In this document: piece after piece, positions 1 to 56,691 of the stretch
Numbering within the stretch: the first letter of the stretch is position 1
Layout: the number at the start of each line of letters is the position of its first letter
Notes under the pieces: generated by a model
The model's input: the letters and a program-made list of their open reading frames with translations, nothing else
What the model was told of the DNA's origin: nothing
The model's database searches: none
Program-made: the position numbers and the translations under genes
NCBI GenBank assembly: GCA_017483185.1
Contig: JAFULM010000007.1
Span: 1-56,691 of the forward strand
Length of the DNA: 56,691 nucleotides
Reading direction: 5' to 3'
DNA from: Prevotella sp.
GTDB lineage: Bacteria; Bacteroidota; Bacteroidia; Bacteroidales; Bacteroidaceae

Positions 1-457
1 CGTTGCGATGCAATAAGGGCCCCGTTGCTCGACCAAACCCTCTTTTTGGTCCAAAAACAACCATCAAAAACTCGTGAACTTTTGTAAAATTTGAAAGCCG
101 TAAGGGCCTTAAAGCCCCTCTCTGCCTCCCAAGCTCCCCCTTTGGGGGAGTCAGAGGGGGCTGTATTCGGGAGCTTTAAGGCCCTTATTGCCCATAGGAA
201 TGCAAATCTTTGAGCGTTTTCCCGAGCACGATTTTGTAAATAATTTTAAAAGATCTGGCGGAGCCTCACATCACCCACAAGTAGGATCGCGACCCGTCGC
301 GACCGCCTCGTTGGCACATAATCAATCACCTGACGGAACGTGCATATAAGCCAACCGAACGCGTTGTATCAGTTGGCAAGGAGGCGGTCGCGACGGGTCG
401 CGACCCTACTTGTGGGTGAGACATACGACAAAAAATGTATGCAGAGAGTAGCTCAAC
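1..457. repeat. Gene-free 457 bases: inverted copy of a long repeat, then a large palindrome
   Basis: I see no gene here. Bases 1-240 are an inverted, roughly 85-90% identical copy (by eye) of 23541-23785. Shared blocks include the AAGGGCCCCGTTGCTCGA stretch, the GGTCCAAAAACAACCATCAA stretch and the AGCTCCCCCTTTGGGGGAGT palindrome. A separate large palindrome fills 271-419. The sequence around 436-454 (TGCAGAGAGTAGCT) recurs at 34093-34106. The triple-enzyme gene on the minus strand ends at 458, so this region is its 3' flank. Confidence 0.8.
271..419. repeat. Large inverted repeat, 39-base arms
   Basis: The arms are 271-309 and 381-419, one mismatch apart, with about 71 bases between them. 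Each arm contains the GC-rich core TCGCGACCCGTCGCGACC, which is itself partly palindromic, and begins or ends with the TCACCCACAAGTAGG block. Similarity between the arms extends a few bases further inward, to about 316. It lies just downstream of the triple-enzyme gene and could end its transcript, but there is no T-run, so a mobile palindromic element is equally possible. Confidence 0.8.
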
Positions 458-3400
458 TCAAGGATGGGACTTCGGCAATGAATTATTATTCAGCTTCGGA
501 AGGGCCGGGTCGCTGAAGTCGATGGGAAGGAAGAGGTATGTCGCGTTATACACCGCATCGTTGCAGTTGCGCGTCTGACGGCTCTTGTCCTTGGGCACGG
601 GCGTGGCGAAATCCTGCGGGAATGGTTTGTGACCGACGTATGATTTTGCTTTTGCCTTCGCCGTCCTTATGGCATAGTCAGTATTGTTAGTCACCGGCTG
701 CCATACGTCGGCCAGCGCCCAATAGGACCCGTCGGACTTCCTGACCACGCTCGTGATCTGCGAACCGAAGGAGTGTTGCCACGGGTCACTGACGTGTGGA
801 TCACCCAGAGTCTCATACGCTCCGTGCGGATCGGTGAACCGATGGACCTGCGACGGATTGGGGATATAGCCCATCGTGCCGGAAGTGAACATATAGTGGA
901 CACCATCCTTGACGAAATGTGCCGGGGCCTCGCGGGTCAGCGGAGGCAGAAGGCCCGTGAAATGGCGGCTGTATTCATCCGTCACGTCGAGAAAATCGTC
1001 CGTCAGCGTGGCGCATATCATTTCGTAATGAGGACGCTCAAACCACACATAGCCCTTGCCCGTCTGCGGGTCGCACCACATGTCGAAGTCGCCGACACCG
1101 AAGCCCTGCGGCTTGATGGCACGGACAAAGCGATAGGGTCCCATGAAGTCGTCGGCCTCCATGACAACGAAATAGCCGTCGGTGTCCTGACTTTTCAGCC
1201 ATAGGGCAAACTTGCCGCTCTTCGGCGACTGAAGTATGTGGGGACGTTCCAGTTTCTGGGAATAGTGGATATAGGAAGTGACGTCGGTGGTGTCGGGAGT
1301 CATTATCAGTCCGCGGTCGTCCCAATGCTCAAAATCCCTTGAGGTGTAGCATCTCACACCATACGTCGAGACATTCGACCCGGGGATGGTCTTCTCCTTG
1401 TTCTCGCCGTACCAGTAGTAGAGGCTGTCCCTCCTCACAATCTGAAAGGCGTGGGCCTGTATCGGCTTGCCGTCGCTGTCGAGCATGGGGTCGTGAACCA
1501 CGACCATCTTCGACGGCTCTCCCCGCTCCACGACTGCCTTGTTCATCCGGAACACCGAAATCTTCTCGCAGCCGTCGACGACCAGCGCCGTGTCGGCGCT
1601 CTCAATCCGGAGGTCCTTCAGATTGCATTGCGCCACGTCTCTCAGACGTCCTATCGTCTTGCACGCGAAGCGCGAGTCACCCACAAAGAAGTCCTTCAGT
1701 TTGCTCTCGCTCAGTGCGACGACGTCAAAGAGGGCCCTCTCCGACTCTATGTCCACATTATTAATATATATAGACCTTATGGCGGGCGTGTTCTCCTTTG
1801 TCAGCGATGCCGCCACGACGCTGTCCGTCATGTCCGGATGACGCGCCGCCAGCTTGCCCATCCACCTGCTGTCCCCGGGCATTTCGACACATATCGCCGA
1901 GTGCTTTATGTTGCGTCCCTTGATGTTGTCCACCCATATCCGCTCCTGAAGACCGCCCCGCGTCCGACGGCTCTTGAAGCGTATGGCGCGGTCCGTGCCG
2001 TCGAAGGTGCAGTCGGTGCAATAGACATTACGTATGCCGCCGGCCGTCTCCGTGCCGGTCACGAAACCCGCCGCACCGCGCAGTGCCACGCTGTTGCGCA
2101 CCACGACATTCTCCGTAGGCCGGTTGACGCGCAGCCCGTCCCAGCCACGGCCCGACTTCAGCGTGTAGCAGTCGTCCTGACAGTCGAGCGTGCAGTATTC
2201 TATCAGCACGTTGCGCGACGACTCGATGTCGATGCCGTCGGTCCGGCCGTGGCCGTAGCTGTAGACGCTGACGTCGCGGATGATCACCGAGTCACAGTAG
2301 ATGGGGTTGATGTTCCAGTAGAGACTCCGGTCGAACGTGACCCCCTCTAACAGCACGTTGGAACAGTCAATGGCGCAAAACGACTTCGGAAGAAGCACTG
2401 CCCCACCCCGGTTCTTCTTCTTCCCGTCGAAGACACGGTTTTCCACAGGCTCGTCTTTTTTTACCGCCGCCTCGGCGTTGGCCTGTCCCGGAACGTTGGT
2501 CTGATAGAGTTCGCAGCCGGTGTCAGGACCGACGATGTGGCCCTTGCCCGTCAGCGCGATGTTTCTCTCGCCCCGCGCGTAGATGAAGGCACCCGTAGAG
2601 TAGACCTCCGTCCCCTCGTCTCTTGTGAAGACAGCGGGCCGGTAGTCCTTTATCATGCCGGAGAAGTGGAGATTGCAGCCCTCCTCCAGATGGAGGTTGA
2701 CACCGCTCTTCAGCGTTATCCGCGCCACGCTCCAGTCACCCGCGGACACGACCACCCATCCGCCGCCGTCATCTGCCGTCCGGTCGATGGCACGCTGGAC
2801 GAGCGTCGTGTTGCGCTTTGTGGCGTTCGCCCTGAGCCCTTCCACTCTCGTCCGACGTTCCTTGAACACGTTCCGTTTAAGTTGGGCCATCGGAAACGGC
2901 GCCTTTATCGGGTCAATCACGTCCTTTCCCTTGGCTATGACGAACACGCTTTCGTATGGCCGGAGCCTGAGCTTGCCGTCCTCCGGTTTCCGGCGCTCTC
3001 CGGTCAGGGGATTCCACAGTTCCATCCCGCGCACCTCACCGCGCAGTTCCAACGGATTTTCCGTGTCGTGGTTGCTATGATTATAGACAAAGTATATGTC
3101 CGCATCGTCTGTCTTCCGGTGACAGAAGTACGTCTTGTCGTCAGCCTCGTCGCGGCTCTCTATCCTCATGTCGGGCTTCAGGCCGGCCGCGGCCAGTGCC
3201 GCACCGACATCCTCGCCCTTGTCACATCTCACGACGAGCAGCCCCAGCGACTTCATCTCCGCGAACAGAGCCTCTGCCTCCGGCGTTATCCACGTCCGGT
3301 CCTGAACGACCAGCACCTTATAGTCCGGCGCATACGTGCTGTTCCGGTTCTCCTTCCACGCCTTCAGACTCCTCATCGTGCAGACATCAAAGCAATATCC

Positions 3401-5365
3401 CTCCGGCATGACCGGCAACTTATAGGCCATCGTCTTCAGCGGAGCGTCCTGACCTACGTAGACCAGCAGGTCGACGACGGGCCGTCCCGTCTGCAACAGT
3501 TGCGTGCAGCGGGCCTGATACTCCCAGAAATGTTCCCTGCTCCACGGCCATGCGGAGTTGTGACGGTGGAAGATATAAGGGTGCTGGCTGCGGGAATCAT
3601 CATATTTCCGGTCCATCCAGGGCTGATAGGACGATGCGCAGACGACAAACTCGTTGATGCCACGGCAGTAAGCCAGATTGGCTATGCGCAGCAGTTTGTG
3701 CCATCCGGCCGTGGCCTCAGCCTCGTCCGTGGTCTCCTTCGTGAAATAAGGGGAGTCGGTGAACGCCTCTCCCGACGCAATCTTCTTGCCGTAAAGGTGG
3801 GCGGCCGACGCGGCATCAAGGCAGTCGTAATTGCCGTTGGTCTGATATGCCCAGAACTCGCCCTGCGGTTTGTCCACCATTCCGCGCGACGCGATGTTGT
3901 CGTTAACGCAACCGAGCATGGCCTGCGACGTCAGCGTCAGCCCGTCCTCATGACACAGCCGCGCCATCGTTCCGTAGTACTGCTCGCTGATCAGCTCTTC
4001 TATCGTCCGTCTGTAGTCGGCAAGAAACGCCTCTGTTTTTTCCCGGCTCTCCACAATCACGCCGCCCAGCGCAGGAATCCACGGCGCGAGGTCATAGCCG
4101 CGGAGACGCCTGAAGTGGTCCGGCATCCGCTCCGTCCAGTTGGCTACGCCGGCCTCATGGGAGTCCATGCACACGCCCTGCGGCTTGCAGCCGATTGCGG
4201 TCAGCGTGTCTATAACAGGTTTGATGTAGCTGCGGTAGTGATGTTCGGCCGCCGCAGCGCTAAGGACGTCGCTTTCCAGCCATGTCTTGGCCGTCCGCAG
4301 CTCCCCGTTCCACACGATGTTGCGGCGTCCGTGCTTTGCGTGGCCGCCGGTCGGGGCGTAGCCGATACGGTATGTCGCCCCGCCGGAGCCCGTCTTGTGC
4401 TTGCCCCGAGGCGACAACGTGGCCGTGACCTCGCTCCGCAGTCCGCTCTTTTGCTCCCAGTTGTCGAGCATGTCGTAGTCCATCAGCCTGACGTTCTCCA
4501 CCTCCAGTTTGGTGTACTTGCTTTTCGGACCGAGCCAGTCGTGTATGTTGAGCCTGAAGAAGCGCGCCTTCACGGGCTTGAAGTTCAGCGTCCGCTGGCG
4601 GCTCTTGTGGCCGATAATGTCCTCAACACCGCGTACCTCGGTCACAGTCCTCCACGTCACACCGTCGTCACTGCACTCCAGTTCGCCTATGGGCGGCATC
4701 AGCACATATCCCGCACCGAAATGATGCTCCTGCGGTTTGCCCGGCACGTTCATGGAACCATACGATCCTTTTCCCCGCGGCGTCAGCATGAGACTCAGCG
4801 AGCGGACTTCATGCGCCTTTCCGCCGTCAAAGACTATCGTCGCCGGCTCGTTGTCCTTCAGCGTCAGACGACTCCGCTGTATGCAGGTGTCCAGCCCTTG
4901 CGGAAGCGTCAGGCGGGTGATTTCACGGAAACCTTTCGGCACGCGGTCGCCGTCACGCAGCACGACAATCTCCTTCATGCTCATCTCCGGTGTCACCCAC
5001 GGGCCGCCAGTCACGTAGCCGTTGCTGGCGGCAATCTCAAACGACAGTCCCAGCTCCTTTGCCCTGAGCGCGGCATATTTCAGCATGTCCCACCACGGTT
5101 GCGAGAGTGCGGGGAACGCCCCCTGCTCCGTGCCGTGGGTCTGGTCGTAATAGACCACGCCGCCAATGCCCGCCGCCTTAAAGGCCGCGAGGTCGGCGTC
5201 AATGCCCTCGCGCGTGGTCACGGTCTCACCGTGAAACCACCACAGTTTTGTGCGTGCCTCCTGCTGCGGCGTGAGAAATGTCTGCCACAGTCTGTCCGAA
5301 GCCACCGCCACATCCGCAAGAACTGCGACGGTCATGAGCAATAAGAGTTTTTTGAAACGTATCAT
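458..5365 (-). CDS. Three-module secreted pectin enzyme: GH106 + GH28 + GH43-like
   Basis: This 1635-residue protein has an N-terminal signal peptide (about 1-22). Residues 25-815 resemble GH106 alpha-L-rhamnosidases: the opening LWWFHGE...TREGIDADL, GGPWVTPEMSMKE near 120-132, the DSHE at 401-404 followed by NWT, and SGEAFT at 531-536. Residues 840-1265 resemble a GH28 right-handed beta-helix polygalacturonase, with the catalytic set TDGIDI (D1043), QDDC (D1064, D1065) and RFK near 1129. Residues 1285-1600 resemble a GH43 five-blade propeller, with DGKPIQAHA, YYWYGEN, and REAPAHF (E1479 as likely acid). The C-terminus has no type IX tail, so a periplasmic site is inferred. It is the last gene of the pectin operon, and a hairpin separates it from the GH2 gene upstream. 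The family calls are strong for GH106 and GH28 and somewhat weaker for GH43. The combined activity (removing rhamnose, galacturonate and a neutral side-chain sugar) is inferred. Confidence 0.88.
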   Translation of the reverse strand: MIRFKKLLLLMTVAVLADVAVASDRLWQTFLTPQQEARTKLWWFHGETVTTREGIDADLAAFKAAGIGGVVYYDQTHGTEQGAFPALSQPWWDMLKYAALRAKELGLSFEIAASNGYVTGGPWVTPEMSMKEIVVLRDGDRVPKGFREITRLTLPQGLDTCIQRSRLTLKDNEPATIVFDGGKAHEVRSLSLMLTPRGKGSYGSMNVPGKPQEHHFGAGYVLMPPIGELECSDDGVTWRTVTEVRGVEDIIGHKSRQRTLNFKPVKARFFRLNIHDWLGPKSKYTKLEVENVRLMDYDMLDNWEQKSGLRSEVTATLSPRGKHKTGSGGATYRIGYAPTGGHAKHGRRNIVWNGELRTAKTWLESDVLSAAAAEHHYRSYIKPVIDTLTAIGCKPQGVCMDSHEAGVANWTERMPDHFRRLRGYDLAPWIPALGGVIVESREKTEAFLADYRRTIEELISEQYYGTMARLCHEDGLTLTSQAMLGCVNDNIASRGMVDKPQGEFWAYQTNGNYDCLDAASAAHLYGKKIASGEAFTDSPYFTKETTDEAEATAGWHKLLRIANLAYCRGINEFVVCASSYQPWMDRKYDDSRSQHPYIFHRHNSAWPWSREHFWEYQARCTQLLQTGRPVVDLLVYVGQDAPLKTMAYKLPVMPEGYCFDVCTMRSLKAWKENRNSTYAPDYKVLVVQDRTWITPEAEALFAEMKSLGLLVVRCDKGEDVGAALAAAGLKPDMRIESRDEADDKTYFCHRKTDDADIYFVYNHSNHDTENPLELRGEVRGMELWNPLTGERRKPEDGKLRLRPYESVFVIAKGKDVIDPIKAPFPMAQLKRNVFKERRTRVEGLRANATKRNTTLVQRAIDRTADDGGGWVVVSAGDWSVARITLKSGVNLHLEEGCNLHFSGMIKDYRPAVFTRDEGTEVYSTGAFIYARGERNIALTGKGHIVGPDTGCELYQTNVPGQANAEAAVKKDEPVENRVFDGKKKNRGGAVLLPKSFCAIDCSNVLLEGVTFDRSLYWNINPIYCDSVIIRDVSVYSYGHGRTDGIDIESSRNVLIEYCTLDCQDDCYTLKSGRGWDGLRVNRPTENVVVRNSVALRGAAGFVTGTETAGGIRNVYCTDCTFDGTDRAIRFKSRRTRGGLQERIWVDNIKGRNIKHSAICVEMPGDSRWMGKLAARHPDMTDSVVAASLTKENTPAIRSIYINNVDIESERALFDVVALSESKLKDFFVGDSRFACKTIGRLRDVAQCNLKDLRIESADTALVVDGCEKISVFRMNKAVVERGEPSKMVVVHDPMLDSDGKPIQAHAFQIVRRDSLYYWYGENKEKTIPGSNVSTYGVRCYTSRDFEHWDDRGLIMTPDTTDVTSYIHYSQKLERPHILQSPKSGKFALWLKSQDTDGYFVVMEADDFMGPYRFVRAIKPQGFGVGDFDMWCDPQTGKGYVWFERPHYEMICATLTDDFLDVTDEYSRHFTGLLPPLTREAPAHFVKDGVHYMFTSGTMGYIPNPSQVHRFTDPHGAYETLGDPHVSDPWQHSFGSQITSVVRKSDGSYWALADVWQPVTNNTDYAIRTAKAKAKSYVGHKPFPQDFATPVPKDKSRQTRNCNDAVYNATYLFLPIDFSDPALPKLNNNSLPKSHP

Positions 5366-5400
5366 TCCGTATTATGTATTTGTTATCGTTCTGATAAAAA

Positions 5401-5455
5401 CATGCCGGGAATGAATGTACATGTCTCTTCGATATGCACATTCATTCCCGGCATG
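5401..5455 (-). terminator. Intrinsic terminator or attenuator between GH2 and triple-enzyme genes
   Basis: Perfect 18-base arms lie at 5401-5418 and 5438-5455 (core CATGCCGGGAATGAATGT). Read on the minus strand, the hairpin follows the GH2 stop codon by six bases and is followed by TTTTTATC, which fits an intrinsic terminator. The next gene on the same strand starts only 36 bases further, so this may lower transcription of the triple enzyme rather than end the operon. Confidence 0.75.
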
Positions 5456-5460
5456 CTCTT

Positions 5461-7884
5461 TTATATATTCACTTTCTTCACGACCGGCTTCATTCCGGTG
5501 CATGACGCTTTTAGTGTCACCGTGCCGCCCGCGGACTTCGGCCGGAGGATGACAAGCGCACCGCCGCGGTATAGCGTCGTCGACGGCATATCGAGACGTC
5601 TGTCCGTGAAATGGTCGCCGTTGTCAAGGGCCAGCAGTGCGGCGTTTTCTCCAACTTCGACCTTCACTTCGCCTTCATAGTTGTCCACAGGAAGACCCTT
5701 GCTGTCCACAGCCTGCAGACGCACATATATCAGATCCGCCGGTCGGCCTCCTGGCATCGGATTGTCCTCGACGGTCATCTTCAGACGCACCGCCTTGCCC
5801 GGCGAGCGCAGTTCGTGGCGGGCGACCTCACGGCCGTTGTTTCTTGCCACGGCAGTCACGCGGCCCGGTTGCCATGAGATGGCTCTCCACAGCAGCTTAT
5901 TGGCGACCTTGTCATTGCTGCGGTTGTTCCTTTTCACTCCGAGCGACCGGCCGTTCTGCAACAGTTCCACCTCGTCGCAGTTGGTGGAGACCTCCAGCGT
6001 AATGCTGTCTCCGGCGGCGGGCTTCCAGTAGAAATGGCTCATCTCGGCACGTCCGGAGAGAATGTCATTCCATATAATGCTCTTCTGCTCACCGTCCAGC
6101 ACGCCGATATGCACCTGCGGCTCGTCCTCCTTGAAGCATGAGCGCAGCAGATAGGCACGCGGATAGGGCTTCAACGTATGGTCGAAGAACGAATAGTTCC
6201 ATCCCTTTTTCGGCCAACCGTCGGACTCTCCCCAATATTCAATCGCACCCCAGTAGCACAATCCCACCGTCGACTTGCGGTCCATGCGCAGGAACGGCGT
6301 CACGAGATCGTTGACGGAAGCCTCGCTCTGGAAGATTATCAGGTCAGGGTCGCACTCCTTGTAGCGCGGATAGTCGGCATACTCGTAGTTGTATGACGCT
6401 ATCTCCGTTATGCGTGAAAGTTCCGGCGGCAGGATGTTCTCCTTCTCACGGAAGCCTTTGTCGGCCCGGCGTATGCCGTTGGCGCGCGCCGGATACATGG
6501 CCGCTGTCGACGGACGGGTGGCGTCGTAGCGCTTCAGGAGTACGTCCATCATGCGGAACATCGTCACGCCCCAGTCGCCTGTCATATATCCGGAGGCATT
6601 TTCGCGGTGCTGCATCTCGTTGCCCAGACTCCACATTATCACGCACGGATGGTTGCGGTCGCGCTTGATCCACTCCTGCATCAGCGGCACCCAACAGCTC
6701 AGGAAGTCTGTCCGTCCGCCCCAGCAGTTGCCGTCGGTGCTCCATTTGTCCACGAACTCGTCGACAACGAGTATTCCCATCTCGTCGCAAAGATCATAGA
6801 AACACTCCGGATAGGGATTATGGGAACAGCGCACGGCATTGAACCCGAATGCCTTCAGCTGGCGCAACTGGCGGGCAATGGCCGTCCGATAGGCCGCAAC
6901 GCCGACGCCGCCGAAATCGACATGGTTGGCAATGCCCTGCAGGAAGACCTTCCGGCCGTTGAGCCGGAAGCCAAAATCTGCGCCGTATTCGATGGTACGA
7001 AAACCGAAACGCTCTGTCTGACGGTCACGGGCGATGCCGTCGCAATAGGTCGTCACCTCCACATTATATAAATAAGGTGTCTCGCAGGACCACATGTTTG
7101 GATTGGCGACGTCAATCAGCGGCAGCTTCACCTCAACCAGTTCGAGGCGTGACGCCGCCGGACAGGCGAAGCGCCCGCTGCCGGCCACGACGTTGCCCGC
7201 TGCGTCAAGGATGCGCGCCTCGGTCTCTAACCGGCCTTTAGAAAGCGTGCTGCCGGCATATTCCGCCTGCACCGCGACCTGCCAGACACCACTGTCACCC
7301 TGTTTCGGAGCGGCCGTGACATAGATTCCATGACGTGCGAGCGCCACGGTGTCGGTCAGAATCAGGCGTACGTCGCGGTTGATACCACCGCCGGTGTACC
7401 ATCTGCTGCCACCGTCCGTTCCCGTGTTGGTATATACTGTCACGACGTTCTCACGGCCATAGTCCAACAGTCCGGATATGTCGCAGTCGAAACCGCAGTA
7501 GCCGTATTCCGTTCCGCCGATGTGACGGCCGTTGAGATAGACATCACCATAATACATCAGACCCTCAAAATCGAGCATCACACGGCGGCCCTTCCATGAT
7601 TGCTCCGCCGTGAAAGTCTTGCGGAACCATGCCGCCGCCTGCTTTTTGAAGGCACGGGCACGGTTGGCGCCTTTTTCCCAAGGCAGATTGAGCTGGAAAT
7701 CGTAAGGCAGGTCTATCGGCCGCCACGTCTCTCCCGGCGCAGGAACAGGCTCTTGGGTATTAGCGGTCAGGCAGAACTGCCAGCCGCGGTTGAAGTCTAT
7801 CACTTCGCGTTCCTTGGCGAAGGACAACATGGAAACTATGCACAGCAGCAGTGAGCATATTATTCTTATCTTATTCACAGTCAT
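5461..7884 (-). CDS. GH2 beta-galactosidase-like glycoside hydrolase
   Basis: This 807-residue secreted protein (signal peptide about 1-23) has the usual GH2 order. A sugar-binding jelly roll runs to about 180 (WYTGGGINRDV is typical). An immunoglobulin-like domain runs from about 185 to 300, and the TIM barrel begins near 305. Visible catalytic features are SHNPYP at 354-359, the acid/base glutamate E423 in SLGNE, and the nucleophile E521 in FQSEAS. C-terminal beta domains resembling those of other Bacteroidetes GH2 galactosidases follow 590. The gene starts 7 bases after the stop of the PL11 lyase gene, so the two are cotranscribed. The pectic context suggests removal of beta-galactose from rhamnogalacturonan side chains. 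GH2 also includes glucuronidases and arabinosidases, so the substrate is inferred. There is no type IX tail, so it is probably periplasmic. Confidence 0.9.
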   Translation of the reverse strand: MTVNKIRIICSLLLCIVSMLSFAKEREVIDFNRGWQFCLTANTQEPVPAPGETWRPIDLPYDFQLNLPWEKGANRARAFKKQAAAWFRKTFTAEQSWKGRRVMLDFEGLMYYGDVYLNGRHIGGTEYGYCGFDCDISGLLDYGRENVVTVYTNTGTDGGSRWYTGGGINRDVRLILTDTVALARHGIYVTAAPKQGDSGVWQVAVQAEYAGSTLSKGRLETEARILDAAGNVVAGSGRFACPAASRLELVEVKLPLIDVANPNMWSCETPYLYNVEVTTYCDGIARDRQTERFGFRTIEYGADFGFRLNGRKVFLQGIANHVDFGGVGVAAYRTAIARQLRQLKAFGFNAVRCSHNPYPECFYDLCDEMGILVVDEFVDKWSTDGNCWGGRTDFLSCWVPLMQEWIKRDRNHPCVIMWSLGNEMQHRENASGYMTGDWGVTMFRMMDVLLKRYDATRPSTAAMYPARANGIRRADKGFREKENILPPELSRITEIASYNYEYADYPRYKECDPDLIIFQSEASVNDLVTPFLRMDRKSTVGLCYWGAIEYWGESDGWPKKGWNYSFFDHTLKPYPRAYLLRSCFKEDEPQVHIGVLDGEQKSIIWNDILSGRAEMSHFYWKPAAGDSITLEVSTNCDEVELLQNGRSLGVKRNNRSNDKVANKLLWRAISWQPGRVTAVARNNGREVARHELRSPGKAVRLKMTVEDNPMPGGRPADLIYVRLQAVDSKGLPVDNYEGEVKVEVGENAALLALDNGDHFTDRRLDMPSTTLYRGGALVILRPKSAGGTVTLKASCTGMKPVVKKVNI

Positions 7885-7891
7885 ATCGTTG

Positions 7892-10300
7892 TTATCTTAC
7901 ATATTTCTTTCCGCGCATGATATATATGCCGCCACGCTCCGGCAAGCCGTTCATACGCATGCCGCAAAGGTTATATACGGTCTCCGCGTCGTTGCCATTG
8001 CGGCTGTTCTCACTGTTGACGCTCTCTATACCGGCGGCATCCTGTACGAGAATCCTTATCGTATCGGACAGTGTTACGCCCGAATCGCCGCCGGAGGAGC
8101 GCACTACAATTTCATAAAGGCCTTTGGAATCGGGCGTTCCCGTTATGGAGAAAGAGCCGTCCGGGGACTTCGTGAAATTGAAACATGGGGGAACGCCGTA
8201 TGATTTTATGTTCGTTCCATCAAGATATGTGCGGTAAACGATGGCACCGGTACAATTCTCCATGTCGCAGACAACAGGCTTCATGCTCTCTCCAAAATTG
8301 ACGGTCTGCTCCTTCGCTGAACCCTCACGGTAGATGAAATGGGGCGAGACGTAGTCAAGGAGATAATAACCGAGATGAGGCGGCTGGTTGTAGCCCACGT
8401 TCTGCCACGCAATGGAGAGACGGTACTGATGGTCGTGCATCAGCGTCGGCACCCGCAGTTTGGTGGCAACATTGGTCGAGAAGATATTGATGACGCTGGA
8501 GTCTGTCTTTGAAAAGAGTATTATCTCCTCGCGCCAGTCGCCGAACAGGTCGGCCGAAAGATTGGGATTGGCCTTCGTTCCGTATGACGCGGCATTGCCG
8601 TATCTGCCGAGCGACACCAGACGGTAGGTACCGTCCGTGGCCGTGGGCTTCTCCAGCTTCAGTCCGTCAAGCAGTTCGTCGTAGGCATCGCCATCCCAAT
8701 AAGTGCGGAAACAATAGCTCGGACGGGCTGCCACGGCCGTACTGATCACGCTGCCGTCAGCACCGCAGACATCATACGTGTCGGAACTCCAGAACTCGTG
8801 ACCGCGCCGCGTAGCATTTACGTCGGCCGACATGCCGCGCCCGGTGTCATCCTTGCCCGTGACATGGATGAGAATCTCGCCCGTGGCGGCATCGCGCACG
8901 GTCCAGCCGTAAGGCGCATCCTCATGCACCATAAAGAACTCCAGTCCCGGCCGGTCGGGCAACAGGTCGCCAAGATGCTGCGCGTCACCATGACCGAGGC
9001 CCGTACTGTAAAGCAGTGAGCCGTCGTCATCGATAGCTGCGCCGCCAAACATTATCTCGTCCTTGCCGTCATTGTCTACGTCGGCGACGGAAATATTGTG
9101 GCATCCCTGTCCGTAAGCCGTATTACCGGAACCGGTAATGCCGGAGGTATTGGTGGTATATGTCCATGATTGGGTGGTGCCGTCCTTATCGGTAAGCTGT
9201 ACTTCCGTCGGCGACAGCGAGGCATGAAGCCAGCGTGTGGACAACTTCTGCCCATCAAAATCAACAGCCCACAGGTAAGCACGTGTGTAATAGCCGCGGC
9301 ACATCACGGCGGAAGGATTGGCATCGGCACCTGCAAGATATGCCACACAGGCCAGATAGCGCTCCGCCCTGTTGCCGTAGACGTCGCCCCAGAATGATGC
9401 GTCAGTCGGATGGGAGGCTGCAGCACCGGTTCCGCCGGCACGGTTGGGAGTGTACCAGACGGTATGTATCGCCGCGCCGGTCATGCCGTCGAACACGGTC
9501 AGGAACTCCGCGCCACGCAGGATGTGGCCGTCGCCATTGACAAAGGACAGGCGGTTGTTGACGTTCTTTATGGCCGTGTCGTCTGACGCCTCGCTGACAT
9601 AGTTGCCCGCACCGTCCTTCGAGCCCGGTGCTGTCTTGCAGATCATCTCCGCCTTGCCGTCTCCGTCGAAGTCGTAGACCATAAACTGAGTGTAATGGGA
9701 GCCTGCCCGGATGTTGCTTCCCAAATCAATGCGCCACAGCCGCGTCGCCTTCGTATATGAATCGGAGAGCTTATAGCAGTCGAGAACAGGATTACCGGTA
9801 ATGCCGCTCTCCCCATTGTCCTTGCGGTTGTCCGGGTCCCACATCACGATGAGTTCATATTCGCCGTCACCATCCACATCGCCGACGGAGGTGTCGTGTG
9901 GGAAATAGTGATAGCCTTTGCCGCCGGCAGGTCGGTCAAGCTGGACGGTGGTGAATATATCGCCCCACGGTGACACCGCACCGGATGTCTCCTGTTCCAC
10001 TCCGTCGGCCTTTGCCACGACGCGATAGACACTTGACGGCGTTCCCTGGACATCGGCATAATTGCTGACTTTAAGATTGCTCGCCACGATGCGCTGGCCG
10101 TCATAAAGGTCGAAAGTCGTCGTCTTGTCGTCCGTCGCGAACACACGCCAGCTGACGAGATTGCCTTCCGCCATCTTTGTGGCCACCACCCCACGAGAAA
10201 GTTTCTCGTGGGGGAAAGCCTTGGTCATCTCCTGTGCGACGGCCTTAGCCCCGCAGGCCAACGCCATCGCACAGATAATAACAATCCTACATCCTAACAT
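7892..10300 (-). CDS. Rhamnogalacturonan lyase, family PL11, with type IX sorting tail
   Basis: This 802-residue protein has a signal peptide (about 1-22). An N-terminal FN3-like segment (LSRGVVATKM...LVSWR) is followed by the eight-bladed propeller of PL11 rhamnogalacturonan endolyases. The calcium-binding repeats are visible: DVDGDGEYELIVMWDPDN, DFDGDGKAEM with KTAPGSKDG, DVDNDGKDEI, and HGDAQHLGD. Family enzymes cut the rhamnose-galacturonate backbone by beta-elimination. After about residue 640 there is an immunoglobulin-like domain. The final 40 residues (YNLCGMRM...GGIYIMRGKKYVR) form a type A type IX sorting tail, which suggests surface display or release. The gene lies 12 bases after the 1066-residue protein gene and 7 bases before the GH2 gene. 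The family call is firm; YesW-like in name. Confidence 0.92.
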   Translation of the reverse strand: MLGCRIVIICAMALACGAKAVAQEMTKAFPHEKLSRGVVATKMAEGNLVSWRVFATDDKTTTFDLYDGQRIVASNLKVSNYADVQGTPSSVYRVVAKADGVEQETSGAVSPWGDIFTTVQLDRPAGGKGYHYFPHDTSVGDVDGDGEYELIVMWDPDNRKDNGESGITGNPVLDCYKLSDSYTKATRLWRIDLGSNIRAGSHYTQFMVYDFDGDGKAEMICKTAPGSKDGAGNYVSEASDDTAIKNVNNRLSFVNGDGHILRGAEFLTVFDGMTGAAIHTVWYTPNRAGGTGAAASHPTDASFWGDVYGNRAERYLACVAYLAGADANPSAVMCRGYYTRAYLWAVDFDGQKLSTRWLHASLSPTEVQLTDKDGTTQSWTYTTNTSGITGSGNTAYGQGCHNISVADVDNDGKDEIMFGGAAIDDDGSLLYSTGLGHGDAQHLGDLLPDRPGLEFFMVHEDAPYGWTVRDAATGEILIHVTGKDDTGRGMSADVNATRRGHEFWSSDTYDVCGADGSVISTAVAARPSYCFRTYWDGDAYDELLDGLKLEKPTATDGTYRLVSLGRYGNAASYGTKANPNLSADLFGDWREEIILFSKTDSSVINIFSTNVATKLRVPTLMHDHQYRLSIAWQNVGYNQPPHLGYYLLDYVSPHFIYREGSAKEQTVNFGESMKPVVCDMENCTGAIVYRTYLDGTNIKSYGVPPCFNFTKSPDGSFSITGTPDSKGLYEIVVRSSGGDSGVTLSDTIRILVQDAAGIESVNSENSRNGNDAETVYNLCGMRMNGLPERGGIYIMRGKKYVR

Positions 10301-10312
10301 ATTATCACTAAT

Positions 10313-13300
10313 TTACTTTATTACATATTTCTTGCCGTTGATGATGAATATGCCACGCTGCGGCATACGCACCCTCTGTCCTGCAAGGTTGTATATCGTT
10401 TGGGCGCGCTCTGCGGCGGAGTCAGAAGCCTCAACAGTATCAATGCCTGTAAGATTGCCCTTGTCGTCACCCAGGAAATAGAGCCGGAAGGCACTTACCC
10501 ATATAGCGGAAGACTGACGTATATTATAATATATGTGTATGTTCAGGTCCTCGGTACCGTCATATTGGAACTCAACCTTGTTTTCAATGGCCTGCGTGTC
10601 AAGTATCGGGAAGATATTCGTGGCGTGGGTATAGTCATAGAGCGTGAGTGTAGCGCCGTTGTCGTAAGTAAGGACATTGTCCTTCACGTCGTCATTAGTA
10701 TATCCCTCGACAAGTCCCTTAAGACGCACGCGCTCGTTTGCGCCGTGCAGCCAGATGTCGCGTGTGCCGTTATACCAGTCAAACTGGAAGTTGGAAGGTG
10801 CTGCCCAACGGAACGAGGCGTCTGCCTCAACGACATATTTGCCGGCCGGCATGTTCTTCAAATCCTGTCCGATGGTTCCGATATTGCCGGAAGAGGCGCG
10901 GAAATAGCCGTAGAATCCGCCTTCCTCACTGTAGACGAGGTCTTCCGTGGCCTCCACCGTCCATGCTTCCGGATTGTTCATCTCGGCGTCGTTGATGGCA
11001 AAGGTGACGTCGAAACATGTGCCTTCAGCCGGATAGACTCCGCTGAGCATGAACAATCGCTGGGCGCTGAGGAGAGCTTCCTTTGCCTCTTTGAGGACTT
11101 CAAGCGTGCCATTTGTCTTCGACTGAGCGGTGGCGATGGCATCGGCGAAAGGCTTTGTTTCAACGCCATTAGGATTGCGTGACGAAGAGAGATAGCCCTG
11201 AGCGACGGCTATGGCATTTTCCAGCGCCTCCTTAGCTTCTGCTATTGCGCCGGCCTTGGAGTCCTCGTCATATTTGTCGGCCGGTCCATAGTATCTTAAC
11301 ACGACATTACCCATTGTTATTGTGTTGCAGACCGCATTTTCACGACCGTCGAGTCCGATACGCATCATCGTTCCGTCATTGACGGTAAGTTTTATCGTGA
11401 ATGTCTGCGGAGCGCTCTTGGTGTGCACCTGCAGTTTCTCGTCACCGGCGATAAGATAGACACCGGTTTCTTCCGAATCCGAAGACTGCTGCTCATTGAG
11501 AGCGATTATCTCGGCGGACAGCTCATAGACACCCGCACCGGGAAGCTCCACATCCTGCCATACATACTTGGCATCATGGGCTGTCACGCCACGCCATACA
11601 TGAATGGCACGGCCCGTCGTGAATCTGTCGTCCTTGATATACTTCCAGTTGCCGAGATCATCCGTCTCCCATCCATACGACTCGTTGGCAAAGGTCTCGT
11701 TGAAGAAGCGTACGTTCATCGGTGTGTTATAGCTGGCCGTGCCCTTCAGGAAGTTGTTTTCAGCGTCGAGCAGAGCCTTGTTCTTCTCGGTGACGGCGTC
11801 GTCCGGCCGTTCGGTCAGGGCAGCGAAATACTGGTCGACGGCATTGATTACGGCCGTGAGGGTCTCGTCTGCGTTGGCAATGGCTTTGGCATGAGCAAGG
11901 TCATTGCGGAGATTGGTATAACCGACATTGGCGTGGATGTAGTCAGCAATACCGTTGAGCACCTCACGCGACTGCGTGGTGATTTCCTCCATGTCCCTTG
12001 AACTGTCATATATGTTCTGCGCGGCGGCAATCTTCTCCGAGAAAGCCGTCTTCTCAAAGAGATAATCAGGCATCGTGATGACGATATTCGCCGAATCTAT
12101 CGCCTCGCGGAGAGACTTGCGGGCCGCAGCCAGTTCCTTTCCGAGGACATACTCCTCAATGACAGAGGGATCCGTGCCTATATAACGCAGTTCGGCATCA
12201 TCAAAAGAATACCAATGTCCCTGCTTGCCTGTTATGCTGACGCCGAACGAGATCTTCTCTCCTTCACGCACCTCACCGATTGTATAAAAGGTGTTCACAT
12301 GACCGACCTCAAGCGGCGTGGCCTGTGTCTTGCCGTCGTTCACGAACAACGATGTTCCCTCTATATCATAATCGTAATCTGGATTTGAGGTACGTCCCTC
12401 AAAGCGGTAGCCCAGTCCGCGGATAGAGAAGAGATATTCTCCCGGAGGCAGGTCTGCCGTCTGGCGCAGCTCGCCGTCTTTCAGTTCTGTGGTGCCATTG
12501 CCGACCTGATAGTCGACATAGACACTATTGAAATACGCCTGACTGCGTGAGGGATATGACGGCGGCATGAGCATCCAACGGTCTCCGGCTCCCGGAGTGC
12601 ACACCCACGCATCACTGTCGCCGATGTTGCCCACCTTCCACTGCGGTGCTGTTATTCCTGTCTCGAAATCCATGTACTTCAGATATTCGTTACATTTGAC
12701 GGTGTTCGCATCAAGGAAAGTAGCAAGGAATTCCGTGTAGAAGGTTGACTCAATATCTTCTATCGTATAAGCATCGTGAAGCCCGGCTTCGTATGAACCG
12801 AGTATAACATCGTTGACAACATTCCTGAACTCTTCCTTGCCGTTGGGGAAACGCGGGTCGTCAAGGAAACGGGAAGCCACGTCATACAACTTCTTCAACC
12901 TTCGGTCATCTCCACATTCGTATGCATCAAACACTCCGAAGTCAGTAAAGCTGTCTCCGACCTGAAGACCGGAAAAGTTGATTACGATATAGCCATTTGC
13001 CGCAGGGGTATAGTTATAAGTTATCTCCGTCCAATCAGATGTATAGCTCTTTGTCTTTGCTATCGCGACAAAACCGTCTGACTTGAGCGAACAGGAACCA
13101 TCGGTATTGTAATAGACGTTCTGATAATTCATTTCCTCGTTACTGACACTTGTCGTGCTGCTGATATCCATAGAACGTGCCTTATATGTAATGACGTATG
13201 TCCGTCCTCCCTGAACGGGGAAGGTCTTCAGGATACTCGCGCCATCACTGTTGGTGCCGTATCTCAGCACCGTCAGGCAGTTCGTCCCGTCAGGACCGCT

Positions 13301-13513
13301 GCCATCAACGGAAAAATCGTCACCACTCAACGTTTCCCCGGTGGCTGTGGTCCACCCGTCAAGACCGTTACCGAACATACCGTTCTCTACCTGATTGCGA
13401 CCAGTGAGGTAGAAACAGGCGGCCTTCGTATAAACATAGTCTCCTTGCGTGACAGCAAGAGACACAAGGCTACATGCCAGAAACAAGATTGTTGTAGATA
13501 GATGTTTAATCAT
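10313..13513 (-). CDS. Large secreted multi-domain protein of unknown function, first gene of pectin operon
   Basis: I do not recognise a catalytic family in this 1066-residue protein. It has a signal peptide (about 1-20). Beta-rich segments resembling carbohydrate-binding jelly rolls lie at about 40-195 (NGLDGWTTATGE..., a family-4/9/22-like style), 280-440, 600-740 and 850-1010. They alternate with short helical bundles rich in Ala, Glu and Lys at about 445-590 and 750-835, similar to FIVAR-type spacers. The C-terminus has the IYNLAGQRV...RGIFIINGKKYVIK sorting tail, so the protein is probably on the surface. It is the promoter-proximal gene of a pectin operon and is followed 12 bases later by the lyase. 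A polysaccharide-capturing or scaffolding role is inferred from domain style and position only. A catalytic function hidden in one domain cannot be excluded. Confidence 0.75.
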   Translation of the reverse strand: MIKHLSTTILFLACSLVSLAVTQGDYVYTKAACFYLTGRNQVENGMFGNGLDGWTTATGETLSGDDFSVDGSGPDGTNCLTVLRYGTNSDGASILKTFPVQGGRTYVITYKARSMDISSTTSVSNEEMNYQNVYYNTDGSCSLKSDGFVAIAKTKSYTSDWTEITYNYTPAANGYIVINFSGLQVGDSFTDFGVFDAYECGDDRRLKKLYDVASRFLDDPRFPNGKEEFRNVVNDVILGSYEAGLHDAYTIEDIESTFYTEFLATFLDANTVKCNEYLKYMDFETGITAPQWKVGNIGDSDAWVCTPGAGDRWMLMPPSYPSRSQAYFNSVYVDYQVGNGTTELKDGELRQTADLPPGEYLFSIRGLGYRFEGRTSNPDYDYDIEGTSLFVNDGKTQATPLEVGHVNTFYTIGEVREGEKISFGVSITGKQGHWYSFDDAELRYIGTDPSVIEEYVLGKELAAARKSLREAIDSANIVITMPDYLFEKTAFSEKIAAAQNIYDSSRDMEEITTQSREVLNGIADYIHANVGYTNLRNDLAHAKAIANADETLTAVINAVDQYFAALTERPDDAVTEKNKALLDAENNFLKGTASYNTPMNVRFFNETFANESYGWETDDLGNWKYIKDDRFTTGRAIHVWRGVTAHDAKYVWQDVELPGAGVYELSAEIIALNEQQSSDSEETGVYLIAGDEKLQVHTKSAPQTFTIKLTVNDGTMMRIGLDGRENAVCNTITMGNVVLRYYGPADKYDEDSKAGAIAEAKEALENAIAVAQGYLSSSRNPNGVETKPFADAIATAQSKTNGTLEVLKEAKEALLSAQRLFMLSGVYPAEGTCFDVTFAINDAEMNNPEAWTVEATEDLVYSEEGGFYGYFRASSGNIGTIGQDLKNMPAGKYVVEADASFRWAAPSNFQFDWYNGTRDIWLHGANERVRLKGLVEGYTNDDVKDNVLTYDNGATLTLYDYTHATNIFPILDTQAIENKVEFQYDGTEDLNIHIYYNIRQSSAIWVSAFRLYFLGDDKGNLTGIDTVEASDSAAERAQTIYNLAGQRVRMPQRGIFIINGKKYVIK

Positions 13514-13566
13514 TTTCTTAATGGTTTTTAATTAGGTATAAAGCTGATTTTGTTTGATTTATGCCG

Positions 13567-13574
13567 CAAAATTA
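13567..13574 (-). promoter_or_regulatory. Candidate -7 element of the pectin operon
   Basis: On the minus strand this reads TAATTTTG, a match to the Bacteroidetes TAnnTTTG element, 53 bases upstream of the first operon gene. No clear -33 TTTG is present at the usual distance, which is common for promoters that need an activator such as the divergent sensor-regulator. Confidence 0.45.
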
Positions 13575-13648
13575 TATATCGGGTGTTCCTTTTTTATTTG
13601 TTTTTGTGCTTTTTTATTTGATTTCATGCGCAACAACGAAATAAATGC

Positions 13649-13656
13649 TATCTTTG
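13649..13656 (+). promoter_or_regulatory. Candidate -7 element of the hybrid sensor gene
   Basis: TATCTTTG matches TAnnTTTG and ends 25 bases before the start codon at 13682. No -33 box is visible at 19-21 bases. The two divergent starts are only 168 bases apart, so regulator binding sites for both directions probably lie in 13514-13681. Confidence 0.5.
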
Positions 13657-13681
13657 CTGCATAATCCATACCGTCTACCTT

Positions 13682-16600
13682 ATGCAGAAACTGTTTTTGC
13701 TCATCATCATCTTGTTGACATCCGGTGTCTCTTTCGCAGCGGAAGAAATAACGGCCTATCATCTTTCCACGACAAACGGACTGCCGGACAACGATATCAG
13801 ATATATCGACAGCGACAGTAAAGGTTTTCTCTATCTCACGTCAAAGTATTACACATGGCAGTATGACGGATATTCATATCGTCTGATGAACGACAGTGTC
13901 TTCCGACATTACCAGACAAAGAGCCGGAGCACGAAGAAGGACGCGGAAGGTTGGATGGCGGACAACAGAGGCAACAGATATAAGGTCAGCGACGGTATGG
14001 TTGTCTACCGCGAGCGTCACACCGGCCAGACCTATAGCTTCAACGTCTATGACGAGCGAGTCGCAGCACTGGTGAACTCGCTTAAAGTCTTTGTCGTCAC
14101 CGATCGGAAAGGACGCATTTGGGCGTCGGTCAACGGCAACGGAGTGTTCATCTACGACAAGAAGACCGCGGCCGTGAGACACCTTTGCGCCGCAGACAAC
14201 AACAGTGTGATCGACTATGACATGATTGTCGCCATCCATGAAGACCGTAACGGCGACATATGGGTGTCACAGGAGCACTACGGCATCGTCCGGCTGAGAT
14301 GCGAGCGGCAGATGGTCAGCGTGACATTCCTCGACGGAGAGAGACATTCGCCGACGTACAGCAACGTCCGGATGATGCAGAAGCAGGAGGACGGCACCTA
14401 TCTGATAGCCAACAACACGGGACGTGTCATGCTGGCCGATGGGGCGATGAGGACGTTCACACCATTGAAAGTGCCGGACGAGAACTATCTGTCGGCCTGC
14501 CGTGACGCGGAGGGCAGACTGTGGTTAGGAGCGAGGCAACACGGCGTATTAATAGAAGGCCGGTGGTTTTCCGGCGGCAGGGTCGACTGTATCTACCGTG
14601 ACAACCGGGGAAGGATGTGGATCTGCGGTATCACCAATGACTTGAAGATTCTGAAATATGACAATGGTACCGTGACGGAACGGACCGTGATAAGCGGCAT
14701 TGCGCCCCGTTTCATGTACGAGGACAGCCGTGGCATGGTGTGGCTTTGCGCGAACACCGGCCTCTATGTCTTCAGACCCGATGAGCTGTCAGACGACAAG
14801 AGCAGAATCAGGAAAGTGACATCCACCCCTACCCGCACTGCATTTGAGGACTCACGGCACAAGATGTGGATTGGTACGGAGAACAAAGGACTGCTGATTG
14901 GCAGCCCGGACAGCAGGGACGAGACCCAGTTCAGGATTCTGTCCAGCGCAGACGGACTGCCGAACAACGTGGTGCAGGGCATTTTAGAGACAAGAGACGG
15001 AACTGTCTGTATCACAACCGAGGACGGCTGCGCCATCGTCGACGCCAAGGGAAAGGACGTGTTGAGGACCATCTACTTTGATAATGAGATGAGACGGAAC
15101 TTCTATAACGAACGCTGTATAGCCGGCCTGACGGACGGAAGGACAGCGCTGGGGTCGTTAGACGGTATCGTGATAGTGGACACCCGGGGAACATCTCTCA
15201 GACAAGCAGGAGGAACCAATCTGCCGGTCAGCATCACGGGCATGACCATCAACGGCATACAGACGTATGAGATGACCGAAGACTGTCCCTTCAATGGTGA
15301 TATAAGCGACGTAAGGGAAATGACACTGAAGCATAATCAGAATTCAATAACGCTCTTCTTTTCCGATTTCTCCTACGGCGACAGGATGCAGACGGACTAT
15401 TCATACAGGATGATAGGATTGGACGAGACATGGAGCACGCCGTCGGAATACAACTTTGCGACGTTCCGCGACCTGAAGCCCGGCAGATATGTCTTTCAGG
15501 TGAGACACCGCCGGCGTGGCGGCGAATGGATTACAGACGAGCAGCTGCTGGCCGTCACGGTGCTTCCTCCGTTCTGGGCCACGTGGTGGGCGATGATGCT
15601 CTATGGCATTGCGGCCACGGTCATCGGCCTCATTGTTTATAGAAACGCCCGGACGATGTACCGTCTGCGCAGGGACGTCGAGGTGGAAAGACAACTGACA
15701 GAATACAAACTGCGGTTCTTCACCAACATATCCCATGAGTTCCGCACACCACTGACCATAATCAAGGGTGCTATGGAACGCATGAGGGCGCAGGAAGTAC
15801 CGGGTGACATGAAGATGCCATTGTCAAACATACAGAGAAGTGTAGGACGCATGTCACGGCTCATCAACCAACTGCTGGAGTTCAGAAAGATGCAGAATGG
15901 GAAACTTTCGCTGGCCCTTCAGGAAACGGAGATTGTCGGCTTCGTGAGAGATATATGGGAAACCTTTGCGGATGTGGCGGAAGAGAAACACATCAGCAGA
16001 TCGTTCGTGACGCAGGAAAAGACGATGCAGGTGTTTGCCGACCGCAGCTCGCTTGACAAGATTGTCCACAACCTGCTGTCAAACGCCTTTAAGTACACAC
16101 CTGACGGCGGTACCGTCACATTGTCCATAAAACACGACAAGGAGACACTCCGGCTGGTTGTGACAGACACCGGAGTCGGCATATCACCGGAGAAGAAAAA
16201 AGAACTCTTCTCACGCTTTGTCACGGGCAAGGTTTCGGCCGACAGCATCGGCATCGGGCTCAACCTGACATGGGAACTCGTACGCACACATCACGGCACG
16301 ATCATCCACGAAGACAATCCCGTAGGCGGCTGTATCTTCACCGTCTCACTGCCTATGGACAGAAGCGTCTATGCGGAAGAGGACTTCATGAGGGAAACGT
16401 CCGTTCTGATCGCCAGCGGTGCGACGACACAGGAAACGGAAAGACGCTATCAGGAGATGGCCCCGCCGCCGATGAACGACGTGAGAGTGCTCGTGGCGGA
16501 AGACGACACTGACGTCGCCCTGCTGCTGCGCAGCGTATTGGGACGATATTTCATTGTCGACGTGGCCCACGACGGCGTGGAGGCATGGGAGAGGCTGCAA

Positions 16601-17251
16601 GACCCGACGGACTATCGGCTGCTGCTGACCGACGTGATGATGCCGCGCATGAACGGCTATGAGCTGATAAGGAAAATGCGGCAGGACGGGCGTTGCTCCC
16701 GGATACCCATAATCATGCTGACAGCCCTTGAGTCTGACGAAGAACGGGCTAAGGCTCTTGAGGAAGGTGTCAGCGCGTTCATCGGCAAACCTTTCAACAC
16801 AGAGGTGTTGGTGGCCCAATGCGTGAACCTCCTGAACAGGACGCGCGAAAACACCTCCAAAGCACAGTCTCCCGCTGACAATAAAGCGGCCGTGAAGCCA
16901 GCCGGCGTGCCGAAACTCATCACTGAGGAGAAGGACAGGATGTTCCTGAGACAGTTAGACAATATTATAATGGAGAGAATCGGTGACGCCATGCTCGACG
17001 TAGATACACTGAGCTCGCTGTTCGGCATGAGCAAGACGCCCTTCAACAAACGGGTAAAGACACTGACGGGGGAGACACCTGCCGCATACGTCCGCAACAT
17101 CAGGCTGCAACGGGCATACGACATTCTCGTCGCTCCGGACAACACGATGAACGTACAGCAGATAGCAACGTCCGTGGGTTTCTACAATTCCCAGCATTTC
17201 TCCGTGGCGTTTAAGAACAAGTTCGGTGTTTCCCCGAAACAATGCATGTAG
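13682..17251 (+). CDS. Hybrid two-component system regulator of the pectin locus
   Basis: This single 1189-residue chain combines sensor and regulator. It has a signal peptide (1-19), then about 500 residues of periplasmic two-bladed propeller repeats (ITAYHLSTTNGLPDNDI, GRIWASVNGNGVFIYD and similar), then a Y_Y_Y domain near 545-615. One membrane segment lies near 628-650. The HisKA domain has H685 in NISHEFRTPLT. An ATPase domain runs to about 895, and the receiver has the phospho-acceptor D984 in LLTDVMMPRMNG. An AraC-type helix-turn-helix covers about 1100-1189. This is the standard Bacteroidetes carbohydrate sensor, which activates a neighbouring utilisation locus when its periplasmic domain binds an oligosaccharide. 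It is divergent from the pectin operon, so that operon is the likely target. All key residues are present. Confidence 0.95.
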   Translation: MQKLFLLIIILLTSGVSFAAEEITAYHLSTTNGLPDNDIRYIDSDSKGFLYLTSKYYTWQYDGYSYRLMNDSVFRHYQTKSRSTKKDAEGWMADNRGNRYKVSDGMVVYRERHTGQTYSFNVYDERVAALVNSLKVFVVTDRKGRIWASVNGNGVFIYDKKTAAVRHLCAADNNSVIDYDMIVAIHEDRNGDIWVSQEHYGIVRLRCERQMVSVTFLDGERHSPTYSNVRMMQKQEDGTYLIANNTGRVMLADGAMRTFTPLKVPDENYLSACRDAEGRLWLGARQHGVLIEGRWFSGGRVDCIYRDNRGRMWICGITNDLKILKYDNGTVTERTVISGIAPRFMYEDSRGMVWLCANTGLYVFRPDELSDDKSRIRKVTSTPTRTAFEDSRHKMWIGTENKGLLIGSPDSRDETQFRILSSADGLPNNVVQGILETRDGTVCITTEDGCAIVDAKGKDVLRTIYFDNEMRRNFYNERCIAGLTDGRTALGSLDGIVIVDTRGTSLRQAGGTNLPVSITGMTINGIQTYEMTEDCPFNGDISDVREMTLKHNQNSITLFFSDFSYGDRMQTDYSYRMIGLDETWSTPSEYNFATFRDLKPGRYVFQVRHRRRGGEWITDEQLLAVTVLPPFWATWWAMMLYGIAATVIGLIVYRNARTMYRLRRDVEVERQLTEYKLRFFTNISHEFRTPLTIIKGAMERMRAQEVPGDMKMPLSNIQRSVGRMSRLINQLLEFRKMQNGKLSLALQETEIVGFVRDIWETFADVAEEKHISRSFVTQEKTMQVFADRSSLDKIVHNLLSNAFKYTPDGGTVTLSIKHDKETLRLVVTDTGVGISPEKKKELFSRFVTGKVSADSIGIGLNLTWELVRTHHGTIIHEDNPVGGCIFTVSLPMDRSVYAEEDFMRETSVLIASGATTQETERRYQEMAPPPMNDVRVLVAEDDTDVALLLRSVLGRYFIVDVAHDGVEAWERLQDPTDYRLLLTDVMMPRMNGYELIRKMRQDGRCSRIPIIMLTALESDEERAKALEEGVSAFIGKPFNTEVLVAQCVNLLNRTRENTSKAQSPADNKAAVKPAGVPKLITEEKDRMFLRQLDNIIMERIGDAMLDVDTLSSLFGMSKTPFNKRVKTLTGETPAAYVRNIRLQRAYDILVAPDNTMNVQQIATSVGFYNSQHFSVAFKNKFGVSPKQCM

Positions 17252-17280
17252 ACGGGGCGTGACAAATCCGCGGGAATTCC

Positions 17281-17970
17281 CTATCTCGTCGCCTCGGCAA
17301 AGCGCTCCATCAGCCACGCCTTCTGCTGGTCGATGGTCAGATAGCTGTTGTCGAGCGTGAGGGCGTCGGCAGCCTTGGTCAGCGGAGACACCTCGCGATT
17401 GGAGTCTATGTAGTCACGCTCCTCGATGTTGTGGAGTATGCGGTCGTAGTCTGCCGGCATGCCCTTCGCCTTCAGTTCGTCGTAACGGCGGCGGGCACGC
17501 ACATCGGCTTCGGCCGTGACGAAAATTTTCAGTTCGGCGTCGGGAAATACAGTCGTTCCGATGTCCCGTCCGTCCATGACGATACCCTTCTCACGTCCCA
17601 TGCGCTGCTGCTGGGCGACCAGCGCGGCACGCACTGCTGGCTGGGCGGCTACGGGGCTGACATGTGTCGAAACCTCCATCGTACGTATCTCGCGTTCGAC
17701 ATTCTCGCCGTTGAGACACGCCTCGGGCAAGCCCGTGGTCTCGTTGCGCACAAACGTGATCTCTATCTGCGGCAAGTGACGCTCCAATTCGGCCACCTTG
17801 ACCTTGCCGCCGTTCTCGAAGAGCCCGTTGCGCAGGGCGTAAAGCGTCACGCATCGGTACATGGCTCCCGTGTCCACATAGATATATCCCACCTCCCGGG
17901 CGAGGTCTTTGGCCATCGTGCTCTTGCCGCACGAAGAGAATCCGTCGATGGCTATCACAATCTTTTTCAT
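17281..17970 (-). CDS. cmk: Cytidylate kinase
   Basis: This 229-residue protein transfers phosphate from ATP to CMP and dCMP in the cytoplasm. The P-loop GFSSCGKST at 9-17 follows [14 protein letters not shown] (about 31-39) is the conserved cytidylate kinase segment, and [14 protein letters not shown] near 145 and the RRYDE lid region are also present. Length is normal. The gene converges with the hybrid sensor gene, with 29 bases between them. From memory, porQ and ispH are common neighbours of cmk in Bacteroidetes. Here porQ is separated from it by the Panacea toxin-antitoxin pair, and ispH is 23 kb away. Confidence 0.95.
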
Positions 17971-18249
17971 GTCGTTTTTATACTTTTAATTATCAATAGT
18001 TTTTAATTTTACGAATATAAATCCGACAACAATCCGGCATGTGCCGTGCCGCCGTATTCTGTCATTTGCCTTAATCGTTCCTCGTTTTCGAGGATAAAGA
18101 GAACCATTAAGCGGCTGCAATATTACAAAAAGTTTTTCTAAAAACCCTCATGGGGACTGGAAAACTGTAGCTTTCCAACTTTATCTCCGTCTTATTAAGA
18201 CGGCATTGCAGTTGATTTATACTGATTTATTCAGATTTCTGATAAAAAT

Positions 18250-18270
18250 TTATCCTTAATAAAAGGATAA
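18250..18270 (+). promoter_or_regulatory. Palindromic operator candidate of the Panacea module
   Basis: TTATCCTT (18250-18257) and AAGGATAA (18263-18270) form a perfect 8-base inverted repeat around AATAA. It ends 15 bases before the -7 element, where a -33 box would be expected and is not found. Autorepression by the antitoxin or the complex is inferred. Confidence 0.5.
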
Positions 18271-18285
18271 TCATCAGATTTATAG

Positions 18286-18293
18286 TATCTTTG
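18286..18293 (+). promoter_or_regulatory. -7 promoter element of the Panacea module
   Basis: TATCTTTG matches the TAnnTTTG consensus. It ends 10 bases before the ATG at 18304 and 19 before the ATG at 18313, so the transcript would have almost no leader if the first ATG is used. This favours the second ATG slightly. Confidence 0.55.
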
Positions 18294-18303
18294 CAAGCAA
18301 ACG

Positions 18304-18864
18304 ATGAATCGCATGACCAACTTTGACAAGCAAAAATTGACCGAGATTGTATTGTATATCCTAAACAAGACAAAAGGTTTGGACTATTATCACATATTCA
18401 AAGTGATATACTTTGCCAATATTGCCCATCTGGCAAAGTATGGCTTCCGTATGACAACTGATGAATTCTGTGCGTTGCCTGACGGTCCGGTTCCGTCTGT
18501 TTTGTATAATTGTGTCAAGAATGATGTACTGTGTGACAAGGAACTTGGGACGATGATACAAGACAGCATAGCCAAGGGAAATGAGGATGCTTATTACATG
18601 CTGGTAGCAAAAAGAGAGGCTGATATGGACTATCTCTCCGACGCTGACATTGAAGAGATTGACAAGTCCATCAAAGACAATGCCTATTTACCTTACGGTG
18701 AATTAAGGACGAAATCCCACGGAGAAGAATGGCGACGTGCTTACAGTATGAAACAGGGACGCAAGGTCATGGACGTGATAGGAATGGCGAAAGATGGCAT
18801 GGCAACCGATGAAATGCTGGAGTATATAAAAGACAATCTTGAAATAGAGGCTGCGCTGGCATGA
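18304..18864 (+). CDS. Panacea-domain (DUF4065/SocA-like) antitoxin
   Basis: This 186-residue cytoplasmic protein has the Panacea signature across residues 8-70: KLTEIVLYILNK, YHIFKVIYFANIAHL, a YGFRMTTDEF segment and the hallmark LPDGPVPSVLYN. Panacea domains act as antitoxins against many unrelated toxins (established family knowledge). The C-terminal third, about 110-186, is helical and is the usual place for a partner-specific segment. Its stop overlaps the start of the next gene by four bases (ATGA), as expected for a two-gene toxin-antitoxin operon. Two ATGs are possible (18304 and 18313); the second lies further from the -7 element. The pair lies opposite in strand to its neighbours cmk and porQ. 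Confidence 0.85.
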   Translation: MNRMTNFDKQKLTEIVLYILNKTKGLDYYHIFKVIYFANIAHLAKYGFRMTTDEFCALPDGPVPSVLYNCVKNDVLCDKELGTMIQDSIAKGNEDAYYMLVAKREADMDYLSDADIEEIDKSIKDNAYLPYGELRTKSHGEEWRRAYSMKQGRKVMDVIGMAKDGMATDEMLEYIKDNLEIEAALA

Positions 18865-19316
18865 CGAATATTGGAGACCTGCTCGGTGATTTTGCAGATA
18901 GCTTTGTCCAAGACAACATCAATGTGGGTGATGTCCACATGCTCGTCCTTGACAGGAGCAACGGGATTACGCCGAAAGATGGAGATGAGACCCGAAATAA
19001 ATTCTTTGTAGTATTGGGCTTTGACAAAGATGGGAATGTTATCGGCGGATTGGTCATAAATTCAAATATCAATTACAGACTTCCAAGCATAATAACGGAC
19101 TATCAATTGCCTGTAAGCATCAAGCAATGTCCGTTTCTGAAACATAACTCTTTCGTTAACTGTTCCCGACTGATAACAGCGAATAAGAATAAGTTCGGCA
19201 AGAACACATATAGAGGCAAGATAAATAATAAAGAACTGATGGAACAAATAGTCGATACTTTGAAAGAAAGTCCTACTACGAACAAGAAGATACTAAAGGA
19301 TTTCGGCATTATCTGA
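18861..19316 (+). CDS. Putative toxin partner of the Panacea antitoxin
   Basis: This 151-residue protein is translated from an ATG that overlaps the antitoxin stop. I do not recognise a family with certainty. The segment at about 23-95 (GDVHMLVLDRSNGITPKDG, then KFFVVLGFDKDGNVIGGLVINS, then NCSRLITAN) has the strand order of the small PemK/MazF-like barrel: a GDV opening, a central FVVLG strand and a late LITAN segment. That would make it an endoribonuclease, but this is an inference from pattern only. The C-terminal tail, about 115-151, is Lys-rich and helical. Its assignment as a toxin rests mainly on the overlap with a Panacea gene. It converges with porQ across a palindromic terminator. 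Confidence 0.6.
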   Translation: MTNIGDLLGDFADSFVQDNINVGDVHMLVLDRSNGITPKDGDETRNKFFVVLGFDKDGNVIGGLVINSNINYRLPSIITDYQLPVSIKQCPFLKHNSFVNCSRLITANKNKFGKNTYRGKINNKELMEQIVDTLKESPTTNKKILKDFGII

Positions 19317-19333
19317 TTAGATGTGTCTTGCAA

Positions 19334-19379
19334 AGACGCGGAGATACAGAGGATGATATAGCTCTGTATCTCCGCGTCT
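19334..19379. terminator. Bidirectional terminator / palindromic repeat between toxin and porQ
   Basis: The arms 19334-19351 and 19362-19379 (AGACGCGGAGATACAGAG and its complement) are perfect, with a 10-base loop. The two flanking genes converge on it. The arm sequence belongs to the same loose GCAAAGACGC repeat style as 38095-38168 and 53863-53970. Confidence 0.7.
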
Positions 19380-19433
19380 CTGTAAAGTATAAACCAATTG
19401 CTGCGGTCTGCTTATAATATTCTTCAATGAAAA

Positions 19434-20378
19434 TCACAGCGAATATGTCACGTTGACCATCAGCGACGTGGACGACACGTGATATTTAGCATAGGCCAGC
19501 TGCAGCTTGAAGCGGTCCAGATGGAGTCCCGCACCAAGCGACAGCCCCGCGCCGTGGCTGCTCTCGCCGTCCGCCTCGGGTATCTTCATCTCGTCGGCAC
19601 GGCGGAAATTGTAGCCGCCGGCAATGTAGATGCGGCTCGTGAGGAGCACGTCCGCTCCAACAACAAAGTGGTTCCAGAAACTGCCGTGCCAGTCGTTGAG
19701 CCGCGTCATCGTCGCCGAGAGACGCAGCGGTGCGCCCCTGAGCTTCTTGGAGACACCGATCTGCAGGTCAAAGGGGATGCGCTCGAAGTCGTCTTCGTAG
19801 GCCTTGATCTGGCCGCCGAGATTGCGTGCCACGGCGGAGAGCGACAGTCCGCTCTCGTCGACATAGTAGTTGAGGCCCAGGTCCACGCCCACGGCCAGCG
19901 AGCTATAGTTTCCGATATAGGAAGCGACAAACTTCGCCGTCACACCGCCGGCCAGACGGTCCGTCAGCGCGTAGGCGAACGAACCGCCCACCATGATGTC
20001 GCGGGCCGAAAACGTTCCGGTCTGAACATTGTCGGCGGTCATCTCGCGCATCTCGCCGTAGTCCAGATATTGTCCCATGACACCCCATGTGGCCCGCTCG
20101 CCGGCCACCTTGACAAACGAGGCGCTGGCGGTCTGGACGCCTTCCATATAGTTCATGTAGTTCAGATTGAGCGACTTGTCACTCACGGAGCTTATCAGCG
20201 AAGGATTATGGAACATCATCGTGGGGTCATCTTCGACAATCGTGATATTGTCACCGCCAAGCGCCGCAGCGTGTGCGCTTACCGGCAGCCGCAGGAAATT
20301 GTAGGCCGTGCGACTCTCTTGCGCCACGGCCGCCACGGCCAAAAGTGTCATGACGATGGTAAAAGCTGCTTTTTTCAT
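19434..20378 (-). CDS. porQ: Type IX secretion system protein PorQ
   Basis: This 314-residue outer-membrane barrel protein has a signal peptide (1-19, ending AVAAVAQ). The N-terminal signature of the PorV/PorQ family is clear: AYNFLRLPVSAHAAALGGDNI, then DDPTMMFHNPSLIS. Alternating amphipathic strands continue to the C-terminal strand ending in VNVTYSL. PorQ works with the PorZ/PorU/PorV attachment machinery of type IX secretion (family knowledge). In this window it fits with five proteins that carry type A sorting tails. A TAACTTTG element at 20401-20408 on the minus strand lies 23 bases upstream of the start. The stretch between it and cmk, which I would expect to be short, is occupied by the Panacea pair. 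Confidence 0.88.
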   Translation of the reverse strand: MKKAAFTIVMTLLAVAAVAQESRTAYNFLRLPVSAHAAALGGDNITIVEDDPTMMFHNPSLISSVSDKSLNLNYMNYMEGVQTASASFVKVAGERATWGVMGQYLDYGEMREMTADNVQTGTFSARDIMVGGSFAYALTDRLAGGVTAKFVASYIGNYSSLAVGVDLGLNYYVDESGLSLSAVARNLGGQIKAYEDDFERIPFDLQIGVSKKLRGAPLRLSATMTRLNDWHGSFWNHFVVGADVLLTSRIYIAGGYNFRRADEMKIPEADGESSHGAGLSLGAGLHLDRFKLQLAYAKYHVSSTSLMVNVTYSL

Positions 20379-20400
20379 CTATTTTATGCTAATTTGTCGA

Positions 20401-20439
20401 CAAAGTTACGCCTTTTTTCAAATATCTGCGCTAATTTTG
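20401..20439. promoter_or_regulatory. Divergent -7 elements of porQ and the TonB-family gene
   Basis: The minus strand of 20401-20408 reads TAACTTTG (for porQ). The plus strand of 20432-20439 reads TAATTTTG (for the TonB-family gene, 62 bases upstream of its start). Both match TAnnTTTG. No convincing -33 boxes are visible. Confidence 0.45.
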
Positions 20440-20501
20440 TAGCAGGAAATAAGCGTACCGATATTCTTATAACGCAAAATAGCGGTGAATATTATAGCGT
20501 C

Positions 20502-21221
20502 ATGGAGATAAAGAAGAGCAAACGGGCTGACCTCGAACGGGGCAGGGCATCAAGGTTTCTACTTGGGCTCGTGATTGTGCTGGCCCTCTTCTTCGGGGTT
20601 TTGGAGCTGCCGCTCGACGGTTCTAAAGCCGACAACGACACCGAACTTCTGGACGAACTGTTCCACGAGGACGACCTCATCCCGCTGACCACGCTGTCCC
20701 GCCACGAACCGGCCATGCCGCTGCCGAAGGCTCCGAAAGCCCCCGAGACAATCGTTGTGACCGATGAGTTGGCGTCGGATGCACTCCCCGAGACGCCACC
20801 GGCAGAGACCGACGGTGACGAGGAGAATCCCGCCGAGACGGAAGAGGTGCTCCCCGAGCCAACGCCTGCCGACGAACAGCCGGCCATCGCCAACGCCACC
20901 AACGATCCCGACAAGCTCCGCATCGTGGAGGACCTGCCCGAATTTCCCGGCGGTGCGGTCGAAATGATGAAGTGGTTGACGAAAAACCTGCGCTATCCGA
21001 AGGCCGCCCAAAGCCGCCGCGTACAGGGAAAGGTGGTCGTCAGCTTCATCGTCAACACCGACGGGAGCATCTCCGACCAAAAGATTGTCAAGTCGCTGGA
21101 TCCCGACTGCGACCGCGAAGCCATGCGGGTGATGGCGATGATGCCGTCGTGGAAGGCCGGAATACAGAACGACCGTCCATGTCGGACGATGGTCGCGATA
21201 CCCATCGTATTCAAGTTGTAA
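20502..21221 (+). CDS. TonB-family energy transducer
   Basis: I place the start at the ATG at 20502, giving 239 residues. The open frame runs further upstream, but only as antisense to porQ. Residues 18-36 form the single N-terminal membrane anchor (FLLGLVIVLALFFGVLEL). Residues 40-150 are Pro/Glu-rich (ETPPAETDGDEENPAETEE), as expected for a rod spanning the periplasm. The C-terminal domain at about 155-239 is TonB_C: EFPGGAVEMMKWLTKNLRYPKAAQ, VQGKVVVSFIVNTDGSI, then MMPSWKAG. Such proteins couple proton motive force to outer-membrane SusC-type transporters. Divergent from porQ. The partner receptor is not in the window. Confidence 0.9.
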   Translation: MEIKKSKRADLERGRASRFLLGLVIVLALFFGVLELPLDGSKADNDTELLDELFHEDDLIPLTTLSRHEPAMPLPKAPKAPETIVVTDELASDALPETPPAETDGDEENPAETEEVLPEPTPADEQPAIANATNDPDKLRIVEDLPEFPGGAVEMMKWLTKNLRYPKAAQSRRVQGKVVVSFIVNTDGSISDQKIVKSLDPDCDREAMRVMAMMPSWKAGIQNDRPCRTMVAIPIVFKL

Positions 21222-21329
21222 ACCCGACAGATCTTATTTCCACATTCATCACATATCGCAACATACATCATCACACGTCATTTCCCACATTATTATATAT
21301 ATAAAGAAAACCAAAAATCCATTACCTAC

Positions 21330-22304
21330 ATGCTAACATCCAACGAAATCCTCGACCGTGTCAACGGTTTTATCGCCAGTCTGCCCTACGACCGCCAGCC
21401 CTCGTCGCTCTACGACCCCATCCGCTATGTCCTCTCGCTCGGCGGAAAGCGCATCCGTCCGGTGCTGATGATGCTCTCATACGGTCTCTGGCGCGATGAC
21501 GCCGAACGCATCCTGATGCCTGCCTGCGCCATCGAGACCTACCACAACTACACTCTGCTCCATGACGACCTGATGGACAATGCCGACGTGCGACGCGGTC
21601 AGCCGACCGTCCACCGCCGCTGGGACGCCAACACGGCCATCCTCTCGGGCGACTCGATGCTCGTGGTGGCCTATCAGCGGATGGCCCAGTGTGACGCGGG
21701 CAAGCTGTCGGAGGTGCTCAACCTCTTCACGGAGACAGCGTTGGAGATAGGTGAAGGTCAGCAATATGACATGGACTTCGAGCACCGCAACGATGTCACC
21801 GAAGCCGAGTATATCGAGATGATACGCCTCAAGACCAGCGTGCTGCTGGCTTGCGCGATGAAGATAGGCGCCATCCTGGCCGACGCGCCTGCCCGTGACG
21901 CCGACCTGCTCTACCGATTCGGCGAGCAGATGGGCCTCGCCTTCCAGCTCCAGGACGACCTGCTCGACGTCTATGGCGATCCGGCTGTCTTCGGAAAGGC
22001 TATCGGAGGCGACATCACGAGCAACAAGAAGACCTATATGCTCATCAACGCCATGCTGCGTGCGGACGACCGCCAGCGTGCGGAACTGAGCCGCTGGATT
22101 GCCGCGACGGACTTTGACCGCGCCGAGAAGATTGCCGCCGTGACCGCGATATACGACGAGATAGGCATCCGCGGCCTCTGCGAGGAGCTCATCGAGAAGT
22201 ATTTTGCCGAGAGTGAGAAGCTGCTCGCGCAGGTTGCCGTGCCTGAGGAGCGCAAGACGGAACTGCGCCGCTATGCCGCCGCAATGATGAAGAGGGAGAG
22301 ATAA
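21330..22304 (+). CDS. Polyprenyl (farnesyl/geranylgeranyl) diphosphate synthase
   Basis: This 324-residue cytoplasmic isoprenoid chain-elongating enzyme has the first aspartate-rich motif HDDLMD (D79, D80, D83) and the second, LQDDLLD (D209, D210, D213). GGKRIRP at 38-44 is the usual substrate-binding segment. A tyrosine five residues before the first motif suggests a short to medium chain product, but I cannot settle the length. Length is typical. TatD follows after only four bases, so the two are cotranslated or cotranscribed. Confidence 0.9.
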   Translation: MLTSNEILDRVNGFIASLPYDRQPSSLYDPIRYVLSLGGKRIRPVLMMLSYGLWRDDAERILMPACAIETYHNYTLLHDDLMDNADVRRGQPTVHRRWDANTAILSGDSMLVVAYQRMAQCDAGKLSEVLNLFTETALEIGEGQQYDMDFEHRNDVTEAEYIEMIRLKTSVLLACAMKIGAILADAPARDADLLYRFGEQMGLAFQLQDDLLDVYGDPAVFGKAIGGDITSNKKTYMLINAMLRADDRQRAELSRWIAATDFDRAEKIAAVTAIYDEIGIRGLCEELIEKYFAESEKLLAQVAVPEERKTELRRYAAAMMKRER

Positions 22305-22308
22305 GGCC

Positions 22309-23115
22309 ATGACATTTGCCGACACACACACACATCTGGACGGTCCGGAGTTTGACGCCGACCGTGATGACGTTGTCGCCCGTGCCCGGGAAGCCGGCGT
22401 CTCGCGCGTCTTCGTGCCGTCGATAGACCTCAAGTCAGTGGCCTCGGTGCTGGCCGTGTGCGACCGCTACCCGGGTTTTGCGTGGCCGATGATAGGACTC
22501 CACCCCGAAGAGGTGCGCGGTGACTGGCGCGAAGTGCTCGCCGAGATGCGGCAGATGGTCAGTCCGCGATTTATCGCCATCGGCGAGGTGGGCCTCGACT
22601 ACTACTGGAGTCGTGAGTTTGAGCACGAGCAGCTCGAAGTCTTCGAGAAGCAAGTGGGTTGGGCCATCGAGCTGGACCTGCCGCTGATGATACACTGCCG
22701 CAAGGCGCAGAACGAGATGGTCAACCTCCTGCGCCACTACGAGCGTGACCTCCCGGGCGGTGTCTTCCACTGCTTCACGGGCAACGAGCGCGAAGCGGCC
22801 GAACTGTTGCGCTTCGACGGCTTTGCGCTTGGCATCGGCGGCGTGCTGACGTTCAAGAAGTCCCACCTCCCCGAGGTGCTCCCCACCATTCCCCGCGACC
22901 GCGTCGTGGTGGAGACCGACAGCCCTTATATGGCCCCCGTGCCGATGCGCGGCGGGCGCAACGAGAGTGCCTACGTGAGACTCGTGCTCGAACGGATGGC
23001 CCTCTGCTACGGCGTCACACCGGAGGAGATGGCCGAAGAGACCAACCGGACGGTCGACCGCATCTTCGGTCGCGCGATAGGGCGCAGCGGCGAAAAAGCG
23101 GCGGCGACTTATTAA
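22309..23115 (+). CDS. TatD-family metal-dependent hydrolase
   Basis: This 268-residue protein has all the metal ligands of the TatD family: DTHTHLD near the N-terminus, GEVGLDYYW near 93, MIHCRK near 126, HCFTG near 154 and ETDSPYMAP near 206. Members are reported to have DNase or exonuclease activity in the cytoplasm. Its start lies four bases after the polyprenyl synthase stop. The C-terminus is slightly extended (RSGEKAAATY). The true substrate is not settled for most family members. Confidence 0.92.
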   Translation: MTFADTHTHLDGPEFDADRDDVVARAREAGVSRVFVPSIDLKSVASVLAVCDRYPGFAWPMIGLHPEEVRGDWREVLAEMRQMVSPRFIAIGEVGLDYYWSREFEHEQLEVFEKQVGWAIELDLPLMIHCRKAQNEMVNLLRHYERDLPGGVFHCFTGNEREAAELLRFDGFALGIGGVLTFKKSHLPEVLPTIPRDRVVVETDSPYMAPVPMRGGRNESAYVRLVLERMALCYGVTPEEMAEETNRTVDRIFGRAIGRSGEKAAATY

Positions 23116-23188
23116 AGAATTATAAATATCGCCACAAAAATGCCGGAATGTGGCAAAAAAGTTATAATTTTGCACCGCTTAACCGCAA

Positions 23189-23276
23189 GGAGAGGTGCTC
23201 GAGTGGTTGAAGAGGCACGCCTGGAAAGCGTGTAACCGGCAAAACCGGTTCGCAGGTTCGAATCCTGTTCTCTCCG
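23189..23276 (+). tRNA. tRNA-Ser, anticodon GGA
   Basis: These 88 bases fold as a class II tRNA. The acceptor GGAGAGG pairs with TCTCTCC, and the discriminator is G. The anticodon stem-loop is GCACGC-CTGGAAA-GCGTGT with anticodon GGA. The long variable arm is AACCGGCAAAACCGGTT, and the T arm carries GGTTCGAATCC. CCA is not encoded. A strong terminator follows 15 bases later. Confidence 0.96.
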
Positions 23277-23290
23277 CAAAGACAGACTAA

Positions 23291-23327
23291 AACCGCTGCA
23301 AGTCGATGGCTTGCAGCGGTTTTTTTA
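23291..23327 (+). terminator. Intrinsic terminator after tRNA-Ser
   Basis: AACCGCTGCAAG (23291-23302) pairs with CTTGCAGCGGTT (23310-23321) around TCGATGG, followed directly by a T-run. Confidence 0.9.
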
Positions 23328-23367
23328 TTACATGACAACCCTCAAACCCACCTACAAGCCACCTCAA

Positions 23368-23452
23368 ACCCACCCCAACCCTCCCGAAGGGAGGGAGCTT
23401 GAATACCTTAAAGCATATCCGGCTCCCTCCCTTCGGGAGGGTTGGGGTGGGT
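23368..23452. repeat. Perfect 31-base inverted repeat
   Basis: The arms are 23368-23398 and 23422-23452. Each arm also contains its own small palindrome (CCCTCCCGAAGGGAGGG), so two alternative folds are possible: two small hairpins or one large one. A related block (CTCCTTCTCAAGGAGGGGAG) is near 34005. Confidence 0.85.
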
Positions 23453-23540
23453 GTTAGGTGAGCTTTTTTTGGCTTGGGGTGGGTGTTAGGTAGGCTTGGG
23501 GTGGGTGTTGAGGTGGGCGTCAGAGTTGTTAATATGATAT

Positions 23541-23785
23541 ATGTTTACAAAACAGTGTTCGGGAAAACGCTCAAAGATTTGCGTTTTCATGAGCAATAAG
23601 GGCCTTAAAGCCTACGAGGGAAGCCCCCTCTGACTCCCCCAAAGGGGGAGCTTGGGAGGCAGAGAGGGGCTTTAAGGGCCTTACGGCTTTCTGATTTTGC
23701 AAAAGTTCGTGAGTTTTTGATGGTTGTTTTTGGACCAAAAATAGGGTTTTGTCGAGCAACGGGGCCCCCGCGGGGTTGCAACGAG
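23541..23785. repeat. Inverted partner of the repeat at 1-240
   Basis: Read as its complement, this stretch matches 1-240 throughout, including the AAACGCTCAAAGATTTG end, the AAGCCCCCTCTGACTCCCCC block, the GGCTTTAAGG motifs and the TGATGGTTGTTTTTGG segment. The pair is about 23.3 kb apart in inverted orientation. Confidence 0.85.
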
Positions 23786-24225
23786 CACGTCGTCATGTTG
23801 CAACGGGGCCGCCGTTGCAATGCAATAGCAGCCCCGTTGCAGAGCCGGAAGGGCCTCGCGGGGCCCCACCCCGGCCCTCCCCAAGGGGAGGGAGAGCTGA
23901 CGCCATTCATAAATAGCTAAGAATGAATGTGTTGCAAAAACGGCGATTTTTTCGTCAAAAAACAGCCCCGATTTTGACCTTCGCGAGATTTGAAAATTTG
24001 GGAGCGAGGCCGAAATATTTTCAAAAGTGGGCCTGAAAATCGACGTTAAATTCAGAATATTCTTGACAAAGTTCCGAAGCTCACACCTCTACCCGCTCTT
24101 CCCGTCCGTCACTCCACCCGCTCAGTGTCCCCCCTTGGGGACCATAGGGGCTTTAGGGGACTTTGACGTTTCGTTAAAAATCGAAAAAACGGAGCGGCGA
24201 CAAGCGTTATTACACAAATAATCAG

Positions 24226-24233
24226 TACCTTTG
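24226..24233 (+). promoter_or_regulatory. Candidate -7 element of the 563-residue secreted protein gene
   Basis: TACCTTTG matches TAnnTTTG and ends 68 bases before the start codon. No clear -33 TTTG is seen. Confidence 0.4.
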
Positions 24234-24301
24234 CCATGATACAAAAGACTGAAAGAAGAGTTGGCTGTATTGTATAATAACAACATTAAATAAATCATCG
24301 T

Positions 24302-25993
24302 ATGCAAACTACACTTTTACCTACCAAGAGCCGGATGCTCAACGCTCTGATGCTTGTCGTGGCATTTGTCTTTGGCGGCATGGCCGCTCATGCCGAGGGA
24401 GCAGGAACCCAAGACGATCCCTGGATATTCGCCCACGGCGAGACCTATCACGTCAATGCCTTCAAGGGCTTTTACGGCATATTCACGGCTCCGGCCGACG
24501 GCACATTCTCGCTCAGCGGAACCAACTATTCCATCTATACCGACGCCACGTTCACCACACAGGACGAAAGCATAAGACCGATACACAACGGCGACTATCA
24601 AAACACGGCATACAAATTCGACTGTGAAGCAGGCAAGACCTATTATATCGGCAACAACTTCGTGATGTCTTCCATCGACATGGTCTGCAAGTTCCTCACC
24701 GAAGCCGAGACACTCAGCCTGCGCGATCTGGATCCCGCCGACGGCAGTGTCTTCAACGCCGGCTACGGCCTGGTCAACCTGACATTCAACCAGGCCGTGA
24801 GTGTCGGAGCGGTGGAACTGACAGCCGGCAACGGGGTCGAGACCATCAGTGCCAACGTCCACGGCGTATATGTCAGCGTGGACATCAAAGACGTGCTCAA
24901 CCGGTTCTATAAGAACGGACTTCTGAAAGCCGGTGACAACATCTGTATTAAGTTCACCAATGTCGCCCCGACGGCCGACGCCACAAAACTCTACAACGGC
25001 ACGGGCATCGTCGAGGTCAACTACAAGGCCGGCGCCATGCCGCTGCAAGTCGTAAGCTCGACCAACACGCCCGACGGCAACCCTGCCATGACAAACTTCC
25101 TGTCATACTACAGGAACGACAACAACTCCGGAATAATCTCACTGACATTCAGCGGCGATGTCAACATGTCGGAAGGCAACAAGCCCACGGTATCGCTGGC
25201 TTACGGAAACACAGAGGCTGAAGACCCCAACGAATCCTATTCGGAGATGATCACGCCCACCGTACAGGCAGGCAACGTACTTCAGATCGACCTCAGAAAC
25301 AAGCTGCGCCGTGCGAAAGACATGGTTACCTCCGGTACGAACTACGGAGTGGTGACGCTCAGTGTCAACAGTGTCAAGGACATGGACGGCAACTATGCCT
25401 ACGGCAACGGCTCGGGAAATCTCGGTTCGTTCTTCTATCAGTACAAATTCAGAGAGGTGAACTACACTCCCTTGACGGACTGGAACACCGTGGGCGGCGC
25501 AAACGGTGTCATCGACAACGAGACAACGGGCGTCGAACTCTGGCTGAGTGAGAAGAAAGACACCTTGGCCACATTTACCGGAGCCGAGATAAAATATATC
25601 TCCGGCGGCGAAGAGAAGGTGCATGCCTTCACCATCGACGAAATCTCCGTCACACCCGATAAGGAAGAAGATAACGCACGCATCGTCCTCATCCCCATTC
25701 CCGACGTCTCCATAGATGCCGGAACCGAAGTGACGGTGTCGCTCACCGGCATCGAACGCCCTGACGGACTCACTCCGGACGTCGAACCGACGGCTTTTGC
25801 CAAATTCTCAAAGACATTCACCTCAGCCGGCCGTACAGACATCATCGCCGCCATCGTCGCAGACGGAGGTGGCAGAGTCAATGTCAGCACCATCGGCGGA
25901 ACGCTTCTCCTGAAGGACGCGGACAAGGCTGCAGTCGGCAGACTTGACAAGGGTGTATATGTCATCAACGGCAAGAAGGTCGTCATCAGATAA
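24302..25993 (+). CDS. Secreted protein with Ig-like domains and type IX sorting tail
   Basis: I do not recognise a specific function. The 563-residue protein has a signal peptide ending near residue 32 (GGMAAHA). Residues 35-140 form a small beta domain (QDDPWIFAHGETYHVNAF...FTAPADGTFSLSG), similar to domains that cover bacterial pre-peptidase C-terminal regions. Two or three Ig-like (SbsA/Big_5-style) repeats follow, recognisable by LDPADGSVFN...NLTFNQAV near 145-165 and LTFSGDVNMSE near 285. The end (RLDKGVYVINGKKVVIR) is a type IX tail. The next gene has similar domains and starts 62 bases downstream, so the two probably form an operon of surface proteins. Confidence 0.7.
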   Translation: MQTTLLPTKSRMLNALMLVVAFVFGGMAAHAEGAGTQDDPWIFAHGETYHVNAFKGFYGIFTAPADGTFSLSGTNYSIYTDATFTTQDESIRPIHNGDYQNTAYKFDCEAGKTYYIGNNFVMSSIDMVCKFLTEAETLSLRDLDPADGSVFNAGYGLVNLTFNQAVSVGAVELTAGNGVETISANVHGVYVSVDIKDVLNRFYKNGLLKAGDNICIKFTNVAPTADATKLYNGTGIVEVNYKAGAMPLQVVSSTNTPDGNPAMTNFLSYYRNDNNSGIISLTFSGDVNMSEGNKPTVSLAYGNTEAEDPNESYSEMITPTVQAGNVLQIDLRNKLRRAKDMVTSGTNYGVVTLSVNSVKDMDGNYAYGNGSGNLGSFFYQYKFREVNYTPLTDWNTVGGANGVIDNETTGVELWLSEKKDTLATFTGAEIKYISGGEEKVHAFTIDEISVTPDKEEDNARIVLIPIPDVSIDAGTEVTVSLTGIERPDGLTPDVEPTAFAKFSKTFTSAGRTDIIAAIVADGGGRVNVSTIGGTLLLKDADKAAVGRLDKGVYVINGKKVVIR

Positions 25994-26055
25994 CGTTATT
26001 CGGCAGCGTCTCACGCGCTACATGAAGAGAACATAAACAAACGAACAAAAGAAAT

Positions 26056-29000
26056 ATGATAAGAAATAATCTGAAAACACTGCTTGTGACTGTGGTCGGA
26101 GCCTTGTCGCTGGCCGGAGGCAATCTGCACGCACAGACTGTGGCCGACCCGAAACTGGACGTCTACGACTTCAGAGACCAATCCTGCGTAAAGTCGATCT
26201 CCGACAACGGACAGTGGATGGTGACATACGGCACAAGTCCTACCGACGGATCGCGTTACACCAACGCACGTCTGACCAACATACTGACAGGCGAAGTGAC
26301 CGTACTCGAGATAGAAGAAGACACTGATCTACCGATGCCATGCACGGCCGACGACGTGACCGACGACGGAGTCGTGGTCGGAGAACACAATGGAGAACCG
26401 GCCATATGGACCAAGGCCGCCGGATGGACCGCCCTGCCTCATCCCTCCGGATGGCAAGGAGGACTGGCCGAAGCTGTCACGCCGGACGGACATTGGGCCG
26501 TGGGCCGCATGTACAGCTACATCGGCGACGCCGAAAACTACGGAGAGACACCCATACTATGGGACCTCACCACCATGAAGATTGTCGAGACACCGGGACG
26601 GCCCACCGTCGGCTCCGCCGGCGAGACCGCAAGCATGGTCCGCTACACCGGCATATCCGCCGACGGACGCTACATCATCGGAACAGTGGACTTCAGCTAC
26701 ACATGGAATACGCTCGAATTCATCTACGACCGTCAGACCGCGACATATTCGAGAATAGGATTCAATGCCGACGGCACACCGTGGATTCCGCTCCTGCTGG
26801 GCGCCAGCGGCGCTCTCAGCCCCAACGGCAAGTGGCTTGCCGGCACGGCCGTGATACAGCAAGGCGAACAAGATGAGACAACCGCGTCATACAGATATAA
26901 CATCGAGACCAAAGAAGTAGAGCTGATAGACAATCAGGATCTCCGCGACGCAGATGGCGTCATCGTTGACAACAACGGAACGCTGTTCGTCTCCACGCCG
27001 AGCAGCACCCCCATACGCTCCTTGTATGTATATGCAGGTAAATTCTGGTATGGACTGGACGAACTGCTGCAAAGTGCCTACGGCATGGACTTCTATGCCA
27101 AATCCGGATTCAACAACACCGGCACATGTATGGCTGTGTCAGGCGACGGAAAGGTGCTGGCCGCCTTCCCGGACCCCTACGTCAGCTACACACTCCGCCT
27201 GAATGAGTCCTTTGCCGAGGCTGCAGCCAAGGTAAACCTGCTCGGCAACTACACTGCCACACCGGCGTCCGGCTCTTCTTTCTCAAAGATGAAGACCGTA
27301 CAGATCACCTTCTCGCGCGACGTCGTCGTCAAGGGAAGCACGGACGACATCAAGTTTGTTGATGAAAACGGCACCGCACAGGGCCGCGTCATATCGTTTG
27401 CCACATCTGCCTCGGCGTCAAAGACAGTGACCATCGGATTCCGCACATTCTCACTTGAAAACGGAAAGAAATACACTCTCACCATCCCCGCGGGCACAAT
27501 AGCCCTCAAAGCCGACGAGACGCGCACAAACGAGGATATGACATTCACTTATGTGGGCCGCGGCGCCGACCCTGTCAAGGTCGTGACTGCCTCTCCCCAA
27601 AACGGCAGCAGCGTGTCACAAATCAACGCCACCACCAACCCGGTGCTCCTGACCTTCGACACCAACATCGCTCTGACCGACAACGCAACCGCCTCGCTCT
27701 ATCGCGATGGCGACGCCACACCGCTGGCTGACCTCGGTGTGGCGGTGAAAGACAATCAGATGCTCATCTTCTCCGAGACAACACAGTATCTCTTCCTCAA
27801 CACCGATTATAAAGTGGTGCTTGCCCCCGGCTCTGTCACCGACCTCAACGGAGACAACGCCAACGAGCGTTACGAGCTCAGCTACGAAGGCCAATATGAG
27901 CGCGTGATCATGGCCGACGACACACTGATGTACAAAGAGGACTTCACCAACGGTGTCAATGGCATGCTGCTATACGAAGGCGACCACAACAAGCCGACCA
28001 AGGAGATGCAGGGCTATACTTTCCTCGACGGCGACAACTATCCCTGGATACCGGTGCGTGACGACGGAGAGAGTGATTTTGCAGCCGCGTCGACTTCCGC
28101 CTACAGCCCCGCGGGCAAGTCTGACGATTGGATGATGACGCCACAGATATACATTCCGGATGCCAAGTGCCGTCTGGAATTCCAAAGCCAGGGCTTCCGT
28201 TCCTACAAGCAGGACAAGCTGAAGGTCATCGTCTACGCTTCCGAAAGGGAGATAAACTATCTCACCAAGACCGAAGTGGACGACATACGGGCCAACGGTG
28301 AGGTCGTCATGGATGAGATAGTGCTGCCCGGCAAGAGCGAAGACAACCTCGCCGGCGACTGGAAGACCTACTCTTTCCCGCTGAACAAGTATGCCGGCAA
28401 GAGCATCTATGTGGCCTTCGTCAACGAGAACGAGAACCAAAGCCTCGTCTTTGTGGACAACATCAAGGTCATCCGCGACAACGGTTTCCTCACCGCTTTG
28501 ACTTCCGCCACCACTGTCGTAGGCCTCACAAGCCAGAAGATCGAAGGCCGCGTGATAGCCAACTCCGAGACGCAGACATACACAACGGCCAACATCAAGC
28601 TGCTTGATGCCGCCGGCAATGTTGTCGACGAGATTGCCGAGAGCGGACTCTCGTTGAAGAAGGGCGACCGCTACGACTTCGCATTTGCCAAGCAACTGCC
28701 CCTCACGATAGGAGAAACAAATTCGTTCGCCCTCCGTGTGCAACTCGATGACAAGTTCGACACCATCCGTTACGCCGTCAAAGACCTCGCATTCCAGCCC
28801 GTCAAGCGCGTTCTTCTGGAGGAAATGACCGGTCAGGACTGCGGCAACTGTCCCAAAGGCCACCTCGCTTGGGAGAATCTGGAGCGCATCTACGGTGACA
28901 AGGTAATTCTTGCGGCCTATCATGTCTATACCGGCGACAAATACGAGAGCGGCATGTCCTCGTATGTCAACCAGTTCCTCGGCCTCGCCGGAGCACCGTC

Positions 29001-29739
29001 GGCCAAGGTTCAGCGCGGCGAGACAATCGGAAACCCCATGTATTCCACCATCACCGCCGGCAAGACAACATACAGCTACACCTCACCGGCAGGCAACTGC
29101 TGGCTCGATCTCGTGCAAAAGGAGTTCGACACGGACGCTTTCGCCAATCTCAACGTGGACGCTTACTATGACGACGCATCTCAACAAGTGAAGACCGCTG
29201 TCACCGCCAAGTTCGCCATGAACATGCAGAAGCAGAACGTGGGCCTGTTCATCATCGTCACGGAGGACGGTCTGCCCGGCTTCCAGCACAACTATCACTA
29301 CAACGAAGAGTCCGATGAACTCGGCGAATGGAGCAAGGGCGGCACACTCGGCAAGGAATATGTCGTCTATACGCACAACGATGTGGCCCGCGCCCAGGTC
29401 GGTTCTTACTTCGGTTCGACAGGTTATATCCCGTCGACCATCACATGTGGAGAGGCATATACGGCTTATATCGACTTCGCAAAGCCCGCCGTCAGCGAGA
29501 TTGCCAACAGCAATGTCGTCTGCATGATGATTGACGCCAACACCGGCGAGGTCATCAACGTGGCCAAAACGAAGATTGCTCCCGATGCTTCCGGCATCGA
29601 AGGCGTGACCGCCACAGACGGCAATGCTGTCGAAGTTGTCCGCTACAATGCCGCCGGCCAGGTGATAACGGCTCCCGCCAAAGGGCTCAACATCATCCGC
29701 ATGAGCGACGGAACGATACGTAAGGTGATTGTGAAGTAA
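26056..29739 (+). CDS. Secreted propeller / Ig-like / cleaved-adhesin / Omp28 thioredoxin-like protein
   Basis: This 1227-residue protein has a signal peptide (1-26). Residues 35-380 look like a beta-propeller with repeats such as ISDNGQWMVTYG, VTPDGHWAVGRMYSY and ISADGRYIIG. Two Ig-like domains follow at about 400-500 and 510-605. Residues 625-815 resemble a cleaved-adhesin/choice-of-anchor J jelly roll (YKEDFTNG, SDDWMMTPQIYIP, YVAFVNENENQS...VFVDNIKV). Residues 915-1160 match the Omp28 family, starting with VLLEEMTGQDCGNCPKGH, which holds the thioredoxin-like CGNC. A type IX tail ends the protein (GLNIIRMSDGTIRKVIVK). A surface role is likely. Whether the CxxC acts in redox chemistry is unknown. 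Confidence 0.75.
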   Translation: MIRNNLKTLLVTVVGALSLAGGNLHAQTVADPKLDVYDFRDQSCVKSISDNGQWMVTYGTSPTDGSRYTNARLTNILTGEVTVLEIEEDTDLPMPCTADDVTDDGVVVGEHNGEPAIWTKAAGWTALPHPSGWQGGLAEAVTPDGHWAVGRMYSYIGDAENYGETPILWDLTTMKIVETPGRPTVGSAGETASMVRYTGISADGRYIIGTVDFSYTWNTLEFIYDRQTATYSRIGFNADGTPWIPLLLGASGALSPNGKWLAGTAVIQQGEQDETTASYRYNIETKEVELIDNQDLRDADGVIVDNNGTLFVSTPSSTPIRSLYVYAGKFWYGLDELLQSAYGMDFYAKSGFNNTGTCMAVSGDGKVLAAFPDPYVSYTLRLNESFAEAAAKVNLLGNYTATPASGSSFSKMKTVQITFSRDVVVKGSTDDIKFVDENGTAQGRVISFATSASASKTVTIGFRTFSLENGKKYTLTIPAGTIALKADETRTNEDMTFTYVGRGADPVKVVTASPQNGSSVSQINATTNPVLLTFDTNIALTDNATASLYRDGDATPLADLGVAVKDNQMLIFSETTQYLFLNTDYKVVLAPGSVTDLNGDNANERYELSYEGQYERVIMADDTLMYKEDFTNGVNGMLLYEGDHNKPTKEMQGYTFLDGDNYPWIPVRDDGESDFAAASTSAYSPAGKSDDWMMTPQIYIPDAKCRLEFQSQGFRSYKQDKLKVIVYASEREINYLTKTEVDDIRANGEVVMDEIVLPGKSEDNLAGDWKTYSFPLNKYAGKSIYVAFVNENENQSLVFVDNIKVIRDNGFLTALTSATTVVGLTSQKIEGRVIANSETQTYTTANIKLLDAAGNVVDEIAESGLSLKKGDRYDFAFAKQLPLTIGETNSFALRVQLDDKFDTIRYAVKDLAFQPVKRVLLEEMTGQDCGNCPKGHLAWENLERIYGDKVILAAYHVYTGDKYESGMSSYVNQFLGLAGAPSAKVQRGETIGNPMYSTITAGKTTYSYTSPAGNCWLDLVQKEFDTDAFANLNVDAYYDDASQQVKTAVTAKFAMNMQKQNVGLFIIVTEDGLPGFQHNYHYNEESDELGEWSKGGTLGKEYVVYTHNDVARAQVGSYFGSTGYIPSTITCGEAYTAYIDFAKPAVSEIANSNVVCMMIDANTGEVINVAKTKIAPDASGIEGVTATDGNAVEVVRYNAAGQVITAPAKGLNIIRMSDGTIRKVIVK

Positions 29740-29766
29740 CATTTTCCATAGGAACGGAATATTAAT

Positions 29767-29859
29767 ATAGTAGGGACATATTCTTATATTTGTCCGTCAG
29801 ATAGATTTTAAATCTCAATATTTGATAGGCGGACAAATACAAGAATATGTCCCTACTAT
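29767..29859. repeat. TAGGGACATA palindromic element, copy 1
   Basis: The arms are 29767-29796 and 29830-29859 (30 bases each, one mismatch), with a loop of about 33 bases. It is the same family as 33805-33898 and 56598-56691. The single mismatch would be a G-U wobble in a minus-strand transcript. Confidence 0.85.
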
Positions 29860-29884
29860 GTTCATGATACATTCTTACGAAACA

Positions 29885-29926
29885 GCGAAGAGCCCTGCTA
29901 CCAATTGAGGTAACAGGGCTCTTCGC
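29885..29926. terminator. Bidirectional terminator between the Omp28-like gene and topB
   Basis: GCGAAGAGCCCTG (29885-29897) pairs with CAGGGCTCTTCGC (29914-29926), with an inner TACC/GGTA extension. The two flanking genes converge. Confidence 0.8.
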
Positions 29927-29949
29927 CTTTATATATATTATATGTTGTC

Positions 29950-32097
29950 TCAGAACGGCAGTCGCCATGCGCAGCCCTCTTTCCAACGGGAACATCCGTA
30001 GGCCGTCTTGCCCTTGATGACGGGGGCTCCACAGACGGGACAGGCCGTCGGGGGAGCGACGGGAGGCTCTTGAGAGGGATGGGAGCTCTGAGAGGGATTG
30101 GGACTCTGAGAGGGATGGGAACTCTGGGAGGGATGGGAGTCCTGAGAAGACTGGGAGTCTTGGGAAATATGTGATGACTGAGAAGGTTGGGAGGCTTTCG
30201 CACTTTGTCCACCTTGAGCGGCTTTGCCCTTTGTCGCGGGCTTCGTTGCCGTTTTCGCCTTCGGCGCCATCTTCTTCTTGAGATCCTCTTCCGTGGTTAT
30301 CGTGATATGGCGGGCAGTGCTGTCACTCATCACGTCGCGTACGATGTCGGTGATCTGCAGCTTCAGTTCGTCCACGAATGTGCCCGGATCATACTCACCG
30401 CGTTCGATGTCACGGAGCTTCTTCTCCCATATACCCGTCAGTTCGCAGCTCTTCAAGAGGTCCTCCCTGATGATGTCGATGAGTTCGATGCCCGTCGGAG
30501 TGGCGATGAGATTCTTCCGCTCGCGCTTGATATAGTGGCGTTTGAATAGCGTCTCGATGATGCTGGCCCGCGACGACGGACGTCCGATGCCGTTCTCCTT
30601 GAGCGCGGCGCGCAGCTGTTCGTCCTCGACAAACTTACCCGCGGTCTCCATTGCCCGCAGCAGCGTCGCCTCGGTATAGAACTTCGGCGGTGTCGTCCAC
30701 TTTTCCGTCAGACAGGGCACGTGCGGTCCGCTCTCGCCCTTGACAAACGGCGGCAGCGTCCGTTCCTCGTCGTCGCGCTTAGCCTCGTCCTCTTCTGCCG
30801 ATGTCTGCACGTCCTTGGCGTAGACCGTGCGCCAGCCCGCGTCGAGGATAGTCTTGCCCGTCACCTTGAACTCCACGTCCTCCACCTTGCCCAGAACGGT
30901 CGTCGTGGCAAACTTGCAGTCGGGGTAGAACACGCTGATGAAGCGCCGCGTGACCAGATCGTAGACGTGACGCTCCATGTCCGTGAGGTTCATGGCCGGC
31001 ACGCCGGTGGGTATGATGGCGTGGTGGTCGGTCACTTTAGACGAGTCGAAGACCTTCTTCGACTTCTTCAGTTTCGTCCCGACGAGCGCCTGCGTCAGCT
31101 GTTCGTAGCCGCGCAGTCCGCGCAGCGTGGCGTCACACTTCGGATAGATGTCGTCGCTCAAAAATTGGGTGTCGACACGCGGATAGGTCGTCAGTTTCTT
31201 TTCGTAAAGACTCTGTATCGTGTTGAGCGTCATTTCGGCGCTCATGGAGTATTTGCGGTTGCAGTCGACCTGCAGCGATGTCAGGTCGTAGAGATGGGGC
31301 GGAGCCTCGGTTCCGTTCTTCTTCTGCACGTCGGTCACGGCAAACGGCTTGTCGGCGATGGCGGCAAACGACTGCTCGCCCTCCTCTTTGGATGAGAATT
31401 TGCCTTTCGTAGCGGTGAACGTCGTGTCGCGGTAGACCGTCGAGAGAATCCAATAAGGCTCCGGCTTGAAGCCCTCGATCTCCTTCTGACGGTTGACTAT
31501 GAGCGCGAGTGTCGGTGTCTGTACACGTCCGATGCTGAGTACCTGTCGATTTTGTCCGTACTTCAGCGTGTAGAGCCGCGTCGCGTTCATGCCCAGCAGC
31601 CAGTCGCCGATGGCCCGGCTCAGTCCGGCGAGATAGAGCGACTGATATTCCTTCTGGTCTTTGAGCTTATTGAATCCCTCGCGTATGGCCTCGTCCGTCA
31701 TCGACGAAATCCACAGACGTCGCACGGGACACGTCGCCCCGGCCTTCTGCATGACCCAGCGCTGAATGAGTTCACCTTCCTGGCCGGCATCACCGCAGTT
31801 TATGATACCGTCGGCGGCCTGCATGAGGCGTTCGATGACGGCAAACTGGCGTTTGATGCCCTGGTCCTCGATGAGCTTGATGCCAAATCGTGCCGGAATC
31901 ATGGGCAGTGCGCTCAGCGACCAGCGTTTCCACGCTTCCGTATAGTCGTTGGGCTCCTTCAGCGTACACAGGTGACCGAAAGTCCACGTCACCTGATAGC
32001 CGTTGCCTTCCATATAGCCTTCTTTCGACGCCGTCGCTCCGATGATGCGGGCGATGTCGCGGGCTACGCTTGGTTTCTCTGCTATGCAAACAATCAT
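29950..32097 (-). CDS. topB: DNA topoisomerase III
   Basis: This 715-residue type IA topoisomerase relaxes and decatenates DNA by single-strand passage. The Toprim domain opens with MIVCIAEKPSVARDIA and has the acidic triad near INCGDAGQEGELIQR. SIGRVQTPTLAL and the active-site tyrosine in TTYPRVDTQFLSDDIYP (about 300-316) are present. GIGRPSSRASIIETL is also typical. The C-terminus ends in a zinc-ribbon-like module (CPVCGAPVIKG...CSRWKEGC). Between about 625 and 685 is an odd low-complexity linker of repeated S-x-P-S-Q-S-S-H-type units, which I would not expect in the family. The upstream region to the LUD gene is repeat-rich with no clear promoter. Confidence 0.93.
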   Translation of the reverse strand: MIVCIAEKPSVARDIARIIGATASKEGYMEGNGYQVTWTFGHLCTLKEPNDYTEAWKRWSLSALPMIPARFGIKLIEDQGIKRQFAVIERLMQAADGIINCGDAGQEGELIQRWVMQKAGATCPVRRLWISSMTDEAIREGFNKLKDQKEYQSLYLAGLSRAIGDWLLGMNATRLYTLKYGQNRQVLSIGRVQTPTLALIVNRQKEIEGFKPEPYWILSTVYRDTTFTATKGKFSSKEEGEQSFAAIADKPFAVTDVQKKNGTEAPPHLYDLTSLQVDCNRKYSMSAEMTLNTIQSLYEKKLTTYPRVDTQFLSDDIYPKCDATLRGLRGYEQLTQALVGTKLKKSKKVFDSSKVTDHHAIIPTGVPAMNLTDMERHVYDLVTRRFISVFYPDCKFATTTVLGKVEDVEFKVTGKTILDAGWRTVYAKDVQTSAEEDEAKRDDEERTLPPFVKGESGPHVPCLTEKWTTPPKFYTEATLLRAMETAGKFVEDEQLRAALKENGIGRPSSRASIIETLFKRHYIKRERKNLIATPTGIELIDIIREDLLKSCELTGIWEKKLRDIERGEYDPGTFVDELKLQITDIVRDVMSDSTARHITITTEEDLKKKMAPKAKTATKPATKGKAAQGGQSAKASQPSQSSHISQDSQSSQDSHPSQSSHPSQSPNPSQSSHPSQEPPVAPPTACPVCGAPVIKGKTAYGCSRWKEGCAWRLPF
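30056..30215 (-). repeat. In-frame short tandem repeat in topB linker
   Basis: Imperfect units of about 12-18 bases of the GGGATGGGAnCTCTGAGA type repeat roughly eight to ten times on the plus strand. They encode Ser/Gln/Pro/His-rich units on the minus strand. The units keep the frame. Copy number probably varies between strains. Confidence 0.8.
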
Positions 32098-32306
32098 ATT
32101 CTTTTAGGCGTTTTTCAGGAGTTAAGGAGTTAAAGGAGTTACCGCTCCCTACGGTCGCTCAGGAGTCAAGCCAATACTCTTGTTACTTGTTCAAAGAAGC
32201 CAAGGAGTTAAAGGATACATAACTCTGAAATGAAGCCTTTATGCCGGTATTGGCTTAACTCACTTTAACTCCTTAACTCCCTTTAACTCCTTAACTCCTT
32301 AATTTA
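32098..32306. repeat. Intergenic AACTCCTTAACTCC repeats, inverted
   Basis: GGAGTTAAGGAGTTAAAGGAG near 32117-32138 is answered by the complementary TTTAACTCCTTAACTCC units (32268-32300). The interior has a related GGAGTTAAAGGA near 32200. There is no gene. Confidence 0.7.
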
Positions 32307-32942
32307 TCAATACCCCAACGACTCCCCTACCAGCACCACCGTGTGGCGGCGTCGTGGAGAGTTGCGCAGGAAGTGTATGTGGTTACAGACAGACTCCGGA
32401 GAGTTGCAGTTGTGGCAGACGCCGTCTATCCGGCATGGAGTGCTGATGTCAAACCGCGCCGTGTTGATCGGGGCTGCCGTGGAGCGTGCGCGTGCCAGCG
32501 CGGCATCGACGTTCTGAGTGACCTTGTTCAGTCCGATGACGAAGATCACGTGCTGCGGCCCGAACGTGATGGCAGCCACGCGATTGCCGTTGCCGTCGAT
32601 GTTGACGATCACACCGTCTTCCGTGATGGCGTTGGCGCTCGTGAGATAGTAGTCGGCGCGGAAGGCTTGCAGATAGATCTCCATTGCCTCCGCCCGGTCT
32701 TTCGCCTCGTCGCGGTCCAGCAGCCGGAGCGTCCCGCGCTCATGGAGAGCTGCCGTCAGCCCCATGTCACGCAGGGTCATCGAACCGCCCCACGACACCG
32801 TGCTCCCGTCGGCAATGAGGTCCTGCACACGGGCGATGGCCTCGGCCGAGGTCGGGCAGTAGTAGGCGTCCATGTTGCGCTTGTTCAGAGCTTTTATCAT
32901 CCGCTGCGCCAGCAGACTGTTTCTTTGTTCGATAGGTGTCAT
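32307..32942 (-). CDS. LUD-domain (LutC/YkgG-like, DUF162) protein
   Basis: This 211-residue cytoplasmic protein carries the LUD fold: NMDAYYCPTSAEAIARVQDLI, VSWGGSMTLRDMGL (about 49-62), SANAITEDGVIVNIDGNGNR (about 101-120) and GPQHVIFVIGLNKV. LUD proteins are linked to lactate oxidation when with LutA and LutB, but neither is nearby. The stand-alone form with a C-terminal Cys cluster (C-x4-C-x2-C-x6-C near 171-188) is a common variant whose role is not established. A TATCTTTG -7 element lies at 32972-32979 on the minus strand. Confidence 0.85.
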   Translation of the reverse strand: MTPIEQRNSLLAQRMIKALNKRNMDAYYCPTSAEAIARVQDLIADGSTVSWGGSMTLRDMGLTAALHERGTLRLLDRDEAKDRAEAMEIYLQAFRADYYLTSANAITEDGVIVNIDGNGNRVAAITFGPQHVIFVIGLNKVTQNVDAALARARSTAAPINTARFDISTPCRIDGVCHNCNSPESVCNHIHFLRNSPRRRHTVVLVGESLGY

Positions 32943-32971
32943 AAATATGTGTGTTGCTCTTTTTTGCAGTG

Positions 32972-32979
32972 CAAAGATA
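32972..32979 (-). promoter_or_regulatory. -7 element of the LUD-domain gene
   Basis: The minus strand reads TATCTTTG, 29 bases upstream of the start codon. No -33 box is visible. Confidence 0.5.
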
Positions 32980-33392
32980 GTGGAAAAATCTGATTTATCG
33001 GCGCGAATGTCGATGTTATTCGTCTTCGACGGTCCACGGCCAAGACTTTTTCAGATATTTTATCGACAAGCGGAAGACGGCGGTTTGCCGCAAAAGACAT
33101 AACTGACTGAAAATCAGCGAAAATGCACTATCGAAAACTGCGCCGTTTTTCTGTACGTGGAAAAAACGACGGAAAAAGTGTCGAAAAACGGTCCTTGACG
33201 CCACGTCGACAGGTTAAAAACAGTTAAATACACCGTCCGCAGGGTCCTTCCGAGGCGCTTCTGCAGTCGGCAAACGTGGGAAAATGTCAGAATAACATAC
33301 CGAATATTAACACTTGAAAATGCTCCGAAAAAACAGCCGCAACACCATGATTTTATGTTTTCGTCTCCATTTTCCGCTCAAAAAATGTCGGC

Positions 33393-33505
33393 CGTCTTGC
33401 CGTAAGGGCCCCGTTGGTCTCCCGCGGCATGCTTGTTGTCGTGCAACGGGCACGCCGTCGCGATGCAACGGCGGCCCCGTTGCAATGCCGTAAGGGCCTT
33501 ACGGC
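33393..33505. repeat. GTAAGGGCC palindrome with GTTGCAACGG motifs
   Basis: TGCCGTAAGGGCC near the start is answered by GGCCTTACGGCA at the end. Between them are several CGATGCAACGG / GCCCCGTTGCA motifs shared with 1-35 and 23755-23850. It may be the core of a repeat family of which 1-240 and 23541-23870 are larger members. Confidence 0.7.
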
Positions 33506-33804
33506 AAGACAAAAATCGGCCGTCGGAACCACTCATGCGGCTATATGCTTGAATATCAACGATTTAATAAAATCGCCGTATTTTGAAGAATTTCGCACCG
33601 AGGGAAAACTTTTTCAGAATATCGCAGGGATTTCGAGGCTTTTGTCATGATTATTCCGAATTTTAACAAAAGCAGAATTCCCTGATTGTGGATGTGTGCA
33701 CAGAGGATTGAACATATCAAGCTCGCGGATTTTGCAGAACTCGCTGAAGAAGCCTTTAAGTGGGGTAATCGCAGTGAGGCTGTGTCAAAATGCAACGGAA
33801 GCGA

Positions 33805-33898
33805 CTTGTAGGGACATATTCTTGTATTTGTCCGTTCGTAACGTATTGATATTCAACGTTTGTTTTGCGGACAAATACAAGAATATGTCCCTACCAAG
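33805..33898. repeat. TAGGGACATA palindromic element, copy 2
   Basis: The arms (33805-33834 and 33868-33898) are complementary except for one extra base near the outer end. The loop is about 33 bases. The element is nested inside a second inverted repeat (TGTGTCAAAATG at 33781-33792 and its complement at 33910-33921). Confidence 0.85.
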
Positions 33899-34228
33899 CG
33901 CCATGTAGCCATTTTGACACACCCTCTTAGGGGGGGGTGGTTAGTCATCCGCGGTCATTCAAAATAATGATTTTCAATAATTTATCATCAACCACCCCTA
34001 ACCCCTCCTTCTCAAGGAGGGGAGTGAGATTACCACACGTAAAGACTTCCAAATGAGCTTGTTGTGTTGAATGAAGCTGATATAAAGATGTGTGCAGAGA
34101 GTAGCTTGGAAAGGAGGAGACTGCAATTACCCCACTTAAAGACTTCCATGTAAGTTCTGCGACACCTTCGGTTGTTGGGGTACGGTCAATCTTTACTCCA
34201 CCGTTATGGTCGTCTCAGGATTTTTTCG

Positions 34229-34236
34229 TATTTTTG
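34229..34236 (+). promoter_or_regulatory. -7 element deciding the start of the PPDK-like gene
   Basis: TATTTTTG matches TAnnTTTG and lies 28 bases upstream of the ATG at 34265. An upstream in-frame ATG (34172) precedes this element and would make a 31-residue extension unlike the family, so 34265 is preferred. Confidence 0.55.
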
Positions 34237-34264
34237 CGAGATAAAAACAGACATACATCGCAAT

Positions 34265-37200
34265 ATGGCCAAGAACATACCACAGGAATGGAATGACTTT
34301 TATCTGAAGGACGTGTCGTTCGTCAATCTCATGACGCGGCGCATCTTCAACGTGCTGATAGTTGCCAACCCCTACGACGCCTTCATGCTCGAGGACGACG
34401 GACGTGTGGACGAAAAGATATTTGACGAATACATGGACCTCGGGCTGCGCTATCCGCCGACGTTCACGCAGGTGAGCACGACGGAGGAGGCACGCGAGGC
34501 ACTGCAGACGACCGACATCGATCTGGTCATCTGCATGCCGGGCAACGCCGACAACGACGCCTTCGACGTGGCCCGCTCCGTCAAGGCCCTATCGCCGGAC
34601 ATCCCCTGCGTCGTGCTCACGCCGTTCTCCCACGGCATCACGCGCCGCATGGAGAACGAGGACCTCTCCATCTTCGACTACGTCTTCTGCTGGCTCGGCA
34701 ACACCAATCTCATCCTCTCGATCATCAAGCTCATCGAGGACAAGATGAACATCGACCACGACATCCACGAGGCCGGCGTCCAGGTCATACTGCTCGTCGA
34801 GGACAGCATCAGATTCTATTCGTCCGTACTGCCCAATCTATACAGCTATATCCTCCTGCAGAGCAACCGATTCTCCACCGAGGCACTCAATCCCCACGCC
34901 GCCGCACAGCGCAAGCGCGGACGCCCGAAGGTGGTTCTGGCGCGCAGCTATGAGGAGGCGATGGAGATATATGAGCGCTATGCCGACAACATGCTCGGCG
35001 TCATCAGCGACGCCCGTTTCCCGATGGGACGGACGTCACAACCCGACACATCCGTCGGGGACGCCACCGAACGGACACCATCCCCGCTGCCCACAGGTGG
35101 CGCGGGCGGCAATCTCGGCGTGGCCGACGCCGGTCTGCGACTGTTGCGGGAGATACGCCGGCGGGACGAATATGTGCCGCTCATCCTCCAGAGTGCGGAG
35201 ACGGAAAACGAGGCCAAGGCCCGTGCCGAGGGCTTCCGCTTCGTCGACAAAAACTCGAAGAAGATGAACATCGACCTCCACCGTCTCATGGAGGAACACA
35301 TGGGCTTCGGCGACTTCATCTTCCGTAACCCGACGACCCGTGAGGAGGTCGCCCGCGTGAGGTCGCTGAAGGAGCTGCAGGACAACATATTCAAGATACC
35401 GGATGACTCGATGCTCTATCACGTCAGCCGCAACCACGTCAGCCGATGGCTCAGCGCGCGGGCGATATTCCCCGTCTCGGCCTTCCTCAAACATGTCACG
35501 TGGCACAAGCTGCAGGACGTCGATGCCCACCGGCAGATCATCTTCGACGCCATCGTCCAGTACCGCCGGATGAAGAACATCGGCATCGTGGCCGTCTTCG
35601 ACCGCGGCAAGTTCGACGCCTACGGCCACTTCGCACGCATCGGCGAAGGCTCGCTGGGCGGCAAGGGACGCGGTCTGGCCTTTCTCGACAACATCATCAA
35701 GCGCCACCCGGAGTTCAACAAGCACGCCGGAGCGACGGTGACCATTCCGCGCACGGTGGTGCTCTGCACGGACTTCTTCGACGAGTTCATGGAGAAGAAC
35801 AATCTCTATCAGGTCGCCCTGAGCGACGCCTCGGACGAAGAGATACTCAGCCACTTCCTCCGGGCACAGCTGCCGGACTCGCTGATAGCCGACTTCTTCA
35901 CGTTCTTCGACGCGGTGAAGTCGCCGATTGCCGTGCGCTCGTCGTCGCTGCTGGAGGATTCCCACTACCAGCCCTTCGCCGGCATCTACTCGACATACAT
36001 GGTCCCCTATCTTGAGGACCGCTACGAGATGCTGCGCATGCTGGCCTCGGCCATCAAGGGCGTCTACGCCTCGGTGTTCTTCCGCGACTCCAAGGCCTAC
36101 ATGACGGCCACGCGCAACGTCATCGACCAGGAGAAGATGGCCGTCATCCTGCAGGAGGTGGTCGGCCGTCAGTATGGCGACCGCTACTATCCGACGTTCA
36201 GCGGTGTGCTGCGCTCGCTCAACTACTATCCCATCGGGGAAGAAACGGCCGAGGAGGGCATCGCCAATCTCGCTCTCGGACTTGGCAAGTATATCGTCGA
36301 CGGCGGCCAGACGCTGCGCGTCAGCCCCTACCACCCGAAGCAGGTGCTCCAGACCAGCGAGATGGAGACGGCACTGAGGGACACGCAGACGCGGTTTTAT
36401 GCGCTCGACATGCGCCAGACGGGAGCGGAGCTGAAGACCGACGACGGATTCAACATCCTCAACCTTCGGGTCAAGGAGGCCGACAAGGACGGCTCGCTCA
36501 ACTACATCGCGTCGACGTTCGACCCCTACGATCAGGTCATCCGCGACGGCATCTACGAGGGCGGACGCAAGGTCATCTCGTTCTGCGGAGTGCTCCAGCA
36601 CGACATTTTCCCCCTGCCCGAACTGCTCCAGACGGCCCAGCGCGTCGGCGCGGAGGAGATGCGGCGGCCGGTGGAGATTGAGTTTGCGTGCAATCTGAAC
36701 GCCGACAAGACGGGCGAACTGTATCTCCTGCAGATACGCCCCATCGTCGACAGCAAGCAGGTGCTCGACGAAGACCTCGCCGCCATTCCCGACGAGCAGT
36801 GTCTCCTGCGCTCCCACAACTCGCTCGGCCACGGCATCGCCGAAGATGTCACGGACGTGGTCTACGTCAAGACGGACGAGAACTTCACGGCGGCGAACAA
36901 CCCCGCCATCGCCCGCGACATCGAAACCGTCAACCGCCGTTTTCTCGACGAGGGCCGCGGCTACGTTCTCGTCGGGCCGGGACGCTGGGGCTCGAGCGAC
37001 CCGTGGCTGGGAATACCGGTCAAGTGGCCGCACATCAGCGCCGCCCGCGTCATCGTCGAGTCGGGACTGCAGAACTATCGCGTCGACCCGAGCCAGGGAA
37101 CTCACTTCTTCCAGAACCTCACGTCGTTCGGTGTGGGCTATTTCACCATCAACACCTACCGCGACGACGGCATCTTCCGCAAGGATCTGCTCGACGCCAT

Positions 37201-37309
37201 GCCGGCCGTCAGCGAGACGGAATATGTCCGCCACGTGCGCTTCGAGCGCCCGCTGAAGATAATGATGGACGGTAAGAAACAGGAAGGAGTGGTGGTTTTC
37301 GAATTATAA
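34265..37309 (+). CDS. Receiver-like / PPDK N-terminal (PEP-pyruvate-binding) fusion protein
   Basis: This protein has 1014 residues from the ATG at 34265. Residues 25-180 and about 185-350 resemble two response-regulator-like folds: NVLIVANPYDAFMLEDD...DLVICMPG in the first and VILLVEDSIRFYSS...GVISDARF in the second. From about 480 to the end lies the ATP-grasp nucleotide-binding part of pyruvate phosphate dikinase/PEP synthase: GEGSLGGKGRGLAFLDNI, TIPRTVVLCTDFFDEF, and SPIAVRSSSLLEDSHYQPFAG. The central phosphohistidine domain and the PEP/pyruvate barrel are not present, so this is not a complete PEP synthase. The role is unknown; a regulatory kinase-like function is a guess. A 33-residue Thr/Pro/Gly-rich insert near 256-288 breaks the second receiver-like fold. 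Confidence 0.8.
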   Translation: MAKNIPQEWNDFYLKDVSFVNLMTRRIFNVLIVANPYDAFMLEDDGRVDEKIFDEYMDLGLRYPPTFTQVSTTEEAREALQTTDIDLVICMPGNADNDAFDVARSVKALSPDIPCVVLTPFSHGITRRMENEDLSIFDYVFCWLGNTNLILSIIKLIEDKMNIDHDIHEAGVQVILLVEDSIRFYSSVLPNLYSYILLQSNRFSTEALNPHAAAQRKRGRPKVVLARSYEEAMEIYERYADNMLGVISDARFPMGRTSQPDTSVGDATERTPSPLPTGGAGGNLGVADAGLRLLREIRRRDEYVPLILQSAETENEAKARAEGFRFVDKNSKKMNIDLHRLMEEHMGFGDFIFRNPTTREEVARVRSLKELQDNIFKIPDDSMLYHVSRNHVSRWLSARAIFPVSAFLKHVTWHKLQDVDAHRQIIFDAIVQYRRMKNIGIVAVFDRGKFDAYGHFARIGEGSLGGKGRGLAFLDNIIKRHPEFNKHAGATVTIPRTVVLCTDFFDEFMEKNNLYQVALSDASDEEILSHFLRAQLPDSLIADFFTFFDAVKSPIAVRSSSLLEDSHYQPFAGIYSTYMVPYLEDRYEMLRMLASAIKGVYASVFFRDSKAYMTATRNVIDQEKMAVILQEVVGRQYGDRYYPTFSGVLRSLNYYPIGEETAEEGIANLALGLGKYIVDGGQTLRVSPYHPKQVLQTSEMETALRDTQTRFYALDMRQTGAELKTDDGFNILNLRVKEADKDGSLNYIASTFDPYDQVIRDGIYEGGRKVISFCGVLQHDIFPLPELLQTAQRVGAEEMRRPVEIEFACNLNADKTGELYLLQIRPIVDSKQVLDEDLAAIPDEQCLLRSHNSLGHGIAEDVTDVVYVKTDENFTAANNPAIARDIETVNRRFLDEGRGYVLVGPGRWGSSDPWLGIPVKWPHISAARVIVESGLQNYRVDPSQGTHFFQNLTSFGVGYFTINTYRDDGIFRKDLLDAMPAVSETEYVRHVRFERPLKIMMDGKKQEGVVVFEL

Positions 37310-37499
37310 GTTATGAGTTATGAATTATGAATGGCAACTGCCCATCCCCGGTTTCAGGCTACTGTAACCGCTGTTTAAGACTAAGGTGGTCACTGTTTCA
37401 GGTAACGATGACCGCGCAGCCGTAATTCGTAATTCATAATTCTTCATCGGCCGCAGGCCGACAACTCGTAATTCCTAATTCACAATTCAAAATTCATAT
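37310..37499. repeat. AATTCATAATTCGTAATTC-type intergenic repeats
   Basis: TTATGAGTTATGAATTATGAAT (37314-37333) is partly answered by several CGTAATTCATAATTC units at 37424-37442 and 37467-37497. A small GC hairpin (GGCCGCAGGCC) lies near 37449. There is no gene. Confidence 0.65.
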
Positions 37500-38099
37500 A
37501 TGTTCAGAAATACATTTCCGCCGGCCATTCTCGCCGGCATCTGCATCTCAATCGGCTGCGTTGTCAACCTGCGCACGGGCGGCGTGGCCGGAGCGGTGCT
37601 CTTCGCGTTCGGCCTTACGGCCGTTGTCTACTACGGACTGAAGCTCTACACCGGCACGGCAGGGTTCATCCGGCGTCACGGCGACTGGCCCATGCTGGCC
37701 ACGGTGCTGGCAGGAAACATCGTCGGATGTCTGCTCATGGCGCTGATGATACGCTACGCGCAGCCCGACTGCGTCGCCCCCGCAACGGCAATCACGGACG
37801 CCCGTCTGGCGAAAGGCGTGCTGCCGTGCTTACTGCTCGCCATCGGATGCGGCTTCATCATGACCACGGCGGTACAGTTTGCCCGTCAGGGCAAGATGCT
37901 CGCCCTGCTGCTGGGCGTCCCCGTGTTCATCCTTTGCGGCTTCACCCACTCCATCGCCGACGCGTTCTACTTCCTCCTCGCCCCCGCCGACATGCTCTTC
38001 ACCGCTGAACTGCTCATATTATATATAGGTGAAGTGGCCGGAAATTTCGTCGGTTGCAACCTTTACAGGCTTGTCATGCGGGCAAGCCGGAATGTTTAA
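37500..38099 (+). CDS. Short formate/nitrite transporter family (FNT) channel
   Basis: This 199-residue inner-membrane protein has six hydrophobic segments, at about 8-26, 30-49, 66-86, 110-130, 135-156 and 165-190. The FNT-style glycine-rich and asparagine-containing stretches are visible: GNIVGCLLMAL near 77, CGFTHSIADAFYF near 140 and GEVAGNFVGCNLYR near 177. Most FNT channels have 250-290 residues, so this is a compact form. Whether it carries formate, nitrite or another small anion cannot be read from sequence. The last codon and the stop lie inside the palindrome at 38095-38168. Confidence 0.8.
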   Translation: MFRNTFPPAILAGICISIGCVVNLRTGGVAGAVLFAFGLTAVVYYGLKLYTGTAGFIRRHGDWPMLATVLAGNIVGCLLMALMIRYAQPDCVAPATAITDARLAKGVLPCLLLAIGCGFIMTTAVQFARQGKMLALLLGVPVFILCGFTHSIADAFYFLLAPADMLFTAELLILYIGEVAGNFVGCNLYRLVMRASRNV

Positions 38100-38168
38100 A
38101 CGCAAAGACGCCAAGGCGCAGAGCTCTCCTTTTGGAAAACTCTGCGCCTTGGCGTCTTTGCGTTTAAA
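38095..38168. repeat. Perfect 29-base inverted repeat (AAACGCAAAGACGC family)
   Basis: The arms 38095-38123 and 38140-38168 are fully complementary with a 16-base loop. The left arm contains the end of the FNT gene, including its stop codon. The element also sits between convergent genes, so it can act as a bidirectional terminator. Weaker relatives lie at 19334-19379 and 53863-53970. Confidence 0.9.
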
Positions 38169-38219
38169 TATTCCGGCTTCTACGTTTAAATACTTCTGCT
38201 TCTATACTTAAATCATCCG

Positions 38220-39236
38220 TCACTGTCCTCCCAGCCGGCTGAAATACTCGATGATGTCGTCCCACGTCTTGAACGCATCAGAACCGAAGTCTATCCGCGT
38301 GCTCATGAAGTCGCAGGAGGCGTTGTCCGTGAGTCCGTCGATGAGGTAGTCGCCGTAAAGAAGGTCCTTGCGGTTGGTGAGGATAAGCCGGTTGTAGGCC
38401 GCCACGCCAAGCGTCTCGAACGTCCATTCCTGCATACGGCGGGCGTAGCCGGTGTCGTTCGTCGGTGCCGCAGCCACCACATAGACGTCATAACTCTCCA
38501 GCAAGAGGCGGTAGGCCTTCAGCAGACTGGGCATCGGACGGTCGTCGCGGCCCATCATCGTGCCCTCGATCGAGATATAGACGATGCTGCGCTGGCGTCC
38601 GCTCTGGCGGTCGTCAATCCACCGGACGACGGGCAGGACGGAGTGCATCAGCACGGTGTCGTTCATGCGGTGCTCGCCGTGGAAGTCGAGCGCGTTGCGA
38701 TAGTGAGCCGCAAAGAGGTCGCGCGTATGGACGACAGGGTCTTCCAGTCCGAAGAGTCCCCACACCCGGCGCTGCTCTTCCTCGCCGGTGTCGGCGAAAC
38801 ACTGCGTCGCGATGTCCTGATATTCGGCCTGAAGCTGCTTCGTCATCATGAATTCCGTCATGCCGTCCGACCGCGGACTGTAGAACGTGACCTTGCCGAG
38901 CATGTTGTTTTTCAGTATGTCGTCACCGATACGGAATGCCGGATTGAGCAGGATGCGGTCGTAGCCGATGAGCATTTCGGCGTACATGCCGCCCATAGAG
39001 GTGCCTATGATGAGGTCGGGATGCTCGTCGCTGCACAATCCGCGCAGCAGCGTCATGGCCTCTGCCGGATGTATCGGCAGGTCAGGGGCAATCACTTCTG
39101 CCCCCGGCAGCATCTCCCGCAGCCGCGTCACCGTGCCCGACTGGCCCGAGGAACCGAAGCCGTGGACATACATTATCTTCCGTCCCGCCATCAGGTCGGG
39201 ATATGTCTTGACATAAGTATTAACTGTCTTATCCAT
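38220..39236 (-). CDS. YqiA-like alpha/beta hydrolase fused to a degenerate HAD-like domain
   Basis: This protein has 338 residues. Residues 18-205 form a small alpha/beta hydrolase of the YqiA/YcfP type: IMYVHGFGSSGQSGT, the nucleophile elbow GTSMGG (S80), an acidic residue in GLEDPVV (D166) and a histidine in FHGEHRMND (H189) as the likely triad. Residues 215-338 resemble a HAD-type 5'-nucleotidase: VYISIEGTMM, then YVVAAAPTND, then YGDYLIDGLTDNASCDF and FGSDAFKTW. The HAD nucleophile motif DxDxT is replaced by SxExT, so that half is probably inactive and may serve as a binding domain. Esterase activity is inferred for the first half. The gene starts 93 bases downstream of the Sel1-like gene on the same strand. 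Confidence 0.75.
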   Translation of the reverse strand: MDKTVNTYVKTYPDLMAGRKIMYVHGFGSSGQSGTVTRLREMLPGAEVIAPDLPIHPAEAMTLLRGLCSDEHPDLIIGTSMGGMYAEMLIGYDRILLNPAFRIGDDILKNNMLGKVTFYSPRSDGMTEFMMTKQLQAEYQDIATQCFADTGEEEQRRVWGLFGLEDPVVHTRDLFAAHYRNALDFHGEHRMNDTVLMHSVLPVVRWIDDRQSGRQRSIVYISIEGTMMGRDDRPMPSLLKAYRLLLESYDVYVVAAAPTNDTGYARRMQEWTFETLGVAAYNRLILTNRKDLLYGDYLIDGLTDNASCDFMSTRIDFGSDAFKTWDDIIEYFSRLGGQ

Positions 39237-39329
39237 CGTTACTTTCTTTTTAAACCTTCATTAGCCACAGAGCAAACAGCGGCAAGCCTCTGTCGGAAAC
39301 CACCCGATATTCCTCCGGAGGGAACAATC

Positions 39330-40223
39330 TCAATCTTCCTCCTGCGAACAGTCCGGCTCTTCGGCCCATTCGCGCTCACGGGTCTTCTCCGCCAGCTTGC
39401 GCCACGAGTCGATCTCCCTGCGGCAGCGCTCACGTTCCCATTCGTCCGCGTCCGGCGGGAGCGCCTCGAGACGCTCCGCGTAGAGCGTCGCAATGGCATC
39501 GGCAGCCCGCCAGTCGCCGAAGCCGTAGGCATCCTCCCAATATTTGCGGGCAAGGCGGAAGCCCTTGGTGGCGTCGCAGCCTATGCCGTCGGCGTAACAC
39601 CAGCCCATGCGGTAGGAATAGTCGTGCGGATTGTGGTTGACGGCGAGCTCGGTCCAGTGGAACACTTTCTCCTTCAGATGGGCGTCACGATATTCCTCCG
39701 GTATGACTTCGTTGACGGTGAGCTGTTCCCAATAGTAGTCGCTCAACCGGCCGGCCGCCTCTCCGTCCTTCTCGCCGATGGCTTCATAGTGTTCGACACC
39801 TATCTCCGGGTCGCCGCCCTGTGCCGAGTCCATATAGTAGTCGCCGAGCCAAAGATGGGCCGGCGTGGCCCAACGGCTGTCCGTCTTGGAACAAAGTTCG
39901 TAGAAGCGCTCGGCGTCATAGTGGTCATACTTCTGCCGCGGACCGCCTTCGGCCTGGTCAGGCGTCTCGGCGTTGTCGCACATATAGCCCAACAGAAAAT
40001 AGCCGAGGCCGTCTCCGCCCTCGAACGCCGCCTTTTCGGCCAGTTCGAAGCAACGGTCGAGGTCGACGGCGACACCGATACCTTCGTGATACATCAGGGC
40101 CAGCAAACCCGTACTCTCCGAGTCTATCGGCGCGGAGAGCACCAGTTCGGCGACCCGCTTCTGCACTTCGGGGTCATCTTCGCCGCCGGCGAGAAGACTG
40201 TGAAATTCGTCAGAAAGGTTCAT
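39330..40223 (-). CDS. Sel1-like repeat protein
   Basis: This 297-residue acidic cytoplasmic protein has no signal peptide. Helical pairs resemble Sel1/TPR repeats: GLLALMYHEGIGVAVDLDRCFELAEKAA (about 39-66), GYFLLGYMCDNAE (73-85), HLWLGDYYMDSAQGGDPEIGVEHYEAIGE (123-151) and GWCYADGIGCDATKGFRLARKYWEDA (210-235). Such repeats usually mediate protein contacts. It follows the 274-residue gene after two bases, so the two are surely cotranscribed, and they may act together. The end is rich in Arg, Glu and Asp. Confidence 0.7.
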   Translation of the reverse strand: MNLSDEFHSLLAGGEDDPEVQKRVAELVLSAPIDSESTGLLALMYHEGIGVAVDLDRCFELAEKAAFEGGDGLGYFLLGYMCDNAETPDQAEGGPRQKYDHYDAERFYELCSKTDSRWATPAHLWLGDYYMDSAQGGDPEIGVEHYEAIGEKDGEAAGRLSDYYWEQLTVNEVIPEEYRDAHLKEKVFHWTELAVNHNPHDYSYRMGWCYADGIGCDATKGFRLARKYWEDAYGFGDWRAADAIATLYAERLEALPPDADEWERERCRREIDSWRKLAEKTREREWAEEPDCSQEED

Positions 40224-40225
40224 TG

Positions 40226-41050
40226 TCAGTCAAACATTACGCGTGGATTCATCTGTGACGGCGACCGCCACTCTATTCCGTATTTCTCTTTCAGCAGTTC
40301 CCGCTTCGCGCTCCAGTACCGGAAGCAGAACCCCATATGCCGCGGGGCATTTGCGAAGCGGCGCTCAAGTTCGTCCTCGACATCATAACAGATGTCCTCC
40401 CACATCCATGTGTACTCCACTGGGTCACGCCGCAGATGGTGCGTATCGGGGTGCAGGATGAACCGTAGCAGTTCGTCGGAGCTGAACACACCGGCTACCG
40501 CCCGTTGCATCGGTTTGTCGAACAGGTGGTCCACCCAGTCGGTCTCGTCCAGAAGCATGCGCAGCTTCAACATCTCCTCTGCCTGACGTTTCACGCTCAG
40601 CATCTCCACACCCTCACGAAAGGCGGTCTTCAGGAAGCGCAAAAGTATCTCATACAGATAATGATGATAAGCCGAATGGCGGAGGGCGTCGACTATCCGC
40701 GGGACGGTCTGCTCGTAGTTCGCCCACGGGGTCACCTCGTCACGCATCAGTCTGAGCACGCCCAACGCCGCATCGCCCATCTTCCGAAAGTCGTTTTGCT
40801 CCTCGTAGGTCTCAAAGAGTAGGACAAACAGTTGCATGAGCGAGAGGTCGTGGGCATGGTCGGCGTTCTCCCCGAAAACCATCTCGATGAGTGCCGTAAA
40901 CGCCGTCACGTCTCTCTCCAGCCGTTCCTTCTCGTCGTCAGGCGCTGTCTCCTGACGGATGTAGAACACCTCGTCTATGCGTTCGTCGACCGACAACGAC
41001 GTGTTGCGGGTGGTCTTCTCTATAATTTCCTTATATCCGGGACGTTTCAT
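40226..41050 (-). CDS. Conserved-looking protein of unknown function
   Basis: I do not recognise a family. This 274-residue soluble protein is mostly helical, with no signal or membrane segment, and is rich in Glu, Arg and aromatic residues. Notable segments are HAHDLSLMQLFVLLFETYEEQND (about 64-86), YHHYLYEILLRFLK (about 128-141) and HPDTHHLRRDPVEYTWMWEDICYDVEDELERR (about 200-231). The first half may be a helical repeat. The ATG lies 33 bases from the ispH stop on the same strand, and the Sel1-like gene follows after two bases. Confidence 0.65.
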   Translation of the reverse strand: MKRPGYKEIIEKTTRNTSLSVDERIDEVFYIRQETAPDDEKERLERDVTAFTALIEMVFGENADHAHDLSLMQLFVLLFETYEEQNDFRKMGDAALGVLRLMRDEVTPWANYEQTVPRIVDALRHSAYHHYLYEILLRFLKTAFREGVEMLSVKRQAEEMLKLRMLLDETDWVDHLFDKPMQRAVAGVFSSDELLRFILHPDTHHLRRDPVEYTWMWEDICYDVEDELERRFANAPRHMGFCFRYWSAKRELLKEKYGIEWRSPSQMNPRVMFD

Positions 41051-41083
41051 AGGCTATATTTCTTTTGTTTGTCAACATTATCT

Positions 41084-42061
41084 TTACATCGCCCGCTGCT
41101 CGATAGCATCCCGACACTGCTCCATGAGCCACTTCGGAGTGCTCGTCGCACCGCAGATGCCGACCGTCGAGACACCGTCGAGCCACTCGGGGCGTATCTC
41201 CTCGGGGCCCTCGATGAGGTGGCTGTTGGGATTGACACGCCGACACTCGTTGAAGAGCACTTTGCCGTTGCTGCTCTTGCGCCCGCAGACGAAGAGTATG
41301 AGATCGTGGCGGGTAGCGAAGGTGCTGATGTTTGGCATGCGGTTGGCCACCTGCCGGCAGATGGTGTCGAAGCTGCGGAACGTGGCGGACGGTTCGATGT
41401 GTGCCTTGATATAGTCGATGATGCGGTGAAACTCGTCGAGCGATTTTGTCGTTTGCGAATAGAGGTAGATATCGCGGCCGAAGTCGAGTTTGGCGACATC
41501 GTCAAACTGCTCGATGACTATGGCGTGACTCTCGGTCTGACCGACGAGACCGAGCACCTCGGCATGGCCTTTCTTGCCGAAAATGACGATTTGGGAATTG
41601 GGGGATTTCGAGGGTTTCAGGGAATTCGGGGAGGGAGGAGGGAGGAAGGAGGAGGGAGAAATGTCCTCTGCGATTGAAGCACTTCTCACTCCGCGCTCCT
41701 CACTCCTCACTCCTCGAAGTTCCTCCTCATACTGCTTCTTTATCCTGCGCTGGAGTTGGAGCACGACGGGACACGTGGCGTCGATAATTTCGATGTTGTT
41801 GCGACGCGCCAACTCGTATGTCTCGGGCGGTTCGCCGTGGGCACGCAGGAGGACCTTGACGCCGTGGAGACGCTGCATGTCGTCGTGATTGATCGTAATC
41901 AACCCCATGCGACGCAGACGCTCACACTCCATTCCGTTGTGCACTATATCGCCGAGGCAGTAGAGCGTCTTGCCCTCGGCCAACTCTTCTTCCGCCTTGC
42001 GTATGGCAGTGGTCACACCAAAACAAAATCCACTGCCGCTGTCGATCTCTATTTGTAGCAT
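41084..42061 (-). CDS. ispH: 4-hydroxy-3-methylbut-2-enyl diphosphate reductase with in-frame insert
   Basis: This 325-residue enzyme performs the last step of the MEP isoprenoid pathway. The iron-sulfur cysteines are C13 (GFCFGV), C97 (DATCPVV) and C303 (GICGATSTP). The histidines of LRAHG and KKGHAE and the NECRRVN segment are present. Residues about 115-156 (LRGVRSEERGVRSASI, then SPSSFLPPPSPNSLKP) are not part of the family core. Without them the length is about 284, the usual value. The insert falls between the KKQYEE helix and the QIVIFGKKGHAEV strand, so it may be tolerated as a surface loop. From memory, the gene often sits beside cmk in Bacteroidetes; here cmk is 23 kb away. It provides precursors used by the polyprenyl synthase in this window. 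Confidence 0.93.
   Translation of the reverse strand: MLQIEIDSGSGFCFGVTTAIRKAEEELAEGKTLYCLGDIVHNGMECERLRRMGLITINHDDMQRLHGVKVLLRAHGEPPETYELARRNNIEIIDATCPVVLQLQRRIKKQYEEELRGVRSEERGVRSASIAEDISPSSFLPPPSPNSLKPSKSPNSQIVIFGKKGHAEVLGLVGQTESHAIVIEQFDDVAKLDFGRDIYLYSQTTKSLDEFHRIIDYIKAHIEPSATFRSFDTICRQVANRMPNISTFATRHDLILFVCGRKSSNGKVLFNECRRVNPNSHLIEGPEEIRPEWLDGVSTVGICGATSTPKWLMEQCRDAIEQRAM
41594..41719 (-). repeat. In-frame low-complexity insert within ispH
   Basis: The plus strand holds GGGAGGAGGGAGGAAGGAGG-type purine runs (about 41625-41660) and tandem TCACTCCTCACTCC units (about 41688-41718), the style of intergenic repeats. They keep the reading frame of ispH. Confidence 0.75.
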
Positions 42062-42148
42062 TTGTGATTGTTATGAACGGCCCTTATAGACCTTACATAC
42101 TTTATAGACCTTAAAGACTTTAAAGACCTTACAGACCTTAAATCCCCC
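42062..42148. repeat. Short tandem AGACCTTAAAG repeats between meaB and ispH
   Basis: Units of about 9-11 bases (AGACCTTA, AGACTTTAA) repeat six or seven times over 42085-42142. No promoter element is clear. Confidence 0.7.
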
Positions 42149-43237
42149 TTACTCAAAATACCTCTCCAGCAACTCCTTGGCCGCTATGAAACTGGTCTTC
42201 TCACCACCCAACACCGAGCGCTCCGCGTCGGCCAGATGGGCCTGGATGTCGGGATTGTGGTAGAAGTGGTTGCGCAGCTGCTCGTTGATGGTCTCATACA
42301 TCCAGTACTTGCTCTGCTCGTTGCGGCGGTAGGCGAAATAGCCGTTGGCCTTGACGAAGTCGATATACTGATAGATCATGTCCCATATCTCGCGGATGCC
42401 TGTACCGTAGAAGCCGCTGTAACAGAGCACCTGCGGCGTCCATCCACTCTCTGGCTGCGGGAAGAAATGGAGGGCGTTGCGGAACGACGTCGCCGCCAGA
42501 TGACACTTGTCGACATTCTCGCCGTCGCACTTGTTGATGACGATGCCGTCGCTGATCTCCATGATGCCGCGCTTGATGCCCTGCAGCTCATCGCCCGTAC
42601 CGGCAAGCTGGATGAGCAGGAAGAAGTCGACCATCGAGTGACAGGCGGTCTCGCTCTGCCCCACTCCGACGGTCTCGACGAATATCTTGTCGAAGCCGGC
42701 CGCCTCGCAGAGGATAATCGTCTCGCGCGTCTTGCGGGCCACACCACCAAGCGAACCGGCCGACGGGCTGGGACGGATGAACGACGCAGGATGCTGGGCA
42801 AGTTTCTCCATGCGCGTCTTGTCGCCGAGGATGCTGCCCTTCGAGCGCTCCGAACTGGGGTCGATGGCCAGTACGGCCAGCTTGCCGCCATGCTCACGGA
42901 GCACGTGGACGCCGAACTCGTCGATGCTGGTGGACTTGCCCGCACCGGGCACGCCACTGATGCCGACACGAATTGATCGTCCGCTGTACGGCAGACATTT
43001 CTCTATAACTTCCTGCGCCTTGGCCTGATGATCGGGATTGACACTCTCGACGAGCGTGACAGCCTGGCTCAGCACGGTCACGTCACCGCGGACGATACCC
43101 TCCACCATCTCGGCAGCAGAGAGCTCGCGACGGCGATAGCGGTTACGCTTGAGATACGGATTGATTATCGAGGGCTGTTCGACACCGCCATTGACGGTCA
43201 AGCCCTTGTATTCTGCATTGTTTTCGGGATGTTCCAT
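42149..43237 (-). CDS. meaB: MeaB/ArgK-family GTPase (methylmalonyl-CoA mutase chaperone)
   Basis: This 362-residue cytoplasmic G3E P-loop GTPase protects and reloads methylmalonyl-CoA mutase with its cobalamin cofactor. The P-loop is GVSGVPGAGKSTSIDEFG (about 114-131). IDPSSERSKGSILGDKTRM, FIRPSPSAGSLGG, ETVGVGQSE and the NKCDGEN specificity motif are all visible. The C-terminal helices of the family follow, and length is normal. The mutase genes are not in the window, so the partner is inferred. The gene lies 48 bases after the DUF1573 gene; that gap contains AAGAATTC/TTCTTCATTC repeats. Confidence 0.9.
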   Translation of the reverse strand: MEHPENNAEYKGLTVNGGVEQPSIINPYLKRNRYRRRELSAAEMVEGIVRGDVTVLSQAVTLVESVNPDHQAKAQEVIEKCLPYSGRSIRVGISGVPGAGKSTSIDEFGVHVLREHGGKLAVLAIDPSSERSKGSILGDKTRMEKLAQHPASFIRPSPSAGSLGGVARKTRETIILCEAAGFDKIFVETVGVGQSETACHSMVDFFLLIQLAGTGDELQGIKRGIMEISDGIVINKCDGENVDKCHLAATSFRNALHFFPQPESGWTPQVLCYSGFYGTGIREIWDMIYQYIDFVKANGYFAYRRNEQSKYWMYETINEQLRNHFYHNPDIQAHLADAERSVLGGEKTSFIAAKELLERYFE

Positions 43238-43285
43238 AGTTGCTATGTTTTAATGAAGAATTCTTCGTTCTTCACTCTTCATTCT

Positions 43286-44347
43286 TCATTTATAATTTAT
43301 CTTTATCACAACCTTCGCCCTATCCGGGTCATTGGTTATCATGAGGACACGGGGCCGCGTGCGCTGCTTTTTCAGTTCGTCACGCATGGCCGTTATTCTC
43401 AGTTTTGTGGACTCGCCGGGCTTCAGTTCCCGCTTGCCGAGCGTCACCCGCAGACCGCCGGTGAACATCTGGAGCGAAGATATGTTCAAGTCGGTGCGTC
43501 CGTTGTTGGTCAGCGTTATATCGGCGCTCTTCTTAGCCTTGCCCTCAAAGCTGATGTCGAGCGAGTCGGCCGACATAGCCAGACGCGGAGCATACTGGCG
43601 CGTGGCCTCCGTGATGCCCTCAAAACCGGGCAGGAGCACGGCCGAGACACTGATTTCGTTGTCATTGCTGATCTTTTCGCCGAGGTTGCGGGCCAGATAT
43701 ACTGATGTCTGCGTCAGTCCGTAGTCACGCAAGCGGTCGGAATTGAGCGTGATGGCAATCTTGCCCGAACGTCCCGGGGCAAGTCTCTCGGGCGTCGCAA
43801 CAGCTGTCAGATATGGCGGGAGGTGCATCATGTTGGGCGTAAAGGTGGTCGTTCCGCTGTTCATGAGATATATCTCCTGCACGGGATTGTCACCCTTGTT
43901 GACGTCATCAAACTCGATGTCGCGGCGGTCGGTGAGCAAATCGCCCATCGCGAAGGGATAGGAACCGGAGTAATCCTGCAAATCTGCCATCACCACACCG
44001 GTCATGGTGAGATACAACGGCTTCTTCGTCCCGTTGCTCGTGAGTCGCACACTCTTGTGGAAGTGGCCCAGCTGACGCGCATCGTAGGTCAGTTTGACAG
44101 TAAACTTGTCGCCTCCGGCAACATCTCCGGTCGGATATTCGACCGATGTGCAGCCGCAATCAGCCTTCACATCTGAAATCCGCAAGCGGTGGCTACCCTT
44201 GTTGCGCAGTTCGAATGTGGCCGTGACGGGCTTCTCATAGGCGACCTTTCCGCAATCGACGGAGGTCTTGGTCACCACCAGACGCTGTGCCGCGGCTGGC
44301 ATGACGGCCAGCAGAAGCAGCGATGATATAATGGTCTTTCTGTTCAT
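43286..44347 (-). CDS. Secreted DUF1573 protein
   Basis: This 353-residue protein has a signal peptide (1-20, ending AAAQ). Three Ig-like units of about 100-110 residues are visible. The first is a classical DUF1573 domain: VDCGKVAYEKPVTATFELRNKG, then VKADCGCTSVEYP, then GGDKFTVKLTYDAR. The other two are more divergent, with LMNSGTTTFTPN and ADITLTNNGRTDLNISS. DUF1573 is common in Bacteroidetes and its role is not established; an envelope location is likely. The gene lies 55 bases downstream of the macroglobulin-like gene, with no clear promoter of its own. Confidence 0.85.
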   Translation of the reverse strand: MNRKTIISSLLLLAVMPAAAQRLVVTKTSVDCGKVAYEKPVTATFELRNKGSHRLRISDVKADCGCTSVEYPTGDVAGGDKFTVKLTYDARQLGHFHKSVRLTSNGTKKPLYLTMTGVVMADLQDYSGSYPFAMGDLLTDRRDIEFDDVNKGDNPVQEIYLMNSGTTTFTPNMMHLPPYLTAVATPERLAPGRSGKIAITLNSDRLRDYGLTQTSVYLARNLGEKISNDNEISVSAVLLPGFEGITEATRQYAPRLAMSADSLDISFEGKAKKSADITLTNNGRTDLNISSLQMFTGGLRVTLGKRELKPGESTKLRITAMRDELKKQRTRPRVLMITNDPDRAKVVIKINYK

Positions 44348-44402
44348 AGGATGTTCTTTGGGGTCGTTATTGTCGTTTCATTACAGGCTTACAGCCGTTT
44401 TA

Positions 44403-47400
44403 TTATTCCACTGTTATGGTCTCCGATTTGACCGTAGCACGATATTCCGGCGCGTATGCACAGCCTGCCGTGCACGTGCCTGTCTCGTAAGTACCGGCGC
44501 GATCGATGTAATATTCTGTCTCTATCACATGCTTTCCTTTCGCCATACGGTCCATATAATAATATGTCGCGTTGTCTTTCGGTGAACAATATATGCCGTT
44601 GCGATAGCCGCTAAGTTGTCCGACGGGCTCCATGCAGGCAGCACGGCGGTCGGCTATCTGTACGAAATCGAGGTCGCGCTTGGCCTCAACCGTAATGCGC
44701 ACGACGATACGGTCGCCGACGGAGAACCTCTTAGCGTTCTTACGGGACTTCACGATGACTTCACGCTTGACGCTGATGCCGCTTCCGGAAGCCTTGACGT
44801 CTGCCGTCTTTTGCATGAATTGAGCGTAGACGGCGCCCCAGGACGTGCCTTCGGATGTCTTCGTCGCTGTGAAAGTCTTGCCTTTCGGAGCATCCACCGA
44901 CGTCTTCACATAACCCAATCCGGCCGTGGCCTCGGACAATGTGAGTTTCTTACCGTCGATGGCGAGCACGGTCTGTTCGCGCGCCGAGAGGTCTTTGGGG
45001 TTGTCAAAGAGGAACGCATAGACCGCATCGACACTGTTGACGGGCGTATCCCAGGCCTGAGTGCGCTTCTGCTGGAGCAGCCAGCGGCGCATTTCGTCTA
45101 CGGTCTGACGGTCTTCTGGCGTAACGGTGGCGATGGCCTCGATGGCCGCCACCTCGGTGGGAATACGATAGTCGCGCCATGAATAGGACGCACGGCGGGT
45201 GTCATAGTAGCGTCCCATCTCTTCTGTATAGACGGTATATTCCTTCAAACTCCTAACATACTCGCGGCTCCGCTGCGTCTCTCCGTGCTTGGCGAGGATG
45301 ATGGCGGTCAGCGCCTTCTCGTACATGGTCTGACCGGCGATGTCTTTCTTCAGCAGTGCGATGAGATAGCTGCATGCCGACTGAACCGATGCCGAGCGGT
45401 TGCGGCCGTCGACGGCCCTGAGATAGAGATACTGAAGCGTCATGACATCGGGGAACGAGGGTTTCACGCCCTTTCTTTCGGCTTTCTTCATTTCCGCCAC
45501 TTCCTTCACAATCTCCTTGTCCATGTAGTCGATGGCCGACGTGAGCATATTCTTTGTGGTCTGCTGCGTGCCAGTCATTGCGTTCAGACGCACGAGCATT
45601 TGGGCTATCTCCACCGTCATATACATGCTTCCGTCCATGCCAGGGCACCAGCTCCACGAACCGTCGGGGCGCTGCAGTTTGGCCAGTTTGTCGACTGCCG
45701 TGGCACGGCGGTTGGCCGTCATAGACTCGTTGAAGAAGTCAGCGAGCCGCTGTTTCTGCTCCGTCTCACGGTCGGCGTCAGCCACCCACGGTGTCTCGGC
45801 GAGCACGATGTCCTTCAACGAGGCGTTCTTTTCGAGGCTGCTCATGAGCGAAGTCTCCTCGCCGCGCTCCATACGCCAGCGGTCGAAGGTGGTCTTCACC
45901 GCAGGATTGGCACTCACAAGGCTTCCGGTAATGGTGTTGGCGTAGAGCGCCGTGGCCTGATCGACGGCGTTGTCGTCGCGCGGAGTGCCCATCGAAGGCA
46001 GCGCCTGAACCATCATCCACGCCGGATTGTTGGTATATTCAACCGTCAGTCGGCCGTCATGGCTCTTGGCGGGGAACATCTTGGATATGTCGACAGACTT
46101 CACTCCCGGCTCATTCTGCGTGAACGGCACCGTCACCGTCACCTGCTCAGCGTCGGGAAGAACGGGCAGATAGTGCTGCTCGCCGTCGCTGAACGTCTTG
46201 CCGGCAGCCGTGATGCGGCACACTAACAGACTGTTGGCACCGTCGGGAGTATAGAAGAACGTGACAACGACCGTGCTGTCGGGGCTGACATTGAAATCGG
46301 ACGACTGGGAATAGACCTCGCGTCCGGTCTCCGGATCGGCCAGAACCATGCGGGCCTTGCCCCGGGCCACAGCTGCTCCGGTGTTGAAGATGCGGGCCTG
46401 TATCTGCGCCTTGTCGCCGACGCGAACGAAGCGCGGGACGTTGGGCTGGACCATGACCTCCTTTGCCGCCACGGCCTCGCCGCCGATGATTCCGCTCATC
46501 ATGTCCGCCGTGTGGGCCATTCCGATGAACCGCCACGTCGTGAGCGAGCCCGGAAGCGTGAACGAAAGGCTCACGGAGCCGTCCTTGTCAGCAAGAAGAG
46601 CCGGATAGAAGAACGCCGTCTCTTCGAGATTCTCGCGCATCTGCACCTCCGGTCCGCCGGTTTCGCCACCGTCACCGCCTTCCATCGCCTTTTCCTCAGT
46701 GGGCGCCGCCGCGTCTCCCGTCATACCGGAAGCGCTTTTCATCTTTGCCGCCGCGGGGGCATAGCCCACGACGAAAGCCTCATCAGCGGCGCTTTCCGTT
46801 TCGGCCAGCACTTCCGAGTCACGTTTGAGCATACCACCCCTGATGTGCATAACCTGATTGACCGACCGCAGCACCATTCCTCCACCGTAATATGAGCCGG
46901 GGAAAAGGCTGTGGTCGAAGCGGCTCGGGGCAAACGCTTTCCACGAAAGCGACTTCCACGAGGCCGTGCCGTAGAACGACGCGCCAGAGAAAGAGGGGCC
47001 ATTCATGTTCACATACGGGACATTGAGCCACACCGAAGGGCTGAAATGCCAATCGTGGCGGGCTATCTGGTCAAGCGACTTGTCGTAGAGCGTGGCCATG
47101 AGTTGGGCGTCGGCTGGCGTTCCGTCAGGCTTGACGATGGTCATGCGCCACTCTTCCTGCTGTCCGGGAGTGAGACGGTCGCGGAACGTTGTCCACTTCA
47201 TCTTCAGTTTCTTGTCGGGCACCGGACGCCTTAGCGATACATTATATGTATGGAGATTGCCGTTCTTGACCCACGCGAAAACCATAGACAGGCCGTTGCC
47301 AAACTTCTCGTCATACGTGAACTTGCGGTTGATCAAGGCATTGCTGAGGTCGGTTCGGCCGCTCTCGATGACGGTGTTGCCCGCCACGATGGTGTAGACG

Positions 47401-49991
47401 ACATGCACATCCTTGTCGGACGAGCCCACCTGAACCGTCACGGGACGACCGTCGCATGGGAACGACTCCTCCGAAACGTAGAACCACTCGCGGGTGTCGG
47501 TGGGCGGCACGGTGTCGTCAAGGCCGAAAACGACGAAGTCCTGCTCCAGCGTATCTGTCTCGCAGATAGCCACGAGACGGTGCTTGCCCGAAGCGAGACG
47601 ACCGTCGAAAGTGTATGCACTGCCAGTGCGGACGGTCTTCCACTCGCCGCCGTCGCCGATACGGAAACGCACGTCGGCATCGACATTGATGCCCGCAGCA
47701 TTGCGGAGAGTGAACGTCAACGTCTTCAAGCTGTCGGCCAATATTTTCTCCGACAAGTCGCTCGTGAGCACGGTGGTGCGGTTGCCGAGCGGTATGCTCA
47801 TGCTGCCGCTGTGGCTCTCGCCTCCCATGTCCGTCACGTCGGCCTCAACCACAAAGTTGTAGAACAACGGCAACCGGCGGCTTGAGGCGGTCACGGCATC
47901 GTCGGGCAGCACCATCGGCACCTCGACGACGAAAGAGCCGTCGGCTCCCGTCGTGGCGGTACCGGTAAAGACGGTCTCGCCCGAACCGGGATAATAGGAC
48001 GACACCTTATTATATATACTGCTGCTGCGCCACCACAACGACGTGTTGCGCTTTACGCTATATCGGACGGCAGCTCCCTGAACCGGAACGCCGGAGTATG
48101 TCGTGGCACGTGCCTTGACCATCAGCGTGTCGCCGTTCTTATATTTCTCGTTCACCTCGGGGAACTCCACGCGGAACGTGGGACGCTTATACTCCTCGAC
48201 GCGAACCGACGACGACGTTCCGTTCACCTGAACCGTGAACACGCCGTTGAGCACACCAACGGGCAGGGTGAAATCGGTCGAACACGTTCCGTAGCTGTCG
48301 GTCGTGAGCTCGCGTTCCTCCACAATCTTATAGTTGGCGTCGCGCAGCACAGCCTTCACCGTCTTGCCCGTCACGACCTTGTGGTCCACCGCACCATCGG
48401 GTTCATAGACAACGGCCGCCACGTGAACAGTCTGACCGGGGCGATAGATGCGGCGGTCGGTGAAGATTGAGGTCGACTCGCGGCGATTTCTGTTTTCTCT
48501 ATAACTGTTGTATCCGGACCACTCCCGATATATAGGATTGGCCTTGTCCTTATCCGTATATGCAAATATCTCTTGTCCGTAATGTGCGTTCGGCAGCTTG
48601 CAGACGGCCTCACCGTTGGCGTCACACGTCAACGTGAACGTAGCGTCGGCCTGTCTGCGGCCCACGCCCTTCACCCTGACCTTAGCCCCGGGCAGCGGCT
48701 GTCCCGTGGTGGCATTCACCACCACATAGCGCATCGAATCGCCCGGCAGGGGATTGACCACGCAGTAGACGTCGCTCACATAGTAAATCCGACGCACGGT
48801 CTTCGTGACCGGCACGGTCTGAAACTCCAGCAGATATACCCCCACGGGCAATCCTGCGAGCGTCAGCGAGTCGCTGAACGTCTGCCAGTCGGGGCGCGAC
48901 ATGTACGTGCGTGTCTGCCGACGGTCGGGCAGAGCCGTGAGCAGCGGTTTCAGCCGGCGGTAGTCGTTGGCGTTCTGCGGCGTACCTTTATAGTCACCGT
49001 TCACCGCCGCGCGATAGACGTTCATCGTCAGCGACGTGATGTTGCGCAGGTTGTCCAGCCGTATCGTCTGACTGACACCCGGCTCCACCTTGCCTTTCTC
49101 CATATACGCCGCAAACTGTGCCGCCGTCAGTTCGCGCTCGGCATTGCGCAGATAGTTGGCCCGCTGCCATCCGCCCCACTTGTCGAGGGCACGGCGTATG
49201 AACGCGACCTTGTCCTCTGCGGTCACGTCGGGACACTCCTGCATATAGTCATAACGCTCGATGGCGGCCTCACAGGCCACGTCAAGGTCACCGTAAACAT
49301 GAATTATGGAGTCAAGTGAGTTGATATATTCCGACTGCTTATGTCTCTTTACGCCCGACGGACGGTCGTGACGCAACAGTTCAAGAGCCGATATACAAGC
49401 CGCCGGACGCATGCCGGCAGTCTTATACCACTTCCACATCGTCATGAAGTCCTCGACCTCATAACCCACCACGCTGAGCATGTCGCCGCCGAAGACCGAA
49501 GCGTTGTATCCACGTTCCACCAGTGGCTCATAGTCAGTGCCCTTTGCTGCGGCCAGCTTCTCCGGAACGGCCATCGCCAGACGCCGGTAACGCGCGGCCA
49601 CTGTGTCGCTTCCCTCGCCTATCCGGCGCGCATTGTCCGTGTATATCCTGTACAGCACGGCGGCATAGACCGCCTTTGCCACGCCGTCCACCTCCGTCCG
49701 CTCACGGGTCTCCAAGCGCCGCAAGGCCGGCATGAGCGAGTCAGGCGACACAATCGTCTCGACAGACATGGTCTTCAACTCGGCTTTCATCAGCTGACCG
49801 TAGGCCTTTTCGCCGGCAGCCTTCGCGGCAATCTTCCGCAACACGCCGAGTTGCGTCTTCGGCAGATCCTTCTTCTCGGCAGCCTGTTCCTGTGTCCACA
49901 ATGCCGTATATGTCTGTGCGGCAACCGTCAGCGGCAACAGCAGTACGGCTACCAATGTGAGTCTTCGTATATTTCGCATGGGAATATTCAT
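44403..49991 (-). CDS. Alpha-2-macroglobulin-like MG2 protein without thioester
   Basis: This 1862-residue envelope protein has a signal peptide ending near residue 25 (TVAAQ). The first 480 residues are mainly helical, followed by macroglobulin beta domains. The MG2 signature IFTDRRIYRPGQTVHVAAVVYEPDG lies near 497-521. The A2M signature MRENLEETAFFYP...SLTTWRFIGMAH lies near 1115-1160. A helical thioester-like domain follows at about 1330-1690, but the CxEQ thioester is replaced (DDNAVDQATALYAN), so covalent trapping of proteases is not expected. Bacterial homologues are thought to guard the periplasm. A good promoter (50029-50059) precedes it, and the DUF1573 gene follows. The nearest Met alternatives are at the N-terminus only. 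Confidence 0.88.
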   Translation of the reverse strand: MNIPMRNIRRLTLVAVLLLPLTVAAQTYTALWTQEQAAEKKDLPKTQLGVLRKIAAKAAGEKAYGQLMKAELKTMSVETIVSPDSLMPALRRLETRERTEVDGVAKAVYAAVLYRIYTDNARRIGEGSDTVAARYRRLAMAVPEKLAAAKGTDYEPLVERGYNASVFGGDMLSVVGYEVEDFMTMWKWYKTAGMRPAACISALELLRHDRPSGVKRHKQSEYINSLDSIIHVYGDLDVACEAAIERYDYMQECPDVTAEDKVAFIRRALDKWGGWQRANYLRNAERELTAAQFAAYMEKGKVEPGVSQTIRLDNLRNITSLTMNVYRAAVNGDYKGTPQNANDYRRLKPLLTALPDRRQTRTYMSRPDWQTFSDSLTLAGLPVGVYLLEFQTVPVTKTVRRIYYVSDVYCVVNPLPGDSMRYVVVNATTGQPLPGAKVRVKGVGRRQADATFTLTCDANGEAVCKLPNAHYGQEIFAYTDKDKANPIYREWSGYNSYRENRNRRESTSIFTDRRIYRPGQTVHVAAVVYEPDGAVDHKVVTGKTVKAVLRDANYKIVEERELTTDSYGTCSTDFTLPVGVLNGVFTVQVNGTSSSVRVEEYKRPTFRVEFPEVNEKYKNGDTLMVKARATTYSGVPVQGAAVRYSVKRNTSLWWRSSSIYNKVSSYYPGSGETVFTGTATTGADGSFVVEVPMVLPDDAVTASSRRLPLFYNFVVEADVTDMGGESHSGSMSIPLGNRTTVLTSDLSEKILADSLKTLTFTLRNAAGINVDADVRFRIGDGGEWKTVRTGSAYTFDGRLASGKHRLVAICETDTLEQDFVVFGLDDTVPPTDTREWFYVSEESFPCDGRPVTVQVGSSDKDVHVVYTIVAGNTVIESGRTDLSNALINRKFTYDEKFGNGLSMVFAWVKNGNLHTYNVSLRRPVPDKKLKMKWTTFRDRLTPGQQEEWRMTIVKPDGTPADAQLMATLYDKSLDQIARHDWHFSPSVWLNVPYVNMNGPSFSGASFYGTASWKSLSWKAFAPSRFDHSLFPGSYYGGGMVLRSVNQVMHIRGGMLKRDSEVLAETESAADEAFVVGYAPAAAKMKSASGMTGDAAAPTEEKAMEGGDGGETGGPEVQMRENLEETAFFYPALLADKDGSVSLSFTLPGSLTTWRFIGMAHTADMMSGIIGGEAVAAKEVMVQPNVPRFVRVGDKAQIQARIFNTGAAVARGKARMVLADPETGREVYSQSSDFNVSPDSTVVVTFFYTPDGANSLLVCRITAAGKTFSDGEQHYLPVLPDAEQVTVTVPFTQNEPGVKSVDISKMFPAKSHDGRLTVEYTNNPAWMMVQALPSMGTPRDDNAVDQATALYANTITGSLVSANPAVKTTFDRWRMERGEETSLMSSLEKNASLKDIVLAETPWVADADRETEQKQRLADFFNESMTANRRATAVDKLAKLQRPDGSWSWCPGMDGSMYMTVEIAQMLVRLNAMTGTQQTTKNMLTSAIDYMDKEIVKEVAEMKKAERKGVKPSFPDVMTLQYLYLRAVDGRNRSASVQSACSYLIALLKKDIAGQTMYEKALTAIILAKHGETQRSREYVRSLKEYTVYTEEMGRYYDTRRASYSWRDYRIPTEVAAIEAIATVTPEDRQTVDEMRRWLLQQKRTQAWDTPVNSVDAVYAFLFDNPKDLSAREQTVLAIDGKKLTLSEATAGLGYVKTSVDAPKGKTFTATKTSEGTSWGAVYAQFMQKTADVKASGSGISVKREVIVKSRKNAKRFSVGDRIVVRITVEAKRDLDFVQIADRRAACMEPVGQLSGYRNGIYCSPKDNATYYYMDRMAKGKHVIETEYYIDRAGTYETGTCTAGCAYAPEYRATVKSETITVE

Positions 49992-50335
49992 TTCTGTTCT
50001 TCTGTCTCGTTAATATTTGTTTAGACAACAAAGATAATACAATTATCACACAAAGCAAAAGTTTTTCACCACCAACAATAAACTTTCACGTTGTTTTATT
50101 CTTATTCCACGGCTCTTTCATTTACACGGGCCGTGTAACACCGTTACTCGGTCCGTGTCATAAAAGCGATTCCAATACGAAATAAAAGCACGGACTCGCC
50201 GGTATTCCGACGTTGTCCGCGCTCAACAATCCAGACTGGAGACATATCGTCTTCAGGCAATATCGGTTTCTGCACTTATCATAAATTATACATTTAATTC
50301 CGTCTTCCCTTCAGACTTAGCTCTTCCGTTTACAT
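49992..50335. other. 344-base intergenic region with promoter and a short palindrome
   Basis: There is no gene. It holds the promoter of the macroglobulin-like gene (50029-50059) and the palindrome TTACACGGGCCGTGTAA at 50122-50138, which is followed by a related TCCGTGTCA. The palindrome has the look of a regulator site, but its target is unknown. Confidence 0.6.
50029..50059 (-). promoter_or_regulatory. Promoter of the macroglobulin-like gene
   Basis: On the minus strand a -33 TTTG (50056-50059) and a -7 TATCTTTG (50029-50036) are 19 bases apart, in the Bacteroidetes range. The start codon is 37 bases downstream. Confidence 0.7.
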
Positions 50336-51463
50336 TCAAAGTAAAAATCCGTCAATTTCATCAGGCGAAACGACGCTGAACACGGCATCGGGATATGCCC
50401 GCGCGAATGATTCAGGAACTTTCGTGCGCTGGGCCTTAGCCGGATTCCACTTAAATTCAAAGGCACTCAGACAGCCGTCCGCCTCCTCTATCAGGTCTAT
50501 CTCTTTCTGCTGCTGCGTGCGCCAGAACCATGTATTGACAAAATCGTCCTGCATGTAGTGGCGTTTCATACGCTCACTGATGGCAAAATTTTCCCATAGA
50601 GCGCCCGTGTCGGCACGGTTTTCCACCTGCTGGAAGTTGGCGATAACTGCGTTTCGGATGCCAAGATCCCAAAAATAAATCTTCCGGCTCATCTTCAGCT
50701 CATTGCGCAGATTGCGTGAAAAGCTGCCGACACGGAACACGATATAACACTTTTCGAGCACATCGACATACCGCTCCACTGTCTTCGGGTCAAGTCCGAC
50801 AAGCTGTCCGACCTCATTATACGACACCTGTTCGCCTATCTGATGAGCCAGAGCCTGTACAAGACGTATCAGACGATCAGGTTTGGATATGCTGTCAAGC
50901 ATCAGTATATCCTTATACAGATAACTGTCCGTAAGTTCACGAAGCACAGCGCGCTCATCCCCCTGCGACGTGACCACTTCGGGATAATATCCATAGACCA
51001 TGCGGTGGGGAAGCATGCGGTGTTCTTCGAGAAGATTAGTGTGGGCAACCATCTCACCGTATGTCAACGGAAACATGCGGAATGTGCGCTTACGTCCGGT
51101 CAAAGACTCACCGACACGTGCCGCCAGCTCAAACGACGAGCTACCGGTGGCCACCACCTGCACTTCCGGCACCTGATCGGTGATGAGCTTCAACCTCAGT
51201 CCTATGTCGGGAATACGTTGTGCTTCGTCTATGACAAGACACCTGCAACCGCTCAACAAAGCGCGTATGCGCGTTGAGGTCATGCCGGAAAAGAGCTGTC
51301 TCACGTCCGCGTCATCACCGTTCATCCACATCACTTCTTTCTGTCCGCCGAACATTTCGGACAAAAGCGTGGACTTGCCGACCTGCCGTGCCCCCATTAT
51401 CATGATGGCCTTGCCCTTGCCGAGCATCTCTTCTATCTTCCGTTTCTGCAATCTTTCTATCAT
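50336..51463 (-). CDS. AAA ATPase with DUF4143 (Archaeal-type ATPase-like family)
   Basis: This 375-residue cytoplasmic protein has the Walker A motif MGARQVGKST (about 23-32), the Walker B CLVIDEAQRIPD (about 94-105) and the sensor ATGSSSFELAAR. It is the AAA_14 domain typical of this large, poorly understood family. The second half is DUF4143: LRELTDSYLYKDIL, YVDVLEKCYIVFRV, a KIYFWDLGIRNAVI strand and the nuclease-like WFWRTQQQKEIDLIEE...EFKWNP. The last motif resembles the PD-(D/E)xK core (ExDLIEE...EFK). The role is unknown; some members may handle nucleic acid. It has its own promoter (51550-51581). Confidence 0.9.
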   Translation of the reverse strand: MIERLQKRKIEEMLGKGKAIMIMGARQVGKSTLLSEMFGGQKEVMWMNGDDADVRQLFSGMTSTRIRALLSGCRCLVIDEAQRIPDIGLRLKLITDQVPEVQVVATGSSSFELAARVGESLTGRKRTFRMFPLTYGEMVAHTNLLEEHRMLPHRMVYGYYPEVVTSQGDERAVLRELTDSYLYKDILMLDSISKPDRLIRLVQALAHQIGEQVSYNEVGQLVGLDPKTVERYVDVLEKCYIVFRVGSFSRNLRNELKMSRKIYFWDLGIRNAVIANFQQVENRADTGALWENFAISERMKRHYMQDDFVNTWFWRTQQQKEIDLIEEADGCLSAFEFKWNPAKAQRTKVPESFARAYPDAVFSVVSPDEIDGFLL

Positions 51464-51549
51464 GGAAATGTATGTTTATCGGCGAAGACAGGTAGCACCA
51501 GCGATATACAAGCCTATCCGCATCGCATTTTCTGGCCCTGCCTCCAATG

Positions 51550-51581
51550 CAAAGATAGGTATAAAACGACCAAATTCCAAA
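51550..51581 (-). promoter_or_regulatory. Promoter of the AAA/DUF4143 gene
   Basis: A -33 TTTG (51578-51581) and a -7 TATCTTTG (51550-51557) are separated by 20 bases on the minus strand. The leader would be about 80 bases. A tandem repeat lies immediately upstream. Confidence 0.7.
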
Positions 51582-51585
51582 ATTA

Positions 51586-51649
51586 TTATAAGATTTTTGG
51601 ATTCCATTCCGAATTTCTTATAAGTTTTTTGGATTCCATTCCAAATTTC
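51586..51649. repeat. Two tandem 32-base units upstream of the AAA gene promoter
   Basis: 51586-51617 and 51618-51649 differ at two positions. A partial third unit overlaps 51570-51585. The core is TTTTTGGATTCCATTCC, which contains the small palindrome TGGATTCCA. Its position directly upstream of the -33 box suggests tandem binding sites or a copy-number-variable promoter region. Confidence 0.8.
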
Positions 51650-51701
51650 TTAATGGCGGCAACGATTGATGATATTGACGGAGCCCACGATTCCGTATCA
51701 A

Positions 51702-52046
51702 TCAAAATACTGCCGCAACCCTTTTAACTCCTTGCAGTTTCTTCAGGAAAGACTTGTCACGCTTGACGATAAGCATATCATAATCGGTCTGCAATCCCAT
51801 CAAGACATGGGCCGGAACCCCCAACGCCGCCTCACAAAGCAGAGCGAACTTGGGGTTTACGGCCCGTTTACCATTGACGATGTCGTTAAGCACAGTGTAT
51901 GATACTCCCATCTCCGCGGCAAGCTGGCGCTGGGAGATACCACGACATTCTATCTCATCTTTCAGCAAATCGCCGGGATGGGTCGGTTCAAACGGCTCCA
52001 CATTGTTGGCTATCATATCCGGCCTTACACCTGCTATTTCTATCAT
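51702..52046 (-). CDS. higA: HigA-type antitoxin (XRE helix-turn-helix)
   Basis: This 114-residue protein has an HTH at about 30-84: HPGDLLKDEIECRGISQRQLAAEMGVSYTVLNDIVNGKRAVNPKFALLCEAALGV, which is the standard HigA form. It binds the toxin and represses its own operon (family knowledge). It lies 8 bases after higB, in the toxin-first order typical of higBA. Confidence 0.9.
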   Translation of the reverse strand: MIEIAGVRPDMIANNVEPFEPTHPGDLLKDEIECRGISQRQLAAEMGVSYTVLNDIVNGKRAVNPKFALLCEAALGVPAHVLMGLQTDYDMLIVKRDKSFLKKLQGVKRVAAVF

Positions 52047-52054
52047 AGTTGCAG

Positions 52055-52366
52055 CTATTTATAATGGTTTGACAATTCCAATATATTACAGATTGTGACA
52101 ACAGGCTCGCCTTGTTCTCTCACAACAAACTCTACTCTGTACTGGGTGTTTACACGTATAGAAGAAATACCGGCCTTATCTCCTACCAAAACTTCATAGT
52201 GTAAAGAGGGAATAAGAAAGAGTTCCTCTATCTTTCCGACATGTTTTAAATAGTCGATGCACCGCTTGTAGCGCCGTATTATATCAGGTTGGAAACGATG
52301 TTTCTTATCGTCTTTACCCCTTTCATACAACACTTTCAGATATTCCTGCTCAAACGTTACTATCAT
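52055..52366 (-). CDS. higB: HigB-type (RelE superfamily) toxin
   Basis: This 103-residue protein is of the ribosome-dependent mRNA interferase type. The segments RRYKRCIDYLKHVGKIEELFLIPSLHYEVLVGD, then ISSIRVNTQYRVEFVVRE, then VVTICNILELSNHY have the RelE fold order and the conserved strand IRVNTQYRV before the last strand. It is the first gene of a two-gene operon with higA. The call is strong because of both sequence style and the partner. Confidence 0.88.
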   Translation of the reverse strand: MIVTFEQEYLKVLYERGKDDKKHRFQPDIIRRYKRCIDYLKHVGKIEELFLIPSLHYEVLVGDKAGISSIRVNTQYRVEFVVREQGEPVVTICNILELSNHYK

Positions 52367-52385
52367 TTATATCCAATTTGTCCTG

Positions 52386-52433
52386 CAAATATACGGTTTT
52401 TATCTGATATCTCCGCAAAAAAGCGGAGATATC
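52386..52433 (-). promoter_or_regulatory. higBA promoter with perfect palindrome
   Basis: The minus strand has a -7 TATATTTG (52386-52393) 19 bases upstream of higB. GATATCTCCGC (52406-52416) pairs perfectly with 52423-52433 around six A bases, and overlaps a TTTG at 52416-52419 that is 22 bases from the -7 box. It fits a HigA operator. It could also end the MATE transcript, which comes from the same strand. Confidence 0.7.
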
Positions 52434-52476
52434 AACATTTTTAAATTATTTCCATTCCACCTCTTCCCCGCCGCCA

Positions 52477-53787
52477 CTATATCCTCCCGGCAATCTCCCG
52501 GCGGTATATCACCGTCTGGACAGCGCCGCGCGAAGCGAGATAGAGCGTCATTGCGAGCCACAGGGCATGATTGCCGAGCGACGGATAAAGGCCGAAGAAG
52601 GTGGCGAAGAAGACGGCGGCGGATATGGCAAGGGACACGAGCATGCCCCGTGTGGCGGTGACACCGATGAAGATTCCGTCCCACACGAAAGCGGCCATGC
52701 TCAACAGCGGGATGACAAGCGCCCACGGAAAATAGGCCGCCGAAGCGCCGATGACAGCCTCGTCGTCGGTGAGCAGGCGCAAAAACGGTGTTCCGCCGAC
52801 GGCATAGACCGCGGTGAAGACCACGCCCATCAGCAGCCCCCAAAGGAAAAGCCGCCGGACAGTGTCGCGAAAAGCCACGCCGTTGTGTGCCCCGTAGTAG
52901 CGTCCGCCGAGCGCCTCGCCCGCGTTGGCGAAGCCGTCCATGACGTAGGAGAAGAGCAGGAAGAGCTGCATGAGCACCGTATTGACCGCCAGGATGACCG
53001 CCCCCTGACGTGCGCCGGCCGAAGTGAAATAGAGATTGACGGCCACGAGGCAGAGCGTCCGCAGGAATATGTCGCGGTTGACGGTGAAGAAACGGCCCAG
53101 CTCGCTCCGCCGCAACACGCCGGTCCACACCATATAGCGCCCCAGCCGGCCGTAATGACGCAGCAGGAGCACGGCGGCAGCGGCCAGGCCGGCATACTGG
53201 GCAATGACCGTGCCAATGGCCACACCCTCAATGCGCAGGCCCAATCCGTAGACGAGCGTGAGGCTGGCGCAGATGTTGACCACGTTCTGCATGATGGAGA
53301 CGAACATCGGGATGCGCGTGTTCTGCATGCCGACGAACCATCCCATCAGCCCGTAAAGTCCCAGCACGGCGGGCGCGCCCCAGACGCAGATGGAGAAATA
53401 CATGCGTGACAGCGGTTCGACATCGGCCGTGGGCCTCATCAGTCGCACCATCAGCCACTCCAGCACCCACTGTCCCGCAACGAGCATCAGCGCCACCGCC
53501 AGCGCTACGGCCATCGAGCGCACGAGCAGCTGCATGACACCCGTCATGTCGCGACGCCCGAAAGCCTGTGACGTCATGCCGCTCGTACCCATTCGCAGGA
53601 AACCGAATATCCAGTAGATGAGGTTGAACGTCATCGAGCCGACGGCTATTGCGCCGATATATGCCGCGTCGCCAAGATGGCCCACGATGGCCACGTCGAC
53701 GAGGCCGAGCAGCGGCACGGTGATGTTCGACACTATCGAAGGTCCTGCGATGCGCAGTATGCGGCGGTCAAGTCGGGTTATTGTCAT
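52477..53787 (-). CDS. MATE-family (DinF-like) multidrug exporter
   Basis: This 436-residue inner-membrane protein has about 12 hydrophobic segments in two similar halves. The opening LRIAGPSIVSNITVPLLGLVDVAIVGHLGDAAYIGAIAVG is typical of MATE proteins, and the second half opens near residue 245 (DIFLRTLCLVAVNLYFTSAGARQG). GMTSQAFGRRD and DGFANAGEALGGRYYGA are the paired loop motifs. Cation-coupled drug or metabolite export is the family function; the substrate is unknown. The short form and the AGPSIVSN start favour the DinF group. Confidence 0.92.
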   Translation of the reverse strand: MTITRLDRRILRIAGPSIVSNITVPLLGLVDVAIVGHLGDAAYIGAIAVGSMTFNLIYWIFGFLRMGTSGMTSQAFGRRDMTGVMQLLVRSMAVALAVALMLVAGQWVLEWLMVRLMRPTADVEPLSRMYFSICVWGAPAVLGLYGLMGWFVGMQNTRIPMFVSIMQNVVNICASLTLVYGLGLRIEGVAIGTVIAQYAGLAAAAVLLLRHYGRLGRYMVWTGVLRRSELGRFFTVNRDIFLRTLCLVAVNLYFTSAGARQGAVILAVNTVLMQLFLLFSYVMDGFANAGEALGGRYYGAHNGVAFRDTVRRLFLWGLLMGVVFTAVYAVGGTPFLRLLTDDEAVIGASAAYFPWALVIPLLSMAAFVWDGIFIGVTATRGMLVSLAISAAVFFATFFGLYPSLGNHALWLAMTLYLASRGAVQTVIYRREIAGRI

Positions 53788-53862
53788 AGCGGTATGTCAG
53801 CTGTTCTGTCGTTTCGTTTTAGAAAGAACGCACATTACGTGAGATTATTTTGCCGGGATGGA

Positions 53863-53970
53863 TATAATGTAAACGCAAAGCCGCAAAGAGGCAAAGTTCT
53901 ATCGCGGTAGAATGGCCACCGCAAGCTGTGACTCTGCGTCTTTGCTTCTTTGCGTTTACATTATTATAAA
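53863..53970. repeat. AAACGCAAAG palindromic repeat, third relative
   Basis: The left side carries ATAATGTAAACGCAAAG near 53864-53880. The right side carries the complement CTTTGCGTTTACATTAT near 53949-53965. Inner GCAAAG units are imperfectly matched, and a small GCGGT...ACCGC hairpin sits in the middle (53904-53922). It lies between MATE and the small open frame at 53991. Confidence 0.75.
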
Positions 53971-53990
53971 GACAAACCAGACGGGCGCCG

Positions 53991-54221
53991 TCAAAAGAAT
54001 ATATAGCTCTTCTGTCGCTTGAAAAATGCCGTGGCTATATCCTTGACGGCTGTTATGCGGGCTGTCTTGACCCGCTCGGCTGATGACATTCGTTCCTTTT
54101 CCATCCTGTTTTCGTCAGCCACTTGCCTGTCCATAGCGCTTTTTATAGAGTTCAGCAACGATGCGGCATCTTTAGCGCAGCTACTCTGAGCGTCGACCAT
54201 AGCAACAAGTTCGGCAGCCAT
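53991..54221 (-). CDS. Possible small Ala/Lys-rich protein, uncertain
   Basis: This 76-residue frame opens with MAAELVAMVDAQSSCAKDAASLLNS and is rich in Ala, Lys, Arg and Ser. The composition is that of a soluble helical protein, and an A-rich stretch precedes the ATG. The frame stays open upstream for about 25 more codons (YEEKRASAVGKTNKK), so it may be a remnant of a longer gene. I recognise no family. Nothing else in the interval explains it, but coding by chance is possible. Confidence 0.35.
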   Translation of the reverse strand: MAAELVAMVDAQSSCAKDAASLLNSIKSAMDRQVADENRMEKERMSSAERVKTARITAVKDIATAFFKRQKSYIFF

Positions 54222-54329
54222 TTGTTTTTTATTGGTTTTGCCTACCGCCGACGCTCGCTTTTCCTCATAAACGGACGATATTACCGAATTATGTACATTT
54301 TTACTATGTTACGAATGTACGTTTGTTTG

Positions 54330-54337
54330 TATATTTG
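54330..54337 (+). promoter_or_regulatory. -7 element of the esterase gene
   Basis: TATATTTG matches TAnnTTTG, 32 bases upstream of the start codon. No clear -33 box. Confidence 0.5.
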
Positions 54338-54369
54338 CGGCAAAAAACTATAAAACGACAAAAAACGCT

Positions 54370-56370
54370 ATGCAACAGAAACAGTTTATTTTGACATTCA
54401 TCCTTTCGGCCTTGACCATTGGGATGTTCGCTCAGGAACCGGCCAGTGTGTTCATATATGCCGGTCAGTCCAATGCCGACGGTCGGGTGTACAACAGTGA
54501 GTTGCCGGACTATCTCAAACCCGGTTACGCCCATCTCCACTATGCCAACGTCACGAGTGCGAGCACCGGAGAGTTCGGCAGCCGGACCTTTACGAATCTG
54601 AAGGAGCGTTGGGCTTTCTGTGATGTTACGAATTATTGTATTGAACAGACGTTGAAGACCGACTTCTATGCAGTCAAGTGTACATACGGCGGCACGGCGA
54701 TAGACACCGCCGCTACCTATGCCCATCTGCCGGTGTGGTGTGCCGACGAGGCATGGATAGCACGCAATAATGCCTATCGAGGCAACATCGACGAGGGCAG
54801 GTCGCTCACCAAGTCGCTCACCGAAGGACTTAACGACTGCGTTGCCGTCACCCTGTCCAAAATCCGGCAGGGGTATGACGTAAAAGCCATCATGTGGCAT
54901 CAGGGTGAGAGTGACAGAAGCAAGGCCGGCAACTATTATAAGAATTTCAAGGACATGATAAACTACATGCGCAATACCGTTTATCAGATTACCGGCCGTG
55001 AAAAAGACAAGACCCTGCCGTTCATATTCGGCACCGTGTCACATAACAGCAAGCAGTACAGCCGTGGTGTCGAGGATGCCCAGAAGCAGGTGGCAGCCGA
55101 ACTGCCCAATGTCTATTATATCGACATGAGTGATGCAGGATTGCGTTCCGACGCACTCCATTTTGATGCGGCATGGACCGAATATCTCGGCAAGAAGATG
55201 TACAACATGCTTGTCGGGCATAACATCGTGGCAGGTGAAGCCGTCGAGGTAGAGAAACCCCACGTCCCCAGCGCGAGTGACACGCTGAAAGTCGAGTCCG
55301 AGCGTGCATGGAATTTCACGGAGACGTGGAGCGACGAGGCGTTGACAGCCCTGCAATCAGATTCCCGTTGGTCGATGTTCCAAAGTTTGGGATACCGCTA
55401 TTCGGCTTCGATGTCTCAGGAGCAGGAACTGTCCGCAGGCGAAGATTATGTGTTTCCCTTGACCAAGGGACTCTACTTCAAGTGCTCCTCCGGCAACCGC
55501 ATCATCATCAATCCCGGCAAGTACCTTTGTTTCTACGGTGACAATCTCTACATGAAAGTTCCCAAGGTTTCTCCCGGTCAGACGGTGACGATTGTCACCA
55601 AATCGGCCAAAGGAGAGCGCGGACTGACCACCGACAGTGAGGAATACCTCGAGTTGGTGAGCGGTGGAACGAAGTCGACGGACATGGTCACCAACGTATG
55701 GCGTGTGAAGGACAGTTTGAAGGAGCCCGTCGATCTGGTCTTCCACTCCAACGGTGGCGCAATCTATGTGTACAGTGTCGAGGTGACTTCGCCATTCGTG
55801 CAAATATTGGTCGGAGCCGACGGCAAAGTGATGTTCAGCAGCGAGAAGTCGTGCAACGTCGCGCCGTTCTCTGATCTGGTCAAGGCTTATGTGGCCACCG
55901 CTTATGACGACAAAACAGGTGTGATAACCCTCGAACAGATTAACACGATCCCGGCCAATACCGGCGTGATGATGATAGGCGAGGAGTGTATGATCGGTGC
56001 GCCCGAGGTTGCCGGCGACGTGACTGTCCCGCACAATCTGTTTGTCGCTGTGCCGGGCGAAAAAGATATACCCGCCGCCGAGATGCGTGACGGAGCAACC
56101 TGTTGCAACTATGTGCTGCGCACCGTCAACGGCTCTTCCGATTTTCACAAACTCCGTGAGTCATACAAGCTGACGGGTCAGGCCTATCTGTCGCTTCCTG
56201 AGACCGACCGTGACGTGATAACGTTCGACGGAAACTCTACGGACGGCATCCGGGTCATCGTGAGTGACGACCTCGCCCCCGGCCGCTGGTATGACATCAA
56301 TGGCCGAATGGTCAGGACACCTACGAAAGGACTGTATATCTATAACGGTCGGAAGTTTTTGTTCAAGTAA
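54370..56370 (+). CDS. Secreted SASA/CE6-type carbohydrate esterase with type IX tail
   Basis: This 666-residue protein has a signal peptide (1-21). Residues 25-265 are a SASA/CE6 SGNH-type esterase: the serine block YAGQSNADGR (S34), the middle motif IMWHQGESD (about 179-187) and the histidine in DALHFD (about 256-261). The family removes acetyl groups from polysaccharides such as xylan and pectin, or from sialic acid; the substrate is not decided here. Residues 290-475 are a beta-rich domain of unknown type (LKVESERAWNFTETWSDE...AIYVYSVEV), often seen next to lyases in this group. Then a second beta domain runs to about 630, and a type IX tail ends the protein (WYDINGRMVRTPTKGLYIYNGRKFLFK). 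It probably acts outside the cell. Confidence 0.85.
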   Translation: MQQKQFILTFILSALTIGMFAQEPASVFIYAGQSNADGRVYNSELPDYLKPGYAHLHYANVTSASTGEFGSRTFTNLKERWAFCDVTNYCIEQTLKTDFYAVKCTYGGTAIDTAATYAHLPVWCADEAWIARNNAYRGNIDEGRSLTKSLTEGLNDCVAVTLSKIRQGYDVKAIMWHQGESDRSKAGNYYKNFKDMINYMRNTVYQITGREKDKTLPFIFGTVSHNSKQYSRGVEDAQKQVAAELPNVYYIDMSDAGLRSDALHFDAAWTEYLGKKMYNMLVGHNIVAGEAVEVEKPHVPSASDTLKVESERAWNFTETWSDEALTALQSDSRWSMFQSLGYRYSASMSQEQELSAGEDYVFPLTKGLYFKCSSGNRIIINPGKYLCFYGDNLYMKVPKVSPGQTVTIVTKSAKGERGLTTDSEEYLELVSGGTKSTDMVTNVWRVKDSLKEPVDLVFHSNGGAIYVYSVEVTSPFVQILVGADGKVMFSSEKSCNVAPFSDLVKAYVATAYDDKTGVITLEQINTIPANTGVMMIGEECMIGAPEVAGDVTVPHNLFVAVPGEKDIPAAEMRDGATCCNYVLRTVNGSSDFHKLRESYKLTGQAYLSLPETDRDVITFDGNSTDGIRVIVSDDLAPGRWYDINGRMVRTPTKGLYIYNGRKFLFK

Positions 56371-56414
56371 GGAAGAGCCCGTCTACCCCCCCCCAAAAAA
56401 AAAGCCCCGGAAAA

Positions 56415-56462
56415 TGAACTGCACCCCAAAAGTTTTGTGTCTAACTTTTGGGGTGCAGTTCA
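56415..56462. repeat. Perfect 20-base inverted repeat resembling IS ends
   Basis: TGAACTGCACCCCAAAAGTT (56415-56434) and its complement (56443-56462) flank an 8-base loop. The TG...CA tips and the ACCCCAAAAGTT core resemble the ends of IS3-family, IS150-group elements (recalled, not searched). It could also serve as the terminator of the esterase gene, 45 bases upstream. Confidence 0.75.
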
Positions 56463-56597
56463 AATTTTCGAAATATATTCTATTGTTACGAGCATTTTTT
56501 AATTAATTCATTATAAGTTAATCGATAGTGCCGAATATTTTTAATAAAGAATTATTGCTGTCCGGTAAAACAGATTTCCGTACGGCATGCTTAATCT

Positions 56598-56691
56598 GTT
56601 GTAGGGACATAGTCTTGTCTTTGTCCGCAAATAACATATTGATATCCAATCTTTTTCTTGCGGACAAAGACAAGACTATGTCCCTACAACA
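56598..56691. repeat. TAGGGACATA palindromic element, copy 3
   Basis: The arms 56598-56631 and 56658-56691 are essentially complementary. Two positions in each arm differ from copies 1 and 2, and in each case both arms changed so that pairing is kept. The element ends at the last base of the window and may continue. Confidence 0.85.

Follow-up and report, generated by a model that had tools for sequence, protein, structure and literature searches.

A Prevotella protein joining GH106, GH28 and GH43 modules in a locus that points to rhamnogalacturonan-I

The enzymes used by Bacteroides thetaiotaomicron on rhamnogalacturonan-I (RG-I), namely the lyase, the GH106 rhamnosidase, the GH28 rhamnogalacturonidases and the GH2 galactosidases, are separate proteins as far as the accessible text of the source goes (PMC8002723). 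For GH43 subfamily 24, which is without the usual Asp base, the available part of another account proposes a Gln as the base in Pc1,3Gal43A and BT3683, and reports that E102 of Pc1,3Gal43A recognises the C4-hydroxyl of galactose (PMC7939473). The gene described here, from a Prevotella-type gut bacterium, encodes members of GH106, GH28 and GH43 in one chain. Each part is of a known family, and the whole is of a kind that is already known: the multicatalytic CAZyme. A literature search, whose scope took in few subscription journals and did not extend to CAZy, found in the accessible texts no chain with all three. The sequence-only reading had likewise known of no such enzyme; this agrees with the literature, but the combination is not unique, as a second triple fusion is present in a public MAG (L091). 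The gene is probably a genuine in-frame fusion within a locus for RG-I utilisation, and its product an exported exo-glycosidase with three catalytic modules that trims RG-I oligosaccharides.

The window, i.e. the whole stretch of DNA that was analysed, comprises positions 1-56,691 of contig JAFULM010000007.1 of Prevotella sp. GCA_017483185.1 (genome G000). On its minus strand, which the sequence-only reading had not named, a frame that is unbroken from ATG to stop encodes 1635 residues (P0001; Table 1), while a plus-strand reading of the same interval is ruled out by many stops. All three Pfam family matches exceed the curated cut-offs: GH106 with its best stretch at 32-696 (E 6.2e-100; PF17132, 336 bits, cut-off 29), GH28 at 987-1162 (E 8e-14; PF00295, 51.9 bits, cut-off 22.9) and GH43 at 1308-1550 (E 1.8e-9; PF04616, 37.8 bits, cut-off 32.2). 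Matches to F5/8 type C, Beta_helix and Malt_amylase_C lie below theirs. Three family matches in so long a frame are not due to chance, and each module also matches PDB sequences (GH106, 6q2f and 5mqm; GH28, 5olp and 3jur; GH43, 6eug and 6euf). The protein was modelled with AlphaFold in two parts, with 11 sequences per alignment; the models of residues 1-822 (mean pLDDT 71.2, pTM 0.74) and 812-1635 (69.8, 0.61) are both of moderate confidence. The three-family frame that had been proposed from the letters is thus borne out by the open reading frame, Pfam, the PDB matches and the folds of the part-models; domain search and structure prediction place all three regions inside the named families, and DSHE (401-404), GEAFT (from 532), D1043, D1064, D1065 and E1479 all occur at these numbers. 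The replaced GHG-motif His of the GH28 module and the subfamily-24 character of the GH43 module are additions to that first reading.

Table 1. Features of the fused gene and its neighbours (window coordinates).
Feature	Position	Strand	Basis or remark
Fused gene GH106-GH28-GH43 (P0001)	458..5365	-	1635 aa; ORF, Pfam and PDB sequence matches
Signal-peptide-like stretch, residues 1-23	5297..5365	-	Judged by eye; no lipobox Cys seen
GH106 module, residues 24-814	2924..5296	-	Pfam, catalytic residues, fold; short form without C-terminal jelly-roll domain
Junction and linker, residues 814-830	2876..2926	-	GH106 end runs in frame into mature GH28 start
GH28 module, residues 816-1280	1526..2920	-	Pfam, alignment, fold
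GH43 module, residues 1291-1635, subfamily-24-like	461..1495	-	E1321, E1373, R1374, D1426, E1479, Q1536
GH2 protein (P0002)	5461..7884	-	Pfam; closest in NCBIfam to the GalA/GalB beta-galactosidase models, below cut-off
PL11 rhamnogalacturonan lyase (P0003)	7892..10300	-	Pfam
CBM4_9-domain protein (P0004)	10313..13513	-	Pfam
Hybrid two-component regulator, HTCS type (P0005)	13682..17251	+	Pfam
Cytidylate kinase	17281..17970	-	Past the HTCS gene; in G128 directly beside the stand-alone GH106 gene

The GH106 module is predicted, on the basis of its family, to be an alpha-L-rhamnosidase. Its part-model matches the fold of 5mqm, with BT0986 and a Novosphingobium rhamnosidase as the proteins matched. 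The two Glu residues E404 and E533, which presumably have the catalytic roles of their equivalents in BT0986, are identical in 24/24 GH106 rows of the alignment. The jelly-roll model NF045579 is absent from the NCBIfam matches of P0001 and of a related stand-alone gene in another genome of the genus (G128), and is present in L091.

The GH43 module resembles subfamily 24 in its residues and in its PDB relatives. It had been taken for a side-chain-cleaving module; the family stands, and the description can be refined, since PDB alignment and fold (6euh, TM-score by target 0.67, part-model 812-1635) give exo-beta-1,3-galactanases as the nearest relatives. The acid E1479 and Q1536 are each present in 41/41 GH43 rows, and Q1536 is the probable base. 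The equivalent of E102, residue 1373 (window 1247-1249), is Glu in all 12 rows that have GH28 before GH43 and Asp in the 29 remaining ones, a split that may reflect either a specificity switch tied to the architecture or shared ancestry. The subsite -1 residue W229 of Pc1,3Gal43A is replaced by Y1500, and this position is Tyr in 40/41 rows and Phe in one. This Tyr counts against the preferred reading and leaves the linkage unspecified; we expect an activity of the galactosidase type.

The GH28 module had been called polygalacturonase-like. It does belong to GH28, but NCBIfam, PDB alignment and fold agree that the nearest relative is an exo-galacturonidase and not an endo-polygalacturonase. For the part-model 812-1635 the fold matches are 5olp, an exopolygalacturonase from Thermotoga and, on the GH43 side, the galactosidase BT3683, and the beta-helix fold of GH28 is reflected in the match to 5olp (TM-score by target 0.82), which we take to be BT4155. 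The residues D1043, D1064 and D1065 are present in 53/53 GH28 rows, and R1129 and K1131 of the RxK motif are kept in the 32/32 rows that are linked to GH43. GH28 enzymes also have a His in the GHG motif, which is present at the aligned place in 5olp and in 7/21 rows without a GH43 link. In P0001 this residue is A1098, and the GH43-linked rows have Ala (29/32) or Gly (3/32); since this holds for all 32, the loss is a feature of the clade and not peculiar to P0001. The module has, moreover, changed fast, and its function may be altered: 10/111 near-invariant columns are changed in P0001, versus 1/86 in GH43 and 0/68 in GH106 (the latter count excluding the row of L061), and its end branch measures 0.76 versus 0.31 and 0.43 in the sisters. 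The replaced His, the altered columns and the long branch all count against the preferred reading and would fit a real fusion whose GH28 module has drifted to become inactive, a binding domain or an enzyme of altered specificity. Nevertheless, with the three Asp, R1129 and K1131 retained and the His loss common to the whole GH43-linked set, we consider such drift rather unlikely.

The neighbouring HTCS, CBM, PL11 and GH2 genes point to RG-I as the substrate. In the relatives, GH106, at times GH2, a similar CBM protein, PL11 and GH43-GH28 recur as gene neighbours; of this set, the two glycosidase genes are merged into a single one in the window. Among the subset of open reading frames scanned, no SusC or SusD was found. 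The best functional models for P0001 in NCBIfam are those of the B. thetaiotaomicron RG-I enzymes, and both lie far under their cut-offs (BT4155 for GH28, 223.7 of 800 bits; BT4145 for GH106, 100.7 of 1300 bits). Both values count against the preferred reading, and the function of P0001 is therefore assigned by family and not by orthology. A target other than the RG-I backbone, i.e. type II arabinogalactan or the side chains of RG-II, would be in line with the nearest solved GH43 relatives, which are exo-beta-1,3-galactanases of arabinogalactan, and with the nearest solved GH106, BT0986, which we take to be an RG-II enzyme; but a PL11 RG lyase adjoins the fused gene, as it does in most related loci seen, and the partner module is a GH28, so that we give this target little credence. 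The proposal of a periplasmic chain acting on branched rhamnogalacturonan is accordingly kept in part: the N-terminal signal-like sequence, judged by eye, and the PL11/GH2 context agree with it, and RG-II is less favoured than RG-I.

Some further elements of the window deserve mention. Between the GH2 gene and the fused gene lies a hairpin (5396-5460) whose arms are 30 nt and whose loop is 5 nt long. It occurs once only in the G000 genome and was set aside as an agent of the fusion, a role for which there is no evidence. At 271-419, 3' of the fused gene, a REPIN-like inverted pair is found, the 23-mer core of which occurs 89 times in forward and 94 times in reverse orientation (at most 2 mismatches) in the 2.47 Mb genome, with 0 for the reversed control. 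In many of the listed copies a minus copy is followed by a plus copy ~75-135 bp further. The genome contains one Y1_Tnp (RAYT-type) gene (contig C41, 26098-26382), with REPIN copies on both sides within ~2.5 kb. The window also encodes a protein of 1227 aa that carries Omp28 and Big_5 domains (26056-29739) and a SocA/Panacea-domain protein (18304-18864).

The junction can be compared with unfused relatives on both sides. In G128 the GH106 gene stands alone, encodes a protein 94% identical to the module and stops at residue 814; at the DNA level the two match (90.7%) over window 2923-5387, a stretch that starts ~20 bp ahead of the ATG and runs to the stop. The sequence that follows the junction in P0001 is the beginning of the mature GH28 protein in L088. 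The G128 gene sits between a cytidylate kinase gene and a MotA/TolQ/ExbB gene (Pfam), and the gene preceding the kinase there matched no Pfam model. Kinase and GH106, adjacent in G128, are separated in the window by the HTCS, CBM, PL11 and GH2 genes, with GH28-GH43 beyond; either a gain in G000 or a loss in G128 may account for the difference. Of the cytidylate kinase loci compared, 25 in all and 18 from the genus (counting that of the window), none has a GH106 within the ~1.5 kb flank. In G000 the MotA/TolQ/ExbB region lies close to the end of contig C21 (0.5 kb away), in an orientation that fits the G128 order, and window 1-110 (the end of C52) and the right end of C21 (L176) both carry copies of one repeat; this fits a contig break at that place but does not prove adjacency. 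No k-mer of at least 21 around the junction recurs within the window (two of length 17 and five of length 15 do), and GC is even across the join. An assembly error, in which the MAG would have joined two separate genes or two organisms, might be suspected from the 61 contigs and 74.7% completeness of G000, the separate GH106 gene of G128, a junction only ~2.9 kb from a contig end and an exact module order seen in no other genome examined, yet it is very improbable: the reading frame is kept where one protein naturally ends and the other, in its mature form, starts; the k-mer and GC results speak against it; the flanking genes, the kinase on one side and the MotA/TolQ/ExbB region at another contig end, fit the G128 order; and a second triple fusion exists. 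The refutation by chimeric assembly was addressed through synteny and boundaries, and a chimera is held unlikely.

How common such fusions are was assessed in overlapping genome samples, with few candidates scored per genome. A search with the whole protein in 200 genomes of the genus gave some match in 167 and a full-length match only in the window's own. With the GH43 module, 20 of 398 genomes of the genus matched at E 1e-60, and among them all three modules are combined solely in the frame of the window (1637 codons); in G285 a GH106-GH43 frame of 1432 codons is present. At family level 6 of 399 genomes matched, including the window's, and the remaining matches lie in frames of 851-887 codons. 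A GH28-GH43 profile matched 6 of 393 genomes of the order, the window's included, the other five over the GH28 part, in frames of 447-599 codons. Across 84,980 species genomes 527 relatives were confirmed, of which the best 80 were analysed: 28 of these 80 loci have GH43 and GH28 in one frame, one (L091, 1898 codons) is a GH28-GH43-GH106 and one (L093, 1489 codons) a PL11-GH28-GH43 protein, both confirmed by Pfam. The 41 distinct GH43 rows comprise 21 GH43-GH28 and 10 GH28-GH43 proteins (L093 included), one GH106-GH43, two triple fusions and 7 in which neither GH28 nor GH106 was detected; neither was found in the GH43 frames of a further 46 loci (L121-L166). Within the genus, GH28-GH106 fusions occur in G023 (L082) and G115 (L213), and a GH78-GH106 fusion (G141, L212 3997-9666, 1890 aa) places two rhamnosidase families in one chain. 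Fusion of catalytic modules is thus common in this group, which makes P0001 less singular and more believable; that the full GH106-GH28-GH43 chain is complete in one genome only counts against the preferred reading.

Two other proteins may be noted. A GH28-GH88/105-type protein of ~1590 aa is encoded in the window's own genome (L085 8247-13013, contig C37), and its C-terminal part matches no Pfam model. Many genomes of the genus have GH28 matches in frames of ~1590-1730 codons. Another partner of this GH43 lineage is found in L060 (1734-4091), where DUF3089 and a GH2-type sugar-binding domain precede GH43.

Trees of the three modules were built from 104 sources (L002-L037, L060-L120, L167-L172 and the window), excluding L038-L059 and L121-L166. 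From the frames matched at E 1e-15, short ones (3/38 for GH106, 3/88 for GH28, 3/73 for GH43) and identical ones (11, 32 and 29, respectively) were removed. The GH106 tree, in which L061 is a long row, groups the window with G128 and two more short-form genes (support 100/100) and places L091 among long PUL-type genes. In its GH43 module the window falls together with L087 and L088 (72% identity, support 100/100), two MAGs of Paludibacteraceae that come from the rumen and reticulum of roe deer, and in the same tree L091 pairs with L093 (93/81). The GH28 tree is concordant but has long branches and warnings. The AU test, run on a pair chosen after the trees were seen, rejected a single clade of window and L091 with p-AU values of 2.9e-06 (GH106) and 1e-76 (GH43). 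The two proteins are best read as separate triple fusions, and since a relative appears to have built the same kind of protein separately, in another order, the fusion looks both real and repeated.

In the preferred reading, a short stand-alone GH106 gene would have lost its stop codon and been joined in frame to a GH28-GH43 gene at the point where the mature protein begins, so that a single signal peptide exports the three modules, probably to the periplasm. Lyases such as PL11 would cut the RG-I backbone into oligosaccharides, on which the fused enzyme would work from the non-reducing end, residue by residue: GH106 would take off the terminal alpha-L-rhamnose, GH28 the galacturonic acid newly exposed, and the Gln-assisted, subfamily-24-like GH43, perhaps together with GH2, the beta-galactose side residues. 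Of this picture, the frame, the families, the catalytic residues other than the GH28 His, the setting of the locus and the recurrence of fusion are observed, while the exact linkages, the place in the cell, the activities of the modules and any benefit of a single chain are inferred. The idea that a branched oligosaccharide is taken apart without releasing intermediates finds no support in these results, and exo-acting modules would release monosaccharides. A chain of this kind is a candidate tool for pectin processing. More tentatively, independent fusions in varied orders may recur because one chain brings a real kinetic or stoichiometric gain, by uniting exo-hydrolases that alternate on Rha and GalA with a galactosidase that debranches; P0001 would then be among the most complete single-chain RG-I degraders. 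By repeatedly fusing enzymes that must take turns on the RG-I backbone, nature has in effect run an experiment on the value of physical coupling; as the modules occur singly (GH106 of G128), paired (GH28-GH43 of L088) and in triple fusions of two orders, coupling can be tested with natural proteins.

In comparison with known systems, BT4145 (GH106) and BT4155, BT4153 and BT4146 (GH28) of B. thetaiotaomicron belong to the same families as the modules of P0001 and would presumably share their substrate, but in the accessible text they are separate enzymes (PMC8002723), and the P0001 modules score far below their models' cut-offs. With BT3683, BT0265 and Pc1,3Gal43A of subfamily 24, as described in the available part of that account (PMC7939473), P0001 shares the acid Glu, the putative Gln base and the C4-recognising Glu/Arg/Asp; it differs from Pc1,3Gal43A in having Tyr for W229 and in the joining of its GH43 to GH28 and GH106. 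Other pectin-related multicatalytic proteins, as far as their sources are accessible, combine two catalytic modules with other partners: OtCE15C is a fused CE15-GH106 (PMC10807430), and Segatella copri has a tandem GH28-GH105 protein (PMC11784079). The GH28-GH106 and GH78-GH106 proteins of the same genus couple GH106 to a pectin or rhamnoside hydrolase, as P0001 does, but are made of other GH106 and GH28 lineages and are without GH43. Finally, L091, from the Prevotellaceae MAG RUG10679, has the same three families in one chain, and differs in its order, in a long-form GH106 with a jelly-roll domain and, it appears, in its separate origin.
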